Source of the DNA: Bolinopsis microptera
Taxonomy: Eukaryota > Ctenophora > Tentaculata > Lobata > Bolinopsidae
DNA: 64,000 nucleotides
Direction: 5' to 3'
NCBI RefSeq assembly: GCF_026151205.1
Contig: NC_087072.1
Span: 12,626,169-12,690,168 of the forward strand
Positions 1-64,000 of this stretch are shown here, piece after piece (positions within the stretch are counted from its first letter, which is position 1; every line of letters starts with the position of its first letter). The translations under genes were made by a program, and so were the position numbers. The notes beneath the pieces were generated by a model. It was not told where the DNA came from, did not search any database, and saw nothing but the letters and a program-made list of their open reading frames with translations.

Positions 1-1690
1 ACCTATAACCACTTTGATGCTCAGCATGAAGATTGTGATAGTCAAGATGTTTGGTCATCTGTTTCTGGACACTCTTTTCAATGAGTTTCGAGAGGAAAGG
101 TAAGTTACTAATTGGTCTATAGTTGTTGAAGCTATTGACATCTCCTTTATCATCTTTGATGGCTGGTCTGACAAGAGCACTCTTTAAGACTGACGGAAAT
201 TTTCCAGTGACAAGTGAGTCATTGATAATAAATGACACAATTGGTTTAACTTCATTAAAACACTGCATTAGAAGTTTTAGAGGGATGGGGTCCTCTTCAC
301 ATTCTTTTTTGTTAAGTTCAGAAAGAATCTTTTTGAGATCATTGTCGCTTATGGTTTCAAATTGGCTCCAGGCTTCACCTTGAAATGGTTCTGAGTGGTC
401 AAGTTAGAGTGTCAGCTGCAGTATCATTGTTAATGGCAGAGTAAATCTTTTCCACTTTATCATTGAAAAACTCTTTCATCTCCTCACATAGAGTTTCAGC
501 AGGTTTGTTATTAGGCTTCAAGTTTTTAGATATGTCCCGATCCATTAGCTGATTGACTATTTTGTAGGTATCTTTTTTATTGTCCTCACAGCTTTGCAGA
601 CGATTTTCATAGTATAGCTGTCTAGTGGTGTTTATAACTGCCTCAGCATGCTTAACAGCTTTTTTATAGTCCAATTTTGAATCTGCAGTTTGTAGTCTCC
701 TGTTGTCACGTTCAGCTTTTCTTCGTTTCCTTCTGGCAGTTTGACATTTTGTGTCCACCCACTTGCTTTGATCAGGATTAATGCTAAAACAGATAAGGGA
801 GCATGTTTATCAAGAATTCTGCGAAGTTCTTTGTTATAGAGTTCTGTGGCAGAGTTGCAGTCAATAAACTTGTTGGGGTCATTTATGTCAGATAGCAACA
901 GATCCTCTTTGAAAAGATTCATGTCTATATCTGATATCTTTCTGCCCACCATATCTTCTTTGTTGCTTCCTTTGTGGTGAGGAAAGGCAATAGAGAAATT
1001 TACGAAGTAGTGATCTGATGTTGTTACTGTTTTAGCTACATTTATATCTTTTATGTTCAACATATCACACGCATTGCTTCTAGTAAGAACAAGGTCTAAG
1101 ATTCCACCCCCAATGTGTGTTGAACTGGAAATATGCTGGATGAGGCCATAGTTTGATATGAGATGGATAAAATTTATCGTATCAGGATCAGTGAGGTCTT
1201 CGACATGGATATTGAAGTCTCCAGCAATGATCAGTCTACCTGGAAGGTGAGTTAGACTGTCAAGATATTCATCAAATTCCCGTAAAAAGTCTGTCATTTT
1301 GGACATTTTAGCCGTACAAGATCGATAGACACAGCAGAAACGAAGAAGGTCATTGGAACTTGACTTCAGCACACACTCAACATGTTCGAAGGATTTATGG
1401 GTCTTTGTAGGGCGTTTATTGAAGCTAAGATCTTTCTTAAAGGCAATAGCGACACCACCTCCTCTACCAGCTCTAGATTGGTGGACAATATTATAACCTA
1501 GGTCTTTAATTTCCGCTATTTTTGACGTATCTCCCTTACGTAGCCAAGTTTCTGTCAGGAAACAGGCATTAATATTGGAGTCAGACAGTTGCTCAAATAC
1601 TTGTGCAGTTTTATTACATAGTGACCTCGTGTTAAACAGTCCGACATTTAGGTTGAGAAGCGTAGTCTTTACATGTTTTTGAGTACTCTG
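1..1690 (-). pseudogene. Non-LTR retrotransposon ORF2 (endonuclease-RT), frameshifted and cut by the window edge
   Basis: Read on the minus strand, this is the start of a LINE ORF2. The APE-type endonuclease begins near 1690, overlapping the end of ORF1 in another frame, with an N-terminal NTRSLCNK motif, then TETWL, GRGGGVAI, GDFNIH and TSDH. These are the usual metal and catalytic blocks of CR1/L2-like endonucleases. The frame then shifts near 760-790 into a basic linker (399-758) that ends in a stop at about 399. It shifts again near 380 into RT fingers, where SALVRPAIKDD and NNYRPISNLPFLSK are readable up to the left edge. At least two frame breaks make this copy dead. There is no in-frame ATG before the endonuclease, which fits the reinitiation or frameshift start common in two-ORF LINEs. 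The clade (CR1/L2/Rex-like) is inferred from motif style only. Confidence 0.85.
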
Positions 1691-3548
1691 TTCTTTGTCG
1701 AAGACTCTCTTTCTCCAGCATTATGATGGGACAGTTTTCAGCACCAGAGTGATGGGTGTTACAAGATTCTCTGTATGATTCATAAGTGGAGTGTGAGCAG
1801 TTGGTGCATCTGTGACTTCTTCTGACCTCTTTGTAGGGACAAGCCCGGGTTATGTGTGATGCACTACAATACATACAAATAACATCAGTTTCCTGGCACT
1901 GAGATGAAATGTGTCCCAGTTTCTGACATCGGAAGCACTGCTTAAGATCAAATCTATCAACTACTTTACATCTGGAATTTCCTATGTAAATGGACTGATT
2001 GTTTAACAGGAAATGCCTTATATCAGGAGACACTTTAATCCCAACAGTAGTGTATTCTCTTCCATAATTGACATACACAACTTTAAATGTTCTATCATGC
2101 TTGGTCACCAAATCTTTAACATATTGATTCTTTTCCAGAAGCTTCACTTCCATGAAGGTTTTAACCTTCTCTCGAAATTCAGGAACTGATAGATTTTCAG
2201 AGACAATGTGGGAGATTAAGTTGTTTGGAATATTCGTAACTGTGACTTTCGGGAACATTTTCTTTGCATCATTAACAGTGATTTTGGACGAAGTTACAGC
2301 TGATGAGTTTGCAAGGGCTATTTTCCCATTCTCTCTATCTTTTTCTGAAGGGAAGGAGATAACAATTTTGCCTGTCTTTGGTTTAGGGGTCAAGAAGATC
2401 ATGGGTATTGTACCAAGGGCTTTGCTAGCTAGCTTTCCTGCTTCCTCAAGATTAATATTACTAGCTTCTACATTGAGGACGATAACATGATTATCAGGAG
2501 CATTATTATGGGTATTGTCAGAGGGAAGTTTTTGCATAGGAGTTTCCTTCTTGGTTAGTTCTATGAAGTTCTCAGTAGCAGTACTAGTCGGGCTATCTAT
2601 AGCCGATTCAGGAGACAACGCAACACTGTAGCTCTTTGAAGATGAAAGTGAACTGGTAGACTTCATTGGACAAGCACTTAAAGAACTAGATGTTTGCAGG
2701 GCTAGGGCTGATGCACTACTAGGGATAGATGATGCACTACTAGGGGTGCTGGATCTTTGTGTAAGATTTGGTACTTCTGTGAGCAGAGAATCTATTTGTG
2801 ATTTAAGTTTGACGGAAATAAGTTCTTCTACACTTGACAGTAAACTTACTTTAAAATTGCTCAAAGTTTCAATCAATGTCTTCTCATCTCCATTGCTGGA
2901 AGTTGTATCAGTGGTGATACTAGCCCCACTTTCAGTGCTAGCCACACTTTCAGTGCTAGCCACACTCTCAGTGCTAGCCACACTCTTGGTGCTATCCATG
3001 CTTGTATTACAAGTTGAGTCCGCAGTTTTAACAGCAGTTTTTGCAAGGAGAACTTTCTTACAGTTAGGACATGTCCAGCCAAAGTCACCATATCTTTGGG
3101 AATATGTATTACTGTATTTGTGAATAACTGGCAAAATATTCGTCAGGAAAGTCCGTGTACAAATAGACGTGGGCATAAGTGTGCCAGCCTTATCCTTACA
3201 ACATGCGTGGAAAACGTCTTTACATATCTGACAAGAAATGGACTCATAGGCCATGTTATCACTTTTACAGCGACAACACAGCCCTTGGAGATTAAACTTG
3301 GGGACTGCTTTTGGGTTAATGGCACTTTTCTTTGGAGGGGCTTTAGAATCTTTAGAAAAATCTTTAGAAAAATCTTTAGAAACATCTTTAGAAACATCTT
3401 TAGAAACATCTTTAATCTTTAGTATAGGTTTTTTTGATTTAACAGTACCTTTGTCTGAGAGCTTCTTTCTCTTTTTCTCTGCTTCTTCACTGCTGGGCGT
3501 TTGGCCTGCAGCCTTGTCATTTGTCATAGCTTTGAGGCTCGGGATCAT
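1632..3548 (-). CDS. LINE ORF1 protein with PHD-like finger and CCHC zinc knuckles
   Basis: An intact 638-residue ORF upstream of the ORF2 remnant. It has a lysine-rich N-terminus with a short repeat (DVSKDVSKDFSK), then a PHD-like zinc finger at about residues 90-165 (paired CxxC, CxxCx4HxxC and WTCPNC). A low-complexity Ser/Thr region follows with repeated STESVA units (about 190-215). Two nucleic-acid-binding zinc knuckles lie near the C-terminus (CFRCQKLGHISSQC, and a CxxCx3Hx4C variant) with a further Cys/His cluster after them. This is the known layout of ORF1 proteins in several CR1/L2-like LINEs, where ORF1 acts as an RNA chaperone in the retrotransposon RNP. The stop overlaps the start of ORF2. 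ORF1 is open while ORF2 is broken, so the copy is young but inactive. Confidence 0.85.
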   Translation of the reverse strand: MIPSLKAMTNDKAAGQTPSSEEAEKKRKKLSDKGTVKSKKPILKIKDVSKDVSKDVSKDFSKDFSKDSKAPPKKSAINPKAVPKFNLQGLCCRCKSDNMAYESISCQICKDVFHACCKDKAGTLMPTSICTRTFLTNILPVIHKYSNTYSQRYGDFGWTCPNCKKVLLAKTAVKTADSTCNTSMDSTKSVASTESVASTESVASTESGASITTDTTSSNGDEKTLIETLSNFKVSLLSSVEELISVKLKSQIDSLLTEVPNLTQRSSTPSSASSIPSSASALALQTSSSLSACPMKSTSSLSSSKSYSVALSPESAIDSPTSTATENFIELTKKETPMQKLPSDNTHNNAPDNHVIVLNVEASNINLEEAGKLASKALGTIPMIFLTPKPKTGKIVISFPSEKDRENGKIALANSSAVTSSKITVNDAKKMFPKVTVTNIPNNLISHIVSENLSVPEFREKVKTFMEVKLLEKNQYVKDLVTKHDRTFKVVYVNYGREYTTVGIKVSPDIRHFLLNNQSIYIGNSRCKVVDRFDLKQCFRCQKLGHISSQCQETDVICMYCSASHITRACPYKEVRRSHRCTNCSHSTYESYRESCNTHHSGAENCPIIMLEKESLRQRTEYSKTCKDYASQPKCRTV

Positions 3549-3972
3549 ACCTCAATAAATGTAATAGATTTAATGTGTGATTGCGTAACTTATTTATCAG
3601 TTGATCTGATTTTCAGCTTACTTTTCTTTATTTTTGATGACTTTTGAATCAGATCGTAGTTGAATTATTAGTCTCCTTGAATCATATTAGTACATAGAAT
3701 AAAGTTGACCCATAATTCTGAGTATCGAATTTAAATATCCAGGGCAGAGTCACCCCTATAATTTGTGATCACGCCACCCTCTACCAAGTCAGTAACCAGT
3801 AGCTGAGAAGCAACAATAACCATAGTAGCACATAGTAACCGGTTAAACGAAATCATAGTAACCGGTTAAACGAAATCATAGTAACCGTTTAAAAGTAACC
3901 ATAGTAACATTATAAGTAACCATAGTAACATTATAAGTAACATTACAAGTAACCAGAGTTGCCCTGATAGCG
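3549..3972. other. Spacer between LINE 5' end and KCTD9, with short AACC/TTTAA repeats
   Basis: No ORF. On the minus strand 3549-3600 would be LINE 5' leader. At 3549-3570 lies the motif CTCAATAAATGTAATAGATT, which recurs at about 31682 and 48073. From about 3805 to 3955 there are short direct repeats built on CATAGTAACCGGTTAAACGAAAT and TAAGTAACCATAGTAACATTA, placed just upstream of the first KCTD9 ATG. They are therefore in its likely promoter or 5' UTR. No TATA box or initiator can be called with confidence. Confidence 0.5.
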
Positions 3973-6900
3973 ATGATACTGAGCACGTCTAAGCAGCGTG
4001 TGTCAGTGAGCTGGAAAACAGAAACCCACCTCCTTCTCGTCCCGGAGACTTGGGACAAGTTGACTGATCTCCTCACCTCCTCCTTCAAATTAGAGGAGGA
4101 GTTTGACATACTGACCACTAGTGGGGCTGTGGTTACTGGCATAGACCTGATCAGGTGAGCCTTGTTGAGTTTATTTGTTGCTTAGTTTATTTGATGTCCA
4201 TTCCTTTTTTAGTTCGCATTAATAATTGAATTAAAACTTTAAAGCTGAAAAAATCTGTGAGTATGTTTAAAGCTTAATTGAGTCAATTAGGATTTCACTT
4301 CTTCATTATTTCTTCCACAGCTTTAAATAATGATCAAACCAAACAAGGAAATATTATTATTTCTAATTGTGACAAAGTTGTCCCCGAACTATTTGTACTT
4401 CGTTGTTACTTCAATATACATTATACAATATACATATATTAACATGCATATTAAATTATTGCTCTACCTAGGTGTAGTTTAGCTTCTAATATACATATAT
4501 GATATAATGCGTTAAGTAAGTGTTCACCTTAAAAGGTAACCCGCTCAACTCCCATAAAGAGTTAAAGAGGTCCTAAGGAAATGAAATTATCCCGGCACTG
4601 TAAACTTTGCTCTGAGTTCACAGTGTACCATATGGAAATCTACACGCGCACAGGATGCTGCCTTTTATATTTTTGAACCTTTTTCACAGAGTCTTGGCAC
4701 TTGGTTAAAGTCATAATTATATATTTATTGCTTTTGTACATATACCATTTTGAAAATGTTGATACAGCAGCTGATACGAGATATGTATTCTTGTGTAAAT
4801 TTGTATTGATCCCGTTTGATGCGACAAGGAAAAATGCTCTCATCAGGAAAGGAATTACTTAACATAACGTTTCAATGTTACTCCAATCCGAATTTTACAT
4901 GATACGAGATATGTATCCCTTCTATTTGCAGATAACCATCCTAGGGACGGAGATGAGCTGAGATTAAGGAGCTTAACTTCCAGCCCATTTCATGACAACA
5001 GTTGGATAACTTTGAACGTCGGGGGACACATCGTCCAAACCACATGGTTAGTTGGATCACGTGATTATATTTTTATATTTCGACCGACGCGATATCAGTA
5101 AATTTTGGAGATTTTGTCCTGTCAACCTTTTGCTGTTTGCAGCTTCAAAGCGATTCAATCAGTCACTTTGGTTTAAGCTGAAGTTCTTTACAAACCCCAA
5201 TTGTTCACCATCCCCCATTCAGGCGTACTCTAACAAAAGAAAAGGAGACGATGTTAGCACGTATGTTTGATAACGGTAAGTCTCGCGTGTAATGTATTTA
5301 GTGTACTACTCCCGCCACACGCATACACTGTACAATTTATTATATTTATACAATGACTCTTGCGCCGCGCACTTGATTGTTTTTGTGTAAGACTAACATC
5401 ATGTTAACATGATTTTAATGAAACATGTCTGATGTCTATTCAACATAAATTCTATTCATACAAACTTGAAAAATGTGCTGATAATCTCTGATCACTTCAA
5501 TGACATGAGATCAAATTTCCGTGTGTACTTACACTCGATACGACTCGTGTGTCCGTGTCTCGGCTCAGGTCTCCTTCCTCAAAATCCAATATGGCCGCCA
5601 CGCATTTGCTAGCTTCGTAAAATTGTCCCCCCGAATACTGACAACCGTTGGCTACGTACTTCTGTTCCACTTTTTACCACTTTGTTAAAGTCTGCATTCT
5701 TTAAAAATTCCGCAGAACCCGTCGATGGTTGTAAATATCAACATAAGCATTTAATTGTTGACAACAGATAAGCAACATTAACTGAAGGTTGTCAAATTTT
5801 CCTTACATTCGCATTAAGCGCGCGGCTCCACATCACAATTCTGCGCGAGCACAAATAGTTCTCCTTACGTAAGACGCGAGGACCATTTTTAGGACTTTTA
5901 GGTATATTTCCGAATTTCGCTTGAATTGAATTGCATGCATTATATTGCATGCATGCAGCATGGCCCGGGCCTTGTTTATGAACATGCATATGCAATTTTT
6001 GCAGTGCATCGAACTCTCCCGATAGATATCTTAAGTGTAAACATCAAATTGACTTTCCTTGAAATGCAGCTGAGGCGCACTACACACAGATTTCTTATTA
6101 TTTGATACTTTTCGGCTGATAATATACTGATGATATACGTGTCCTGATGAACAAGCCAAGTAGTATAACTCTCCATTAACATGAGCTATTGTTTCAGATA
6201 GTAACTGGAAGAACAAGACGGACAGTAACGGAGCTTATCTGATAGACAGATCTCCAAAACACTTCCTACCTCTCTTGGATTATTTGAGGAACGGAGAAAT
6301 AGTTCTGGACAAAGACATTAATCCTCAGGGTAAGTATATTCCAATTTATATATCACATTTTAATTGTGTTAATAATCGTTAATAATATTTAGCAATTCAC
6401 AACGTGACAATGGATACGTCTTATGTTCTTTTAAATAGTAAGTAAAATTGGCTTAAAATATGATTGCTCAGAAATTAATATTGTGATATTACAGGTGTTC
6501 TATTGGAGGCGAAGTTTTTTGGTTTTACTGAATTAACTGGGAAGATAGAAGAGTTAATGCTGGCGAGTGAGAGGAAAGTTCTAGAACCACTTTGCAGAGA
6601 TGATGTGATCAGAGCTCTTATTACCACTCCTTCCAATTACATATTACGATTCAGGGTAAGCGAACGAGTATTTTTGTTGCTTACTATGGTTCTAATTATT
6701 TTAAATGAAACTGATTCGTGTGATTTGTGTACATAATGCACACTCGGATGATGAAGGAGAACTAGAAGAGGTGTGTGTGTGTGTGTGTGTGTTTTCTGTT
6801 TACTTTGGTTCCGAAGTGATCACCATATATAGTATATACCATATACATACACCATGTGACATGTCACCATGTATAATATGCTATAATTGTAGCCTTAAGG

Positions 6901-9900
6901 GGGGGGGGGGGGGGGGGGGGGGGTTCCCCCTGATTTTTTTGTAAAACTTGGTTTCGAGATAGCAGTTGACCAACAAACTAGGACCAGTGACCAAACTTTT
7001 GAGGGGGTCCCGGACCCCAACCGCCAAACGGTGCCCGCGGGGCAGCCACGCCCATATTTGGTCCATATCAGGCCCAATTTAGCCAAATAACCTGAACATG
7101 CCCAAAACCCAGATTTTAGGTGCTTTACTTGTAGCTAGTGGTCCCCTGAACTCGTATATGAAGTTTCATCAAGATTAGACAAAAAATGACTGAGTTATGA
7201 GCTAAAAACTATATGCCCATATTTGGGTATACGCACTAAATTTGATCGATTTTGGCCCGTAAATTGGTCAAATATCAATATTTTTGAATGAAACTAACTT
7301 TATATGAAAGGTAAGCCTAAACTACACATTCTCTATGATTATCAGCTCAATATCTACCTAACTGTGGATTCTGTGTTCAAATAATCGCAAAAAATGAACA
7401 AAATCGCCCATATCTCAGTTCGCGATATTTGCAAAACTGACTTCGCTCAAAACAATAGAACTCAATAGGGTTTCAATATTTTTTCATGAAATTTTCAGAA
7501 TCAACATAGAATTGTCTCATGACCTTAAGTTTTGGGACAGAATTTTGAGTTAGGCCTTTAAAAAAATTTGGCGGCCAAATTCTGAAAAATGCCCGGCAAA
7601 TTTTAGAATTTGGCCGCCAAATTTTTTTAAAGGCCTAACTCAAAATTCTGTCCCAAAACTTAAGGTCATGAGACAATTCTACGTCGATTCTAAAAATTTC
7701 ATGAAAAAATATTGAAACCCTATTGAGTTCTATTGTTTTGAGCGAAGTCAGTTTTGCAAATATCGCGAACTGAGATATGGGCGATTTTGTTCATTTTTTG
7801 TGATTATTTGAACACAGAATCCACAGTTAGGTAGATATTGATCTGATAATCATAGAGAATGTGTAGTTTAGGCTTACCTTTCATATAAAGTTAGTTTCAT
7901 TCAAAAATATTGATATTTGACCAATTTATGGGCCAAAATCGATCAAATTTAGTGCGTATGCCCAAATATGGGCATATAGTTTTTAGCTCATAACTCCCCC
8001 CCCCCCCCCCCCCCCCTTAATTCAGACAATTGCAATTTAACCGTTTAAGTCATGTATAATGCCATATATGGTCATTGGCTTGAGCCCAACCAATACCCCT
8101 CTTATTTCCGCACTACTAAAACAGCGCCTTTTCCTCAGGGATTAGATTTTTCCGGAGCAGATCTGAGCAACATGGATCTGAGACATGTTAACTTCTCCCA
8201 CAGTAAACTGGTCGGGACTAATCTCACTAAGAGTGATGTGTATGGGGCTAACTTTGACAAAGCCGACATGAGGGGGGCAAGGCTTGATGTTAGTTGTAAC
8301 TTGTACAGTTGATTACAGTTAATATTAGATTTCAAGCGTTTACATATTACGTTATAACTGAGAATTGAAGGGGTTTGAAATTATTACGATGGTGCTGTTA
8401 TTAAGACCCTAGCTAGACGGTACGTAACGCGTTACGGTACAATCTCCCATTTCATTTTAACCTAGTATTCTGCTTCTCACTTAGTTGACTCCAGAAGTGA
8501 TACTCGCTAAATCAGTAATTAGACTTGTGTAAGTTTGGGCGAGAATTGATATTACGTAATATGTATTCCTTACTGTGAATATTTATATCCCTGATGATGT
8601 AGTCCGCATACACACGTGACACTGAAATACACACGTGACACTTTAAAAGCAACATATGATTGACAGTAGCACTGTCTGCAGGAAGCTAACGCAGCCGGAG
8701 TCAGCATGGAGGGAGCTGTGTTAGACGACGCCAGCATGGTACGTTGTAATTTCGAGGACTCCAAACTCAGACCCTCGTCCCTTCTCGGAGCTCAGATGAA
8801 AAGTGTCAATCTGGAGGTAATTATTATTAAATAGATTGTGTGGACAACTACAGGGTGGCCCAGTCAGTACACACAAGTCTTATAACATAGCTATGTTTCA
8901 TATTTGAGAGCTGTAACTGTATAAAGTTGGATCTGTTGGAGTGTTGGGGACAGCTAGTTAAAAACAATAACATCGTCATAACCCCCCCCCCCCCGGCCCT
9001 GTTACCATAGCTACAGTCCCCCGGCCCTGTTACCATAGTTACAGCCCCCCCGGCCCTGTTACCATAGCTACAGTAGACCGGTTCATAAAACAAAAATGTT
9101 CTTGAATAATTATGAGTATGTTCTTATCTGTTGATCCCTAGGTTCAAATAACACCAAAAAAAATTTCAAGTTCCAACTCTTCCATCTTAGTCCCGCTCCG
9201 GCCACGCCCATATTTTTTACCAAATTTTAACAGGTAAAATTCTCTATATCGTCAATTTAGTCATGAAGGAGCATAGAAGGAGTTCTAAATGTATGTTACT
9301 TCAATATAAACAGTAGGAAAAGGTTTACTTTGGTCGAGGTTTTAAGTCTCTACGATGTCGGGAAGTTCCCGCATGGAGTTTGCGGGTTGCGCTGAATCGC
9401 GGGATTCACTGCGCAAAAACGGAAGGTCGTAGAGACATGAGATCTTGACTAAAGTTAACCATTTTCCACCATTGCTATTAGAGCATGACACTTCCAGAAC
9501 CTTAACACACTCCTTCATCCCTAAATCGGTAGTTATGTGAATTTTGCCTGTAAAAATATATCATGTTTTACTGATATCAACTAACATTGTTAGCTTTTAA
9601 ATCAAAATAAACCATAATGCCCCCTACAAAATGTACACACAGTACGAGAATATATAGAAAGAAAGGTCTACCTTGAATTTCACATTGAACTTTGATCAGA
9701 TTCTGGAATCGCTCATCATTTCTTGATTGTTCTCCGATGAAGTCAGCACTGCCAAAAACCAAGTCTATCTAATCCAGAACCTGCTGACTCAGCAGGTTCC
9801 GATTTAGATAGACTTGGTTTTCGGATCTCCGTATGTTCAGAAGCGGGCCAGAAGGGATTCATCTACCAGAGGACCGACCATCAAAATATAGCTCATGCTG

Positions 9901-12004
9901 CAGCTGTCACTTTCAAGATTAAAGAATGAGCTGGTCGAGTAGTGGGATTATGCTGGATAACTGATATGATAAGTGGTAACATCCTACAAAAGAATTTTAG
10001 CTGACTGAAGAATACTTCCTCTTAAAGGATCCTACGAGAGTTCCTCCTAGTCCTAAGTTGTATCTAGTTGAGGGACTGAGTCATTCAAAAGGATGAGGCC
10101 AAAGAAGAGATTCATCTGTTCCGTTCATAGCCGATAGTTGTGAAGAAGGCATTAGAACTCTGTAAATTGTAAGCTACTTTCTTCGATATTTATAGTTATT
10201 TACTGACCTTGTCTTGACGTATCATTAAGAGATGATTGGATCTCGTTACTAACGAGTCGTTAGTCATGTTATGCTAGTCCAGTTAGTTACGAGCTATGAA
10301 GTAATCATAAGATCTCATTATTACTGATCTTATCAATGACGAGCTATGAAAGTATGAAGTAATCAGTGGATCTTGTCAATGCTCATCCTGTCAGTGACGA
10401 ATTATGAAAAATTTAATGAAGACCTCATTAATTTCCTTGTTCCACGAAGATATTCCTCTGGTAACTGAATCCCTTCTGGCCCGCTTCTGAACATACGGAG
10501 ATCCGAAAACCAAGTCTATCTAAATCAGAACTTGGTTTTTGGCAGTGCTGACTTCATCGGAGAACAATCGAGAAATGATGAGCGATTCCAGAATCTGATC
10601 AAAGTTCAATGTGAAATTCAAGGAAGACCTTTCTTTCTATATATTCTCGTACTGTGTGTACATTTTGTAGGGGGCATTATGATTTATTTTGATTTAAAAG
10701 CTAACAATGTTAGTTGATATCAGTAAAACATGATATATTTTTACAGGCAAAATTCACATAACTACCGATTTAGGGATGAAGGAGTGTGTTAAAGGTTCTG
10801 GAAGTGTCATGCTCTAATAGCAATGGTGGAAAATGGTTAACTTTAGTCAAGATCTCATGTCTCTACGACCTTCCGTTTTTGCGCAGTGAATCCCGCGATT
10901 CAGCGCAACCCGCAAACTCCATGCGGGAACTTCCCGACATCGTAGAGACTTAAAACCTCGACCAAAGTAAACCTTTTCCTACTGTTTATATTGAAGTAAC
11001 ATACATTTAGAACTCCTTCTATGCTCCTTCATGACTAAATTGACGATATAGAGAATTTTACCTGTTAAAATTTGGTAAAAAATATGGGCGTGGCCGGAGC
11101 GGGACTAAGATGAAAGAGTTGGAACTTGAAATTTTTTTTGGTGGTATTTGAACCTAGGGATCAACAGATAAGAATATACTCATAATTATTCAAGAACATT
11201 TTTGTTTTATGAACCGGTCTAAGCTACAGCCCCCCCCCCCTGTTACCATAGCTACATCCCCCCTGTTACCATAGTTACAGCCCCCCTTGTTACCATAGTT
11301 ATTAGTTACAGCCCCCCCCTGTTACCCTAGCTACAGCCCCCCCCCCTGTTACCATAGCTACAGCCCCCCCCCCCCCTGTTACCATAGTTACAGCCCCCCT
11401 CCCTGTTACCATAGCTACAGCCCCCCCCCCCTGTTACCATAGCTGCAGCCCCCCCCCTGTTACCCTAGCTACAGCCCCCCCCCCCCCCTGTTACCATAGC
11501 TACAGCCCCCCCCCCTGTTACCATAGTTACAGCCCCCCTCCCTGTTACCATAGCTACAGCCCCCCCCCCCTGTTACCATAGCTGCAGCCCCCCCCCCCCC
11601 CTGTTACCATAGCTACAGCCCCCCCCCCCGTACAGCTTCTCTAATTGTTTAATCAATTACTGTGTTTCAGAATTCTAACCTAGCAGGGGTAAACATGAGA
11701 GTGGTCAACTTGAGAGGGTCCTGCCTCAAGAACAGTTCGCTCAAGGGAGCTTGTCTTGCTGGTGCTGATTTGGAGGTAGGTTATATTATTAGCTAATATT
11801 ATTAGAGCGTCCACCGACAATATCACATACGGGTTATAATCAAATATCACATACAGATAATAATAAAAATTAACCCGTCTCACTTTTTAGGGGTGCGATC
11901 TAAATGGAGCTGAGCTGTACAACACTAACCTGCGTGGAGCTAACTTGACTAACGTGAACTTTGAGGACATCACCACAGCCCTGCACATGACACACATGAC
12001 GTAA
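3973..12004 (+). CDS. KCTD9: KCTD9-type BTB/pentapeptide-repeat protein, nine exons
   Basis: Exons that join in frame: 3973-4154, 4945-5046, 5223-5275, 6198-6329, 6495-6655, 8139-8288, 8682-8816, 11671-11775, 11891-12004 (377 residues; vertebrate KCTD9 is close to 390). Residues 1-68 are the N-terminal ubiquitin-like/KHA-type region, ending DLIRDGDEL. Residues about 81-180 are the BTB (T1) domain (WITLNVGG, ETMLARMF, GAYLIDRSP, LDYLRNGEIV, LLEAKFFG). From about 211 a pentapeptide-repeat solenoid begins with LDFSGADLSNMDL and runs through ANLRGAN-type repeats to the end. KCTD9 proteins are known oligomeric Cullin-3 substrate adaptors. The second exon must use the AG at 4943-4944: the AG 13 bases earlier would put a stop in frame. 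Introns five and seven each contain a large foldback element. The start is the first ATG in frame with the conserved region. Confidence 0.95.
6899..8016. mobile_element. Foldback DNA element with G/C-tract ends and TTAA flanks
   Basis: Two arms of about 390 bp, 7194-7583 and 7603-7993, are near-perfect inverted copies around a 19-bp centre; only a few mismatches are seen. The outer ends are long homopolymers, a G run from 6899 and a C run ending at 8016, each abutted by TTAA (6895-6898 and 8017-8020). The extra 270 bp between the left G run and the left arm has no counterpart on the right. There is no transposase ORF, so it is non-autonomous. TTAA flanks are the target preference of piggyBac-type elements, but the ends do not otherwise prove that superfamily. 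It sits in KCTD9 intron 5. Confidence 0.8.
8983..9073. repeat. C-rich minisatellite, left part, split by a foldback insertion
   Basis: Units of the form CCCCCGGCCCTGTTACCATAGCTACAG occur about three times here. The same array, with many more units, resumes at 11222-11636 on the other side of the inverted-repeat element. It lies in KCTD9 intron 7. Confidence 0.85.
9074..11221. mobile_element. 2.1-kb foldback element inside a minisatellite, KCTD9 intron 7
   Basis: The ends are perfect inverted copies (TAGACCGGTTCATAAAAC at the left, its complement at the right). The arms reach inward to about 9870 and 10455, so each is about 780 bp around a central loop of about 590 bp. Both arms contain the same 61-codon ORF in mirror orientation (9577-9762 minus, 10532-10717 plus), with no recognisable domain and probably fortuitous. 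The 8-mer AGCTACAG abuts both ends (9066-9073 and 11222-11229) and looks like a target duplication. The caveat is that this 8-mer occurs once per unit of the surrounding minisatellite. An 8-bp duplication would suit a hAT-type element; no transposase is present. Confidence 0.85.
11222..11636. repeat. C-rich minisatellite, right part
   Basis: About 15 units of 24-30 bp built from a C run plus TGTTACCATAGCTACAG, with variable C-run length. It ends about 35 bp before the acceptor of KCTD9 exon 8, so it takes up the usual branch and pyrimidine region of that intron. Confidence 0.9.
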
Positions 12005-12012
12005 CGTGCTGT

Positions 12013-12396
12013 ACACAATTACACATGTGACCTGTACACATGTGACCTGTACACATGTGACCTGTACACATGTGACCTGTACACATGTGACCTGTACACA
12101 TGTGACCTGTACACATGTGACCTGTACACATGTGACCTGTACACATGTGACCTGTACACATGTGACCTGTACACATGTGCCCTGTACACATGTGACCTGT
12201 ACACATGTGACCTGTACACATGTGACCTGTACACCTGTGACCTGTACACATGTGACCTGTACACATGTGACCTGTACACATGTGACATGTACACATGTGA
12301 CCTGTACACATGTGACCTGTACACATGTGACATGTACACATGTGACATGTACACATGTGACCTGTACAGTGTACACATGTGACCTGTACACATTGT
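12013..12396. repeat. 15-bp minisatellite directly after the KCTD9 stop codon
   Basis: About 24 tandem copies of CCTGTACACATGTGA begin within 10-25 bases of the KCTD9 stop (12002-12004), so they should form part of the 3' UTR. The unit contains two overlapping palindromes, TGTACA and CACATGTG. The period is a multiple of three and has no stop, so all the long ORFs here are artefacts of the repeat. Confidence 0.95.
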
Positions 12397-13299
12397 AGTG
12401 TCGTGAGAACTAGAGGTATCTAACCTTTGACTCCCGTGGACAATTTCTAGTTAGATTTACAGTAACGAACTCAAATTTGCAGAATTGGTTAATTTGGTAT
12501 TGCTAATTGTAAGTTCTGTTTAGACGTTTACTGAGCCATTTTACGGTGTAATTGTTTTAGTTTACGGGTTTTAGTATGAAAATATTGATTGTTAGCACAG
12601 TCAGACCTTTAAAACACTGCTGTTGGTCGGAAAATGCGCGCACTACATAACGTATGCTTATAATGCAGTGTGCACCAATTACCAGTTGTAGTGTTGGCAG
12701 TAATAGGAATGACCAAGGCCACTGTCCTTGAAGTTAATATTCATTCCTATTATCGACCCTCGAGATAACTTTATCTCAAATAAGCTGTAATTAAAATTGG
12801 CTCTTTAAGTCAAAATTGATTATCTTTAGATTACAATGACATCCATAGAATTAGAACAAGAAGATGGCGCCTGTTGAATTTCGAATCATAAAGTATTTAA
12901 TTTATGGAACCAGCACAACTGAAGCCGTTTTAAAATGGAAAACCGCGTAAAATTGAGGTCTGGTTGTGATGGATTATTATGTTATATTCAGAAATTATTG
13001 ACGCATATCAACAAAACTTAAAACTAATTATAATCTGTAAATATGATAAAACGTGAATATTTTATGATGACAATTGCTTGTTTTAAAAATTTTGATGCTG
13101 TATGTTTTCACTTTTTAAGTTTGGTTTCTATCAACATTTAACATTATAATTATCCAGGATTATAATTAATTGGTCCAGTAACCCTCAGTCTCAGTTCATA
13201 ACGAAAATTGGACGGTAAAAGAAAACAGAAAATCGAACAGTCTTAATTATTTCCCAATAGAACTTCGATTGAGCGTAAAGTTCTGTGGAAGGATTTATT
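12397..13299. other. AT-rich intergenic DNA, no gene seen
   Basis: No credible ORF, splice pair or repeat unit was found. It probably includes the KCTD9 3' end; I could not choose a poly(A) signal with confidence. Confidence 0.5.
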
Positions 13300-13402
13300 T
13301 GTATCACGTCGTGACACCCACGGTCGTAATTTCACCCCTTTATCGTTCACGATACAGGGCCGGGGAGCCGCGCACCCGTGCGCGGCGGGTCATACAACGT
13401 AT
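13300..13402 (+). repeat. Short dispersed repeat family A, copy 1
   Basis: Starts TTGTATCACGTCGTGAC, continues through CGGTCGTAATTTCACCCC and ends in a GC-rich block with GCCGCGCACCCGTGCGCGGCG. Related copies lie at 26549-26655 (plus) and 28915-29028 (minus), with a fragment at about 14137-14175. The length is near 110 bp and there is no coding capacity. It could be a SINE or a MITE; I do not see clear pol III boxes. Confidence 0.7.
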
Positions 13403-13430
13403 GACAAGGATTTATTTGTTGGTTTATAAA

Positions 13431-13510
13431 TATTGACGTACTTCTAACTTTGTAGGTTTATAACATAGCAAGACAGACACGCGCCGAATTGGACTCTGGA
13501 CTCGTCGTTA
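13431..13510 (-). repeat. Fragment related to repeats at 23438 and 29181
   Basis: On the minus strand it reads CGGCGCGTGTCTGTCTTG then TATAAACCTACAAAGTTAG. It matches the CGGCGCGCGTCCTGGTAGG / TTATAAACCTACAAGT block at 29181-29268 and the block at 23438-23530. At the latter site it forms part of the 3' region of a LINE fragment, so these are probably LINE-tail or SINE copies. Confidence 0.55.
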
Positions 13511-14212
13511 CCTGGCACGCCAATCCCATGCAATACACAACGCTCTTCAAGTTTAGCTTTTGGATCTGCTTGAATCTCAAAAATGGCGAGGTTAGTTGAG
13601 ACTGCAGTCTTACAGGTTTTAAATCTAATCTGGCCGCGTATCAGAGCAACTTTAGCTCAGTGAGTTATGCCTAATTCAAATTGAAGGTCATAAGACTGGA
13701 TCTGGACGAGTTATTTTAGGGCTTCCGAATTATTTTCCGCCGTCATTTTGTCGAGCTGAACATCCTGCACGCTTTGAAGTTGAACGTCCTCGATTTGCTT
13801 GAATCTCAAAAAACTCTTACAGGTTCTAAATTATAATCCAGTATCAGGGCTACTTCATATGCGTCAGCTAGTGACTTATACGGGGAGGGATCAGGTACCA
13901 AGTGCCGTACGCGACGTCGACTAATTTTCCTAAAAAGGTTGGAAGACTTCGCCACTCCGACGCGCCGCGCAAACTAGCATTTTTGCTTCGCAAACTAGCA
14001 TTCTTGCTTCAATCTGGAAGGGTTGACAACGTCAATCAAGCCAATCGAATGATTGTGGAGACCTTATCAAGTACAAGTAAGTATGCGTAAAATAAGTGCC
14101 CCACGAAAAACCTCACCGAACCTCCACGCGGTCTTATTGCGACCCCACTACACACGGTCGTTTCACTTTATCGTCGGGTGGGCCAAAAGTCAGTGGGCAT
14201 ACATTGGCCTTA

Positions 14213-14526
14213 GGGGTCGTTCACATATTACGTAGTCGTAATTAATATTTTGGCAATTTTTACCCCCCCCCCCCCCCCCTCCGTAATCAACTTAACCGTA
14301 ACCAAGACCGAACCCCCCCCCTATATTACGTAATCAAGGTTTGACCCCCCCCCTCCCCGTATCACTATAACAACGGATTCACGAATGAAATAATCGCAAA
14401 GCACTTACTAAACGAAAATTGGTTTAAAAAACGAAAATTTTGATTACATAATTAACGAAAATTGTCCAATCGGTATTTCGAAAATCGGTAAAAAATTAAA
14501 ATTTTGATTACGTAATGAACGACCAA
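14213..14526. mobile_element. GGGGTCGTTCACATATTACG MITE, long decayed copy
   Basis: The left terminus GGGGTCGTTCACATATTACG follows TTA at 14210-14212. The right terminus is GATTACGTAATGAACGACC near 14505-14523. The interior holds C-rich blocks alternating with TTACGTAATCA-like words. A compact perfect copy of the same TIRs lies at 52670-52755; fragments begin at 16174 and about 42366. TTA flanks suit PIF/Harbinger-type insertion. Confidence 0.7.
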
Positions 14527-14545
14527 AACCCCCCCCCCCCCCCCC

Positions 14546-14665
14546 TTGATTCACGATGTCAATCCTTCGCAGCTCGGTGAGGCACAGTGGTGCATCTCGC
14601 CGATCTACCGAAGATGCGAGAAGCATTATTTGATGCGCGCGCGACCCAGTAGTGCATCGCGCTAC

Positions 14666-14667
<2 letters not shown>
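14546..14667 (+). repeat. Short dispersed repeat family B, copy 1
   Basis: Runs from TTGATTCACGATGTCAATCC to GTGCATCGCGCTACAA. It contains two related inner words, CAGTGGTGCATCTCGCC and CAGTAGTGCATCGCGC. Other copies: 26312-26414 (plus), 27470-27527 (plus, internally deleted), 30145-30263 (minus). It is followed here by 41 consecutive C bases (14668-14708), which are absent from the other copies. Confidence 0.75.
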
Positions 14668-14708
<41 letters not shown>

Positions 14709-14845
14709 ATAAACAAATTAAGACTGATGAATCTTATTAAGTTAAAAATGAATAAGTGTTATACCGTTAAATGTGTACATCAGTGAACTAAAAAACAAAG
14801 GTTTTTATCTAAAGTCTAGAAAATTTCAGCTAAAACAATTAGAAG

Positions 14846-15412
14846 TCACCAACTATTAATGTTATGTGTGCAGTTTAGGTACACATTAAGAGAGAAGTCA
14901 GGATTTAGGTGAGCTTTGAAGTACAGTTTCTTGAGGTGAGGGTGTACTTGAGCACATGTTAAACCTTCTTTCAGGATCCTGTCACTTATCACTCGGTGGT
15001 TTTTGTCAGATGTTGGAATGCTAGCATAGTACTCTTTAGATTCATTATAGACGGCTAGATCTTGCAGGCCCAAAGAAGTTTGAATCTTCACAATCATGTC
15101 CTCATTTGTTTTGACTGAATTTCCAATTGCTTTCTTTCTGTGTCCTGTAACTTTACCCGTGAGTAAGCTTATATTGGTATTAATTGCACGGTCCTTTTCG
15201 TAGATGGGATAGACCTTCAAAACGCTGCAACTCTTCTTATGGTTACCCCAATCACGCTTCTGACAGACAGTGTTGCAATATCTCACTGATTTACAGGCTC
15301 CACACTTAAGTAACTTCACCTCAGTATTACCACAATCCTCACAACAAGCTTCTCCAGCTTCTGGTAATTCAACCAGTTCCTGCTGCACTTTTCTTCGAGC
15401 CAAATCTGTCAT
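14846..15412 (-). CDS. Intronless MYND zinc-finger protein, 188 residues
   Basis: The single ORF has a complete MYND finger at residues 24-62: C24, C27, C37, C40, C46, C50, H58 and C62, with the typical RYCNTVCQKRDW core. MYND fingers are known protein-interaction modules that bind short proline-containing motifs. The remaining 125 residues have no domain I recognise; there is no SET domain, so it is not a SMYD enzyme. The ORF has no introns and lies inside the TIR-bounded unit 14176-15668. It may therefore be a retrocopy or a captured gene fragment. Whether it is expressed cannot be told. Confidence 0.7.
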   Translation of the reverse strand: MTDLARRKVQQELVELPEAGEACCEDCGNTEVKLLKCGACKSVRYCNTVCQKRDWGNHKKSCSVLKVYPIYEKDRAINTNISLLTGKVTGHRKKAIGNSVKTNEDMIVKIQTSLGLQDLAVYNESKEYYASIPTSDKNHRVISDRILKEGLTCAQVHPHLKKLYFKAHLNPDFSLNVYLNCTHNINSW

Positions 15413-15789
15413 AATTTACCGCTGCGAAAATGTCACTGGTTATAACAAACATTTTGTCTGAAATTAAACTGACAATATCAAGTCGAAGTTCTTATGTGAA
15501 AACGGATTAAAAATTAATTGAAATTGATTTAATCTAGCGTCTCTAATCTCCTTAACAGCACACATAATTCACAAAAAATGGAAAACATCGACCCATTTTG
15601 CCAAAGAAGAGACTCGAACAGAAATTGATGAAGGCCAACGCATGTGCCCACTGACTTTTGGCCCACCCTGTATATTTGAACGAACTCAACGTAGACAATA
15701 ATGAATAAATTGTTTCAACGTTGAAATTTCGTAAATTAATACCATTAAATTGTGTTTGATTTTTTTCAAGAATGTGCCGAAATCATTCA

Positions 15790-15945
15790 TGAAATCCCCG
15801 GCTGTGCCCCCGGTAAATGCATGGTTTTTGGCCGGGGGTAAATTTATTGGCCGGGGCCGGGGTTTACCCCCGGCGAATTTTCAAATTTCGGCCGGGGCCG
15901 GGGGTTGTGATTTTGGCCGGGACCGGGGCCCCGGTCGACCACTGA
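15790..15945. repeat. GC-rich GGCCGGGG low-complexity block
   Basis: Irregular repeats of TTGGCCGGGGCCGGGG alternate with short AT pieces, in sharp contrast to the AT-rich flanks. No gene; the ORF through it is composition-driven. Confidence 0.7.
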
Positions 15946-15959
15946 ATTTTACACTACTA

Positions 15960-17548
15960 TTATAACTAGCCCCCAAAAACAAGACTGCAAACCAAGTCAC
16001 GTGGTGTGAATGCTGGGTTACCATTGGTTACAAGGTGGGGATTGTTAATCACATTGGAACACTAACAGTGGGCAGTGATTTTATGAAGGGCTCAAGTGAT
16101 TAGAAATTAAGTACTATTGATCAGATAAAATCGATAATAAGCCGGACAATGAGTGTAATTTAAGTGTGTAACATGGGGTCGTTCACATATAACGTAATAA
16201 TTTTTTGGAACATTTTGGCAAATTTCACACGGTTAGCAAGCTGTTTCCACCTCACCTTCCTTTACTCTTCAAATTGACATGTTTAGTTGTACCTAAGAGA
16301 TTTTTAAAGAACATTAGAATAGCAGTAGGGTTAGTTTCAGACAAATAAAGCATAAAATATGATATCATTGTGGTTTTTAAATAGGTTCCAAAAGTTTTGG
16401 TCCCTCACTCCTGCCACACAGCACTATCTAAGTATCTTCTGTAAAGTAGAACTTTTCTAAGATCATAGAGAAACTTATCTGTGGCCATATCTCACTTTAT
16501 TCCACTACTTGCCATAATAAAAATGCTAACATTTAATCAAAGTTTATTAAATGATTATATTATACAATAATCATCACAGAAAATTCTATTTCCCAAGTAT
16601 ATGACGTTTAGTTAACTAAATCGTGGTAAATTTGTCAAAATGAAAGGGTATTATTCGACTTAGCCCCTTTTAAAATAACATGCATGTTAGTGATATGGGG
16701 GCATTTTGCTCAAAATTAGGATACTCAAACTGATCTTTTATAACTGACTTAACTTTACCAAATATTTCACAAATCGAAGGGCGCATATTGTAGACGTGCT
16801 ATCTTTTAGTTTATCAAAAATCACATATTTTTTATCAAAATGTGCACACGGACCTTTTTAAGTCTGCTTTAAAAAATCACCTGTTATTTGAAAGCAAAAA
16901 TATCACCTGTTATTTAAAAGCAAACATATCACCTTTTCATGCAATGAAAAACTTCAAAATGAAGACATTGGGCTTCTAAGAAGTTTATTTTTCTAAAATA
17001 ATACATATGCTTTGAAGGAGACCATTTCGACATGGCCCACTAATCACTATACTATAAGAACTTTGTCAATTCTGCTCATTAATTAAAAGAAAGGGTCCAT
17101 GTCGAAATGACCCCCTATACTATAAAAACTTTGTCAATTCTGCTCATCAGTTAAAAGAATGGGTCTATCTCAAATTATAATTCCTGGACGGTTAATATCA
17201 ATTAAGTATGATATTTTGATCCATGTTTTGCCTGTGAACCCCAATCTCTCCAAAAATATAATTCCAGTACTCTTAATGTAACAATACATTCCGAAATCAT
17301 TTTTTCTCGATTATCTCAAAACACACTTTTTAGTTCATTTTTATGTTCAGCTAGGTGAGGATATGATTAAAATAATGTAAATAAAAACTTTAGATTGTTT
17401 CATTGAAAGAGACTTATTTCTTCAACACTAACAGTATATAATATACACATATAATAGCTTTATCGAATGCAACATTGGCATATTGAGTTCTGAACAGTTT
17501 CAGGGTTAGAAACTGACTCTTTTACTGGAGCAGAGTCAACAAAAACAT
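15960..17548. other. AT-rich 3' flank of the TRP-like gene, with a MITE fragment
   Basis: A copy of the GGGGTCGTTCACATATAACG end lies at about 16174-16200. A short near-duplicate occurs at about 17045-17080 and 17115-17150 (ACTATAA...ACTTTGTCAATTCTGCTCAT followed by AGAA.GGGTC). No coding signal. The region 16990-17548 probably includes the 3' UTR of the minus-strand channel gene. Confidence 0.5.
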
Positions 17549-19804
17549 TTACCCATCTTCCTCTTTCAACTGTCCTTTTACTTCTTTAGTAACTCTTTGT
17601 GTCTTTAGTAACTCTTTCATTGTCTCTAGTAACTCCTTCTGTACTTCTTCATCTTTATCTTTTGCGTTTTCTTTGCGTTTCATTAGTATTTTTATGAACT
17701 TTTTCCTTTCTGTATTATCTTCTATGGGCATTGTTATGAACGTTTTCCTTTCCATATTATCTTCTATTGGTTGATCTTTAGTTTGTTTTATAAAAATGCG
17801 GGGGAAAAAGTAGAGTAGGTTGAATGGAAAGAAAAATGGCATCTTTTTATCTTGTGCCATGTAATCCACGATTAGGGTAAACTGAGAAAATCTCCAGTTT
17901 TCATTCTTGTTTTCCATCATAGTCGAGTACCTATTTGAAATGAGGGCGATGAGCAAATTCAGGCAAAGAAGCCCAAATATCAAGAAGTAGAAGATCATAA
18001 AGAAGAAGAAGAAGAATTTTGTTGTCTTATCTCCTGGCTCGTATATGTCCTCAGAATACGTAAGTTTACCTTCCATGATGCTCAGGATCATCGTGATAAA
18101 TCCGTTAACTGGAGTATCCATACTTTGGAATACTTGATTCTCACCGACCTCGAGCTGATGCACAGAAATGTGGCACTTTACAATGGCAAAAAGAGGGATA
18201 AAGAACCCTACAGAGAAGAATGTCAAGATCATGACCACTTTGATGACGTCTTTTATCATCTTCTGCATGGACTGCATGATTGGTCCAACGATGGGAATAA
18301 AGAGAAAGAAACTGTGGAAGATCCGCACTAGAGTTAGTAAGAGGGCAACACTGTAAAGGTTTGTCATGTAGACAACTCGACGGGTCTCAATTGTGAAGTC
18401 TAAAGTTTCGTCACAACTTGAATTTTTTACACAAACCTGCCCATACACTGAATGTGTAGAGAAACAGTAGTGAAAATTGAATCCAAAGGCAATTGTCAAG
18501 AACACGATCATGAACCCATCCACCTTGTTCATATCACTTTCGAAGTATGTCAAAATTGTCTTCAATCCGCGCTTTCTAGAGCCTTGATGGGGACGGTTGT
18601 TGATTAACTGATTTAATTCAATAAGAATCCTCGAAATTAGGCACAGCAGCAGTGTCCCTAAACTGAGGGAAAATGAATTTTTCTCAAGTTCAACCATTAT
18701 TATTCCATCGACAGTTCCAATGCTAAGTCGAGGGTGGTCTAAGGTAACATTTCCTTGGCGATATTGAGATATCAGATCTATCGTGCTTTTCTGGTCTCTT
18801 CTTTGTAGCAAAACAAAGCAGATGAGAAAAGTCATGATGAAGTAACTGATAATATCGGCAATGAAGCATGAGATAGGTGAAAAAAGTCGGTGATGAGGTA
18901 TGAATTTTTGCTTTTTCTTCTCTCTAACTTTGTAATAGGCTATCTTGAACGGGTACAAGATGTTCCAGAGTACCAAACATAGCAACCTTCTCAAAAAAGA
19001 TATAAAGAAAAAACGAGGGAAATCATCAAATACCCGCTCTTTCCAAAATATTCTTTCAAGGTAAAGTTTCTTGTAAACAGGCATTGCCACAACATCGGAG
19101 AATTTCCCAGCTTGTAGATCTAGCAGAACATCCGTATCTTCGATATCCATAAGAAATTCGATTTCTTTTAGAGACATGCAATTTTCTAGCAAACCCTTAA
19201 CAAATTTTTTAGGAACATCCAGCAGATCGTCATAAAGTTGAGGCATGATCCATAGTTTTTGTTCACAAATAGCAACCCTCAACTTTAAACTTGTTTTCAG
19301 TGGATCGTCCAAAAGTTTAAGATGCTCTTCAGTGACCAGTGCTACGGCAATATTTCCGAGGTGCGTCTTTGTATGAAGCCATTTCCGTGGGTAGCCTTCT
19401 TCAGCGTTCTTCTCATTCTCACTCTTACCTTTTTCACAGTCAAATTTCGGGTCCACGATATCTATAACGAGGCTAGAGGAGCAGCCATATTTCAATCCAT
19501 GATCCACATCGTAATGTTCTTTTGTATTTTTCTTTGCCTCCTTTAAAATATGTTCCACCAAATGGACGTAAAAGGAATCTTTGGCACTCAGCTTTGTCTT
19601 TTCTGAACTGTTAGTCTTTTTACTCTCATCTTCTTGATCAAACCATGCCATAAATTTGTCAGCTTTACAGTGGTCAGTTATCCAAAATTTGGGGTTCGAA
19701 GAATATTTGTCATCCTCCTCCTTCTTTTCCAATTCTTTGTGTATATCATTTAGATACTTCTCGCATATTTTAATTATATCACGATAATTAGTGTCATCAG
19801 ACAT
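17549..19804 (-). CDS. TRP-family-like cation channel, intronless, 751 residues
   Basis: A single open frame from ATG at 19804. The first roughly 300 residues are soluble and acidic, without ankyrin repeats that I can see. A six-segment membrane core follows: helices near 310-340, 378-400, 430-452, 475-510 and 520-550, then a pore loop (DTPVNGFITMILSIMEGKL, about 560-580) and a final helix with GLLCLNLLIALISNRY. The NLLIA motif followed by a Trp-containing post-S6 stretch (ENWRFSQFTLIVDYM) is typical of TRP channels, closest in style to TRPM/TRPC. The C-terminus is a charged helix with two near-copies of PIEDNxERKxFI. No intron interrupts 2.2 kb, unlike the two conserved neighbours, which suggests a retrogene. 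Subfamily and ion selectivity cannot be read from sequence. Confidence 0.85.
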   Translation of the reverse strand: MSDDTNYRDIIKICEKYLNDIHKELEKKEEDDKYSSNPKFWITDHCKADKFMAWFDQEDESKKTNSSEKTKLSAKDSFYVHLVEHILKEAKKNTKEHYDVDHGLKYGCSSSLVIDIVDPKFDCEKGKSENEKNAEEGYPRKWLHTKTHLGNIAVALVTEEHLKLLDDPLKTSLKLRVAICEQKLWIMPQLYDDLLDVPKKFVKGLLENCMSLKEIEFLMDIEDTDVLLDLQAGKFSDVVAMPVYKKLYLERIFWKERVFDDFPRFFFISFLRRLLCLVLWNILYPFKIAYYKVREKKKQKFIPHHRLFSPISCFIADIISYFIMTFLICFVLLQRRDQKSTIDLISQYRQGNVTLDHPRLSIGTVDGIIMVELEKNSFSLSLGTLLLCLISRILIELNQLINNRPHQGSRKRGLKTILTYFESDMNKVDGFMIVFLTIAFGFNFHYCFSTHSVYGQVCVKNSSCDETLDFTIETRRVVYMTNLYSVALLLTLVRIFHSFFLFIPIVGPIMQSMQKMIKDVIKVVMILTFFSVGFFIPLFAIVKCHISVHQLEVGENQVFQSMDTPVNGFITMILSIMEGKLTYSEDIYEPGDKTTKFFFFFFMIFYFLIFGLLCLNLLIALISNRYSTMMENKNENWRFSQFTLIVDYMAQDKKMPFFFPFNLLYFFPRIFIKQTKDQPIEDNMERKTFITMPIEDNTERKKFIKILMKRKENAKDKDEEVQKELLETMKELLKTQRVTKEVKGQLKEEDG

Positions 19805-19943
19805 ATTATTGTTTTAACCCAACTGCCTTCCTGCTGGAAAAATAAAGTTTTAATAAAGTTATTTAAAAAAGAAAGGAAAAAATAAGAGAAGGTAGGCATG
19901 TTATGAATGCGATACTATTGTCTTATTTTTGGGGTAAAAATTG

Positions 19944-22100
19944 GCAAAAAATTGATTACGTACGCGTAGGTAATATTATTTGAACCAAATTCCTGAGCTG
20001 AAATATCTACTTGTTTAAATTTAGCTTGATTAAACTGAAGGCTTTTTAGAAGACGACAAACTACTGCTAGGATCGGATGGTGGCGGTGTAGAATGTTTTA
20101 AACGACGATCCATGATTAGCAATCAATTAGTGTGAAAGCAAACGATTAATCAATGACAATAAGAGATTCAATAACAGTGAATACGGTCACGTGGTAACAA
20201 AAAATAGTAACAAGGATCTCTGCAGTAATTTTTAACTGAACTCGCCCCGATTTTGTGGAATTTTACACTTAAAATTGTGAAGAATTGTGCAGGAAGTTCC
20301 AAATTGCGGAAAACGACTGTTAGTGCGAATAAAGTGCTGGAAGCGGCTTTAAGTAAGAATATGTGCGGGAAACAGCTAATAGTGCGATTCCACACCCTGT
20401 ACCCGCCGCACTTATAATACGTTGACTCTGCTCAGCAATCCTGAGTTCGACTATTTAGTTAATCATTGCACGTAAAATAACATAATATAATATTCTTAAA
20501 AGCTAAATAAAGCAAGAAATAACTTGAAAAGTTATTACACTATAGATCATTAATTGGCACTAACTAAAAACTGCAACTGCCAGCGGACGAATATAATTCC
20601 GACATTTTGCTCAAACTAACTATAAGCGCTAGTTACTAGTTATGGCTAGATGGTGCAACAAGATAGTTATCGCTAGTATAGATTGTGCTAGTTATCGATA
20701 GCTATAAGTAAAGCTGGTCAGTGCACTGACTAGCTTACACTATCGCATAAAAACAGGCAAGATAACATTCTGAATGGAAGGCTGAGTTATACTTATAGAT
20801 GACCATGAGTGTAAAATATCGAAGCGATTAGCGAATCAAATTAAACAATACGCACAACAAATTCAAAGTCTTGCTAAATAAATAAACTTGTTCACATTCA
20901 TCATTAAAGAACTCGTTCACATTCATCCGCTAGAAATGGAACTTTCGCTTTCGGAATTCCAAGACTGGCATGATGATGTAATTCTATATTAAATAAACAC
21001 AGTGAAGGCAGTACCGCAGTAGGGGATTAAAGATCATTGGCAACACAGCAGAAAATTGACAAAAATTGATTACGTACGCGTAGGTAATATTATGTAAACT
21101 AAATTCCTGAGCTCTATTATACTAAATGCAGCCGAAATATCTTCTTGTTTAGCTTGATTAAACTGAAGGCTTTTTAGAAGACGACAAACTACTGCTACTG
21201 CTAGGATCGGATGGTGGCGGTGTAGAACGTTTTAAACGATGATCCATGATTAGCAATCAACTAGTGTGAAAGCAAACGATTAATCAATAAGAGATTCAAT
21301 AACGATAAATACAGTCACGTGGTAACAAAAAATAATAACAAAGATCTCTGCAGTAATTTTTAACTGAACTCGCCCCAATTTTTCGATAGATTGTGGAATT
21401 TTATACTTAAAATTGTGAAGAAGGAAGTTCCAAATTGCGGAAAACGACTGTTTATAGTGCGAATATAGTGCTGGAAGCGGCTTTAAGTAAGAATAGGTGC
21501 GGGAATAAACAGCTAATAGTGCGATTCCACACCCTGTACCCGCCGCACTTATAATATGTTGACTCTGCTCAGCAATCCTGAGTTCAACTAAGTTAATCAT
21601 TGCACGTAAAATAACATAATATAATATTCTTAAAAGCTAAATAAATCAAGGTTTTAAGAACTAACTTGAAAAGTTATTACACTATAGATCATTAGTTAGC
21701 ACTAACTAAAAACTGCCAGCGGACGAGTAATAATTCTGACATCTTGCTCAAACTAACTATAAGCGCTAGTTACTAGTTATGGCTAGATGGTGCAACAAGA
21801 TAGTTATCGCTAGATTGTGCTATCTATCGACAGCTAACCATCACGTTTACACTATCGCAAAATAACATTATGAATGGGATCGGGAGGCTGAGTTACACCA
21901 CGGGTGTCACATATCAAAGCGAATCAAATTAAACAATAAGCAGAAACAAATTCAAAGTCTTGCTAAGGAACTCGTTCACATTCATCCGCTAGAAATGGAA
22001 CTTTCGCTTTCGGAATTCCAAGACTGGCATGATGATGTAATTCTATATTAAATAAACACAGTGAAGGCAGCACTGCAGTAGAGGATGAACAATAATTGGT
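19944..22100. repeat. Tandem duplication of about 1.1 kb upstream of the TRP-like gene
   Basis: Copy one starts at about 19944 and copy two at about 21057 (both AAAAATTGATTACGTACGCG). They end near 21056 and 22100 after a shared block, AAACACAGTGAAGGCAG. The copies are highly similar, with small indels: copy one has extra bases at about 20680-20880. No ORF survives. It lies directly 5' of the channel start codon, so it may duplicate promoter or enhancer sequence; that is inference. Confidence 0.85.
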
Positions 22101-22633
22101 ATACACAACACAGCAATTCTACACATAGAATGTTGAACAGAACATTCAACACACATGTTGAAACTAACGTGCAGTGTTGAAGATGGCTGGCCTTTATGAA
22201 GACAAAGAGGCATTCGCCCACAAGTTGTCGTGAAGACTGAAGAATGTAGTTTCAGTTTGAGTTCCTACACAGAATCTCATGGAATCTGGTACTCCACATT
22301 CCTCTTTTACGCTGACTGAAATGGCATGTGGATTAAATAGATTAGATAAATTTTACATTAGATAAAATAACAAAACGTCCAACAGTGTCATTTACACGAT
22401 TGAGCGATAGATTTTGAGAAAAATTACTTCGTTCCCGGTTATCATGGGTAACTAAATAGGACTATTATTATTTAGAAACTCTTCTTTAAACGATATTAAT
22501 TAATTGATTAATTAAGTAAGTATTTTGCTGTAAAACCTTTTAGCTTGTGTGTTGATAACAGTTGCTCTCTTATCAGTAAAATCGTTTAATTGCACTGCGA
22601 CCACCGTGTAGCCTTGTAATACAAGTTAAGTAC

Positions 22634-23397
22634 ATGATGGAGGACACAGATTTACTGCAGCGTTTATCAGGACACTCTACATTTTTCAATGAAGCGCATG
22701 AGGATTTCAACGCTTTAATTTCGAATGTTTCAGAAGCCACGAACTGTGAAAATAGAACAAGGTTTTCAGTTGAAAAGTTTGAAAAGCCAGTCAAGAAGGT
22801 TTTATCAAATTTGATGTATAATATGTACAATCAGTTGAATTCTGTCGTCGGAGAAACTCTGAATGCAATGAAAGATGTTGAGGAATTGAAGAGTTTTCTC
22901 ATCCGATCACAAGAGTCGGTTATCAAACTGCAGAGCGAACTTCTTGAAGCCAAAGCCAATCAGTTGGAATCTGTTCAGACCACCGTAAAATCTGCTGTTC
23001 AGGACACTGTTCAAGCTGAGATCAAGCCATACAGCCAAGCTGTGTTAAAAGCTTCGCCGAACACTACAATAACGGAGGAGAGCCTGAAAAAAGTTGTGCA
23101 GAAGGCTGTGTCAGAAGAGGATCGCAGCAGGAATGTTCTCATTCAGCTGACAAGACCAGACCTGTCAAAATTTTGTCATCAAATTCGAATACTGTACATC
23201 AGATTTTATCAAAATCGAAAAACCTGAAACTGAATGAGCACCACAAAACTGTGTTCATTTCACCAGATCGGTCACCTGAGGAGCAAGCCAGACATCATCT
23301 GCTCGTTTTGGAGATGAAAGAGAAGGCAAAGAAGGATTTGAAGAGACGATATTATATCAGAAGTGGTATTATTTGTTGTGAGGACAAGATATCATAG
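22634..23397 (+). pseudogene. Second LINE-type ORF1, internally deleted and frameshifted
   Basis: The 5' part (22634-23227) encodes a helical, coiled-coil-prone stretch (LNAMKDVEELKSFLIRSQES, then LQSELLEAKANQ). After a frame change it continues at about 23173-23397 with LNEHHKTVFISPDRSPEEQ and RRYYIRSGIICCEDK. The order coiled coil, then RISPDRTPEE / YYIRNGKI-like tail, is one I associate with ORF1 proteins of invertebrate LINEs. The RNA-binding middle seems to be missing. Followed by a non-coding 3' part and an AATAAA at about 24164. Confidence 0.6.
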
Positions 23398-23437
23398 TGA
23401 ACGATGCATATTCATGAAGTTTTTCTTGTGTGTGACT

Positions 23438-23530
23438 TAACGGGTGATACTCGTAAATCTTTTGTTCTAATTATATAAGACCGTCGACGAGTCTAACTCG
23501 GCGCACGTCTTGGTAGTTTATAAAATATAA
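23438..23530 (+). repeat. Dispersed repeat shared with 29181-29268 and 13431-13510
   Basis: Contains GATACTCGTAAATCTTTTG, AACTCGGCGCACGTCTTGG and TAGTTTATAAAATATAAACC. The same order of words is found at 29181-29268 on the same strand. Probably the 3' part of a LINE or a SINE using its tail. Confidence 0.6.
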
Positions 23531-23543
23531 ACCTTAGGTGTGA

Positions 23544-24126
23544 CAGGGACGTAGCCAGGATTTTTCTTTGGGTGGGGCTGTCGGCGAGCAAAGCGAGCCG
23601 ACGTGTCCAATCCAGCCGAGCAGCGAGCGAAGCGAGCAAGCTGTGGCAGGGGTCTTGGGGCGGAGCCCCTTGGCAGGGGCTATGGGGAGCGCAGCCCCCC
23701 GGAAAATTTTGCGAAATAGGGTGTTTTAGACGGCATTTGGCATTAAAGAAATTTGTAGTCCGACAGCAATAAACTGGGATTGAAAAGAATCAAGTACTCA
23801 CTCAAATTTGGTAACTTCACAACAGCAATCTGCATTCTCCAATCAGAATTTACGACTTACTCAGGCCTCAACGTCTTAAGATTTTGACATTTCCTACGGT
23901 CTAGGGGACACTATTGACTATTTATAGAAGTCTTCTAGAATATTTGCTTGGATGTTATGACAGATATTTACTAATCCACAGTTCAAATCTTTGACTGACT
24001 GCAGTCATAAACACAGCCCAGTTACCAGGCGACCATGGGGACTAGGGGGCTTATCTTTTTTCTGGGGTTCAATTTTTCCGGGGGGGCTGCCGCCCCCCTA
24101 GCCCCCCCCCACTGTCTACGTGCCTG
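23544..24126. mobile_element. Non-autonomous hAT-type element with 8-bp target duplication
   Basis: Left end CAGGGACGTAGCCAGG; right end, read outward, CAGGCACGTAGACAG. Both are flanked directly by AGGTGTGA (23536-23543 and 24127-24134), an exact 8-bp duplication. Removing the element restores a continuous LINE 3' tail. Sub-terminal regions are rich in G/C blocks (GGGGCGGAGCCCC; CTGCCGCCCCCC). There is no transposase. CAGGG termini and 8-bp duplications are hAT hallmarks. Confidence 0.85.
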
Positions 24127-24239
24127 AGGTGTGACACAATTTTTTATCTTTTATTGTCAAATAAAGTACATTGGTTCTTAAATTTTTATGAGATCCCAGT
24201 TTATATTTACTACCCAGCATACGAGCGGGGTAGTAAATA

Positions 24240-24266
24240 TTGTGTTTCGTTTCGTTTCGTTTCGTA
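24240..24266 (+). repeat. (TTTCG)n microsatellite, possible LINE tail
   Basis: Four to five copies of GTTTC/TTTCG follow AGTAAATATTGTG. Non-poly(A) microsatellite tails are known for CR1/L2-type LINEs; the LINE fragment upstream fits this reading. Confidence 0.45.
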
Positions 24267-24746
24267 GTAAGTAAATATATAACCTAGTAGAGACGATTTT
24301 TCCAGCAGTTATATCGACAAGTTCTTGTAGCCCTATAGCAATAACATCAGGGTCGTCCTGGTAGCTGGCTCCTTTATCTACGTAACCGTAGGACGGCGTT
24401 TTGTTGCCTGAATTTCAACGTTATTTACTTGAAGGGAATGGCGGGAGTTTTATATATTTCATAGTCGTAGTGGCTTTTCGATCGCCTGTAACAAGCCCCA
24501 AAATATCGCAACTGATTCACGGTCACGGAAGATAGCTACAAAAGTGCTGACGGAAATTGGTTATCAACATCCTCACTGGTCATGTAACTAAAAATAGCCA
24601 CAAACCTAAATCTGCAGGCTGCTCAGTTGCGTCTAGTCCTAGTAGATCGTCACAGATACCTCCTAGCTTGAACTGGTTACTGCACGCTACTTGTGGGGCG
24701 TCCAGTAACCAGTCCGCCAGTTTATCTTTATCATCCCGCAATATCT

Positions 24747-25290
24747 TACCTGGGAGATAAGAATATTTTACAATATATCTTACAATATTTTACAATATAT
24801 CTTACCTGGGAGGTAACAATATTTTACAATATATCTTACCTGGGAGGTAACAATATTTTACAATATATCTTACCTGGGAGATAAGAATATTTTAGAATAT
24901 ATCTTACCTGGGAGATAAGAATATTTTGGGAATATATCTTACCTGGGAGATAACAATATTTTACAATATATCTTACCTGGAAGGTAACAATATTTTACAA
25001 TATATCTTAATGGGAGATAACAATATTTTACAATATATCTTACCTGGGAGGTAACAATATTTTACAATATATCTTACCTGGGAGATAAGAATATTTTAGA
25101 ATATATCTTACCTGGGAGATAAGAATATTTTAGAATATATCTTACCTGGGAGATAACAATATTTTACAATGTATCTTACCTGGGAGATAACATTATTTTA
25201 CAATATATCTTACCTGGGAGATGGCAATATTTTAGAACATATCTTACCTTAACAGTATTTTACAATATATCTTACCTGCGAGATAATAAT
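24747..25290. repeat. 34-bp minisatellite, TTACCTGGGAGATAAGAATA units
   Basis: About 16 units of TTACCTGGGAGATAAGAATATTTTACAATATATC type, with some partial units. The unit start TTACCTGGG equals the start of family C repeats, one of which lies 200 bp further on (25480-25559). The array may have grown from such an end. Confidence 0.85.
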
Positions 25291-25479
25291 TAATAACATG
25301 CTACAATATTATCTTACCCGGGAAAACATCACATTTTACAATATTTTAATTTTTGGTGCCCACCCACCCCTGATTCTTGAAAATGATTACTGTCCACATA
25401 AAGACATAATACCCATAATTATCAACCCTATGAAGTTAATTAATAAAAACATAATCAAAGATACGAGGCTTGACTTTAC

Positions 25480-25559
25480 TTACCTGGGGACCTCAGGCTA
25501 TCATGTTCATAAATATAGAGATTAGGCGGATCAATGACCGGCTGAGCGCGGCCCAGTAA
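25480..25559 (+). repeat. Short dispersed repeat family C, copy 1
   Basis: From TTACCTGGGGACCTCAGG to GAGCGCGGCCCAGTAA. The ends are inverse-related (TTACCTGGG and TTACTGGGC). Copies at 26688-26779 and 27387-27465 on the same strand share CAGGCTATTATGTTCA and GGCGGAATGAC. A MITE-like element of about 80-90 bp. Confidence 0.7.
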
Positions 25560-25678
25560 GACTTTACCTCCGGGCTCCGTTGCTGTTCCAAGTACCGACC
25601 GCTACACGAATAGGAAGTTTAGAACAGTAGTCACGTTATTCAGAAAGCAGTCCCTCGACAATACAAACAACTTGGGTA

Positions 25679-25987
25679 TTGAAATTTACATGGTCATTCT
25701 CAGGAATTAACAAAATTATAGTATTATTTTTTTTACAATTAATTTGTATACAGTTGTTAAGTAATTATTGGACTCCGGCAAACGCCAAAGTCGCTAAAAA
25801 CATCATCATAACAGGTTACGATAACCTGTATTTAGTTAAACCACCTCATGTTCTAAATTCCTTTATCCTACTTTTATCCGGGTTCTGCAAGCGACTTCCA
25901 GAATCCAAACGGATCACCTTTGAGTTCCAGGAATCCAGCCTTCTAAAAACAACATTGCACCAATTAGGATTGTCCTCTTACTTGTGA
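25679..25987 (+). CDS. Unidentified small ORF with hydrophobic N-terminus
   Basis: 102 residues. Residues about 12-30 (IIVLFFLQLICIQLL) could be a signal peptide or membrane anchor. No domain is recognised and there is no repeat support. It lies in repeat-rich DNA, so it may be fortuitous. Confidence 0.2.
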   Translation: MKFTWSFSGINKIIVLFFLQLICIQLLSNYWTPANAKVAKNIIITGYDNLYLVKPPHVLNSFILLLSGFCKRLPESKRITFEFQESSLLKTTLHQLGLSSYL

Positions 25988-26311
25988 AAATAGTTGCCGC
26001 GGACGTGGCCGCGACTACCTCCCGATTAGCTAGGTGACCGCATTCCGCGGGTGGGCGAGTGGGATTCAATAAGTACCAGATATTTTGTTAAGAGTTCAGT
26101 TATTGTATTCACGATTTACTATACGCATCTCTTAATTATAAGACTTTATCATCAATCATGATCGTGTCTCTATTGGTTATTATGTAAGTAAAGTACTTCA
26201 AGCTATTACACAGTTGCACGATTTTTGTATTTGATCATGTAAGTCTGTCGATTAAAGCATTAATAAGGGCTCACTGCCACTACTAAAATGACAAGTACAC
26301 ATTTTTAAAAG

Positions 26312-26414
26312 TTGATTCACGATGTCAATCCTTCGTATCTCGCCGATCTGCATAGTGGTTGCGAGAAGCATTATTGGATGCGCGCGCGAGACCCAGTAGT
26401 GCATCGCGCTACAA
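26312..26414 (+). repeat. Family B repeat, copy 2
   Basis: Same ends as the copy at 14546-14667 (TTGATTCACGATGTCAATCC ... GCGCTACAA) with a small internal deletion. Confidence 0.75.
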
Positions 26415-26548
26415 TTTTAAAAGTAGTTCTAAGATTAAAAAACAGGAATGAAAAGTAGGTATCAAATATGTTCGAGTGAAACACAAACGAGCAACTCACA
26501 GAATCGTTCACACTTAGAAATTTCAGGGGGACCCGGGACGGTTTTTCC

Positions 26549-26655
26549 TTGTATCACGTCGTGACCCCAACGGTCGTTTCACTCCCCCTGCATCGTAAAA
26601 ATCTATCTAGCCGCGCACTCGTGCGAGGTAAGTGCTACGAAGTAGCGCGCGCCGG
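26549..26655 (+). repeat. Family A repeat, copy 2
   Basis: TTGTATCACGTCGTGACC, CGGTCGTTTCACTCCCCC and GCCGCGCACTCGTGCG in the same order as at 13300. Confidence 0.7.
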
Positions 26656-26687
26656 GTTAGTTCATTAACAATGGACAACCACACTCT

Positions 26688-26779
26688 TTACCTGGCCTGG
26701 GGACCCAAGGCTATTATGTTCAAAAATAAAATAGAGATTCGGCGGAATGACATGGGCTGAGCGCTGCCATGCCAAGTAA
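26688..26779 (+). repeat. Family C repeat, copy 2
   Basis: TTACCTGGCCTGGGGACCC ... GCTGAGCGCTGCC ... AAGTAA, with the shared CAAGGCTATTATGTTCA core. Confidence 0.65.
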
Positions 26780-27386
26780 CCACACTCCCCAAATTGCGTG
26801 CATAATTGTAGTAACTTCTTTTACACTTGAATCGAGATCAAATATGTTGCAATGTTATTTGCAATGTATTTAAATGCAACATTTTCACTTACATAAATTA
26901 CTTGGAATATACTTTTAAAAGAGAATTTGGAACAAATATTTTACAAGTATCACTTGTTAAAATAGGAAAACAAATTTTAGGAAGACAAATTTAAATTTTG
27001 GTATTTATTAATAACAATCACAATCAAAACATATCATATCATAACAATAAAGCCGCGCGTTGGTTGACTGTCTCAGTAAGGTAAATATTTTAACATGTAA
27101 CTGTAAGCTTGAAGGTGCCCTGCGCATTTACAGAACCTCATGCGCGGCGATCACATGATCACGAGGACCTGTGAGCGCCAAATTTAATTTAAAGTTTCTA
27201 AAAATCATACGTCACTACGAGTTACTCATGCTTTTGAATTATAAGAGTGCGGATTGTCAGGTATTTCATTTATTCATACTTAATCGGTTTAAAGCTGTTT
27301 ATTTAGAACTCACTATTGTTAAACTATGAGAGCAGAACGTAGATAATGGACAATATACCGACGACAATACCAAAGACCCTTAATTG

Positions 27387-27465
27387 TTACCTGAGGACCC
27401 CAGGCTATTATGTTCATTAACATATATAGATTTGGCGGAATGACAGGCTGAGCGCGGCCCAGTAA
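27387..27465 (+). repeat. Family C repeat, copy 3
   Basis: TTACCTGAGGACCCCAGG ... GGCTGAGCGCGGCCCAGTAA. A family B copy follows after a few bases. Confidence 0.7.
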
Positions 27466-27469
27466 CTTA

Positions 27470-27527
27470 ATTGACGATGTCAATTCATGGCAGCTCGGCG
27501 CGGCACAGTAGCGCATCTCGCTACAAC
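27470..27527 (+). repeat. Family B repeat, copy 3, internally deleted
   Basis: AATTGACGATGTCAATTC then GCAGCTCGGCGCGGCACAG and GCGCATCTCGCTACAAC; the middle of the consensus is missing. Confidence 0.65.
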
Positions 27528-28069
27528 AAAGACCCGAGTGCCGCGCTGCATTGACTTTTCCGGATCCGTTAGAATAGGTAGTGCGCCATCGACAGTGAGC
27601 CGCGCGTGTCGACTGTGGGATGGTTTTTTAGCGCTAATTTCGGCCAGCACAATTTTCTTCAAACAAATAGATATTAAGTATTCTTCCCGACCTCCGATTG
27701 CAACAAAAATTGGTAAGCTTACTCATAGACTTACAAGAAATGTGTCCGAAAAGTTTAAAGCATATCCAACCATCAAACATTATGTTACAGCTAAAAGCAG
27801 CGTATTTTGCCCCATTTTGATCACTATATCAACTCCGATATCCACCAAATTTTTCGGACAGTTGTAAAAGCCCTATTGGAAGGTCGTCACCAATTTTCAG
27901 AATGATCTCATTCAAGGAACTGAAGATATATCCAAATAATACGACAAAAATTGACGAATTTGGTCAAATTTAGTCAAATTACGCGACTTTTACAGCTAAT
28001 TTTGCTCCAAAAGCCGCGCACCATCAAATATGGCACCTAGGCAAAACTCACTGATCTTTCCAAAAAGGT

Positions 28070-28600
28070 ATGACAAATTTGGTATTGCGAAAATTCTCAC
28101 AGTCTCTAGAAAACAATGGTACGATCCTTAATTTGACAACGCTGGCAGAGCGGCGAATACGTGGGGACCTTATTGAAGCTTTTAAGGTTATTAATGGCTT
28201 GACTGATTATGGTTCAGACTTGTTCAGACCAAGCAGATCAGGTCTTAATCTGGTTTCATCCAATAGATGTAGTAAGAGTGTGACAAAGGTCAAGAATCTT
28301 CAGTGTTCTTTTCTTCCAGAGCGGGTTGTTCCATATTGGAACAAACTCCCTTCGGAGGTGAAGAACTGCTTGACAGTTTTGAGTTTTAAAATTGGATTGG
28401 AAAGTTTTAAAAAGAATATGATTTCTAAATGTATTGTAAATGACTTTCATTTTTGGAATGTTTCGAAAGAAGTTTTAACAAGAATTGAAGGTACCAGTTA
28501 TATCAGTAATAAGGAAAAACACAATGATTATCTGTGGTTCCATCCTTATGTAGCAAAGAAACGTTTTATAAATCTTTACTCCACTGGGAAGTATGAATAA
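28070..28600 (+). pseudogene. LINE ORF2 C-terminal end (post-RT region)
   Basis: A 176-residue open stretch with the conserved tail of CR1/L2-like ORF2 proteins: RRIRGDLIEAFKVINGL, LFRPSR, RVVPYWNKLPSEV and FKIGLESFKK. It is a 5'-truncated copy, since no polymerase motifs precede it. The 3' UTR runs to a microsatellite tail at 28741-28764. Confidence 0.85.
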
Positions 28601-28740
28601 ATTAAATTTTGTAATGTTGTTTTTATTCATGATTAATATTTGATAAATTATTACCTTTAAATTTGATGGAGAAATAGTTATTTTTCCATGTAGTGTGATG
28701 ATACTTTGTAGACATTAGTGATGATGTTATGTCATAATTT

Positions 28741-28765
28741 TTACTTTACTTTACTTTACTTTACA
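28741..28765 (+). repeat. (TTTAC)n tail of the LINE copy
   Basis: About five copies of TTTAC end the LINE fragment, the kind of short-repeat 3' end seen in CR1/L2-type elements. Confidence 0.7.
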
Positions 28766-28914
28766 AACATTTTTAAGATCCGAGCAAGTTTATTTTTATG
28801 GTGCACCTCCTAGTTAGAATAATAAAAGAAAATAACAAGCTCAAAAAAGCTATTTCCGTAATAATGAATAACAAGCTTAAAAAACCTATTTCCGTAATAA
28901 AATCTTGTCGCACA

Positions 28915-29028
28915 TTGTCATGTATGACCCGCCGTTCACGAGTGCGCGGCTCCCCTGTATCGTTGAAACTCTACAGGGGGTTGAACCACTATAGTGAAGC
29001 GACAGTGGGGGTCACCACGTGATACAAT
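28915..29028 (-). repeat. Family A repeat, copy 3
   Basis: Minus strand reads TTGTATCACGTGGTGACC, then ACTGTCGCTTCACTATAG and GAGCCGCGCACTCGTG. It is in inverse orientation to the copy at 26549, so the two flank the LINE fragment. Confidence 0.65.
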
Positions 29029-29180
29029 AAAAATCTAGGTCAGATATACTTCAAAGTTCATTTCAAATTGTTGCCTGTTCGATTTTTGTCGAGGAAACAT
29101 GGATGAAAGTATACAAGTATGCAAGGATCAAGGATATATACCAGGATACAAAAGTGATAATTACTTTATTGAGTACACAA

Positions 29181-29268
29181 TTAACGGTTGATACTCGTAA
29201 AATATTTGTTTCAACAACTCGGCGCGCGTCCTGGTAGGTTATAAACCTACAAGTACACAATAGTTGTA
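29181..29268 (+). repeat. Dispersed repeat, same family as 23438-23530
   Basis: GGTTGATACTCGTAAAATA, AACTCGGCGCGCGTCCTGG and TAGGTTATAAACCTAC in order. Confidence 0.6.
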
Positions 29269-29566
29269 ATTCTGAAATAATTTAAGTTAAAAACATTTCC
29301 AATTATTTACAGATTTTCTAATGTTTCTCCCTAATCGGGAGTCCCAATATATTTGAGACGGGGAATGTATTGAGTTTTTATAGGGTTGGTTTTATATAGG
29401 GTCATTGTGACATGTATTTACCGTTTGAAAAATTGTTATATACAAAATTATTTACAGATGTATTGGAATAATTTAGAAATATTATATTTGATATTGTGCT
29501 AGTTAAATTCAATTTTATTTGAGGTCTTATAGCATTATGCACTGGAGAGCAAACTAAACCGGCTAG

Positions 29567-29950
29567 GTCAGTGATATTTTTGGGATGGAAGTTAAATTTC
29601 CCCTAATTGAGGAGTAGAGTAAACTGTCAGTTAAAACATGATTTTCGTCCTCAATAGGCTTAAGCCCCTTGCTAAAAAAGCAGTAACTGCACCATCGATC
29701 TTCTCTTGGTGCTAGAGGGATTTCGTATCGGCACCTCTCAATGTACAGGTTGTGGCAGCTAATACGAAACCTTGTTAAGCTTTTCGATCATCAGGGATCT
29801 TGACCACTCCTAAGTATGTTTCTGGTTCAAAGTCATGTTTAATTTGATTATAGAATTCTAATTTTGGCGAGGATGCCTTGGCAGTTTTCCATGTATCCAC
29901 AAATTCTTGGTTGATGCACGTCAACATAGTGCAGAATCAAACAAGTTATA
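29567..29950 (-). pseudogene. Decayed LINE ORF2 C-terminal region
   Basis: On the minus strand, across at least two frameshifts, one reads QEFVDTWKTAKASSPKLEFY, then SLTRFRISCHNLYIERCRYE, REDRWCSYC, and KPIEDENHVL. The pattern 'LT+ hRxSxHxLxIExGRY ... C.YC ... IEDExHFL' is a familiar C-terminal module of some invertebrate LINE and related ORFs. No RT core is present. Confidence 0.65.
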
Positions 29951-30144
29951 TAACTATATCATACGTATTAAATTGGATGTGCTTTCAGTGCTTTAAAATA
30001 GTCACCTGCTTTTAAAAAGTCATGTGACAGTCAAATGTATAGTGATTAATTACTCTACACTCGACTGTCACATGACTTTTCTAACACATTCTCTAGGAGG
30101 CCCTGTAAGACTATTTGAAACCCAAAAACTTTCTACACTTATCC

Positions 30145-30263
30145 TTGTAGCGCGATGCACTACTGGGCCGCGCATTAAATTATGCTTATCGTAACCGTTA
30201 GATCGGTGAGATGCACCACTAGGCCACGCCAAACTGCGAAGGATTGACATATTCGTCAATCAA
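30145..30263 (-). repeat. Family B repeat, copy 4
   Basis: The minus strand reads TTGATTGACGAATATGTC, CCTTCGCAGTTTGGCGTGG and CCCAGTAGTGCATCGC, ending GCTACAA. Confidence 0.7.
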
Positions 30264-31853
30264 CACTGATCCCAACCGGACCCTAACCATAACCCAATCC
30301 TTAACTGTTATTATGTTAGTTATACATATTTTTACCTACCTCGAATCAGGCTTTTTCTGTTCCTAAACAGATTGAAGTTGCATAAATAAATTAATGCAAT
30401 GGTAGCAAATTTTTTTGTAATAACTTTACCTGGTCTATAATTAAGTATTGATACATGGGGCCTGATCTGAGAACTTTGGTTTCATCTTCAATTTTTGAGA
30501 CAGGAACATTTTATTATTTATCACAAATAAATACAATCAATCAATCAATATAATATCCAATTAATTTCTAGCGCTAAATAGTACTCTATAATATATACTC
30601 AAACCATGGTGTATGCAAACAAGGTCAGTTGATAGTTTTATTATTCTACCTTGATGTCATGTTGAGTATTCTCAACTGGCGTGGGAGGAATTCTCACCTG
30701 GTGGATAGTGTGGTGTTATCTCTACAAGAAGACTTCAGAAGAGTCAGGCAGAAAATATATTGTTTAAGTTAGCTGATTTGTTTTTTCTGTTATGAAACCG
30801 TAAAACTTCTACTCTTTTTATTGCTCTAATCGGTAAATTACAACAGCCAACATTGGAATGAGATGTTTTGTTCGTTTATTCTCAGTTTTCTCATCTCAAT
30901 TTTAAACCTATTGTGCATGAATTATAGTACAAATTTTTTGATTTCACAGCTTTTATATTTAAAATTTGTTGCAAACTGTACCAGCTTGATGATTCCAAAT
31001 GGTTCTATTTTTGATCCGCAAGGTGGGACCGTGTGTTCTGTTGAGTGCAATGATGTTCTTATGGATCTAAGAAAAACATGCACTCATCCAAAGAGCAATC
31101 TACCTAAGTGCTTATTATGGATCACGTTATATCAAATAAAAAAGTATTTCTAGTTAAAAAAGTATCTCAGGAAAAAGGTAAAGGAAATCACTTGGCGTTT
31201 ATAGCTCAATCACTGAAAACCCGATAAAGATAATTATTTTTGATACATAACTGGTTTGGGGAAAACATCTCCATTTCACATCTTTTTTAGATCAGATGCA
31301 GCAATCAACAATCAACTTTAATATGTAAAAATGGGATGTTAAGCATGATCGAAAAGAACAATAATTTAACATTAAATGTGCGTGGTCTTCAATATTCGAA
31401 AAATTAAATTTTAACAACAGAATTTTCGAACCAGTAATTACAGTCATCAGCAAAGCTACAAGTCTCAAATATGAAACATGGCTAATATTGGCTATGTTAT
31501 AAGTCCCAACGTATGTATTTCATATACTAACTTTTGGCCCCCTGTAGCTTTTCTGCATTGAAAATTAGATGTTAATGCTTTTCATTCATACAAGTTAAAA
31601 CAAATTCTTCTTGTTATGCATCCTGGGTTTGGACAGGATAATGCCCGCTTAAAATATTTCCATCACGTTACATTACATAATTCTCAATAAATGTAATAGA
31701 TTTCTAGTGATATGTAACCTGTTTTTATTGTAAGTGCGATTGCTCAAAATTATGCTTTAATAATTATGATCCTCTTGCTAATAATATCAATTGATAAATT
31801 CGGAAAATGACAAATATTGTGAATTATTTGTCTTACTAACACAATTCCTTCAG
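30264..31853. other. AT-rich intergenic DNA before TRABID
   Basis: No convincing gene. A 96-codon hydrophobic ORF at 30863-31153 has no recognisable domain. The motif CTCAATAAATGTAATAGATT is at about 31682. A strong branch-site word (CTTACTAAC, about 31832) and pyrimidine tract precede the AG at 31852-31853. Confidence 0.5.
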
Positions 31854-31859
31854 AAGCAA

Positions 31860-34800
31860 ATGAATCAAGATGAAACACACAAGTGGCCTTGTACAACATG
31901 TAGTTATGCAAATTGGCCTCTTGCAAGAAAGTGCACGCTGTGTTTGACTCCCAAAGAAAGTGTCATAGATGTGGAGAAAGGGAAGGTTAAAGCTGAGATA
32001 ATACAACCACCTAGCAACAAATGGACTTGCAAGGTAATATTCGGGGACCCATAACGAAAGAATTCATCTACTTTGAGTACTCGTAGATAGTGAGCAGTTT
32101 ATACTTAGCTAGTATAACATCAAAAGATGTTCTGTAATTAATTCTTCCTTCCTCAGAATTGTACCTATGACAACTGGCCTGTCACGAAAAGGTGCACAAT
32201 GTGCCAGGTTTCAAAGGATGACACAATAATAACAGCTCCAAACGAGAGTGAGCAGACCTCTGATGGTGCGTGTGGTGCGTCAACTAAAACCACTGCTTCT
32301 GGTATTGTGAGGAATTCTAGGAGGTCTAGGAAAAACAGATCAACCTGCAACGAGGTTGGAGTTTAAACACCTAACTTAATATGCATTTCTAGCAACCCGG
32401 CATGAATGAATTATAACGATAATTATAATTCTAAAACAGTTTATTACTGTTTAATCACAGTGAAAATATTTAGACAGCAATTTTGCTGATATCCCCTATA
32501 ACTCTATAATAGCCAAACACTAACCGTGTCACACTCCTCAATCACTAACCGTGTCACACTCCTCAGTCACTAACCGTGTCACACTCCTCAGTCACTAACC
32601 GTGTCACACTCCTCAATCACTAACCGTGTCACACTCCTCAATCACTAACCGTGTCACACTCCTCAGTCACTAACCGTGTCACACTCCTCAATCACTAACC
32701 GTGTCACACTCCTCAATCACTAACCGTGTCTCACTCCTCAATCACTAACCGTGTCACACTCCTCAATCACTAACCGTGTCACACTTCTCAACCACTAACC
32801 GTGTCACACTCCTCAATCACTAACCATGTCACACTCCTCAACCACTAACCGTGTCACACTCCTCAACCACTAACCGTGTCACACTCCTCAATCACTAACC
32901 GTGTCACACTCCTCAATCACTAACCATGTCACACTCCTCAACCACTAACCGTGTCACACTCCTCAATCACTAACCGTGTCACACTCCTCAATCACTAACC
33001 GTGTCACACTCCTCAATCACTAACCGTGTCACACTCCTCAGTCACTAACCGTGTCACACTCCTCAGTCACTAACCGTGTCACACTCCTCAATCACTAACC
33101 GTGTCACACTCCTCAATCACTAACCGTGTCACACTCCTCAATCACTAACCGTGTCACACTCCTCAACCACTAACCGTGTCACACTCCTCAATCACTAACC
33201 GTGTCACACTCCTCAATCACTAACCGTGTCACACTCCTCAACCACTAACCGTGTCACACTCCTCAGTCACTAACCGTGTCACACTCCTCAACCACTAACC
33301 GTGTCACACTCCTCAATCACTAACCGTGTCACACTCCTCAACACTAACCGTGTCACACTCATCAGTCACTAACCGTGTCACACTTCTCAGCCTGCTGACA
33401 AATGGGTGTGTTCTAAGTGTACGTATGTGAACTTCCCCAAGACAAAGAAGTGTGTAATGTGCCAGACCTCTCCTACACCCACCTACATAAGACAGGTTAA
33501 ACCTAACATTCAGGGTATATAAGCGGGTTAAACCTAACTTTCAGGGTCTATATTATAATAAGACAGGTTAAACCTAACTTTCAGGGTTTATATTAGGGTG
33601 TATTAGGGTTTATATTAGGTTAAGTTCAACTGATTGTTAAATTTGTTACTGTTACTCCCATTATGATAAAAGTTATGGTTTTACATAAAATACCTTCAAT
33701 TGAAAATTCTTCAAAATCTTTAGATTCTTGAACTTAAAACTGAGCTGGTAACCAACCTAAACAGTAAATATGAAATGCAGCTTCTGCTACAAATCGGCGG
33801 AAATATCGATATTACATTCGTTTCGTGTGATGTAAACTTACTGCGACAAAATTGCAACGGCAAAGACATTCGCCAATTATCTCATTAAACGTCCGACAAT
33901 ACGTATATCCCCAAATCCAATAATGAGGCTGTCTGTCTTGAGCGTAAACTAACTCTGTCTCTCCTCCACATTCTCCGCGATATTCTAACTTCCTCCCTCT
34001 ACAGCTCTCCAACTCCAGCTCCAGCAGCACAGACAGTATACACAGCACTGAGTCACGTCGCTCCGGTACGTCACGTATTATAGAGAAGTGCACGCGCACC
34101 GAGCAGCGCAGCACTCTCCGGCCGGACAGACCGGAGGGGCGCAGGCCAGAGAAGCGCAAACTACTTTATGATTCTACCAGGAAGAAGCAAATAAGAAATA
34201 AAATACTTCAAGAGGATTGGATCTGGATACATGCGTGTATTGGTAAGTACACTGTGTACAGCGATATATGTACTATACATAACACTATGCATTACTATAA
34301 TTACATAATGTGTATTCTGTAAACTTCAATTTGTGATATCGGTATGATAAAATGTTGTTGGAAATTAGATGATTGATTCTAAGATAAATAAGTTTGTCCG
34401 TTGGCCAGGCTCCAGTAGCGTATTGCTAAATACTCGCACGCACATATCTATATGAAACATGTGTCTATTGACCTTACACTCAGCATGCTATTTGTACAGA
34501 ATGGCAAGCCTTTTAAACAGTCTGCATGGCTTCATGGTTATACCGAAGTTAAACGTTCTGAAGAGACAATAAAGATATTAATTATATTATTGAATTTCTT
34601 GAAATGGAGGTGCGCTTTTTAATAGTCAGCGTGCACCGCATCACCACCAGTAGTAGCGCACCTTATATGGGCATCACGTGATATCTACCACGTCCCTGCT
34701 GTAAGCACACACAATGCAGTGCACAGTGCACACAATGCAGTGCACAGTGCACACGATGCAGTGCACAGTGCACCCATTAACATGTTACACACAAGTGACT

Positions 34801-37800
34801 GCAACAGTGATTAGCACTCGCCCGTTGGAATGTGTCGAGTTTAACATATTATTATTATTGCAGCTGATCTGGATGCTAATTCTTTCTCCGCTAGCTTGCT
34901 GGCTGCATGCCATATTCAGGATTAACGTCGGAGTCTATGAAAATTAAAAGCAATTATATTCTTGAAAAGATGATGAAATTATTTCTCGACAACAAAAAGC
35001 CTGACACAATGTTTAGTAAATGATTAGTAAATGTGCGCTAAGAAAGTATAACGCCCTGTGTTTTAATGCAATACTGTTGTGTGAATGATTATTGGAAGTG
35101 GGCCAAATACCAAAAAACCCTCAAGGTTGGATGTTTCAATTACTCAGAGCTGAGGGGCCCTTTACATACAAACACAGTTCACTCAGGTCACCCATCTTAC
35201 TATATATAAAGCGAGACGGCATCAAGTTAACACGACTTTCCTTAAAAACCGTAGAAGATATATGACTTAAACTTTTTTGACTGGTTCAAATACTTTAATG
35301 GCCTTCATATCAGCATGAAAAGATAAAAAATTGGCCAAGGAATAAGAATTTTAGTGCCCAAAATTTGGATTCCCAATGGTGTCAAAAACGCGAATTAAAT
35401 AGGTAATATAATTGTTTTAGTATCTTGAGTCTTGACACCACTTTAGGGTTAGACAGGTTAGACGGGTTCCTACTAGTAGCTCTAACGTGCTATTTCTGTC
35501 AGGTTATTTAACCTTTACACTTTACAGGTGCAATTGACGGAGACCCTATCCCGGTAGAGACGTATATCAAGAGAATAGGGAGCATCACACGCGCTCTGAC
35601 CCCTGAAGAAGCGCGAGTGCTGAGTTGCGACACACACACAGTCGACCCGGGTCAGAGTCTCATTCATCTGGCACTCCAACGGCACTCCAATCACAACGTC
35701 CTTGTAGTCCTTCTCAGTCATCAACAACAGGTAAAGTACGAAAGTTGTGACGCACTGGTCATCTGGTCGCTCACCAGGGAGTGACCCATGTGGTACAAGT
35801 TTTACTGTGCAGTGGTGAGCCATTGTGACATGACCATGTTTGGGCATGTTTCGCTGGCGGCTTGCCAGAATTTGTAATGGGAGACTGGGTTGCAATTGTT
35901 GAGCAGGTGGCGTTGACACGTGATGCCCATATAAGGAGTGGCGTTGACAGAACGTTATTTAGCGTGTAAAGTTGTTTTTCTGAGAAACTTATCCAAACTC
36001 ACAACTATGGAAACTATTTTACCTTATAAAGTGCGTTTTTCAATACGGCACTCGCACAGGTTAATAAATTATAAATACCCGCACAGGTTAATCACGCGCT
36101 TCAGTAAATTTATATTATTAATTTCATATTAATACATCTCCGATTCCTATAATAGCTTTTGCTGTGGAGTTTTATTACCTTAAATGTCCTTCACGAGCAT
36201 AAAACTAGTATAGTAATCAGTAGATAACACCCAGTATTTCCTCAGTCGAGACCCAGTGGAACAGGGGGGAACCTAAAAAGAATGCCCTCGTACGAATGTC
36301 CGAGTACAGCTACAGAGATCAGACGAGTTGTAGCCAGTAACCTGAGGCAGTACAACCATGGAGATTTCTACTGTCACTACATGAGCGATCCTGTTACTTT
36401 CATCCTTCCCTACGGTATGTGAGCATACCTCCGTATACTAGTATAGCTTTATACACTATTACTGTGCCAGTGTATACACTATTACTGTGCCAGTGTATAC
36501 AATATTACTGTGCCAGTGTATACACTATTACTGTGCCAGTGTATACAATATTACTGTGCCAGAATATACAATATTACTGTGCCAGTGTATACACTATTAC
36601 TGTGCCAGTGTATACACTATTACTGTGCCAGTGTATACAATATTACTGTGCCAGTGTATACACTATTACTGTGCCAGTGTATACAAGTTATTACTGTGTC
36701 AGTGTATACAATATTACTGTGCCAGTGTATACACTATTACTGTGCCAGTGTATACAATATTACTGTGCCAGCGTATACACTATTACTGTGCCAGTGTATA
36801 CACTATTACTGTGCCAGTGTATACACTATTACTGTGCCAGTGTATACACTATTACTGTGCCAGCGTATACACTATTACTGTGCCAGTGTATACACTATTA
36901 CTGTGCCAGTGTATACAATATTACTGTGCCAGCGTATACACTATTACTGTGCCAGTGTATACACTATTACTGTGCCAGTGTATACACTATTACTTCTGTG
37001 AACAGTGGAATGCGGGTAGTGAGGCTTGGTCTGTAAGTCAATCTGTTAAGAGAACAGAGCCGCAATAACGTGTGGTGCTAATTCTTAGGTCTGGGAAGGC
37101 TACAAATAAAATATCAAAAGCTGCATGCCCAAACATGCCCTAATAGGCTTGTTTGAATACTTGTTTTATTGAGACATAACATCGTCACAGTTGCGTTGTG
37201 TTTGGTAGCATATCTTTTTTTGCAGCATCTGCAGCAGCTAGATTATAACATCGTTACTGCTAAATCTGAAGATGTGAAAGTTTAGACTTTCCATTTGGCT
37301 TGAGTCCAAGAAAATCGCGCTGGATATATCAAAAACCGTACGTGCCATGCTTGCATATATTCAGAGTTATGTCTGAAGTGATAATACGTGTGTGCTTATC
37401 AAAAGTTGTTATATTTTATGTAACATGCACATGAACCGAATTGTAAAACTAATGATGGATGTCTGGTTCTGAACATTCACAATTAGGCTAACACTGTATT
37501 ACAATTATAGGTTATAACACTGTATCACTGTATTATATTTATAACTAACACTGTTTTCAAGTAAAAAACAGGGCTGGGATATTATTATTGGTCTCGGGGG
37601 GAAATAAGCGGATTATGATATTGATATGACAATGTTATTCATGTGTAAATTCTCAATTACTAACCAAGTTTAACTTACCCACTATTTCAGAGATATTTTC
37701 GTTTGGCAGTTACACACAAAAGTGTTTATTTGACGAGATCCTGGACCTAGAGGCGCAAAGAGGTAATTTAATCTTTGTGTTAAAATGCTGAGCTGGGGCA

Positions 37801-40800
37801 TTGACTAATCTTAACAATCATGCAAACCATAGCAACTATTTAAGTAAAATGTTATATTTAGTGTTAACCATAGCAACTAAAGCTATATTTAATATGTTAT
37901 GTAAAGCATAGCAACTCCATATGGCATATAATTACACTACGGGGCCCAATATTCGGCTTTAAAACTGTGAAGCTATTTTGGGAGCCATATCACGTGTTGC
38001 CACGTGTTATGTCACGTGTTATGTCACGTGTTATATCACGTGTTATGCCACGTGTTATGTCACGTGTTATGTCACGTGTTATGTCACGTGTTATGTCACG
38101 TGTTATGTCACGTGTTATGTCACGTGTTATGTCACGTGTTATGACGGGTCAACTATAGTTTGTACACTGCTGAACTGTAAAGTGACCTCAAGTATTATAT
38201 TATTATACTAAAGTACTATTTTACTCAATGCTTATTGAGGACACCTCAGAGTAGTGCAATATTACACACGCTATTCAGCTGCAATAACCGCTAATAGTAT
38301 ATATATATAATAATATGAGATAGGCAATATGATCATACCCTAAATTCAATACTTCATCGACTCAACGTCATATTCTCCATTTCTTCTGCTTTTGAAACTG
38401 AGATCACTACAACTCTGAGCTAGTAATATTATTAAGCTAACTTTAAGAGATAAGATGAAAAAAGTGTAGTCATATTTCAAACCGTTGAAATATTGCCATA
38501 TTATTATCAGTAAGATTATACACAGTGTACACACTGCACAGTTGTGCTGAAATACACATGAACTGGGATTGAGTAGGAGTGTGGGGTGATTCTGAGACGT
38601 TAAGATAAAATCCTCCTGTATTAAAATATATTATCCTGCATTACACGTTTACACTCGTCTGATTTAGGTAATTTCAAAACGGTGTTTAAAGTTAAATGTT
38701 ATATTAAGGGAATTAAGGGAAATGGGGAGATCGTATGGCTTACTAAGATGATATGCACAGTGTGACAAGTGGGGTGTGACAAGTGGGGTGTGACAGGATC
38801 ACAGTGGTTACACAGTCTGGTCTGTAACATCCTACATTACTCACACTCACAGTCCTAACTTTACTGTCTCCGTTGTCGGTGCGAGGGCTAGTGCCTATAA
38901 TTATTGGACTAGCTTATAATTCTAACATAAATAATTCTAGCCCTGAAATTTCAATCTTATATGAAGATATTATATTTAAAAAGTATCTAGTTGTGTGGGG
39001 TTACCATGGGCACGCACACTGTTATTCACATTATTTAACACGTGACACATTATTTAACACGTGATACATTATTTAACACGTGACACTTAACTTAACACGT
39101 GACACGTTATTTAACACGTGATACATTATTTAACACGTGACACTTAACTTAACACGTGACACGTTATTTAACACGTGATACATTATTTAACACGTGACAC
39201 TTAACTTAACACGTGATCTATTTCAGTGCTGGAGGAGAACAGAGTGGTTAACTGGAGTAAGGAGATCGTAACTAAACACAACAGTAAACTTTACGCTCTC
39301 TGGAACAGGAGTGCTGGTGACTGTCTTCTTGACAGTGCTTTACAGGTAAATATAAGCAGTAAATGGTATTACTATTATAATAAAGTACACTGCTTTCCCC
39401 TTTAAACGGGCCGTGGTTCAACTTTCACCAGGATTTTAAGGTGATTTTGGGGTTTTCCTTTGTTTATTCTCATCTTGATTATGCGGGACCCCGTTCTTTG
39501 TCTCGTTCTCATAGTGTCCACGTTTTGTTGTATACATATTACATATGGTACCCTACTGGGTACTCTCTCCTGCTCCCGTTAACACACACACTAACTCTCT
39601 CCTGGCTAATGTCTAGTGTATCACTGTGTCTAACAATGTTACAGTACTCCTACTCCATTATTCTAAATCCATACAGCCGATACTGTACAGCGTCTATTTG
39701 CTGTTACTGCTGCGTCTACTACACTTAGCTCACGTACTGGTTGTTGAGTAGACAATACCACACACTATTCAATATTCATATACTCAGTGCACACTGCACA
39801 CTGCACACTGCTGCGGAGAGAGATAAAACCTGGATTATAAAGTGTTATTAGTGTCCACTCTACAGAGTTACTGCTCTGTGTGTTATGTGTGAAGTAGTGT
39901 CACTGAACGTATTGCACGTGTAACTGCGCGTGTAACTGCACGTGTAACTGCACGTGTAACTGCACGTGTAACTGCGCCTGTAAATATGTGCTGTCTGTTA
40001 TCTGCGTGGTATGTAGTGATTTAGTACAGTCTATACCTCTAAAACCATAATATTAGTATATTTAACATAATATTTATTTCTGCGTTATGATAATGTGTGG
40101 TATGCTGGGTGTTTGAGTGCCCTCCTAGTAACTTTACAGTCTACATATCTACTTACTGCGTTGTCAGTAACTGTACTGTGCACGGAGTCCTTACAACTGT
40201 CACTGCTGTACAAGGTATAACTACCACTATATTCCTCAGAATAATGTTTCACTAACTAACTATTTAATTTCCAGTTAAAACAGACTGCAGAGGTTGTTCG
40301 CGTCTCCTAGGTTTCACTAATTTCATTACACTAGGACTTTAATAGTAGTAGGACATTTAACGCAGTAATACCCGCTGCGATCATACTTTAAATCACATAC
40401 ACATTGCACAGCTTGACAAGCCGATCTGAATTTAAAACATTTGTGCAGCTCGGCGTTGAAATAATGAGATTTACCGACTGAAATTGATAAATATAATGAT
40501 TTAACGACCACTGCTGGAATATTATAATATGATAATTAGTCCGCGATAAGAGCAACCGCCCAACTAAAGTAGACGATAATTGAAAGTTGCGGTAAATAAG
40601 TTGGGCGGTTGCCAAATAGCAGCGTGACCGGTACTGCAAGTACCGCAGTGGTGCGGTAAATAAGTTGGGCGGTTGCCAAATAGCAGCGCGACCGGTACTG
40701 CAAGTACCGCAGTGGTGCGGTAAATAAGTTGGGCGGTTGCCAAATAGCAGCGTAACCGGTACTGCAAGTACCGCAGTAATCCTGTATCTGGTCAAAACCT

Positions 40801-43800
40801 GGCACAACTTAGCGAGTTTAGAAGGTTTGAGATGTTATTTGTGCTCCCTAGGGTCTCAACTTCAAAAAAAATTTGGGTGGATAATTTTGTATGTTTGTTT
40901 AAACCCGTGACCACGCCCTTTTTAAAGCGTGGGAAAATTTTCCCAAAATTATTGAAATTTGCCTATAATATTTGATGGGGGTCTCTAAATAGCTTGATAT
41001 GATGCCATCAGTATTACTAGAACATAATAAAATAAAATTTGGGTAAATAAAAGTGTAGTGGCACCCTGACCACGCCCATTTACACAATTTTTGGCGGAAA
41101 ATTCGGAAAATTCGAAGTTGTTTACTCTAGCAGCAGGGAGGTGTTTAGTGTGTATTTAAACTGCTGAATCAAGTTAAATAGGTTATATAAGTAACTTAAT
41201 TCAATTAATTGGGCATGTTGAGCCATTAGTTCAGCCTTGGGGAACCACGCCCATATTTCATATTAGGCGCGTATGTGAGAAATTTTTATCTCAGCTTCTG
41301 AAGGCCGTAGAAACTTAACTTTGGGCTTAAAACTACCGCAATATGTAAGTTTATATTGACACTATTAAAGTATTCAGGTGCTGAAGCTCTCCAGGACTTA
41401 CTTTTGGATAAAAATGAGAAAAACTGATATAATTTACTGAAGCGCATTAACCCATATTCACCCATGGGCCTTTTCAAAAAAAACTTCCCTAGCAGCTAGG
41501 TTAAGTCAAGTAGGCACATCAATGTATAAAGTTTTACTCGACACAGTGTCCTTCGTAAGGTCTAAAGGTCATTCTGGGCTAGAATAATTTGATTTTGGGT
41601 GCCCACTTTTATTAGTAGTCCAACCCTGTCCTAGCTGTGGTAAAATTTCTAAACTGCCCTCAGGCGCAAATATATGATTTTTCTATCCATCTCAGCTCCT
41701 GAATATTGTAGGACATTCAAGATAACCACAACAGCAGAAAAGCCATATTTATATACATTATACAAGCTATGAAGCAGTACATGGGGTGCATGAAGCAGTA
41801 TGGGGTGCATAGTTTTTGAGATATTTATTTTTAAAACATGATTTTTAAATATATCTTGGGCTACCGCATTTATCTTGGGCTACCGAATTTATGTACCAGT
41901 ACTATCAGCTCATCTTAGAAATCACAAACAACCCGCCGGGCAGCTATCTCTAGTTAAGCTCATTTCAGTACCCGTTGACTATAATATACCCGTTGACTAT
42001 AATATACATAAAACATTATCGATTTTTACAATCTACACACTATTTTCAACTCACCCTGTATGCCCACTTTTATGTCAGTACAACCTCCTAGCTCTTTCCA
42101 CCCACCTCAATCTCATTTAGGAAACTCCAGCAATAGCTAACTGCAGCTCTAGCTATCTTCTGATATTATCCTTTCCCTCCAATATTAGCTCTTTCTACTG
42201 ACCTCAATCTCATCAAGTGACAAGTAAATTCCGGTTTTAGCAACCTTCAGTTATCTCTAGGCTCCAAATCTACCCTGTTGCTGCCCTCTTCAACTAATTG
42301 TAGCTTCTAGCCTGCTAGCTATCACCAGTATCCTACAAATCTAAATTTTATAGCAACCTTTTGGAGGTCTTTCACATATTAAGTAATCATTTTTGGAACA
42401 TTTTGAAAGAGCTTTAATTGTAGGATGTTGATGCTATTACATGGATAGAGTAAATTGCAACAGTCGTTGCTGGAAAATGATAAAGTTACTTGAAGAACAC
42501 AAATGGATGGAGCAGGAAGTTATTGGCAGAAGAACTGGAATAGTAGGCTTCCAGTGGCCGCTGGATAGAGCAGAGGGTTAGAAACCGACCGGTCAACGGT
42601 TTTGGCCACCGGACCGGAAAAGACAGGATACGGTTTGCCGCATTTTGCCGGACCGGAACCGGGTAATGTCGGCCAATCACTAAGATTCACACTCCCTGGC
42701 TCGTAGCCCGTAGGACTAACCCCCTACAACTAGTATACGAGTATAGTGCCTTGACACAGAGTGCAAGTGGGTTAGGGTTACTGAAAAGGATATAAGCATC
42801 TCAGGCCATCCCAATACCGGAAGAGAACTGGGGGTCACAATGGTGAACAATTGTGAAAATGGTGAAATTTTACAATGGAAACAAAATCATTCACTATTTG
42901 TCACCATTTTACACGATTTTTCACCAAATTAGAATGAAGTTGAAGTCACTGGAAAGAGCTAGAATTGGAGGGAAAATTAATATTAGGATAGGGCTGGAGG
43001 TAACTGTTAGTAGCTTCAGCGGCTGCACGACTTCCAGGCCCCCCTATTATTATGGGTCAGATCATATGACGTATAATTAGTGATGTGACGCATAATTAGT
43101 GATGTGATCCACCATCTATGATTTACAGAACATGTGATTTGAGTCATTACAACAAGTCAGTAATGACTTGCTGCTCTTTAATAACTCTTAAGGGATATGC
43201 AGGGAGCAGCCTCACCTCACTGTCCACAATGACTGACCCAAAGTAAGTCTTCTCGAAATAATTAACTATAGACATTAGCTTAGGCAAGTTTGTCTGTATA
43301 TAGTACGTTATTTCAGAGAATACTTGCTCGACATCAGATCGGCTCACTCCCGTTGCATTTCTTTGGCACGTACGTCTGACATCCCTAGATACGAGAACCC
43401 CCCTTAGCTTTACCAAGAGCTCCCGTCCCTTATGTGATATACGAGTCGAGCGGTCAAATCTTAAAGATCATGTTTACTTCTTAATGCACAGCTATGATAC
43501 ATACAGAGTTGACATGTGAACTCTACCCTGTATCTCGCCCATTTCTAGGTCAGTTAAATTCTACCGATGGATCACATCACTAATTATACGTCACTGATTA
43601 GTGACATGATCAGATCTCCATGGGACCCTAATAATGGGGGGACCTGGAAGTCGGCCTTTTGCTTCAGCTGGACTTTGCTAGATGAGGTTGTACTGACATA
43701 AAAGTGGGCATATATTATAGTCGACGGGTACTGAAATGAGCTTAACTAGAGATAGCTGCCCGGCGGGTTGTTTGTGATTTCTAAGATGAGCTGATGAGTG

Positions 43801-46800
43801 ATGCAGTGGCGTAACGAAAGGCCCTGCTGACCCCGCTGTGCAGGGGAGCGCCGTCTTAGGGGGGCGCCAAATCGTCGTTTGAATGTGGGACAATTTCGAA
43901 AACTTCACTAAAGTACTAGCAAAACTGCGCGTTTTGATCTAGATACACACTTTTTTAGAGATTTTACCGGCGTATTCTTTAAAATCACCTAATTTGTTCA
44001 ATTTTAGGGAGGGGCACCAAAAGGGGAGGGGGCGCCAACAGGGGGGCGCTTTTTTCGGCAGGGGGGCGCCAACAGGCAACGTTACGCCACTGGAGTGATG
44101 GTGCTGGTTCATAAATGCGGTAGTGTTGAACCTTTGTTGTATTTTTAAGCGCAAGATATATTTAAAAATCATGTTTTAAAAATAAATATCTCAAAAACTA
44201 TGCACTATAGACCCCATACTGCTTCATAGCTTGTATATAAATATCAATATGGCCATTCTGCTGTTGTGGTTATCTTGAAAGTCCTACAATATTCAGGAGC
44301 TGAGATGGATAGAAAAATCTTATATTCGCGCCTGCAGGGCAATGTAGAAATTTTACTACCTAGGCCAGGGTTGGACTACTGATAAACGTGGGCACCCAAA
44401 ATCAAATTATTCTAGCCCAGAATGACCTTTAGACCTTACGAATTTTACTCGACCGTGTCGAGTAAAACTTTATACATTGATGTGCCTACTTGACTTAACC
44501 TAGCTGCTAGGGAAGTTTTTTGTTTGTTAATGCGCTTCAGTAAATTATATCAGTTTTTCTCATTTTTATCCAAAAGTAAGTCCTGGAGAGCTTCAGCACC
44601 TTAATAGTGTCAAAATAAACTTACATATTGCGGTAATTTTAAGCCCAAAGTTAAGTTTCTACGGCCTTCAGAAGCTGAGATAAAAATTTCTCACATTCGC
44701 GCCTAATATGAAATATGGGCGTGGTTCCCCAAGGCTGAACTAATGGCTCAACATGCCCAATTAATTGAATTAAGTTACTTATATAACCTATTTAACTTGA
44801 TTCAGCAGTTTAAATACACACTAAACACCTCCCTGCTGCTAGAGTAAACAACTTCGAATTTTCCGAATTTTCCGCCAAAAATTGTGTAAATGGGCGTGGT
44901 CAGGGTGCCACTACACTTTTATTTACCCAAATTTTATTTCATTATGTTCTAGTAATACTGATGGCATCATATCAAGCCATTTAGAGACCCCCATCAAATA
45001 TTATAGGCAAATTTCAATAATTTTGGGAAAATTTTCCCACGCTTTAAAAAGGGCGTGGTCACGGGTTTAAACAAACATAAAAAATTATCCACCCAAATTT
45101 TTTTTGAAGTAGAGACCCTAGGGAGCACAAATAACATCTCAAACCTTCTAAACTCGCTAAGTTGTGCCAGGTTTTGACCAAATACTTTATTATGGTGTGT
45201 TACAGATAACTACCGCCCTGAGCTGGTGAAATGTTGTTCAAATATTGCGTCACCTGATACCTCCCAATTACACACTGAATTTCACACTGAAACTCTGAAA
45301 CCTGATTTCTTGTTAACAAGCGAGACACTATCAACTAGGTTCACATTAGTAGAGACTGTAATATTGGCAATTTAAACAAGTTTTACCAGGCTGACTGTCA
45401 TTTCCTTTCACTTTTCTCCCCCAATAAATGTAATAAGTGTAAAGTGTTGATATAGTTTATATAATACCTGCCTATTTTAAAACTAGTCCCGGATGTGCCT
45501 GGTGTTATCAAACGTGTTATCATTAGCCAATATGTGTGTTAACAATATGTGTGTTAACAATATGTGTGTTAACAATATTTGTGTTAACAATATGTGTGTT
45601 AACAATACGTGTGTTAACAATATGTGTGTTAACAATATGTGTGTTAACAATATGTGTGTTAACAATATGTGTGTTTTCATTTACAAACTCTAAAACCGCG
45701 TACACGCAACCTGTATGCTGCCCGTATGCTGTGGAAACCCTGTATTCTACTTTGAAGTTTAGTAACCAAGTATCCCTTTTTAACTTATCTTGTACTTCTA
45801 TAATTTAACACTTTTATTAATAAATAATATGTTCAATAAAGTGCAGATTACATTAGAAAGTTAGTAAGTTCGCTACATATATAGTATAATAGGTTTGTTT
45901 TATAACTGAAGAGCCATTCAGAATCCAGATGAAGATGCTTTTAAAACTTTATAAATACATCCAGCATAAGATGCCGTATATATTCTATAATATAATATTT
46001 AACATAATATATAATATAATTAACAGATAAGTTTGTTAATCAAGTGTTATTCAGGCAACATGGGGAGTTAACGATAGGGACGGGTCTCTGAGACGAGCAC
46101 TTTCCAACACACTTGTACACGCACAGGACAAGTTAGTCAAACTCTACACATTTTAGTAATATAGAGATAATAGAGATCTTTATATTTGTGATGTTCTTTT
46201 TGCGTATCTCATATCACAAGTCCAGACAAGTTTAACCATTGTAATAATGGAGGAGGAGGAGGAGCTCCTCCTTCTTTATTTCTTGTCGATTTCATTGTCT
46301 CGTCTCGCTCTCCGCTTTCTCCGCAGCAAATTGAAGCTAACAAAACATAGCAAATTACAAACTATTATTATACAATGTTGTACCTATAACAATGAATGTT
46401 ATAGGTACAACAGATATTATCAAATTACATCATTCATTGTGCGTCTTGGTCTGATACAGACTTCAGGGCTAATACTAATCCAGGAAGTTATGAATATATA
46501 TTAAATAATGTACTTACAATGTATAATGTGCAATGTATAAATTATAATGTACTTACACTCAACCTAATATGCTTATTGCTTAATGTATGGACTATGGAAA
46601 CTATAACAAATTTTATAATTGTAACCATGGTAACAATGGTACAAAGCCTCGTATGCTGTATTCTGGCAGTGAGCCACGTATTTCCTCGTCACAACTTCAT
46701 TTATAGTAACCGTCAAATGTTAATGTATACAGTGAATAGTGAATACAAGTCAATGTATACAGTGTATACAAGTCAATGTATAAATATCTGCTGGTTAGCT

Positions 46801-49800
46801 TTAGTAGCAGCCAATATGCGGTTTGTATGGTCGATATTGCGTGTATACACACACACCTGCCAATACACAGTCCTGTAACAGTGAGCACCCCACCTGTTGT
46901 AGTGTTAGTAGTAGCAATAAAACTCATTTATTAGCTTGTGCAAGTTGCACATTTCATCCAGTTATTGCTTGAAAACACTGTGTCTGTGTGTGAGTCATGG
47001 CAGGTCTAATGAAATATATTATCGGAGTTATGCGGAGTGAGTGGATTGTGTGGAACAAAACAGCCACATTCCTGCATTTCCAGTGAGATTACGTCAAAAA
47101 GAGAGTATTGTTGCACAAAAGAAATTACACTCCGATATAAAATTATATTCAGAAATATGAATATCAGCTAACTTATTCTGTGGAATTAAATAATTTTGTG
47201 GAATTATATAATTTCTGTGGACTTTGTTCAATTTAGTTTTAAACATAGATCGTGCCGAGTCTTATGAGAACGGCGATAAATTACCTGGCATCCCCCTCTG
47301 GAGAATCATATGAATAGTATGCAGAAAAATAGGAAATGACCCTCTCCATATAAGGTGATGTTACCATATAAGGTGATGTTACCATATAAGGTGATGTTAC
47401 CATAGTTATACTACCTGATATTAACTCCCGCTGGAGGGAGTACGAGTGTATGCACGCAGCTAACCTGCACTACTCCCCCAGGTTGTACCCCCGCTGGAAG
47501 GAGTACGAGTGTATGCACGCAGCTAACCTGCACTACTCCCCCAGGTTGTACCCCCGCTGGAAGGAGTACGAGTGTATGCACGCAGCTAACCTGCACTACA
47601 CACTAAACGAGTCCCAGTGGAGCACTGCCTGGAAGAAGCTAGTGAAGTTAGCGGAACAACCGGGCAAGTCCCTCGAACAAGCGCACATATTCTGTCTAGC
47701 GCACGTGCTCCGCAGACCTGTCATAGTGTACGGGGTGAAGTACGTGCACAACTCCACTGGAGAGGTGCTGGATTACGCGCGATTTGAAGGTAAGATATTC
47801 TGACTTGTCTGTTTTTAAAGTTAATGTGTGTGGTCACGTGAAATGTTGTATTTGTCACGTGATATTTTGTATTTGATCCCAGCTAGACAGCACATATCAC
47901 ATCTCACTTATCACAACAGTGTGGTCTGTTATAGCCAGGGTCTACCTTTATAAAGCAATGAAAGGCATTAGTTTGGTCAAATCAAACGGAACATATGCTA
48001 TCAGACTTTCAACTGACTATGGCAGGGTTAAAACAGTTTTAACGCTAGCAACGATCCCCTTTTACATAGTTCCACTCAATAAATGTAATAGATTTGTAGT
48101 GTTGTAATTAGTTTTTTAAAAAAATTATAGCGTGCTCAGATATTTGGAGTTTTTAATTAGATATGTGGGTTCGTGTCTGAAGAAATAGCTTCTATATCTG
48201 AGCCAAAAGGAAGCTACTAGACACGGGAATACAGCAAACTTTTCTCGTTATCTACTATCTTTACATAGTGATATAGAGTTAACTGTGTGTACTAAACATA
48301 CAGATTAGGTCTAGTATAATATCTGGGTATGTATAAACCTGCTGTCTGCACTGTACTTCAGTGTGTTGCAGTGCGGGTATAGACAGATGTATAGCTTATA
48401 ATTGGAAACGTACTGTCTGATAATGTTCGTATGTGCATTGTGCACTGGAACATGGAGTGTGGTCACATCGCATGCTCTTTAAAATAAGTTACTTTTAAAA
48501 ACCCTCAAATATTTGACTTATTACTGCAGCTTATTACATTTATGTGGCGTATACTCGCTACCTATGGCTATATTTAGTCCTGGACGGTAGAGGCATTTAG
48601 ATGTAATTTAGTACTGAGCTTCTGCTGTGCATTTTAAAGAGGTGATGGTTTCTCTCTCAAATACCCCAAAATTTAATAAACAATTTGACCTAACATGAAA
48701 GGACATAATATCTTTATTATTTATAGTGAACAACCATCAAGTTCCAACCCTATCAATACAGTAAGGGTATTTTCCAGTTTCTAATCATGTCTACCCGTCT
48801 AACAACCCTAATAGTTGTTGCGTCACGTCACCCACTTTAAGGTTTTTTCATAAGGTGAACTGTCGATCCCGGTATTATTCTCCAGGCCAATTTTCGAGTG
48901 CGCGGCACCGGTCTACAGGTGTGAGCAATCCGCGTGTTAAATGTAATAGAAAACGAAATTTTAGCGTATCTGTTTTGCTGCGCGCGACGCGCGCAATTAA
49001 GTGACACGTGAAATTAAGAGATTTCTCTCCCGAATCGTGTTTTATGATTAGAACCAAAATCTCCCTAAACTAAACCGTCAAATTCACTTGACACTACTTC
49101 ATAACCCACACACACATTAACAAGAATTTACCCCCAGGAATATATCTACCGCTCCTGTGGGGATCAGGATGTTGTATAAAGTCTCCTGTAGTACTGGGAT
49201 ACACGCGAGGTCACTTCTCTGCTCTAGTCGGGATACAGCAAGAAAGCGACGATAGTTCTATATTACTACCTCTCACTGACTCGCAACATCAGCCTCTACC
49301 CCTTCACTTCATTACTGAGGAGGAGGTAAATCATACACACAGCTATTTAGTTTTTTTACTATTTGCATTTCTTTTTTTTTCTTCAACTGAGTTGTTTTGG
49401 GACACGTTATTCGGGAGCATCGTGACATGTATAACTCTTTCCATCAATAGCTCAAAGAAAAGCTTTAAAGCAAAGCAAAGTTGATCACCACAAACGTAAC
49501 ATGTACAAGTGACCTCCATCATCGTGTAATTAAAGCGGTATTTTAAGAACAAATAAATTACAATTAGAACAATCATTACTCATCGTGCTCTTCAGTTTAG
49601 TAATTTAACTGTTTAACTGCAGAATAGATGTTTAACTGCTTCAAATATCGAGGGGTAATTTGTTTTTCATGCTTGAGATTTCAATACCACGTGACAAACT
49701 GTTAGAGTTGAAACATGTAACACCTCAAATTGATACTAGAGTGCGTTACACAGTTACACATAATGCACTAGAACAGAGGAATGCAGGTCAAATAGTTGCT

Positions 49801-50193
49801 TCATCATGATTAAAATCAATTATTTAATCTACAGTGTGATAAACCACTAACCAACAACATTTTTATTTTGATGAAAAAACGTCAACCTATCATGGTTCCA
49901 ATTAGTTGAACGCATGAAGTTATTTGTTAGCATAAATTCTAGATGGCTATCATGATGATTACTCTCACGTCCTATATTTAATATTTTAATGGACGTTAAC
50001 TTTGACAAAGTTGTAACCTCAACTCCCCTCTAAGGTTGGTCTGCAGAACGAACTGATCAGAGAATGGTTTGAGACCACCGAGACGAGCAGTGGCGTGCTG
50101 TGCGCCGTACAACGGGTCTCAAGTCTTCACATACTAACTCAGAGACTCATCAATGGCTGGCTTCTCAAATACAAAAGAACTAACACCACCTAA
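31860..50193 (+). CDS. ZRANB1: TRABID-type OTU deubiquitinase with three NZF fingers, twelve coding exons
   Basis: Coding exons: 31860-32033, 32157-32354, 33391-33495, 34005-34242, 35528-35730, 36246-36414, 37691-37762, 39227-39345, 46055-46131, 47545-47789, 49138-49325, 50035-50193. All phases agree, giving 648 residues (vertebrate TRABID is about 708). NZF1 C11/C14/C25/C28, NZF2 C57/C60/C71/C74 and NZF3 C131/C134/C145/C148, each with the (S/T)YxN(W/F)P signature, bind ubiquitin. Residues about 220-370 match the ankyrin-like ubiquitin-binding region (LQEDWIWIHACIG, GQSLIHLAL). The OTU domain has the Cys loop NRSAGDCLLDSALQ (C419) and the His motif GYTRGHFSALV (H559). In other animals TRABID cleaves K29/K33/K63-linked chains and acts in Wnt signalling; here that is inferred from homology. 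The start is the only ATG before NZF1, 7 bases past a strong acceptor. Exon 10 has an alternative in-frame acceptor at 47482. Confidence 0.96.
32517..33390. repeat. 25-bp minisatellite that ends as a splice acceptor (TRABID intron 2)
   Basis: About 35 units of CACTAACCGTGTCACACTCC plus TCAAT. The last unit, variant CACACTTCTCAG, is the actual 3' splice site of the NZF3 exon (33391). CACTAAC resembles a branch site and ACACTCCTCAG an acceptor, so each unit is a miniature 3' splice signal. Most units end CTCAA instead of CTCAG; several keep CTCAG. Confidence 0.95.
33489..33620. repeat. Short repeats carrying the NZF3 donor sequence
   Basis: ATAAGACAGGTTAAACCTAA occurs at the exon end (donor after 33495) and again with ATAAGACAG at about 33566. 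A partial third copy (GGGTTAAACCTAAC) lies between, and TATTAGGGT repeats follow. Confidence 0.75.
34711..34773. repeat. 21-bp repeat, three copies (TRABID intron)
   Basis: ACAATGCAGTGCACAGTGCAC is repeated three times, with a palindromic GTGCAC core. Confidence 0.85.
36440..36995. repeat. 23-bp minisatellite next to a TRABID donor
   Basis: About 24 units of TATACACTATTACTGTGCCAGTG, beginning about 25 bases after the donor of the exon ending at 36414. All the three-frame ORFs here are repeat artefacts. Confidence 0.95.
37990..38147. repeat. 12-bp TCACGTGTTATG minisatellite (TRABID intron 7)
   Basis: About 13 copies, each containing the palindromic CACGTG E-box word. Confidence 0.9.
39029..39216. 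repeat. 18-bp ACACGTGACACATTATTT-type minisatellite
   Basis: About ten units, each with CACGTGA(C/T)AC, running to within about 10 bases of the acceptor (39225-39226) of the catalytic-Cys exon. Confidence 0.9.
39914..39980. repeat. 12-bp CACGTGTAACTG repeat
   Basis: Five to six units, some with GCGTG in place of CACGTG. The third array in TRABID introns 7-8 with a CACGTG core. Confidence 0.85.
40589..40778. repeat. 64-bp tandem repeat, three copies (TRABID intron 8)
   Basis: The unit starts GCGGTAAATAAGTTGGGCGG and contains the palindromic GGTACTGCAAGTACC. It ends 10 bases before the left arm of the large inverted repeat. Confidence 0.9.
43147..43416 (-). CDS. Unidentified ORF in the loop of the foldback element
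   Basis: 89 residues, starting MVKLRGVLVSRDVRRTCQ. It is the only ORF in the loop and could be the remnant of a transposase. I cannot assign it to a family; there is no DDE/D motif in this stretch. Confidence 0.25.
   Translation of the reverse strand: MVKLRGVLVSRDVRRTCQRNATGVSRSDVEQVFSEITYYIQTNLPKLMSIVNYFEKTYFGSVIVDSEVRLLPAYPLRVIKEQQVITDLL
43804..44092. mobile_element. 289-bp hAT-type element with 8-bp duplication
   Basis: Ends CAGTGGCGTAACG and its inverse CGTTACGCCACTG. Flanks GAGTGATG at 43796-43803 and 44093-44100 are identical. The mirror arm of the host foldback, at about 41890-41920, shows the empty site. The interior is rich in GGGGGCGCC words; no transposase. Confidence 0.9.
45529..45674. 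repeat. 15-bp ATGTGTGTTAACAAT minisatellite
   Basis: Ten units with a GTTAAC palindrome in each, in TRABID intron 8. Confidence 0.92.
46376..46412. other. Perfect 16-bp inverted repeat (hairpin) in a TRABID intron
   Basis: TGTTGTACCTATAACA, a 5-base loop, then its exact complement. It would form a stable short hairpin in RNA or DNA. No known RNA class is recognised. Confidence 0.8.
47345..47402. repeat. 18-bp CCATATAAGGTGATGTTA repeat, three copies
   Basis: Just upstream of the tandem exon copies at 47424 onward. Confidence 0.85.
47424..47608 (+). repeat. 63-bp tandem triplication of a TRABID exon start with its acceptor
   Basis: The unit is CCCCCAG acceptor plus the 5' coding part of the exon (LYPRWKEYECMHAANLHY). 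The second and third units start at 47482 and 47545, and both have complete acceptors. The first unit (about 47424) has lost its acceptor and reads TTAACTCCCGCTGG. The period is 63, a multiple of three, and the frame stays open through all units. Confidence 0.92.
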
Positions 50194-52666
50194 TGAAGGA
50201 TTTTATCAAACTCTGAGATATATCACTACTTTGATCAAATAGATTTGAGAAGATTTAATTTTGTGTGTGGACATTGTTTGTTCGGAACTGGTGTGTTTTA
50301 GTCGATTGTTCAGGATGGAGACCACATCTGCTTATTTGAGAAGGAACTAGGGTTATGAAGAAGCCCAGTTAAAAGTTGTCTGGTAACGCGCGCATATGGG
50401 CGACACTAACAAAGTAACAAGAAGCTCAGCCCAGTTTCAAATTGAGAATGAATCAGTTTATGGCCAGAGGACGCGAACAGAATTGTCCTTTCCCAGTACT
50501 CGCTATGCAGATGTGGTCAAGTCATGTTCTATACATCGTGTTTAACTTATGTATTTTGGATTTGAGGTAGAATTATTTATAACTCGGGTCCATACTAAAT
50601 CTCCCTTTAACAGTGTTTCTAGTAAAATCTATATGAATTTAATTGATTATACTGAAACTGATTCAGAAAAGTTTGGGTTAAGATGTGAGGTTTAGTCGGG
50701 TTCAGAGAGTGGTTAAGTTTAAAATTGTCCAGGAAGGGGTGGTTAAGTTTATTAACAATTATGAGGTTCAGAAAGGGTTCAGAAAGGGTCGGGTGGTTAA
50801 GTTTGATAAGAGATATGAGGTTTAGTTGGGTTCAGAAAGGGTCGGGATGAAGTTTGATAACAGATATTTAATGTGGACCCGTCACTGTGGGGCACTTAAA
50901 GAGAGGATATTTTGTGTATTTTGGAACTAATTTTATACTTCTTTTGATAAATTACTGCGTACGAATTTTCCTCTAGACAAATCAAAAACATAATTGAAAC
51001 AACCACTGAACCGCCCCTGCACTCTTGCAGATTCGCAGGAGTACACTACATAGACCCCCTACCCAGAGGTGGTCCAGAGAAGCATGCTGGGACTATTAGA
51101 GAAACAACACCTGAAATGATAAAATGTACGAGATTGAACATTAGATACAGATGCAGTAATAATTGCATATAGAGATACCGTCTCATCTCTTAATTTTCCT
51201 CGTCTGGGATCATAACTCTGAAAACATTCTCATGAATTCTCATGCTTGTCCGTTGACTGGGCTCACGGTACCACGTGACTTGTCCTTCAAATTGATTGGT
51301 TGTCAAAGGCATGTACTGCTTGCTGATTGGTTGCCCTCAGCCCATGCTATTTTTTCACTGGTCGCTGGCGGACTTTCGTTTTACTGGCGGTCTCCGGACG
51401 CTGTCCGTCATGTTCAGCAGCCTGTGATGTCCTGCTCAACTCCACTGCGTGTGTATTGCCTACTATTGCTTGATCAACTACAAGGGCCTTGTCAGAGCGG
51501 CGTGTTGTCCGGCTGACAAGCAAAGTGGCACCTGTTAAAGCCACCTGTCAGTAGTCGGCTTCAGAGCCAGCTAATCAGCACCACTCAAAACACAGAGCGT
51601 GTCATCCAAGCAGTTCTAAACGCACTGCTCACCACATTTCAGTGTCAGTTAGTGGCCGGTCAAGTAGTGTCTTGATAAGAAGTAACTAATTGTGTGCTCT
51701 GTCAATTGCTCTACGTTTCCGACCTCATCATAGACTTTATTGGTTTTACTTTTACCACCTTATCGGTTTTATGTTTTAAAGGCATGAGCTGTACTATAGC
51801 AGCTGTGGGCCTCTTTTTTCCTCGCGGTTTTAAACCTCTATCCTCTTTCAAAACATCTGAAGTAATTTGCCAAATATAACACCCCGATTTACCGCGGGTT
51901 TTGTGAGAAAGGAAACAGGCACGGTAAATCGGGGTTCGCGGTAAATCGTGATTTTATTTATTCATATTAAGTATGTGATGTTAAGGCCTATTCGGGGGAA
52001 AGAAAAGACTGCGGTGAATCGGGATTTACTGTATTTATTTTCCCCCTTAATCTCACTTGAAGTTGAAGCTGAGTAGCATGTCGTCAAGAGATTATAAGGC
52101 TTGTAAAGTAGACTCCAGATAAAAATCATATTCTGAACGTTTTATATTTGCCTAAGATCATGAAAGCTTTCAAAATCTTACGGTTGATACTTGATGCTTT
52201 GATGTTTTGATTGTATGCACTTTTTTCGCGTGCGACCGCCGACCCTCTGCACTTAGGTCTGATTTAACTATGAATTATTATTCAATAAATTGAAATTGTT
52301 TTAATAAAATTATTTTGCAACAAGCACATGCCACATACTGGACTAATTTAAAACAAGTTTAGGCTGGACTTTTATAATGCATGGCGAGAATGTTATATTA
52401 TGTAAAATTCGGTTTCAAACGATTCGAATCATGTTGAGATTTGGTTTTTGCTAAACAAAGTTTTTGTCGAAGTTTGCATGCCAAGAACGGTTTTCAAGCC
52501 TTCAGTACTTCTGCATTCTGGACGTTAGTTCTTCTCATTTTGGGCTTTTGAGTCTAGACTGTTTCCTCACAAGACGCCAATGGATAACGTAAATATAGAA
52601 TAAAAACTTAGTTTCAATTGGAAGTGTGAATTGGAATTAAGCTTACATTAACGTTGTATTTAGACT
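50194..52666. other. Intergenic DNA downstream of TRABID, no clear gene
   Basis: About 50690-50870 has degenerate repeats of GTTTAGT(T/C)GGGTTCAGAAAGGG and TTAAGTTTGATAA(C/G)AGATAT. At about 51880-52033 there are inverse-related words CCGATTTACCGCGG, CGGTAAATCGGGG and GGTGAATCGGGATTTACTG, which look like the end of a decayed DNA transposon. A 117-codon ORF at 51163 has no domain. Confidence 0.5.
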
Positions 52667-52669
52667 TTA

Positions 52670-52755
52670 GGGGTCGTTCACATATTACGTAATCAGCTGA
52701 GGGGGGGGGGGGGGGGGGGGTAAAAATGCTGATTACGTAATATGTGAACGACCCC
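52670..52755. mobile_element. 86-bp MITE with perfect 28-bp TIRs, G core and TTA duplication
   Basis: The TIR begins GGGGTCGTTCACATATTACG and is perfect over 28 bases (52670-52697 and 52728-52755). The core contains about 20 consecutive G. TTA flanks both sides (52667-52669 and 52756-52758). TTA duplications and G-starting TIRs fit PIF/Harbinger-type MITEs. Related ends are at 14213, 16174 and 42366. Confidence 0.88.
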
Positions 52756-52826
52756 TTATTAATCAGTCAGTAAATTGCCTCACGATATCTCTCCATTCTA
52801 TGTTCTAACATATTCTCACTGCACAG

Positions 52827-55173
52827 AAGACCACAAACTACCGCTTCAACCATGGCTTAGTCCTCAGAATGATGCCGGTAGGGACTTCTACCTCAGATAA
52901 GCGGCCTCGGTCCGCCGTAGCCTTCAACAGGTGGCAGAATGTGGTGAAGAAAGCAACCAAGGGACTGTTTGGTCAGAGCAGTACCCCTGGCAACCAGACC
53001 ACCAACAAGTACGTGATTTAGATTGACACCGTGGCGATTACATTTACACTATATCATAACTTATCTTGTTCGAGTTTTGGGCAACAAATAGAAGGATTCT
53101 GGCTGAATATGTGGAGTAAAATGATGGAATATTATTGCAGCGATCATGATAACGAGATGTTAACATGATAAAATGTAATAATTACTGTACTGCCACCAAA
53201 TCCGTCGGTAATTCTAGAAAGTGCTGCTGAAACTAGAGAATAGGTATCTAGCATGTAAAATTGCATATTATGACTTTGAATCATGACATGATATTTAAAT
53301 CTAAAGCTGTCGAATGTCGCTACTAGAGGATTTAAAATCTAATAAAACATTACATATTGCAGATTTAGACGGGTTTAGATTTACAATTAATTTAATTTAC
53401 TGATTTATCTGTATGATTTTGAATTTTGTGGTTCGGGCGGCATGGTCCCGTCTGGGGTGATTATTTTAATTTCCGAATCCTTTGTGTACTAGTACTGACG
53501 TTCATTTTGGGTTCATCCGAGTTTAAATTCGATACATCGTGAGATTTAACGTCAATGTAAAACGCTTTTAAGCCGTCAACCCTTATTATTTGTGACTTTG
53601 TGACTGTGTGACACTTGAAGTTGAAGTTGAAGATTGAATCTCGTTTTAACTTTGACATGACGACATTAGACCGACACTGTTTTACCCGAGTGCAGATTCT
53701 GCAGAATACTGTTTTCCATGCTTAGTCTTCTAGAAACAGGGAATAGATTAGGTAACGATGGTTATCAAATCTGAAAGAAACTGTATTTAGTAGTAGCCTG
53801 GTTAGTGTGCATGCAACGTATATTAAATTACGTAAAAACCAACGTAGTAGGCTGGGTTTGTTTAGAGGTCGCAAGTATTAGAAGACGAGCTTAAATTTCC
53901 ATTTTTCATGCACATACACTTTTGTAGATCAATTGGCATTGTTTTCTTGATTAGGTGTACTTTCAAATTTTTGAATGCTTACAGCAACAGTAAACCACAT
54001 TCGCATTCGTTCGAGCTGAACAGCTAGATAATAGATAATTAGATATGTTACCCAGTCTATCCGTCATGCAGCAGCACGTGACTTTAAACTAGTCGCGTGA
54101 CTAACTCCAGCGCCAATCAAAACAACGGAGTTTAAGAAGCAGATTAATAACAAACTTGCTAGGATTTTTTGAAACAACTATTTGAAATTATTTTTTAGTT
54201 AAACATTTCATTATTGCCAGCAGAGAAACGCTGACTTTAAGTTTAAGTTTTTACAGGATATTTGTTTGCTCTCGAATTGCTAAACGTCTTGCTTACATAT
54301 CATTAAAAAGATACGACAATAAATCGTCAGTTTTGGTCAAGAGGTAAAACTTTGTATGGTTGATCAACTTCCAGTTCAAGAAGAGAAATTCGAATACGAC
54401 CAAGAAATCTTAGATCAATTAGAGGACAACGAGGGGTAATATTCAATAATTTAATCACTAGAACATTGAATCAATGTTCTAGCGATGAAATTGTAAAACG
54501 CTTATTATGATAGTTAGGAAGATGCGACACCTTCTTTACTCCATTTATGTATAGTACTGTTCTAGATTTAGAACAGAAAAGAGCTCTGCTACTTTTATGT
54601 TTTATTTTCAATTCGACCAGAATCTTGACACTATTGTGATGTCTGATAGTTAGCAATGTTTATTTCACCATCTTCTGGTTTCTACCTTCACTTCTATCCA
54701 GTCTATTTTTCGGTTCACGCATCTAAATCCCTGATACTCAACTCTAAATTCCTGATACTCAACTCTAAATTCCTGATACTCAACTCTAAATTCCTGATAC
54801 TCAACTCTAAATTCCTGATACTCAACTCTAAATTCCTGATACTCAACTTAAACACATTTCACAGGAAAGCAGTAAACCCAGGGTTGACCCGGGTAAAGAG
54901 CTGGAGGAGAACCAACTCAGATGCAGCTCCCAGACTCATCCTCTCCGCCGCAGTGAGTATACTACTGGCATTTATACTACAATACAATTCTTTAATTACC
55001 GTACATTGGAGGTTCTCCATGTATAAACATAAAAGGTTCACCCATGGAAAATGATCACAATGCTGGCAAGCATTACCGTCGCCCTTATATTCACAATACT
55101 ATTTACCCCCTATACTATTATATCCCCTTTATTGATTTCCAGGCATTAAGACTCATCGAAAGTAGATCAGCAG
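52827..55173 (+). CDS. Unidentified gene, three consecutive coding exons (partial)
   Basis: Exons 52827-53008, 54865-54952 and 55143-55173 have AG/GT boundaries and matching phases (2, 0, 1). The joined reading starts KTTNYRFNHGLVLRMMPVG, then KRPRSAVAFNRWQNVVKKA, and after the first junction NPGLTRVKSWRRTNSDAAP and ALRLIESRSA. It is basic and Ser/Arg-rich with no domain I can name. The reading is open at the left, so either more exons lie upstream or ATG at 52869 is the start. The minisatellite at about 54719-54850 abuts the second acceptor. The last donor (phase 1) does not fit the exon at 62605 directly. Confidence 0.55.
54719..54850. repeat. 21-bp AAATTCCTGATACTCAACTC repeat
   Basis: Six units, the last about 15 bases before the acceptor AG at 54863-54864. 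The period keeps one frame open, which explains the long ORF here. Confidence 0.92.
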
Positions 55174-56703
55174 GTACATTTAAGTTCAAAACATTCTAAT
55201 TCAATGTTAAAGATGACAGGAATAAGAAATAGTTATATGGAGGTTTTTAAGAAATTTGCGCAAAATACGCGCCAGCATGTTATACGAAATTAGGTAAAAA
55301 ACCCAAAATCGCCATATTCAGGTGCCTTAAAAACCATGTTAAAATTGAGTTAGAGATCTGAAACTTTGCAGGGCGTCAATACCTTGTCCAAATCGACTGT
55401 AAAAAAAATTTCATGTTTCAGGAGTATCGTGAAGTGGGTTTTCTGGAACCCCTGTTTTACAACAGATTGTCGTGAAGATATATAATATAGACGCTTTTTG
55501 CAGTCAATTGTAGCCTACATTTAAGTGTCCGTAGATTCGAAAGTATAAACGATACAGTCATCTCGAACCACAGGTTTTAAAGATAATCGTTTAAGCTTTA
55601 GTTTACATTGTATTGAAAAATAATTTAACGTCATCATCATCACTTGATGACGTCATCAAATTAAGTGTTTTAAAAACTTGATTTTTGACAAAGTAACAAC
55701 TTTTCAAATCGATTTTACGCTATTAAGGAGTAATTTTATTCAAAATCTGAGGACATTTTTACCTTAGATAATTGTTCAAGCATTCCGAAAATCTACCGGA
55801 ATAGTTTCCTACCTTGCTCCTTCATAAAGATATTTGCTATTGAAGTTAGTGCTTTTTTGAAGAATAATTTTATAAAAACACAAAAGTTGTGAATTAGTAT
55901 TCTCTGGTGTTGGGTCATCCCTTGGGTTGTGGAGCTCAATTTTGCTTCTTAAAGGTGTAAATTGTGTTATAGGCTAGTTTTAAAGTTAAAAATCGAAAAG
56001 TTGCACACGTGGGGACACGCCCAAATTTATTTAAAATAGCTAAAATCACTAAAAATTTTGATTTTCACGATTTTTATCAACTTTGGAGTCCCGTTGTGAT
56101 CCAAGTTCTTTTTGAAATCTTCTGAAACTTTGCATGCTTATCAAACTATATATTAAATACCACTATGCAAAAATTTACGGTGATTCAATATTGTATGCGC
56201 ACGCAACGTCCGCTCAAAGTTTGCACGTGCGAAAGGTGAGAATTTTGCTCATTCGTGATTTCGAATATATTCTGTTTTCCACGATATTTAAATGGCATTA
56301 TATATGAATTTAATGCCAACTTGAATGAGTAAAAAGTGCCATATTCAGTCGGTTATCGACAGATATACCTAACTAAACACAAGGAAACGTTTTCAAAGGC
56401 AGAATTTCGAAATCGTCGGAATTACATCCTTGTTAATGAAGTTTCGATTGTGTAATCTAAGTAAACTATAGGTAAAATATAATATTAATCATAAGCTAAA
56501 ATGTACTAATCTTTGTATTCTAAATGGGGAAAAAGAAGAAACATTGTCAGTCAGTCGAGAAAATTGTCAGTCAGGCTATATGGCAGCTTTGTAGATGTTG
56601 TGACTATGCTAGTAGTGGTCCCAGGCTTGCGACTGGAATTGCGGTGTTAAATCGATTTAATGGTACCAACGATCCACCTGACATTATAATCAAAAAGAGA
56701 TGA
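55174..56703. other. Repeat-like AT-rich DNA, no gene
   Basis: The sequence style (CACGCCC words, 'AAAAAATTTCATG') resembles the arms of the foldback elements at 7.2 and 9.2 kb, but no inverse partner was found in the window. No ORF worth reporting. Confidence 0.4.
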
Positions 56704-57034
56704 TATTTGACCAAAACCCATAATCATGGGTAGAGTGTACCGCTGCCAGTGTCTCTCTTTTCCAAACAAAAGGAAATGATATTAATTTGAGGAACCGTCC
56801 GCTAATGCAAATTGATACCGAGAATGAAATCGGTCGCTCGCTTTTCCCATTTAATAAGCTTTATTACAATTCGTAAGCCGTGAATGAATGGGAAAAGCGA
56901 GCGACCGATTTCATTCTCGGTATCAATTTGTATTAGCGGACGGTTCCTCAAATTAATATCATTTCCTTTTGTTTGGAAAAGAGAGACACTGGCAGCGGTA
57001 CACTCTACCCATGATTATGGGTTTTGGTCAAATA
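56704..57034. mobile_element. 331-bp near-perfect hairpin element
   Basis: Two 147-bp arms (56704-56850 and 56888-57034) with one or two mismatches around a 37-bp loop. Each arm includes CCGATTTCATTCTCGG and GCGGACGGTTCC in mirror. No obvious target duplication, so the class is unknown. Confidence 0.88.
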
Positions 57035-58429
57035 ACTTATCGAAATTTATCAACAAAAAAAACCTATTTCATATTAGTATTACAAGTTTATTAATTAAAG
57101 GATAATATTATTTTTTAAATCGAGACCGGCTGGATAAAAGGGACCCTGTTTTGGAGACTAAAAGTTTTATACTGGGATATTGTGTTGAGGACCACCAATT
57201 TATTACTGGTCATCAGCGGCTCTAACAAAAGATGTACACCCCGTTACCATGATAAACTACCCGACGAACAAAAGACTTGTCCGCCGTTTACTTGTGGGAT
57301 CTTGCTCCATGTTTATCTTGTTGTACTTGTACTAAAAACAATAATATTAATAAGGCTGACGTTTGTTCTTTTGTTCGGCTTTTGACAGGCTATAACTGTC
57401 CTTTGAAACTTTGCTAAAATAGTAAGTGTTAAGAGAAACCATCACGTACATTCAAGCACTTAACTTGATCGTTTCGCTTGTAAAACCGCTAAAAACGTTT
57501 TAAAACAGCTTCTGTCCTCTCAAATGAGCCGAATTATTTGATACTTGTTTTGAAGTAGCCAAAGCTCATTGGATGTCATCGTTATTGCAAGCAGTCCAAG
57601 AATACTGCTTGTTTGTTGGTTCTTACTTAAACTGGATGTGATGCCACCACAATCCGCATACTCTAGTCCGGATAATATAGTACAGTCAAATCCGTCTTTT
57701 TGTCGGACAAAATTCGCAACAAAGCGATTTTAACGGGATATGGTCGGGACAGGTCCCAGGAATCATTCCAGAGAGTTCCCAAAATCCTCGACTTCAGGAA
57801 AATCCACAATTACCACTTTTTTACCACTTTTTACCACTTTGGTTTTCTGTAAATAAGTCACGTTCTGAATATCCTAGAAGACTTTAGTTTAAATCATTGT
57901 GTTAAGAAAACAAAAAAGAACAACTTTTTCTTTAACAACTTTTTCAAAAATAAATTATTTAATTAATTAATTAAATAATTAATAAATTTTCAAATATTTC
58001 AAAAATATATTTTCATAAAAAATGTTCACGATTACATTCCACGTATAATGAACTAATTTTTATAAAAATTTTCACTTTCAATATTTTGGACTTGTAAAAT
58101 TTTCGTAATTTGTAAAGAAAAACCACTATTTACCACTTTTTACCACATCGAATCTCCGCTAATAAAACGACTTCTGAATTTCGTAGAAGGTTTTAGATTG
58201 AACCAATGTGTTCAAAATATAAAAGAGAACAACTTTTTATCTGACAACCTTTGGATTAGATAATTAATTAATTAGTTAATTCGATTATTAAACAAATATT
58301 CAAAAATTATACAAATTATTTTTGATCAAAATATTTTAAAATTACATATCACGAATAATTAACAAATTTTCATTAAATTAATCGGGAAATCGAAGTGGTA
58401 CTTTATATAACCATATATACTAGATAAGA

Positions 58430-59260
58430 GTCTAACTTATGAGTCCTCAGCTGGCACATAGGTGCAATTGTCCTGACATTTGAGGTTGATCCACAATGTA
58501 TTCCTGCTTTTCTGCATGAACAAGCATTGCCACAACCTGACTTTAAACAGTTGCAACTGATTTTTTGAATGAGCTTTTTCGGAGCTGTACTCATAAGAGT
58601 GGTCACTGGTACATGCGCCCTATTGTTCATCTTCCATCCCCAGCTTATCTGATCTAGGTCATTCTTATCCCACGCCTGCAGCTGATGGTAAACACGATAA
58701 GAATGTTGTTCAGCTGCCCCAGATGTTGGCGGGAGCTGTTCTCACTTGATGTCTGCTGTTAAAGATTGCGACTTCTGTTCAAGAACTGAAAGTCTAGCTT
58801 CATCTAGTGATCTCGATTTTGATGAAATCGGCTGCAGCATCAAAAGTTCTTCGACATGCTTTATGGTAGCTGGTGTAGAATTTGCCGAATAAAAAGCATC
58901 TATTACACTTTCATCGATGGATGCGATCGTTCTGAAGAGCCGATCCTTACCAACTCCGTGGATCCGACTGGTGGTGTCTGATCCAGTGAAAGCGTGGCAT
59001 GCAGCAGTATCATGTTTTCGTACCTCCTACCAGTCGCACTTTGAATTTTCTCAATGTCATAGATGTAGCTTTTGGTGGTGAGAAACAGTTGGTGGTCAAA
59101 TGCAAAGTGTTTTGTCATGTGCAGTAAAATGACAAGCAAATCAGTATCATCACAAATTACAGAAAGATCAACTTGATTAGACCACTCAACTGCCTCTCTG
59201 CAAATCAAAACATCTGCAAAACGATGTGCGAAACGGATTGAAAATGACGAAGTTATCAAG
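58430..59260 (-). pseudogene. Decayed PIN/XPG-like plus CXC-motif gene inside the DNA element
   Basis: Minus strand, in several frames: SVICDDTDLLVILLHMTKH (acidic nuclease-like motif), then after a frameshift near 59000 CHAFTGSDTTSRIHGVGK, a helical stretch, an in-frame stop near 58745, HSYRVYHQLQAWDKNDLDQ, and a C-terminal cysteine cluster CNCLKSGCGNACSCRKAGI. I recognise this order (DTD nuclease-like motif, HAFTGxDTT, YHQ, CxCxxxGCxxxCSCRKAG) from a widespread family of invertebrate uncharacterised, probably transposon-borne proteins. The Academ-type link is a guess. A frameshift and stop make it inactive. Confidence 0.7.
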
Positions 59261-59339
59261 CAATTTGTTTATCTCGTTAGCGAAATTGATTGGGTTATCA
59301 ATAATTACCTAATCGCTTATCACGTGACAGGGTGCTAGG

Positions 59340-59460
59340 ATACCGTAATTGGGCTTTCTGCACGATTTCTGTGCCACGCTTTCACTGGATCAGACACCAC
59401 CAGTCGGATCCACGGAGTAGGTATGGATCGGCTATTCAGAACGATTCCGATAGTGGGAAT
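59340..59460 (+). pseudogene. Inverted partial copy of the HAFTG-region
   Basis: The plus strand encodes CHAFTGSDTTSRIHGVG (about 59370-59420) followed by DRLFRTI, the same stretch as the minus-strand gene at about 58935-59010. The segment has thus been duplicated in inverse orientation within the element. Confidence 0.85.
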
Positions 59461-59814
59461 CTAGTGCACTAAGCTACGGAGAAAGTCACGTGAAATTTTT
59501 GGGCGAGCGAATTAGTAACTTAATAAGAGCCTAACGTATGTGTACTATACCACCTCCCCCCTCCCCCGCACAATAACTTAGCATGTCTGTAATCCGGTTT
59601 GAGGATTTATCATTTGCGATCTCTACGTTACAGTATGGACATTTGTTTAAACTATGTTCGTGGACTAAAGATGGTCCTGACTCTGTTACAACGGACTCCT
59701 CTTCATTGGCCGATATAATAGTTAATAGCACTATGTTTACAGTATGCACTGAAGGGGTATCCTAGGAAGTTTCTTGAACTTTTAACAGGTACCCCTCCTC
59801 ATTTAACCCTCAAT

Positions 59815-59963
59815 TAAGTTTCCTATCATTCGGTTGAGTCGACCGTTGAGATCGCATAGATCCAATGGATCCTTAGATACTCCCTAGACTAGGTGACACT
59901 GGGATTCGAACCCTGAACCTTCTGCGCAGAAGGCTGATGCTCTAACCGCTAGGCTAGATATGA
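59815..59963 (-). ncRNA. tRNA-headed SINE (pol III A and B boxes)
   Basis: On the minus strand, A box TAGCCTAGCGG (59946-59956 complement) and B box GGTTCGAATCC (59902-59912 complement) lie 33 bases apart, normal tRNA spacing, with a CCTTCTGCGCAGAAGG arm between. The would-be acceptor 3' strand (GTGTCACC) has no partner at the 5' end, so it is not a working tRNA. It is either a SINE head or a tRNA pseudogene. About 75 bp of further sequence with CAACGGTCGACTCAACCG follows, as a SINE body would. Confidence 0.75.
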
Positions 59964-61755
59964 ATCTTTGGAACTGGTCTATGGTCACTGTCTGCAATAA
60001 TAAACACAAGACGTCACTCTGAGCTGAATCAGTCATGCCGTTGTACTGCCGTTTAATTTCGTTCAGTGACCAGGGGTTGTTGATCCAACCTGTGGTGCAT
60101 TGATTTGTTTATTTATACAAGGTATGAGAGGCGTCAGGATAAAGAATAAGACTGTACGTATCCGTTTCAAATTTGCTGGGCATAGTTTAAAAGTTAGTGT
60201 ACTTACTTAAAAGATAAATAGTTTAAATAGTACCTGGGAACAGCAACCCTTTCCATATTTCATTCCATACAAATTTACATTGTCGATCATTCGCCCTCTT
60301 AAAGCTATTCACCGAAACTAACTCCTCATTTGCCTGGTAAATTAAAACATTGTATTGGTTAAGAATGCCTCTAGTTGCGCTCTCCGCTGACATAAAACTT
60401 AAAAGTAAAACGGTAAAAACAGATTACTATCATTGTATATTAGTTGACAGCTACTTACATAGAATCTGCACGCGTACAGTATCAGGCACACGATGTGTTC
60501 TTCTTTTGTCAAAATATTAACTATTTCGTGTGATTTTAGTCCTCGATTTTTAGCAGATTCAACTTTTTTACGAAGAGAAGTCAACATAAAGTAAAGCTGA
60601 AGCTTCCAAACAAACCAGTTTAACAATCTAGTTAAGCACAACACTAAGTCGAGAGATATGTTGTGTAAATAGTTATAAGCTATAATAGTATCGTACAAAT
60701 TTGGATATTTTACCATTTATTCCATTTATCTGGATTTTTTAATCTGTTATCTAATCTATGTGACGGTGTATGTTCTGTTATTCAAGTAAATTCATTTTAC
60801 GTTTTACGTCACGGCAAATATTTTTGATAAAAATTATATTTTGAAATTTAAAAAAATTTAATTATTATTTAATTAATAAATCAATTAATTATCTAATCCA
60901 AAGGTTGTCATATAAAAAGTAATTGTTTTCTTTTATATTTTGAACACATTGGTTCAATCTAGAACCTTATACGAAATTCAGAAGTCGTTTTATTAGCGGA
61001 GATTCGATGTGGTAAAAAGTGGTAAATAGTGGTTTTTCTTTACAAATTTCGAAAATTTTACAAGTCCAAAATATTGAAAGTGAAAATTTTTATAAAAATT
61101 AGTTCATTATACGTGGAATGTAATCGTGAACATTTTTTATGAAAATATATTTTTGAAATATTTGAAAATTTATTAATTATTTAATTAATTAATTAAATAA
61201 TTTATTTTTGAAAAAGTTGTTAAAGAAAAAGTTGTTCTTCTTTGTTTTCTTAACACAATGCTTTAAACTAGAGTCTTCTAGGATATTCAGAACGTGACTT
61301 ATTTACAGAAAACCAAAGTGGTAAAAAGGTGGTAAAAAAGTGGTAATTGTGGATTTTCCTGAAGTCGAGGATTTTGGGAACTCTCTGGAATGAGTCCTGG
61401 GACCTGTCTCGACCATATCCCGTTAAAATCGCTTTGTTGCGAATTTTGTCCGACAAAGGCTTAAATTAGGACGGATTTGACTGTACTAATATTGTATCAA
61501 TAACTTTCGGTTGAAGTGCACTTCATCTTCAGCACTAATTAGAATTGACAACATGTTAAGCGTCGACCTCAATTGTCTGTTCTTTTGTCAAATAGGATAA
61601 TAGTACATACGATAACGATGTGATGATTGTGGCTTGAAAACTTCATTTGACATCCTTGATTTAGTTAAGTTGTTTAAGCTCAAGTTTACATCTTTTATGT
61701 TATAGTCGCAATCTTACCTATAAAAGAGCAGTAAAAGCAAGCGTGCGTTTCAAAA

Positions 61756-61926
61756 GTCAATATCGCTACATACGGTCCCCTACAGCTGTGAGCTGGCCAC
61801 AATATCGCTACATACGGTCCCCTAACGCTGTGAGCTGGCCACAATATCGCTACATACGGTCCCCTAAAGCTGTGAGCTGGCCACAATATCGCTACATACG
61901 GTCCCCTAAAGCTGTGAGCTGGCCAC
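61756..61926. repeat. 43-bp tandem repeat, four copies
   Basis: Unit starting AATATCGCTACATACGGTCC and ending GAGCTGGCCAC. The ORFs here are repeat artefacts. Confidence 0.93.
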
Positions 61927-61929
61927 ATG

Positions 61930-62604
61930 ACTAAGATCACATGACACAGACTTAACTCTGCTCCAGTAAAGATATCCATCTCTAATGAAATAACTTATTC
62001 TTAAAAGCATATCATATAAAGTGTTGACACCGGTGATCATGTGAGAACGACCACATCTTGCGGCTATTATTTAATGCACAGTACCGGTGTTTTTGAACGG
62101 CAATCACTGTTTACACATATTAGTCCAGCAACGAGGAGGTTCGTAACACCAGAAGCTGAGCTCTTAAGTTATTGCTTAACGATGATTGCCGTATCGACTC
62201 GTCACGTTAAGTTAGCCCACTTCAGTTTATCTATGTAGGACCACATAAGATGAGCTTATTTTAGTTAGTGCCAGGCCAACATATTGCTGAGTAGTTTAAC
62301 TTTAACTTGGTAGCTCAGTGGATTTGTTTTTATTCCACCAAGTTTAGCATATAGAGTATCACGCACAACACCTTCTTTCTGTGAAGTATTGTGACGAATT
62401 TCAGATCATAATTTCATTTCCGTTCAATAGATCAACAGATGTAGAAACTACGATTGATTTTGAGGAGCCGGAATAAGGAGTTATCCCCATCTCCTGCCTG
62501 AAACCATTACATCTCCTGCCTGGACGTGCTGGCACTTGCAACCAACATTAGTTGATTATCTATACTAGGGCTTTTTGTGTATTTCTAATTCGGCATCGAG
62601 CAGA
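61930..62604. other. Non-coding stretch before the 62605 exon
   Basis: No gene seen. A 65-codon ORF at 62041 has no recognisable domain. Confidence 0.4.
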
Positions 62605-62718
62605 ATGAAGGGCAACCAAAAGGTTAAGTACTCCTTCTCGGACCTGGTAGCGATGAAACTGCCGAGAAGCAGCAGAAGTGGGATGCTGCTTAGAAGAGGC
62701 ATGTCCTTTGTCGACAGG
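62605..62718 (+). CDS. Unidentified coding exon, possibly a first exon
   Basis: ATG at 62605 opens 38 codons (MKGNQKVKYSFSDLVAMKL, then RSGMLLRRGMSFVDR) and ends in a strong donor AGG|GTAAGT at phase 0. It is basic with Ser/Arg repeats, similar in style to the exons at 52827-55173. The phase of that gene's last exon would give a stop if joined directly. It is therefore an alternative first exon, needs a missing exon, or starts another gene that runs off the right edge. Confidence 0.5.
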
Positions 62719-64000
62719 GTAAGTTGATATTTTGAGTATCTCACATTAATCGTTATGGCAGGTGACTTGTTGTCAGAAGCTCTCCGAAAGGTTGAGAAGT
62801 CACTACTTCACAGTCACTGTTTTATCTCGTTGAAACGAATCCAATCTACCTAATTATTGAATATAGGATAGCACAATGATACCTATAATCTCACGGCATT
62901 CGCGTGGAGTATCCCAATTCAGTTAGTGGAAACAAACTTAATTTAACGAAGCGAATTGGCCACCGACTTATGAAGCTCAAGTACAAGCATCCTGAAGTAA
63001 CTATAACTTTCACTGATATCATAATTGCCAAAAAACTTATCTTCAGCCTACAAAAACTTGACAGAACAAGAACATACGTGAACACCGAACAGTCACAAAT
63101 TCTTGCTTTATTGGTCTATCAGGGGCTTAAAAGGTCGTAATAATGTCAGGAAATATTCTAACATTTCCCTATTGTTGCATTAAGTTTTAACTAAGTGTAG
63201 ATGGTATACACAGCTGCCTCCTCTTTGCAATATTCCTCCTTACTAAACGACAATAAATGCAAAGATAATATGAGATAAGACGCTTTTATGGTACACGTAC
63301 TATAGTTCGACACGCACTAAAGTTCGACTCTGTCATTTCTTTATTTTACAAAAAATTAAACCCAATATTTGAAAAAATAAATATTAAAGAAAATACGTGA
63401 AAAATAATTTGGGGAAAATAATGATGGTGACCTAAATTTTGGTAGTCCGAATATATGGTGTTTTTTGTTGATTGGCTCCCAATATTATCACGTGAACAGA
63501 AATCCAATCAGAACGTCCCTGGTGAATCGATCGATCCAATCTGAATCAGACCACGATAACGCTATGAATTATAAATAATTATACCTACTGCGGCGTTGAA
63601 TGTCAATTTATCTATGATTTCTATGATTCTATATTTCTAAATTTTGGCATACCAAATCGTTTGCAATGCAATCAAGACTTATTGATGTTGTACAATGTAC
63701 ATCGTACAATGTACATCGTACATGAGTGTACGCGTTTGAAAGGGCATCGTTAGAGTATTATCAGTATCAAGAACTTCATTCGACTATTATAAAGAAAGTT
63801 GAGCTTGATATTAGTCAATAGTCGTCAATTTACAACTGCAAGCACAAATTAAGACCTCCCCCATTACGCCTAATTTTTCTTGGGGGGGGGGGGGGGGGGG
63901 GGGGGGCCTTCTTGGCACATACTCCGTACTCAGATCCTTGAAGTTGACGCTTTCGCGTGTTTAACTATAAGTTCGTTTTCTATTTTAGCTAGAAATTAAA
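62719..64000. other. Right end: intron or intergenic DNA
   Basis: At about 63686-63730, TGTACAATGTACATCG is repeated about twice. A G run of about 25 lies at about 63882-63906. No further exon could be supported. Confidence 0.5.

Follow-up and report, generated by a model that had tools for sequence, protein, structure and literature searches.

The window analysed here is the whole stretch of 64,000 nucleotides taken from NC_087072.1 of the ctenophore Bolinopsis microptera (positions 12,626,169 to 12,690,168). It has a GC content of 38.1 per cent and is rich in tandem repeats, with 45 merged arrays (period of at least 10) covering 9.0 per cent of its length. Judged by its sequence, the main gene considered here is the orthologue of TRABID/ZRANB1 (table 1), and the phases of the 11 introns of the model are consistent. 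Both the RanBP-type zinc finger (PF00641) and the OTU domain (PF02338) score over the Pfam cut-off in the 589-aa model, PF00641 with one stretch that passes alone; three CxxC...CxxC modules can be recognised in the gene model, and a pattern search recovers two of them. When the OTU part (exons 8-11, short form) is compared with solved OTU proteins, it scores 240 bits with human ZRANB1 (3zrh), 147.7 bits with OTUD7B and 95.2 bits with A20. Exons 5-7 match residues 29-165 of 3zrh_A (E = 1.2e-19), which is their sole match in the PDB. This region before the OTU domain is presumably the one labelled AnkUBD (ankyrin-like ubiquitin-binding region).

Table 1. Features of the TRABID locus and exons of other genes with repeated splice sites. 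Positions are those of the window unless preceded by a label.
Feature	Position	Strand	Remarks
TRABID/ZRANB1 orthologue, as modelled	31860-50193	+	12 exons, 589 aa
Exon 8	39227-39345	+	motif GDCLLDS
Exon 9	46055-46131	+	donor GTTAGT; leaves 2 nt (phase 2)
Exon 10, short form	47545-47789	+	donor GTAAGA; long form from 47482
Exon 11	49138-49325	+	LGYTRGHFSAL; acceptor likewise CCCCCAG
Unit 1	47424-47471	+	48 nt; lacks 15 nt of the 63-nt unit and with them its CCCCCAG acceptor; one A>G
Unit 2	47472-47534	+	63 nt, complete; acceptor precedes 47482; split codon, then 17 full codons
Unit 3	47535-47597	+	63 nt; acceptor precedes 47545; continues into the remaining exon
Weak AG in unit 1	47435-47436	+	CTGGAG/GG, start 47437; poor context; would add 36 aa
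CTAAC, branch-site-like	47460-47464	+	unit 1 codons GCT AAC; A at -19 of the upstream acceptor
Upstream acceptor CCCCCAG	47475-47481	+	predicted; would yield 21 additional aa
CTAAC, branch-site-like	47523-47527	+	unit 2 codons GCT AAC; A at -19 of the exon-proximal acceptor
Exon-proximal acceptor CCCCCAG	47538-47544	+	predicted; would yield the normal OTU domain
Kinesin exon (L111)	C2:6087272-6087445		three acceptors, 49 bp apart
Kinesin exon (L150)	C2:22514338-22514518		three acceptors, 49 bp apart
Myosin exon start (TSQLQLKFNYF)	L010:2836-3058		72-bp array, 3.1 copies; outside the counted exons
Myosin exon end with GPTGSGKS (L041)	C2:3177087-3177426		at least 8 identical donors, 40 bp apart

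Further splice sites of the TRABID gene are also located in or beside arrays. A 25-bp array of about 35 copies (32514-33389) ends at the acceptor of exon 3 (exon 33391-33495); its unit resembles a 3' splice site, with CTAAC, a pyrimidine-rich stretch and CA(A/G), and CAG is kept in 7 of the 34 upstream copies. The donor of the same exon (33495) is covered by the array 33487-33592 and is located near its start (AAGACAG/GTTAAACC); another donor-like copy follows further downstream. A 19/57-bp array containing many TTAAC (39027-39216) stops 10 nt before exon 8. The idea that TRABID acceptors are special targets of arrays was considered and dropped: 3 of 11 are within about 10 nt of an array, with 0.104 expected per site (P = 0.098).

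Two further open frames of the window are encoded on the minus strand. The first (14849-15415, 189 aa) contains a MYND zinc finger, and its nearest solved relatives are SMYD methyltransferases. The second (1635-3551, 639 aa) has a weak zinc-knuckle match just below the Pfam cut-off and possibly belongs to a mobile element.

A tandem repeat across the acceptor of exon 10

The sequence 47424-47597 consists of three head-to-tail units of 48, 63 and 63 nt. Tandem Repeats Finder (TRF) reports it as 47427-47599 (period 63 bp, 2.7 copies, matches 99%), and a separate repeat search gives three copies with a spacing of 63 bp; as a repeat, the stretch is far beyond chance. The units are near-identical, in register and cover both the intron and the exon side of one splice site, and the array can thus be classed as a minisatellite. 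Each 63-nt unit contains a C-rich tract, CAG, the last base of a split codon and 17 full codons, with GCT AAC near the end. Units 2 and 3 are identical in sequence. Unit 1 aligns to unit 2 with one substitution and a single 15-nt gap, which is located between two CCCCC runs and includes the AG. We also considered that unit 1 might start at 47424 without ever having had an acceptor: this ungapped alignment needs two substitutions and provides no ancestral acceptor, whereas the 15-nt gap leaves only one substitution and explains the ancestral acceptor. Unit 1 becomes intronic when either 47482 or 47545 serves as the first exonic base.

The array is seen as one assembled copy, representing a single haplotype. 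In a pattern search of the 264.65-Mb assembly, allowing up to three mismatches, the two sites of table 1 are the only ones reported for the acceptor core. DNA and protein searches of the same assembly report no second locus with the TRABID array, with the proviso that weak matches could escape them. Folded as RNA, the array is barely more stable than shuffled sequences (z = -1.66, with 11 of 200 shuffles as good).

Exon 9 ends with AA, and CCCCCAG/G completes the codon AAG. This junction occurs before 47482 and before 47545, with a spacing of exactly 63 bp. Both acceptors are intact and in phase with exon 9, without a stop between them, as in a tandem 3' splice site, and the open frame spans 47390 to 47800. 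The 45 bases upstream of the two acceptors, including CTAAC, are identical. The long form, starting at 47482, would carry the in-frame insert LYPRWKEYECMHAANLHYSPR of 21 residues. As far as can be predicted, the two acceptors are equally good, and an enzyme with or without the 21 extra residues could be made. A scan of the 16 AGs in 47200-47481 found, besides the upstream acceptor, one from which the frame stays open as far as the donor, namely the weak AG of unit 1. The A>G change in unit 1 moves this AG by one base and so brings it into frame, which may be due to chance or reflect a degenerate extra acceptor.

The CTAAC motifs of units 1 and 2 are found at the same distance from the acceptor that follows. 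At 8 of the 10 other TRABID acceptors, a yTAAy lies upstream with its A between -16 and -19. Compared with the rate for CAGs in the whole window (107 of 915, or 0.117, counted over an interval wider than -16 to -19), this gives a binomial P of 1.3e-6. The branch-like motif stands out less among 142 acceptors placed in the broader survey described below, of which 36 show it at -15 to -24, as against 20 at -33 to -42. Plausibly, the coding sequence of one unit serves as the branch site for the next.

The human chain 3zrh_A resembles the modelled protein in that its OTU domain aligns to the short form and its preceding region to earlier exons; it differs in having no 21-residue repeat. The short form aligns to it without gaps across the exon 9/10 junction, whereas the long form gives two stretches that overlap on one human segment (222.6 bits). 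Because of the exon phase and this alignment, 47545 is predicted to give the normal OTU domain and 47482 the same domain with 21 additional residues. An earlier note on this DNA had attributed these two products to the same two sites, and the phase and alignment bear it out; its identification of the gene as TRABID is confirmed by the 3zrh match and by the zinc finger and OTU domains, and its description of the last two acceptors as intact, 63 bp apart and joined by an open frame is accurate. The note had also reported three occurrences of an acceptor-bearing 63-bp unit. The three units are present, but CCCCCAG occurs only twice, the acceptor of unit 1 having been lost in the 15-nt deletion.

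Arrays across splice sites in motor-protein and SNF2 genes

The exon edges of myosin, dynein, SNF2 and kinesin genes were surveyed in the assembly. A splice site was assigned where an AG or GT resembling the consensus stood close to the end of a match and the frame was open, a rule that gets some sites wrong; C2:22511704, C6:14631153 and C1:13076648 appear doubtful on inspection. An edge was scored as spanned when a single array reached 8 nt or more beyond the placed site in both directions. Near-whole-profile matches in a single open frame were left out (2 of 72 for dynein and 4 of 40 for SNF2), as were 10 of the 109 kinesin matches (two of this kind and eight apparent near-duplicate loci) and 3 of the 67 AAA_6 matches (two of this kind and one apparent near-duplicate). 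All 73 myosin matches were kept, together with one apparently duplicated SNF2 pair (C3:18565178 and C3:21278159). The 342 exons used provided 289 placeable acceptors and 302 placeable donors; the DHC_N2 and AAA_6 exons originate largely from the same dynein genes.

Arrays span 18 of the 591 edges, comprising 13 of 302 donors and 5 of 289 acceptors (P = 0.093). For the first set of exons, the counts are 5 of 160 donors and 0 of 142 acceptors (P = 0.063), and for the second 8 of 142 donors and 5 of 147 acceptors (P = 0.41). With a looser measure, which accepts an array up to 15 nt away, the first set gives 5 of 142 acceptors and 16 of 160 donors (P = 0.039), the second 11 of 147 acceptors and 13 of 142 donors, and the pooled sample 16 of 289 acceptors and 29 of 302 donors (P = 0.065). 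The hint in the first set that acceptors are spared relative to donors was thus not upheld in the larger sample by either measure.

Arrays at splice sites are rarer than arrays outside the matched exons (P = 7e-5), where the spanned rate is 6.7 per cent, and commoner than arrays inside them (P = 5e-7), where it is 0.7 per cent. In 14 of the 18 spanning cases, the AG or GT survives in at least two copies of the splice site, with no more than three mismatches around it. The period is not divisible by three in 11 of the spanning arrays (41, 49 and 49 at acceptors; 32, 35, 38, 40, 49, 53, 53 and 62 at donors), is divisible in four (27, 30, 36 and 18/36) and is mixed in three. The periods of the TRABID array (63) and of the array at the start of the L010 myosin exon (72) are multiples of three, and suggested that acceptor-spanning arrays might be kept in frame; the kinesin periods of 41, 49 and 49 bp led us to abandon this idea.

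Three intact acceptors, 72 bp apart, are found at the L010 myosin exon, and the frame is open across the copies. Of the two kinesin exons with 49-bp arrays, one encodes the motif GQTGSGKT and the other FIDLAGSE; at both, the two upstream acceptors shift the frame into stops, and only the exon-proximal copy reads on. If these kinesin genes are functional, the exon-proximal acceptor should therefore be the one used.

Probable origin and predicted use of the copied acceptors

We favour, with a probability of roughly 0.68, the reading that a young minisatellite copied the whole 3' splice site of exon 10, that the last copy restores the normal protein, possibly with leaky inclusion of the 21 residues, and that the array is tolerated rather than selected. 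Exon 10 would originally have had a single acceptor, CCCCCAG/G. A 63-nt stretch comprising the last part of the intron and the first part of the exon would then have been duplicated to give the three copies seen in the repeat structure. Every copy would have been a self-contained 3' splice site, to judge from its motifs: the CTAAC for the copy that follows, the C-rich tract, the AG and the 17 codons. Unit 1 would subsequently have lost its acceptor through the 15-nt deletion visible in the alignment, the order of the two events being the likeliest one. The spliceosome would act mostly at 47545, giving the normal protein and turning the extra copies into intron, and its use of 47482 would yield the 21-residue variant at some level. 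Such a leaky form is possible and translatable because the 63-bp period leaves the frame unharmed.

The array is taken to be young because units 2 and 3 are identical, and a by-product of repeat formation because other genes carry similar repeats across splice sites; it is probably this and no designed switch, and it is probably tolerated like the other splice-site-spanning arrays of this genome. The earlier note had offered regulated variation of the enzyme and a recent neutral duplication as two readings. The second is favoured by the identity of units 2 and 3 and by the recurrence of arrays in other genes; the first finds no support.

By analogy with the kinesin exons, TRABID should mainly use 47545, according to a rule that we derive from the need for a readable frame and that assumes working kinesin genes. 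The 45-nt contexts upstream are identical, and no sequence feature explains a preference for the proximal acceptor. With a duplicated 3' splice site, preference can go to the copy nearer to the donor; in TRABID the main product would then contain the 21 residues. The opposite outcome, in which 47482 is met first by the spliceosome and is the main acceptor, the usual TRABID carries the insert and the short form is minor, is unlikely, although it deserves more weight than the other alternatives. It is consistent with the equal sequence contexts, and if splicing to upstream sites took place and did harm, losing the acceptor of unit 1 would have been advantageous. Against it, the insert is missing at this place from human TRABID and from the related OTUD7B, and under upstream dominance the two kinesin exons with 49-bp arrays could make no protein.

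It is improbable that the upstream acceptor is a regulated alternative 3' splice site maintained by selection, at which the 21-residue insert would alter the linkage choice or the activity of the OTU domain. The intact acceptors, a period divisible by three and a frame open across the units are what such a site would show, and in an AlphaFold model computed for this exon by itself the additional unit appears as a further helix, at low confidence (mean pLDDT 60.3, with residues 5-23 below 50). However, a 63-nt period (a chance of one in three of being in frame) and three stop-free codons of intronic origin are not unlikely by chance, identical units indicate youth and argue against long maintenance, and 11 of the 18 arrays of the survey have periods not divisible by three, so that a multiple of three is nothing special.

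We consider it equally improbable that the array arose in the assembly process, or that it is an uncommon or heterozygous allele of a locus whose usual allele has one unit. The assembly reports one copy of the locus, in which the other haplotype is invisible, and the identity of units 2 and 3 would suit such an origin; but the deletion and substitution of unit 1 go beyond simple assembly stutter, and similar arrays are present at other exons of the same assembly. Least credible of all is the gain of an intron or recursive splicing, in which AG/GT would let the 63 nt from GTTGTA to CCCCCAG leave after splicing to 47482 and the short mRNA would arise in two steps: CCCCCAGGTTGT does contain AGGT, the motif of the Rogers model as it is described in the available part of PMC4974935, and the unit has a branch-like site and an acceptor, but the candidate donor GTTGTA fits poorly with most modelled TRABID donors (e.g. 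GTAAGA, GTAAAT and GTTAGT) and the product would be identical to that of direct splicing at 47545.

Returning to the copying of a splice site by a minisatellite, tandem repeats that alter splice sites are already known as a kind, and the TRABID locus is a further example. In human paralogues, internal tandem repeats at exon-intron boundaries change splicing, according to the available text of PMC2812944. As in TRABID, a tandem repeat lies over an exon edge, is retained or spliced out and gives alternative transcripts. As far as that text goes, the human study compared transcripts of young paralogues, whereas TRABID is a single-copy gene known here from its genomic sequence, and the TRABID repeat includes the native 3' splice site together with a branch-like motif of its own. 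In Drosophila, tandem duplications of coding sequence yield introns, and multiples of three permit alternative patterns (Lehmann et al. 2010, PMC2891723, as excerpted). The likeness is that a duplicated splice motif makes one copy intronic; the difference, on the same excerpt, is that a proto-splice site within an exon was involved there, whereas in TRABID an existing acceptor would have been copied and the intron would have grown at its 3' end. For a tandem duplication in potato, the branch site, the pyrimidine tract and the 3' splice site are described as coming from the parental copy (PMC4974935, in part). TRABID differs from the case given there in that it needs no new 5' splice site and its outcome would be an alternative acceptor, not a new intron. 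PMC4039745 treats minisatellites close to alternative splicing in C. elegans; the subject of the portion available is motifs in introns, not copied splice sites. Among the literature matches listed, no paper deals with ctenophore minisatellites at splice sites, which is weak evidence of absence.

The copied splice sites found across the genome are more interesting than the TRABID locus alone, and the choice among identical copies is testable with RNA data. The TRABID array is a natural test of the choice of the spliceosome between equal acceptors, and also of splicing as a buffer against duplicated exon sequence that brings its own splice site along. Provided that the survey is right, numerous natural experiments of this sort exist in the same animal: its motor-protein genes contain arrays at acceptors and at donors, and splicing to a wrong copy there would in many cases be visible as a frameshift or decay. 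Tentatively, we suggest that the genome may carry a standing population of splice-site-copying minisatellites and that the spliceosome may pick the exon-proximal copy, which would make the arrays self-healing. If this is true, such arrays would continually give rise to longer introns, to displaced exon boundaries and, at periods that are multiples of three (TRABID being one example), to new in-frame isoforms.
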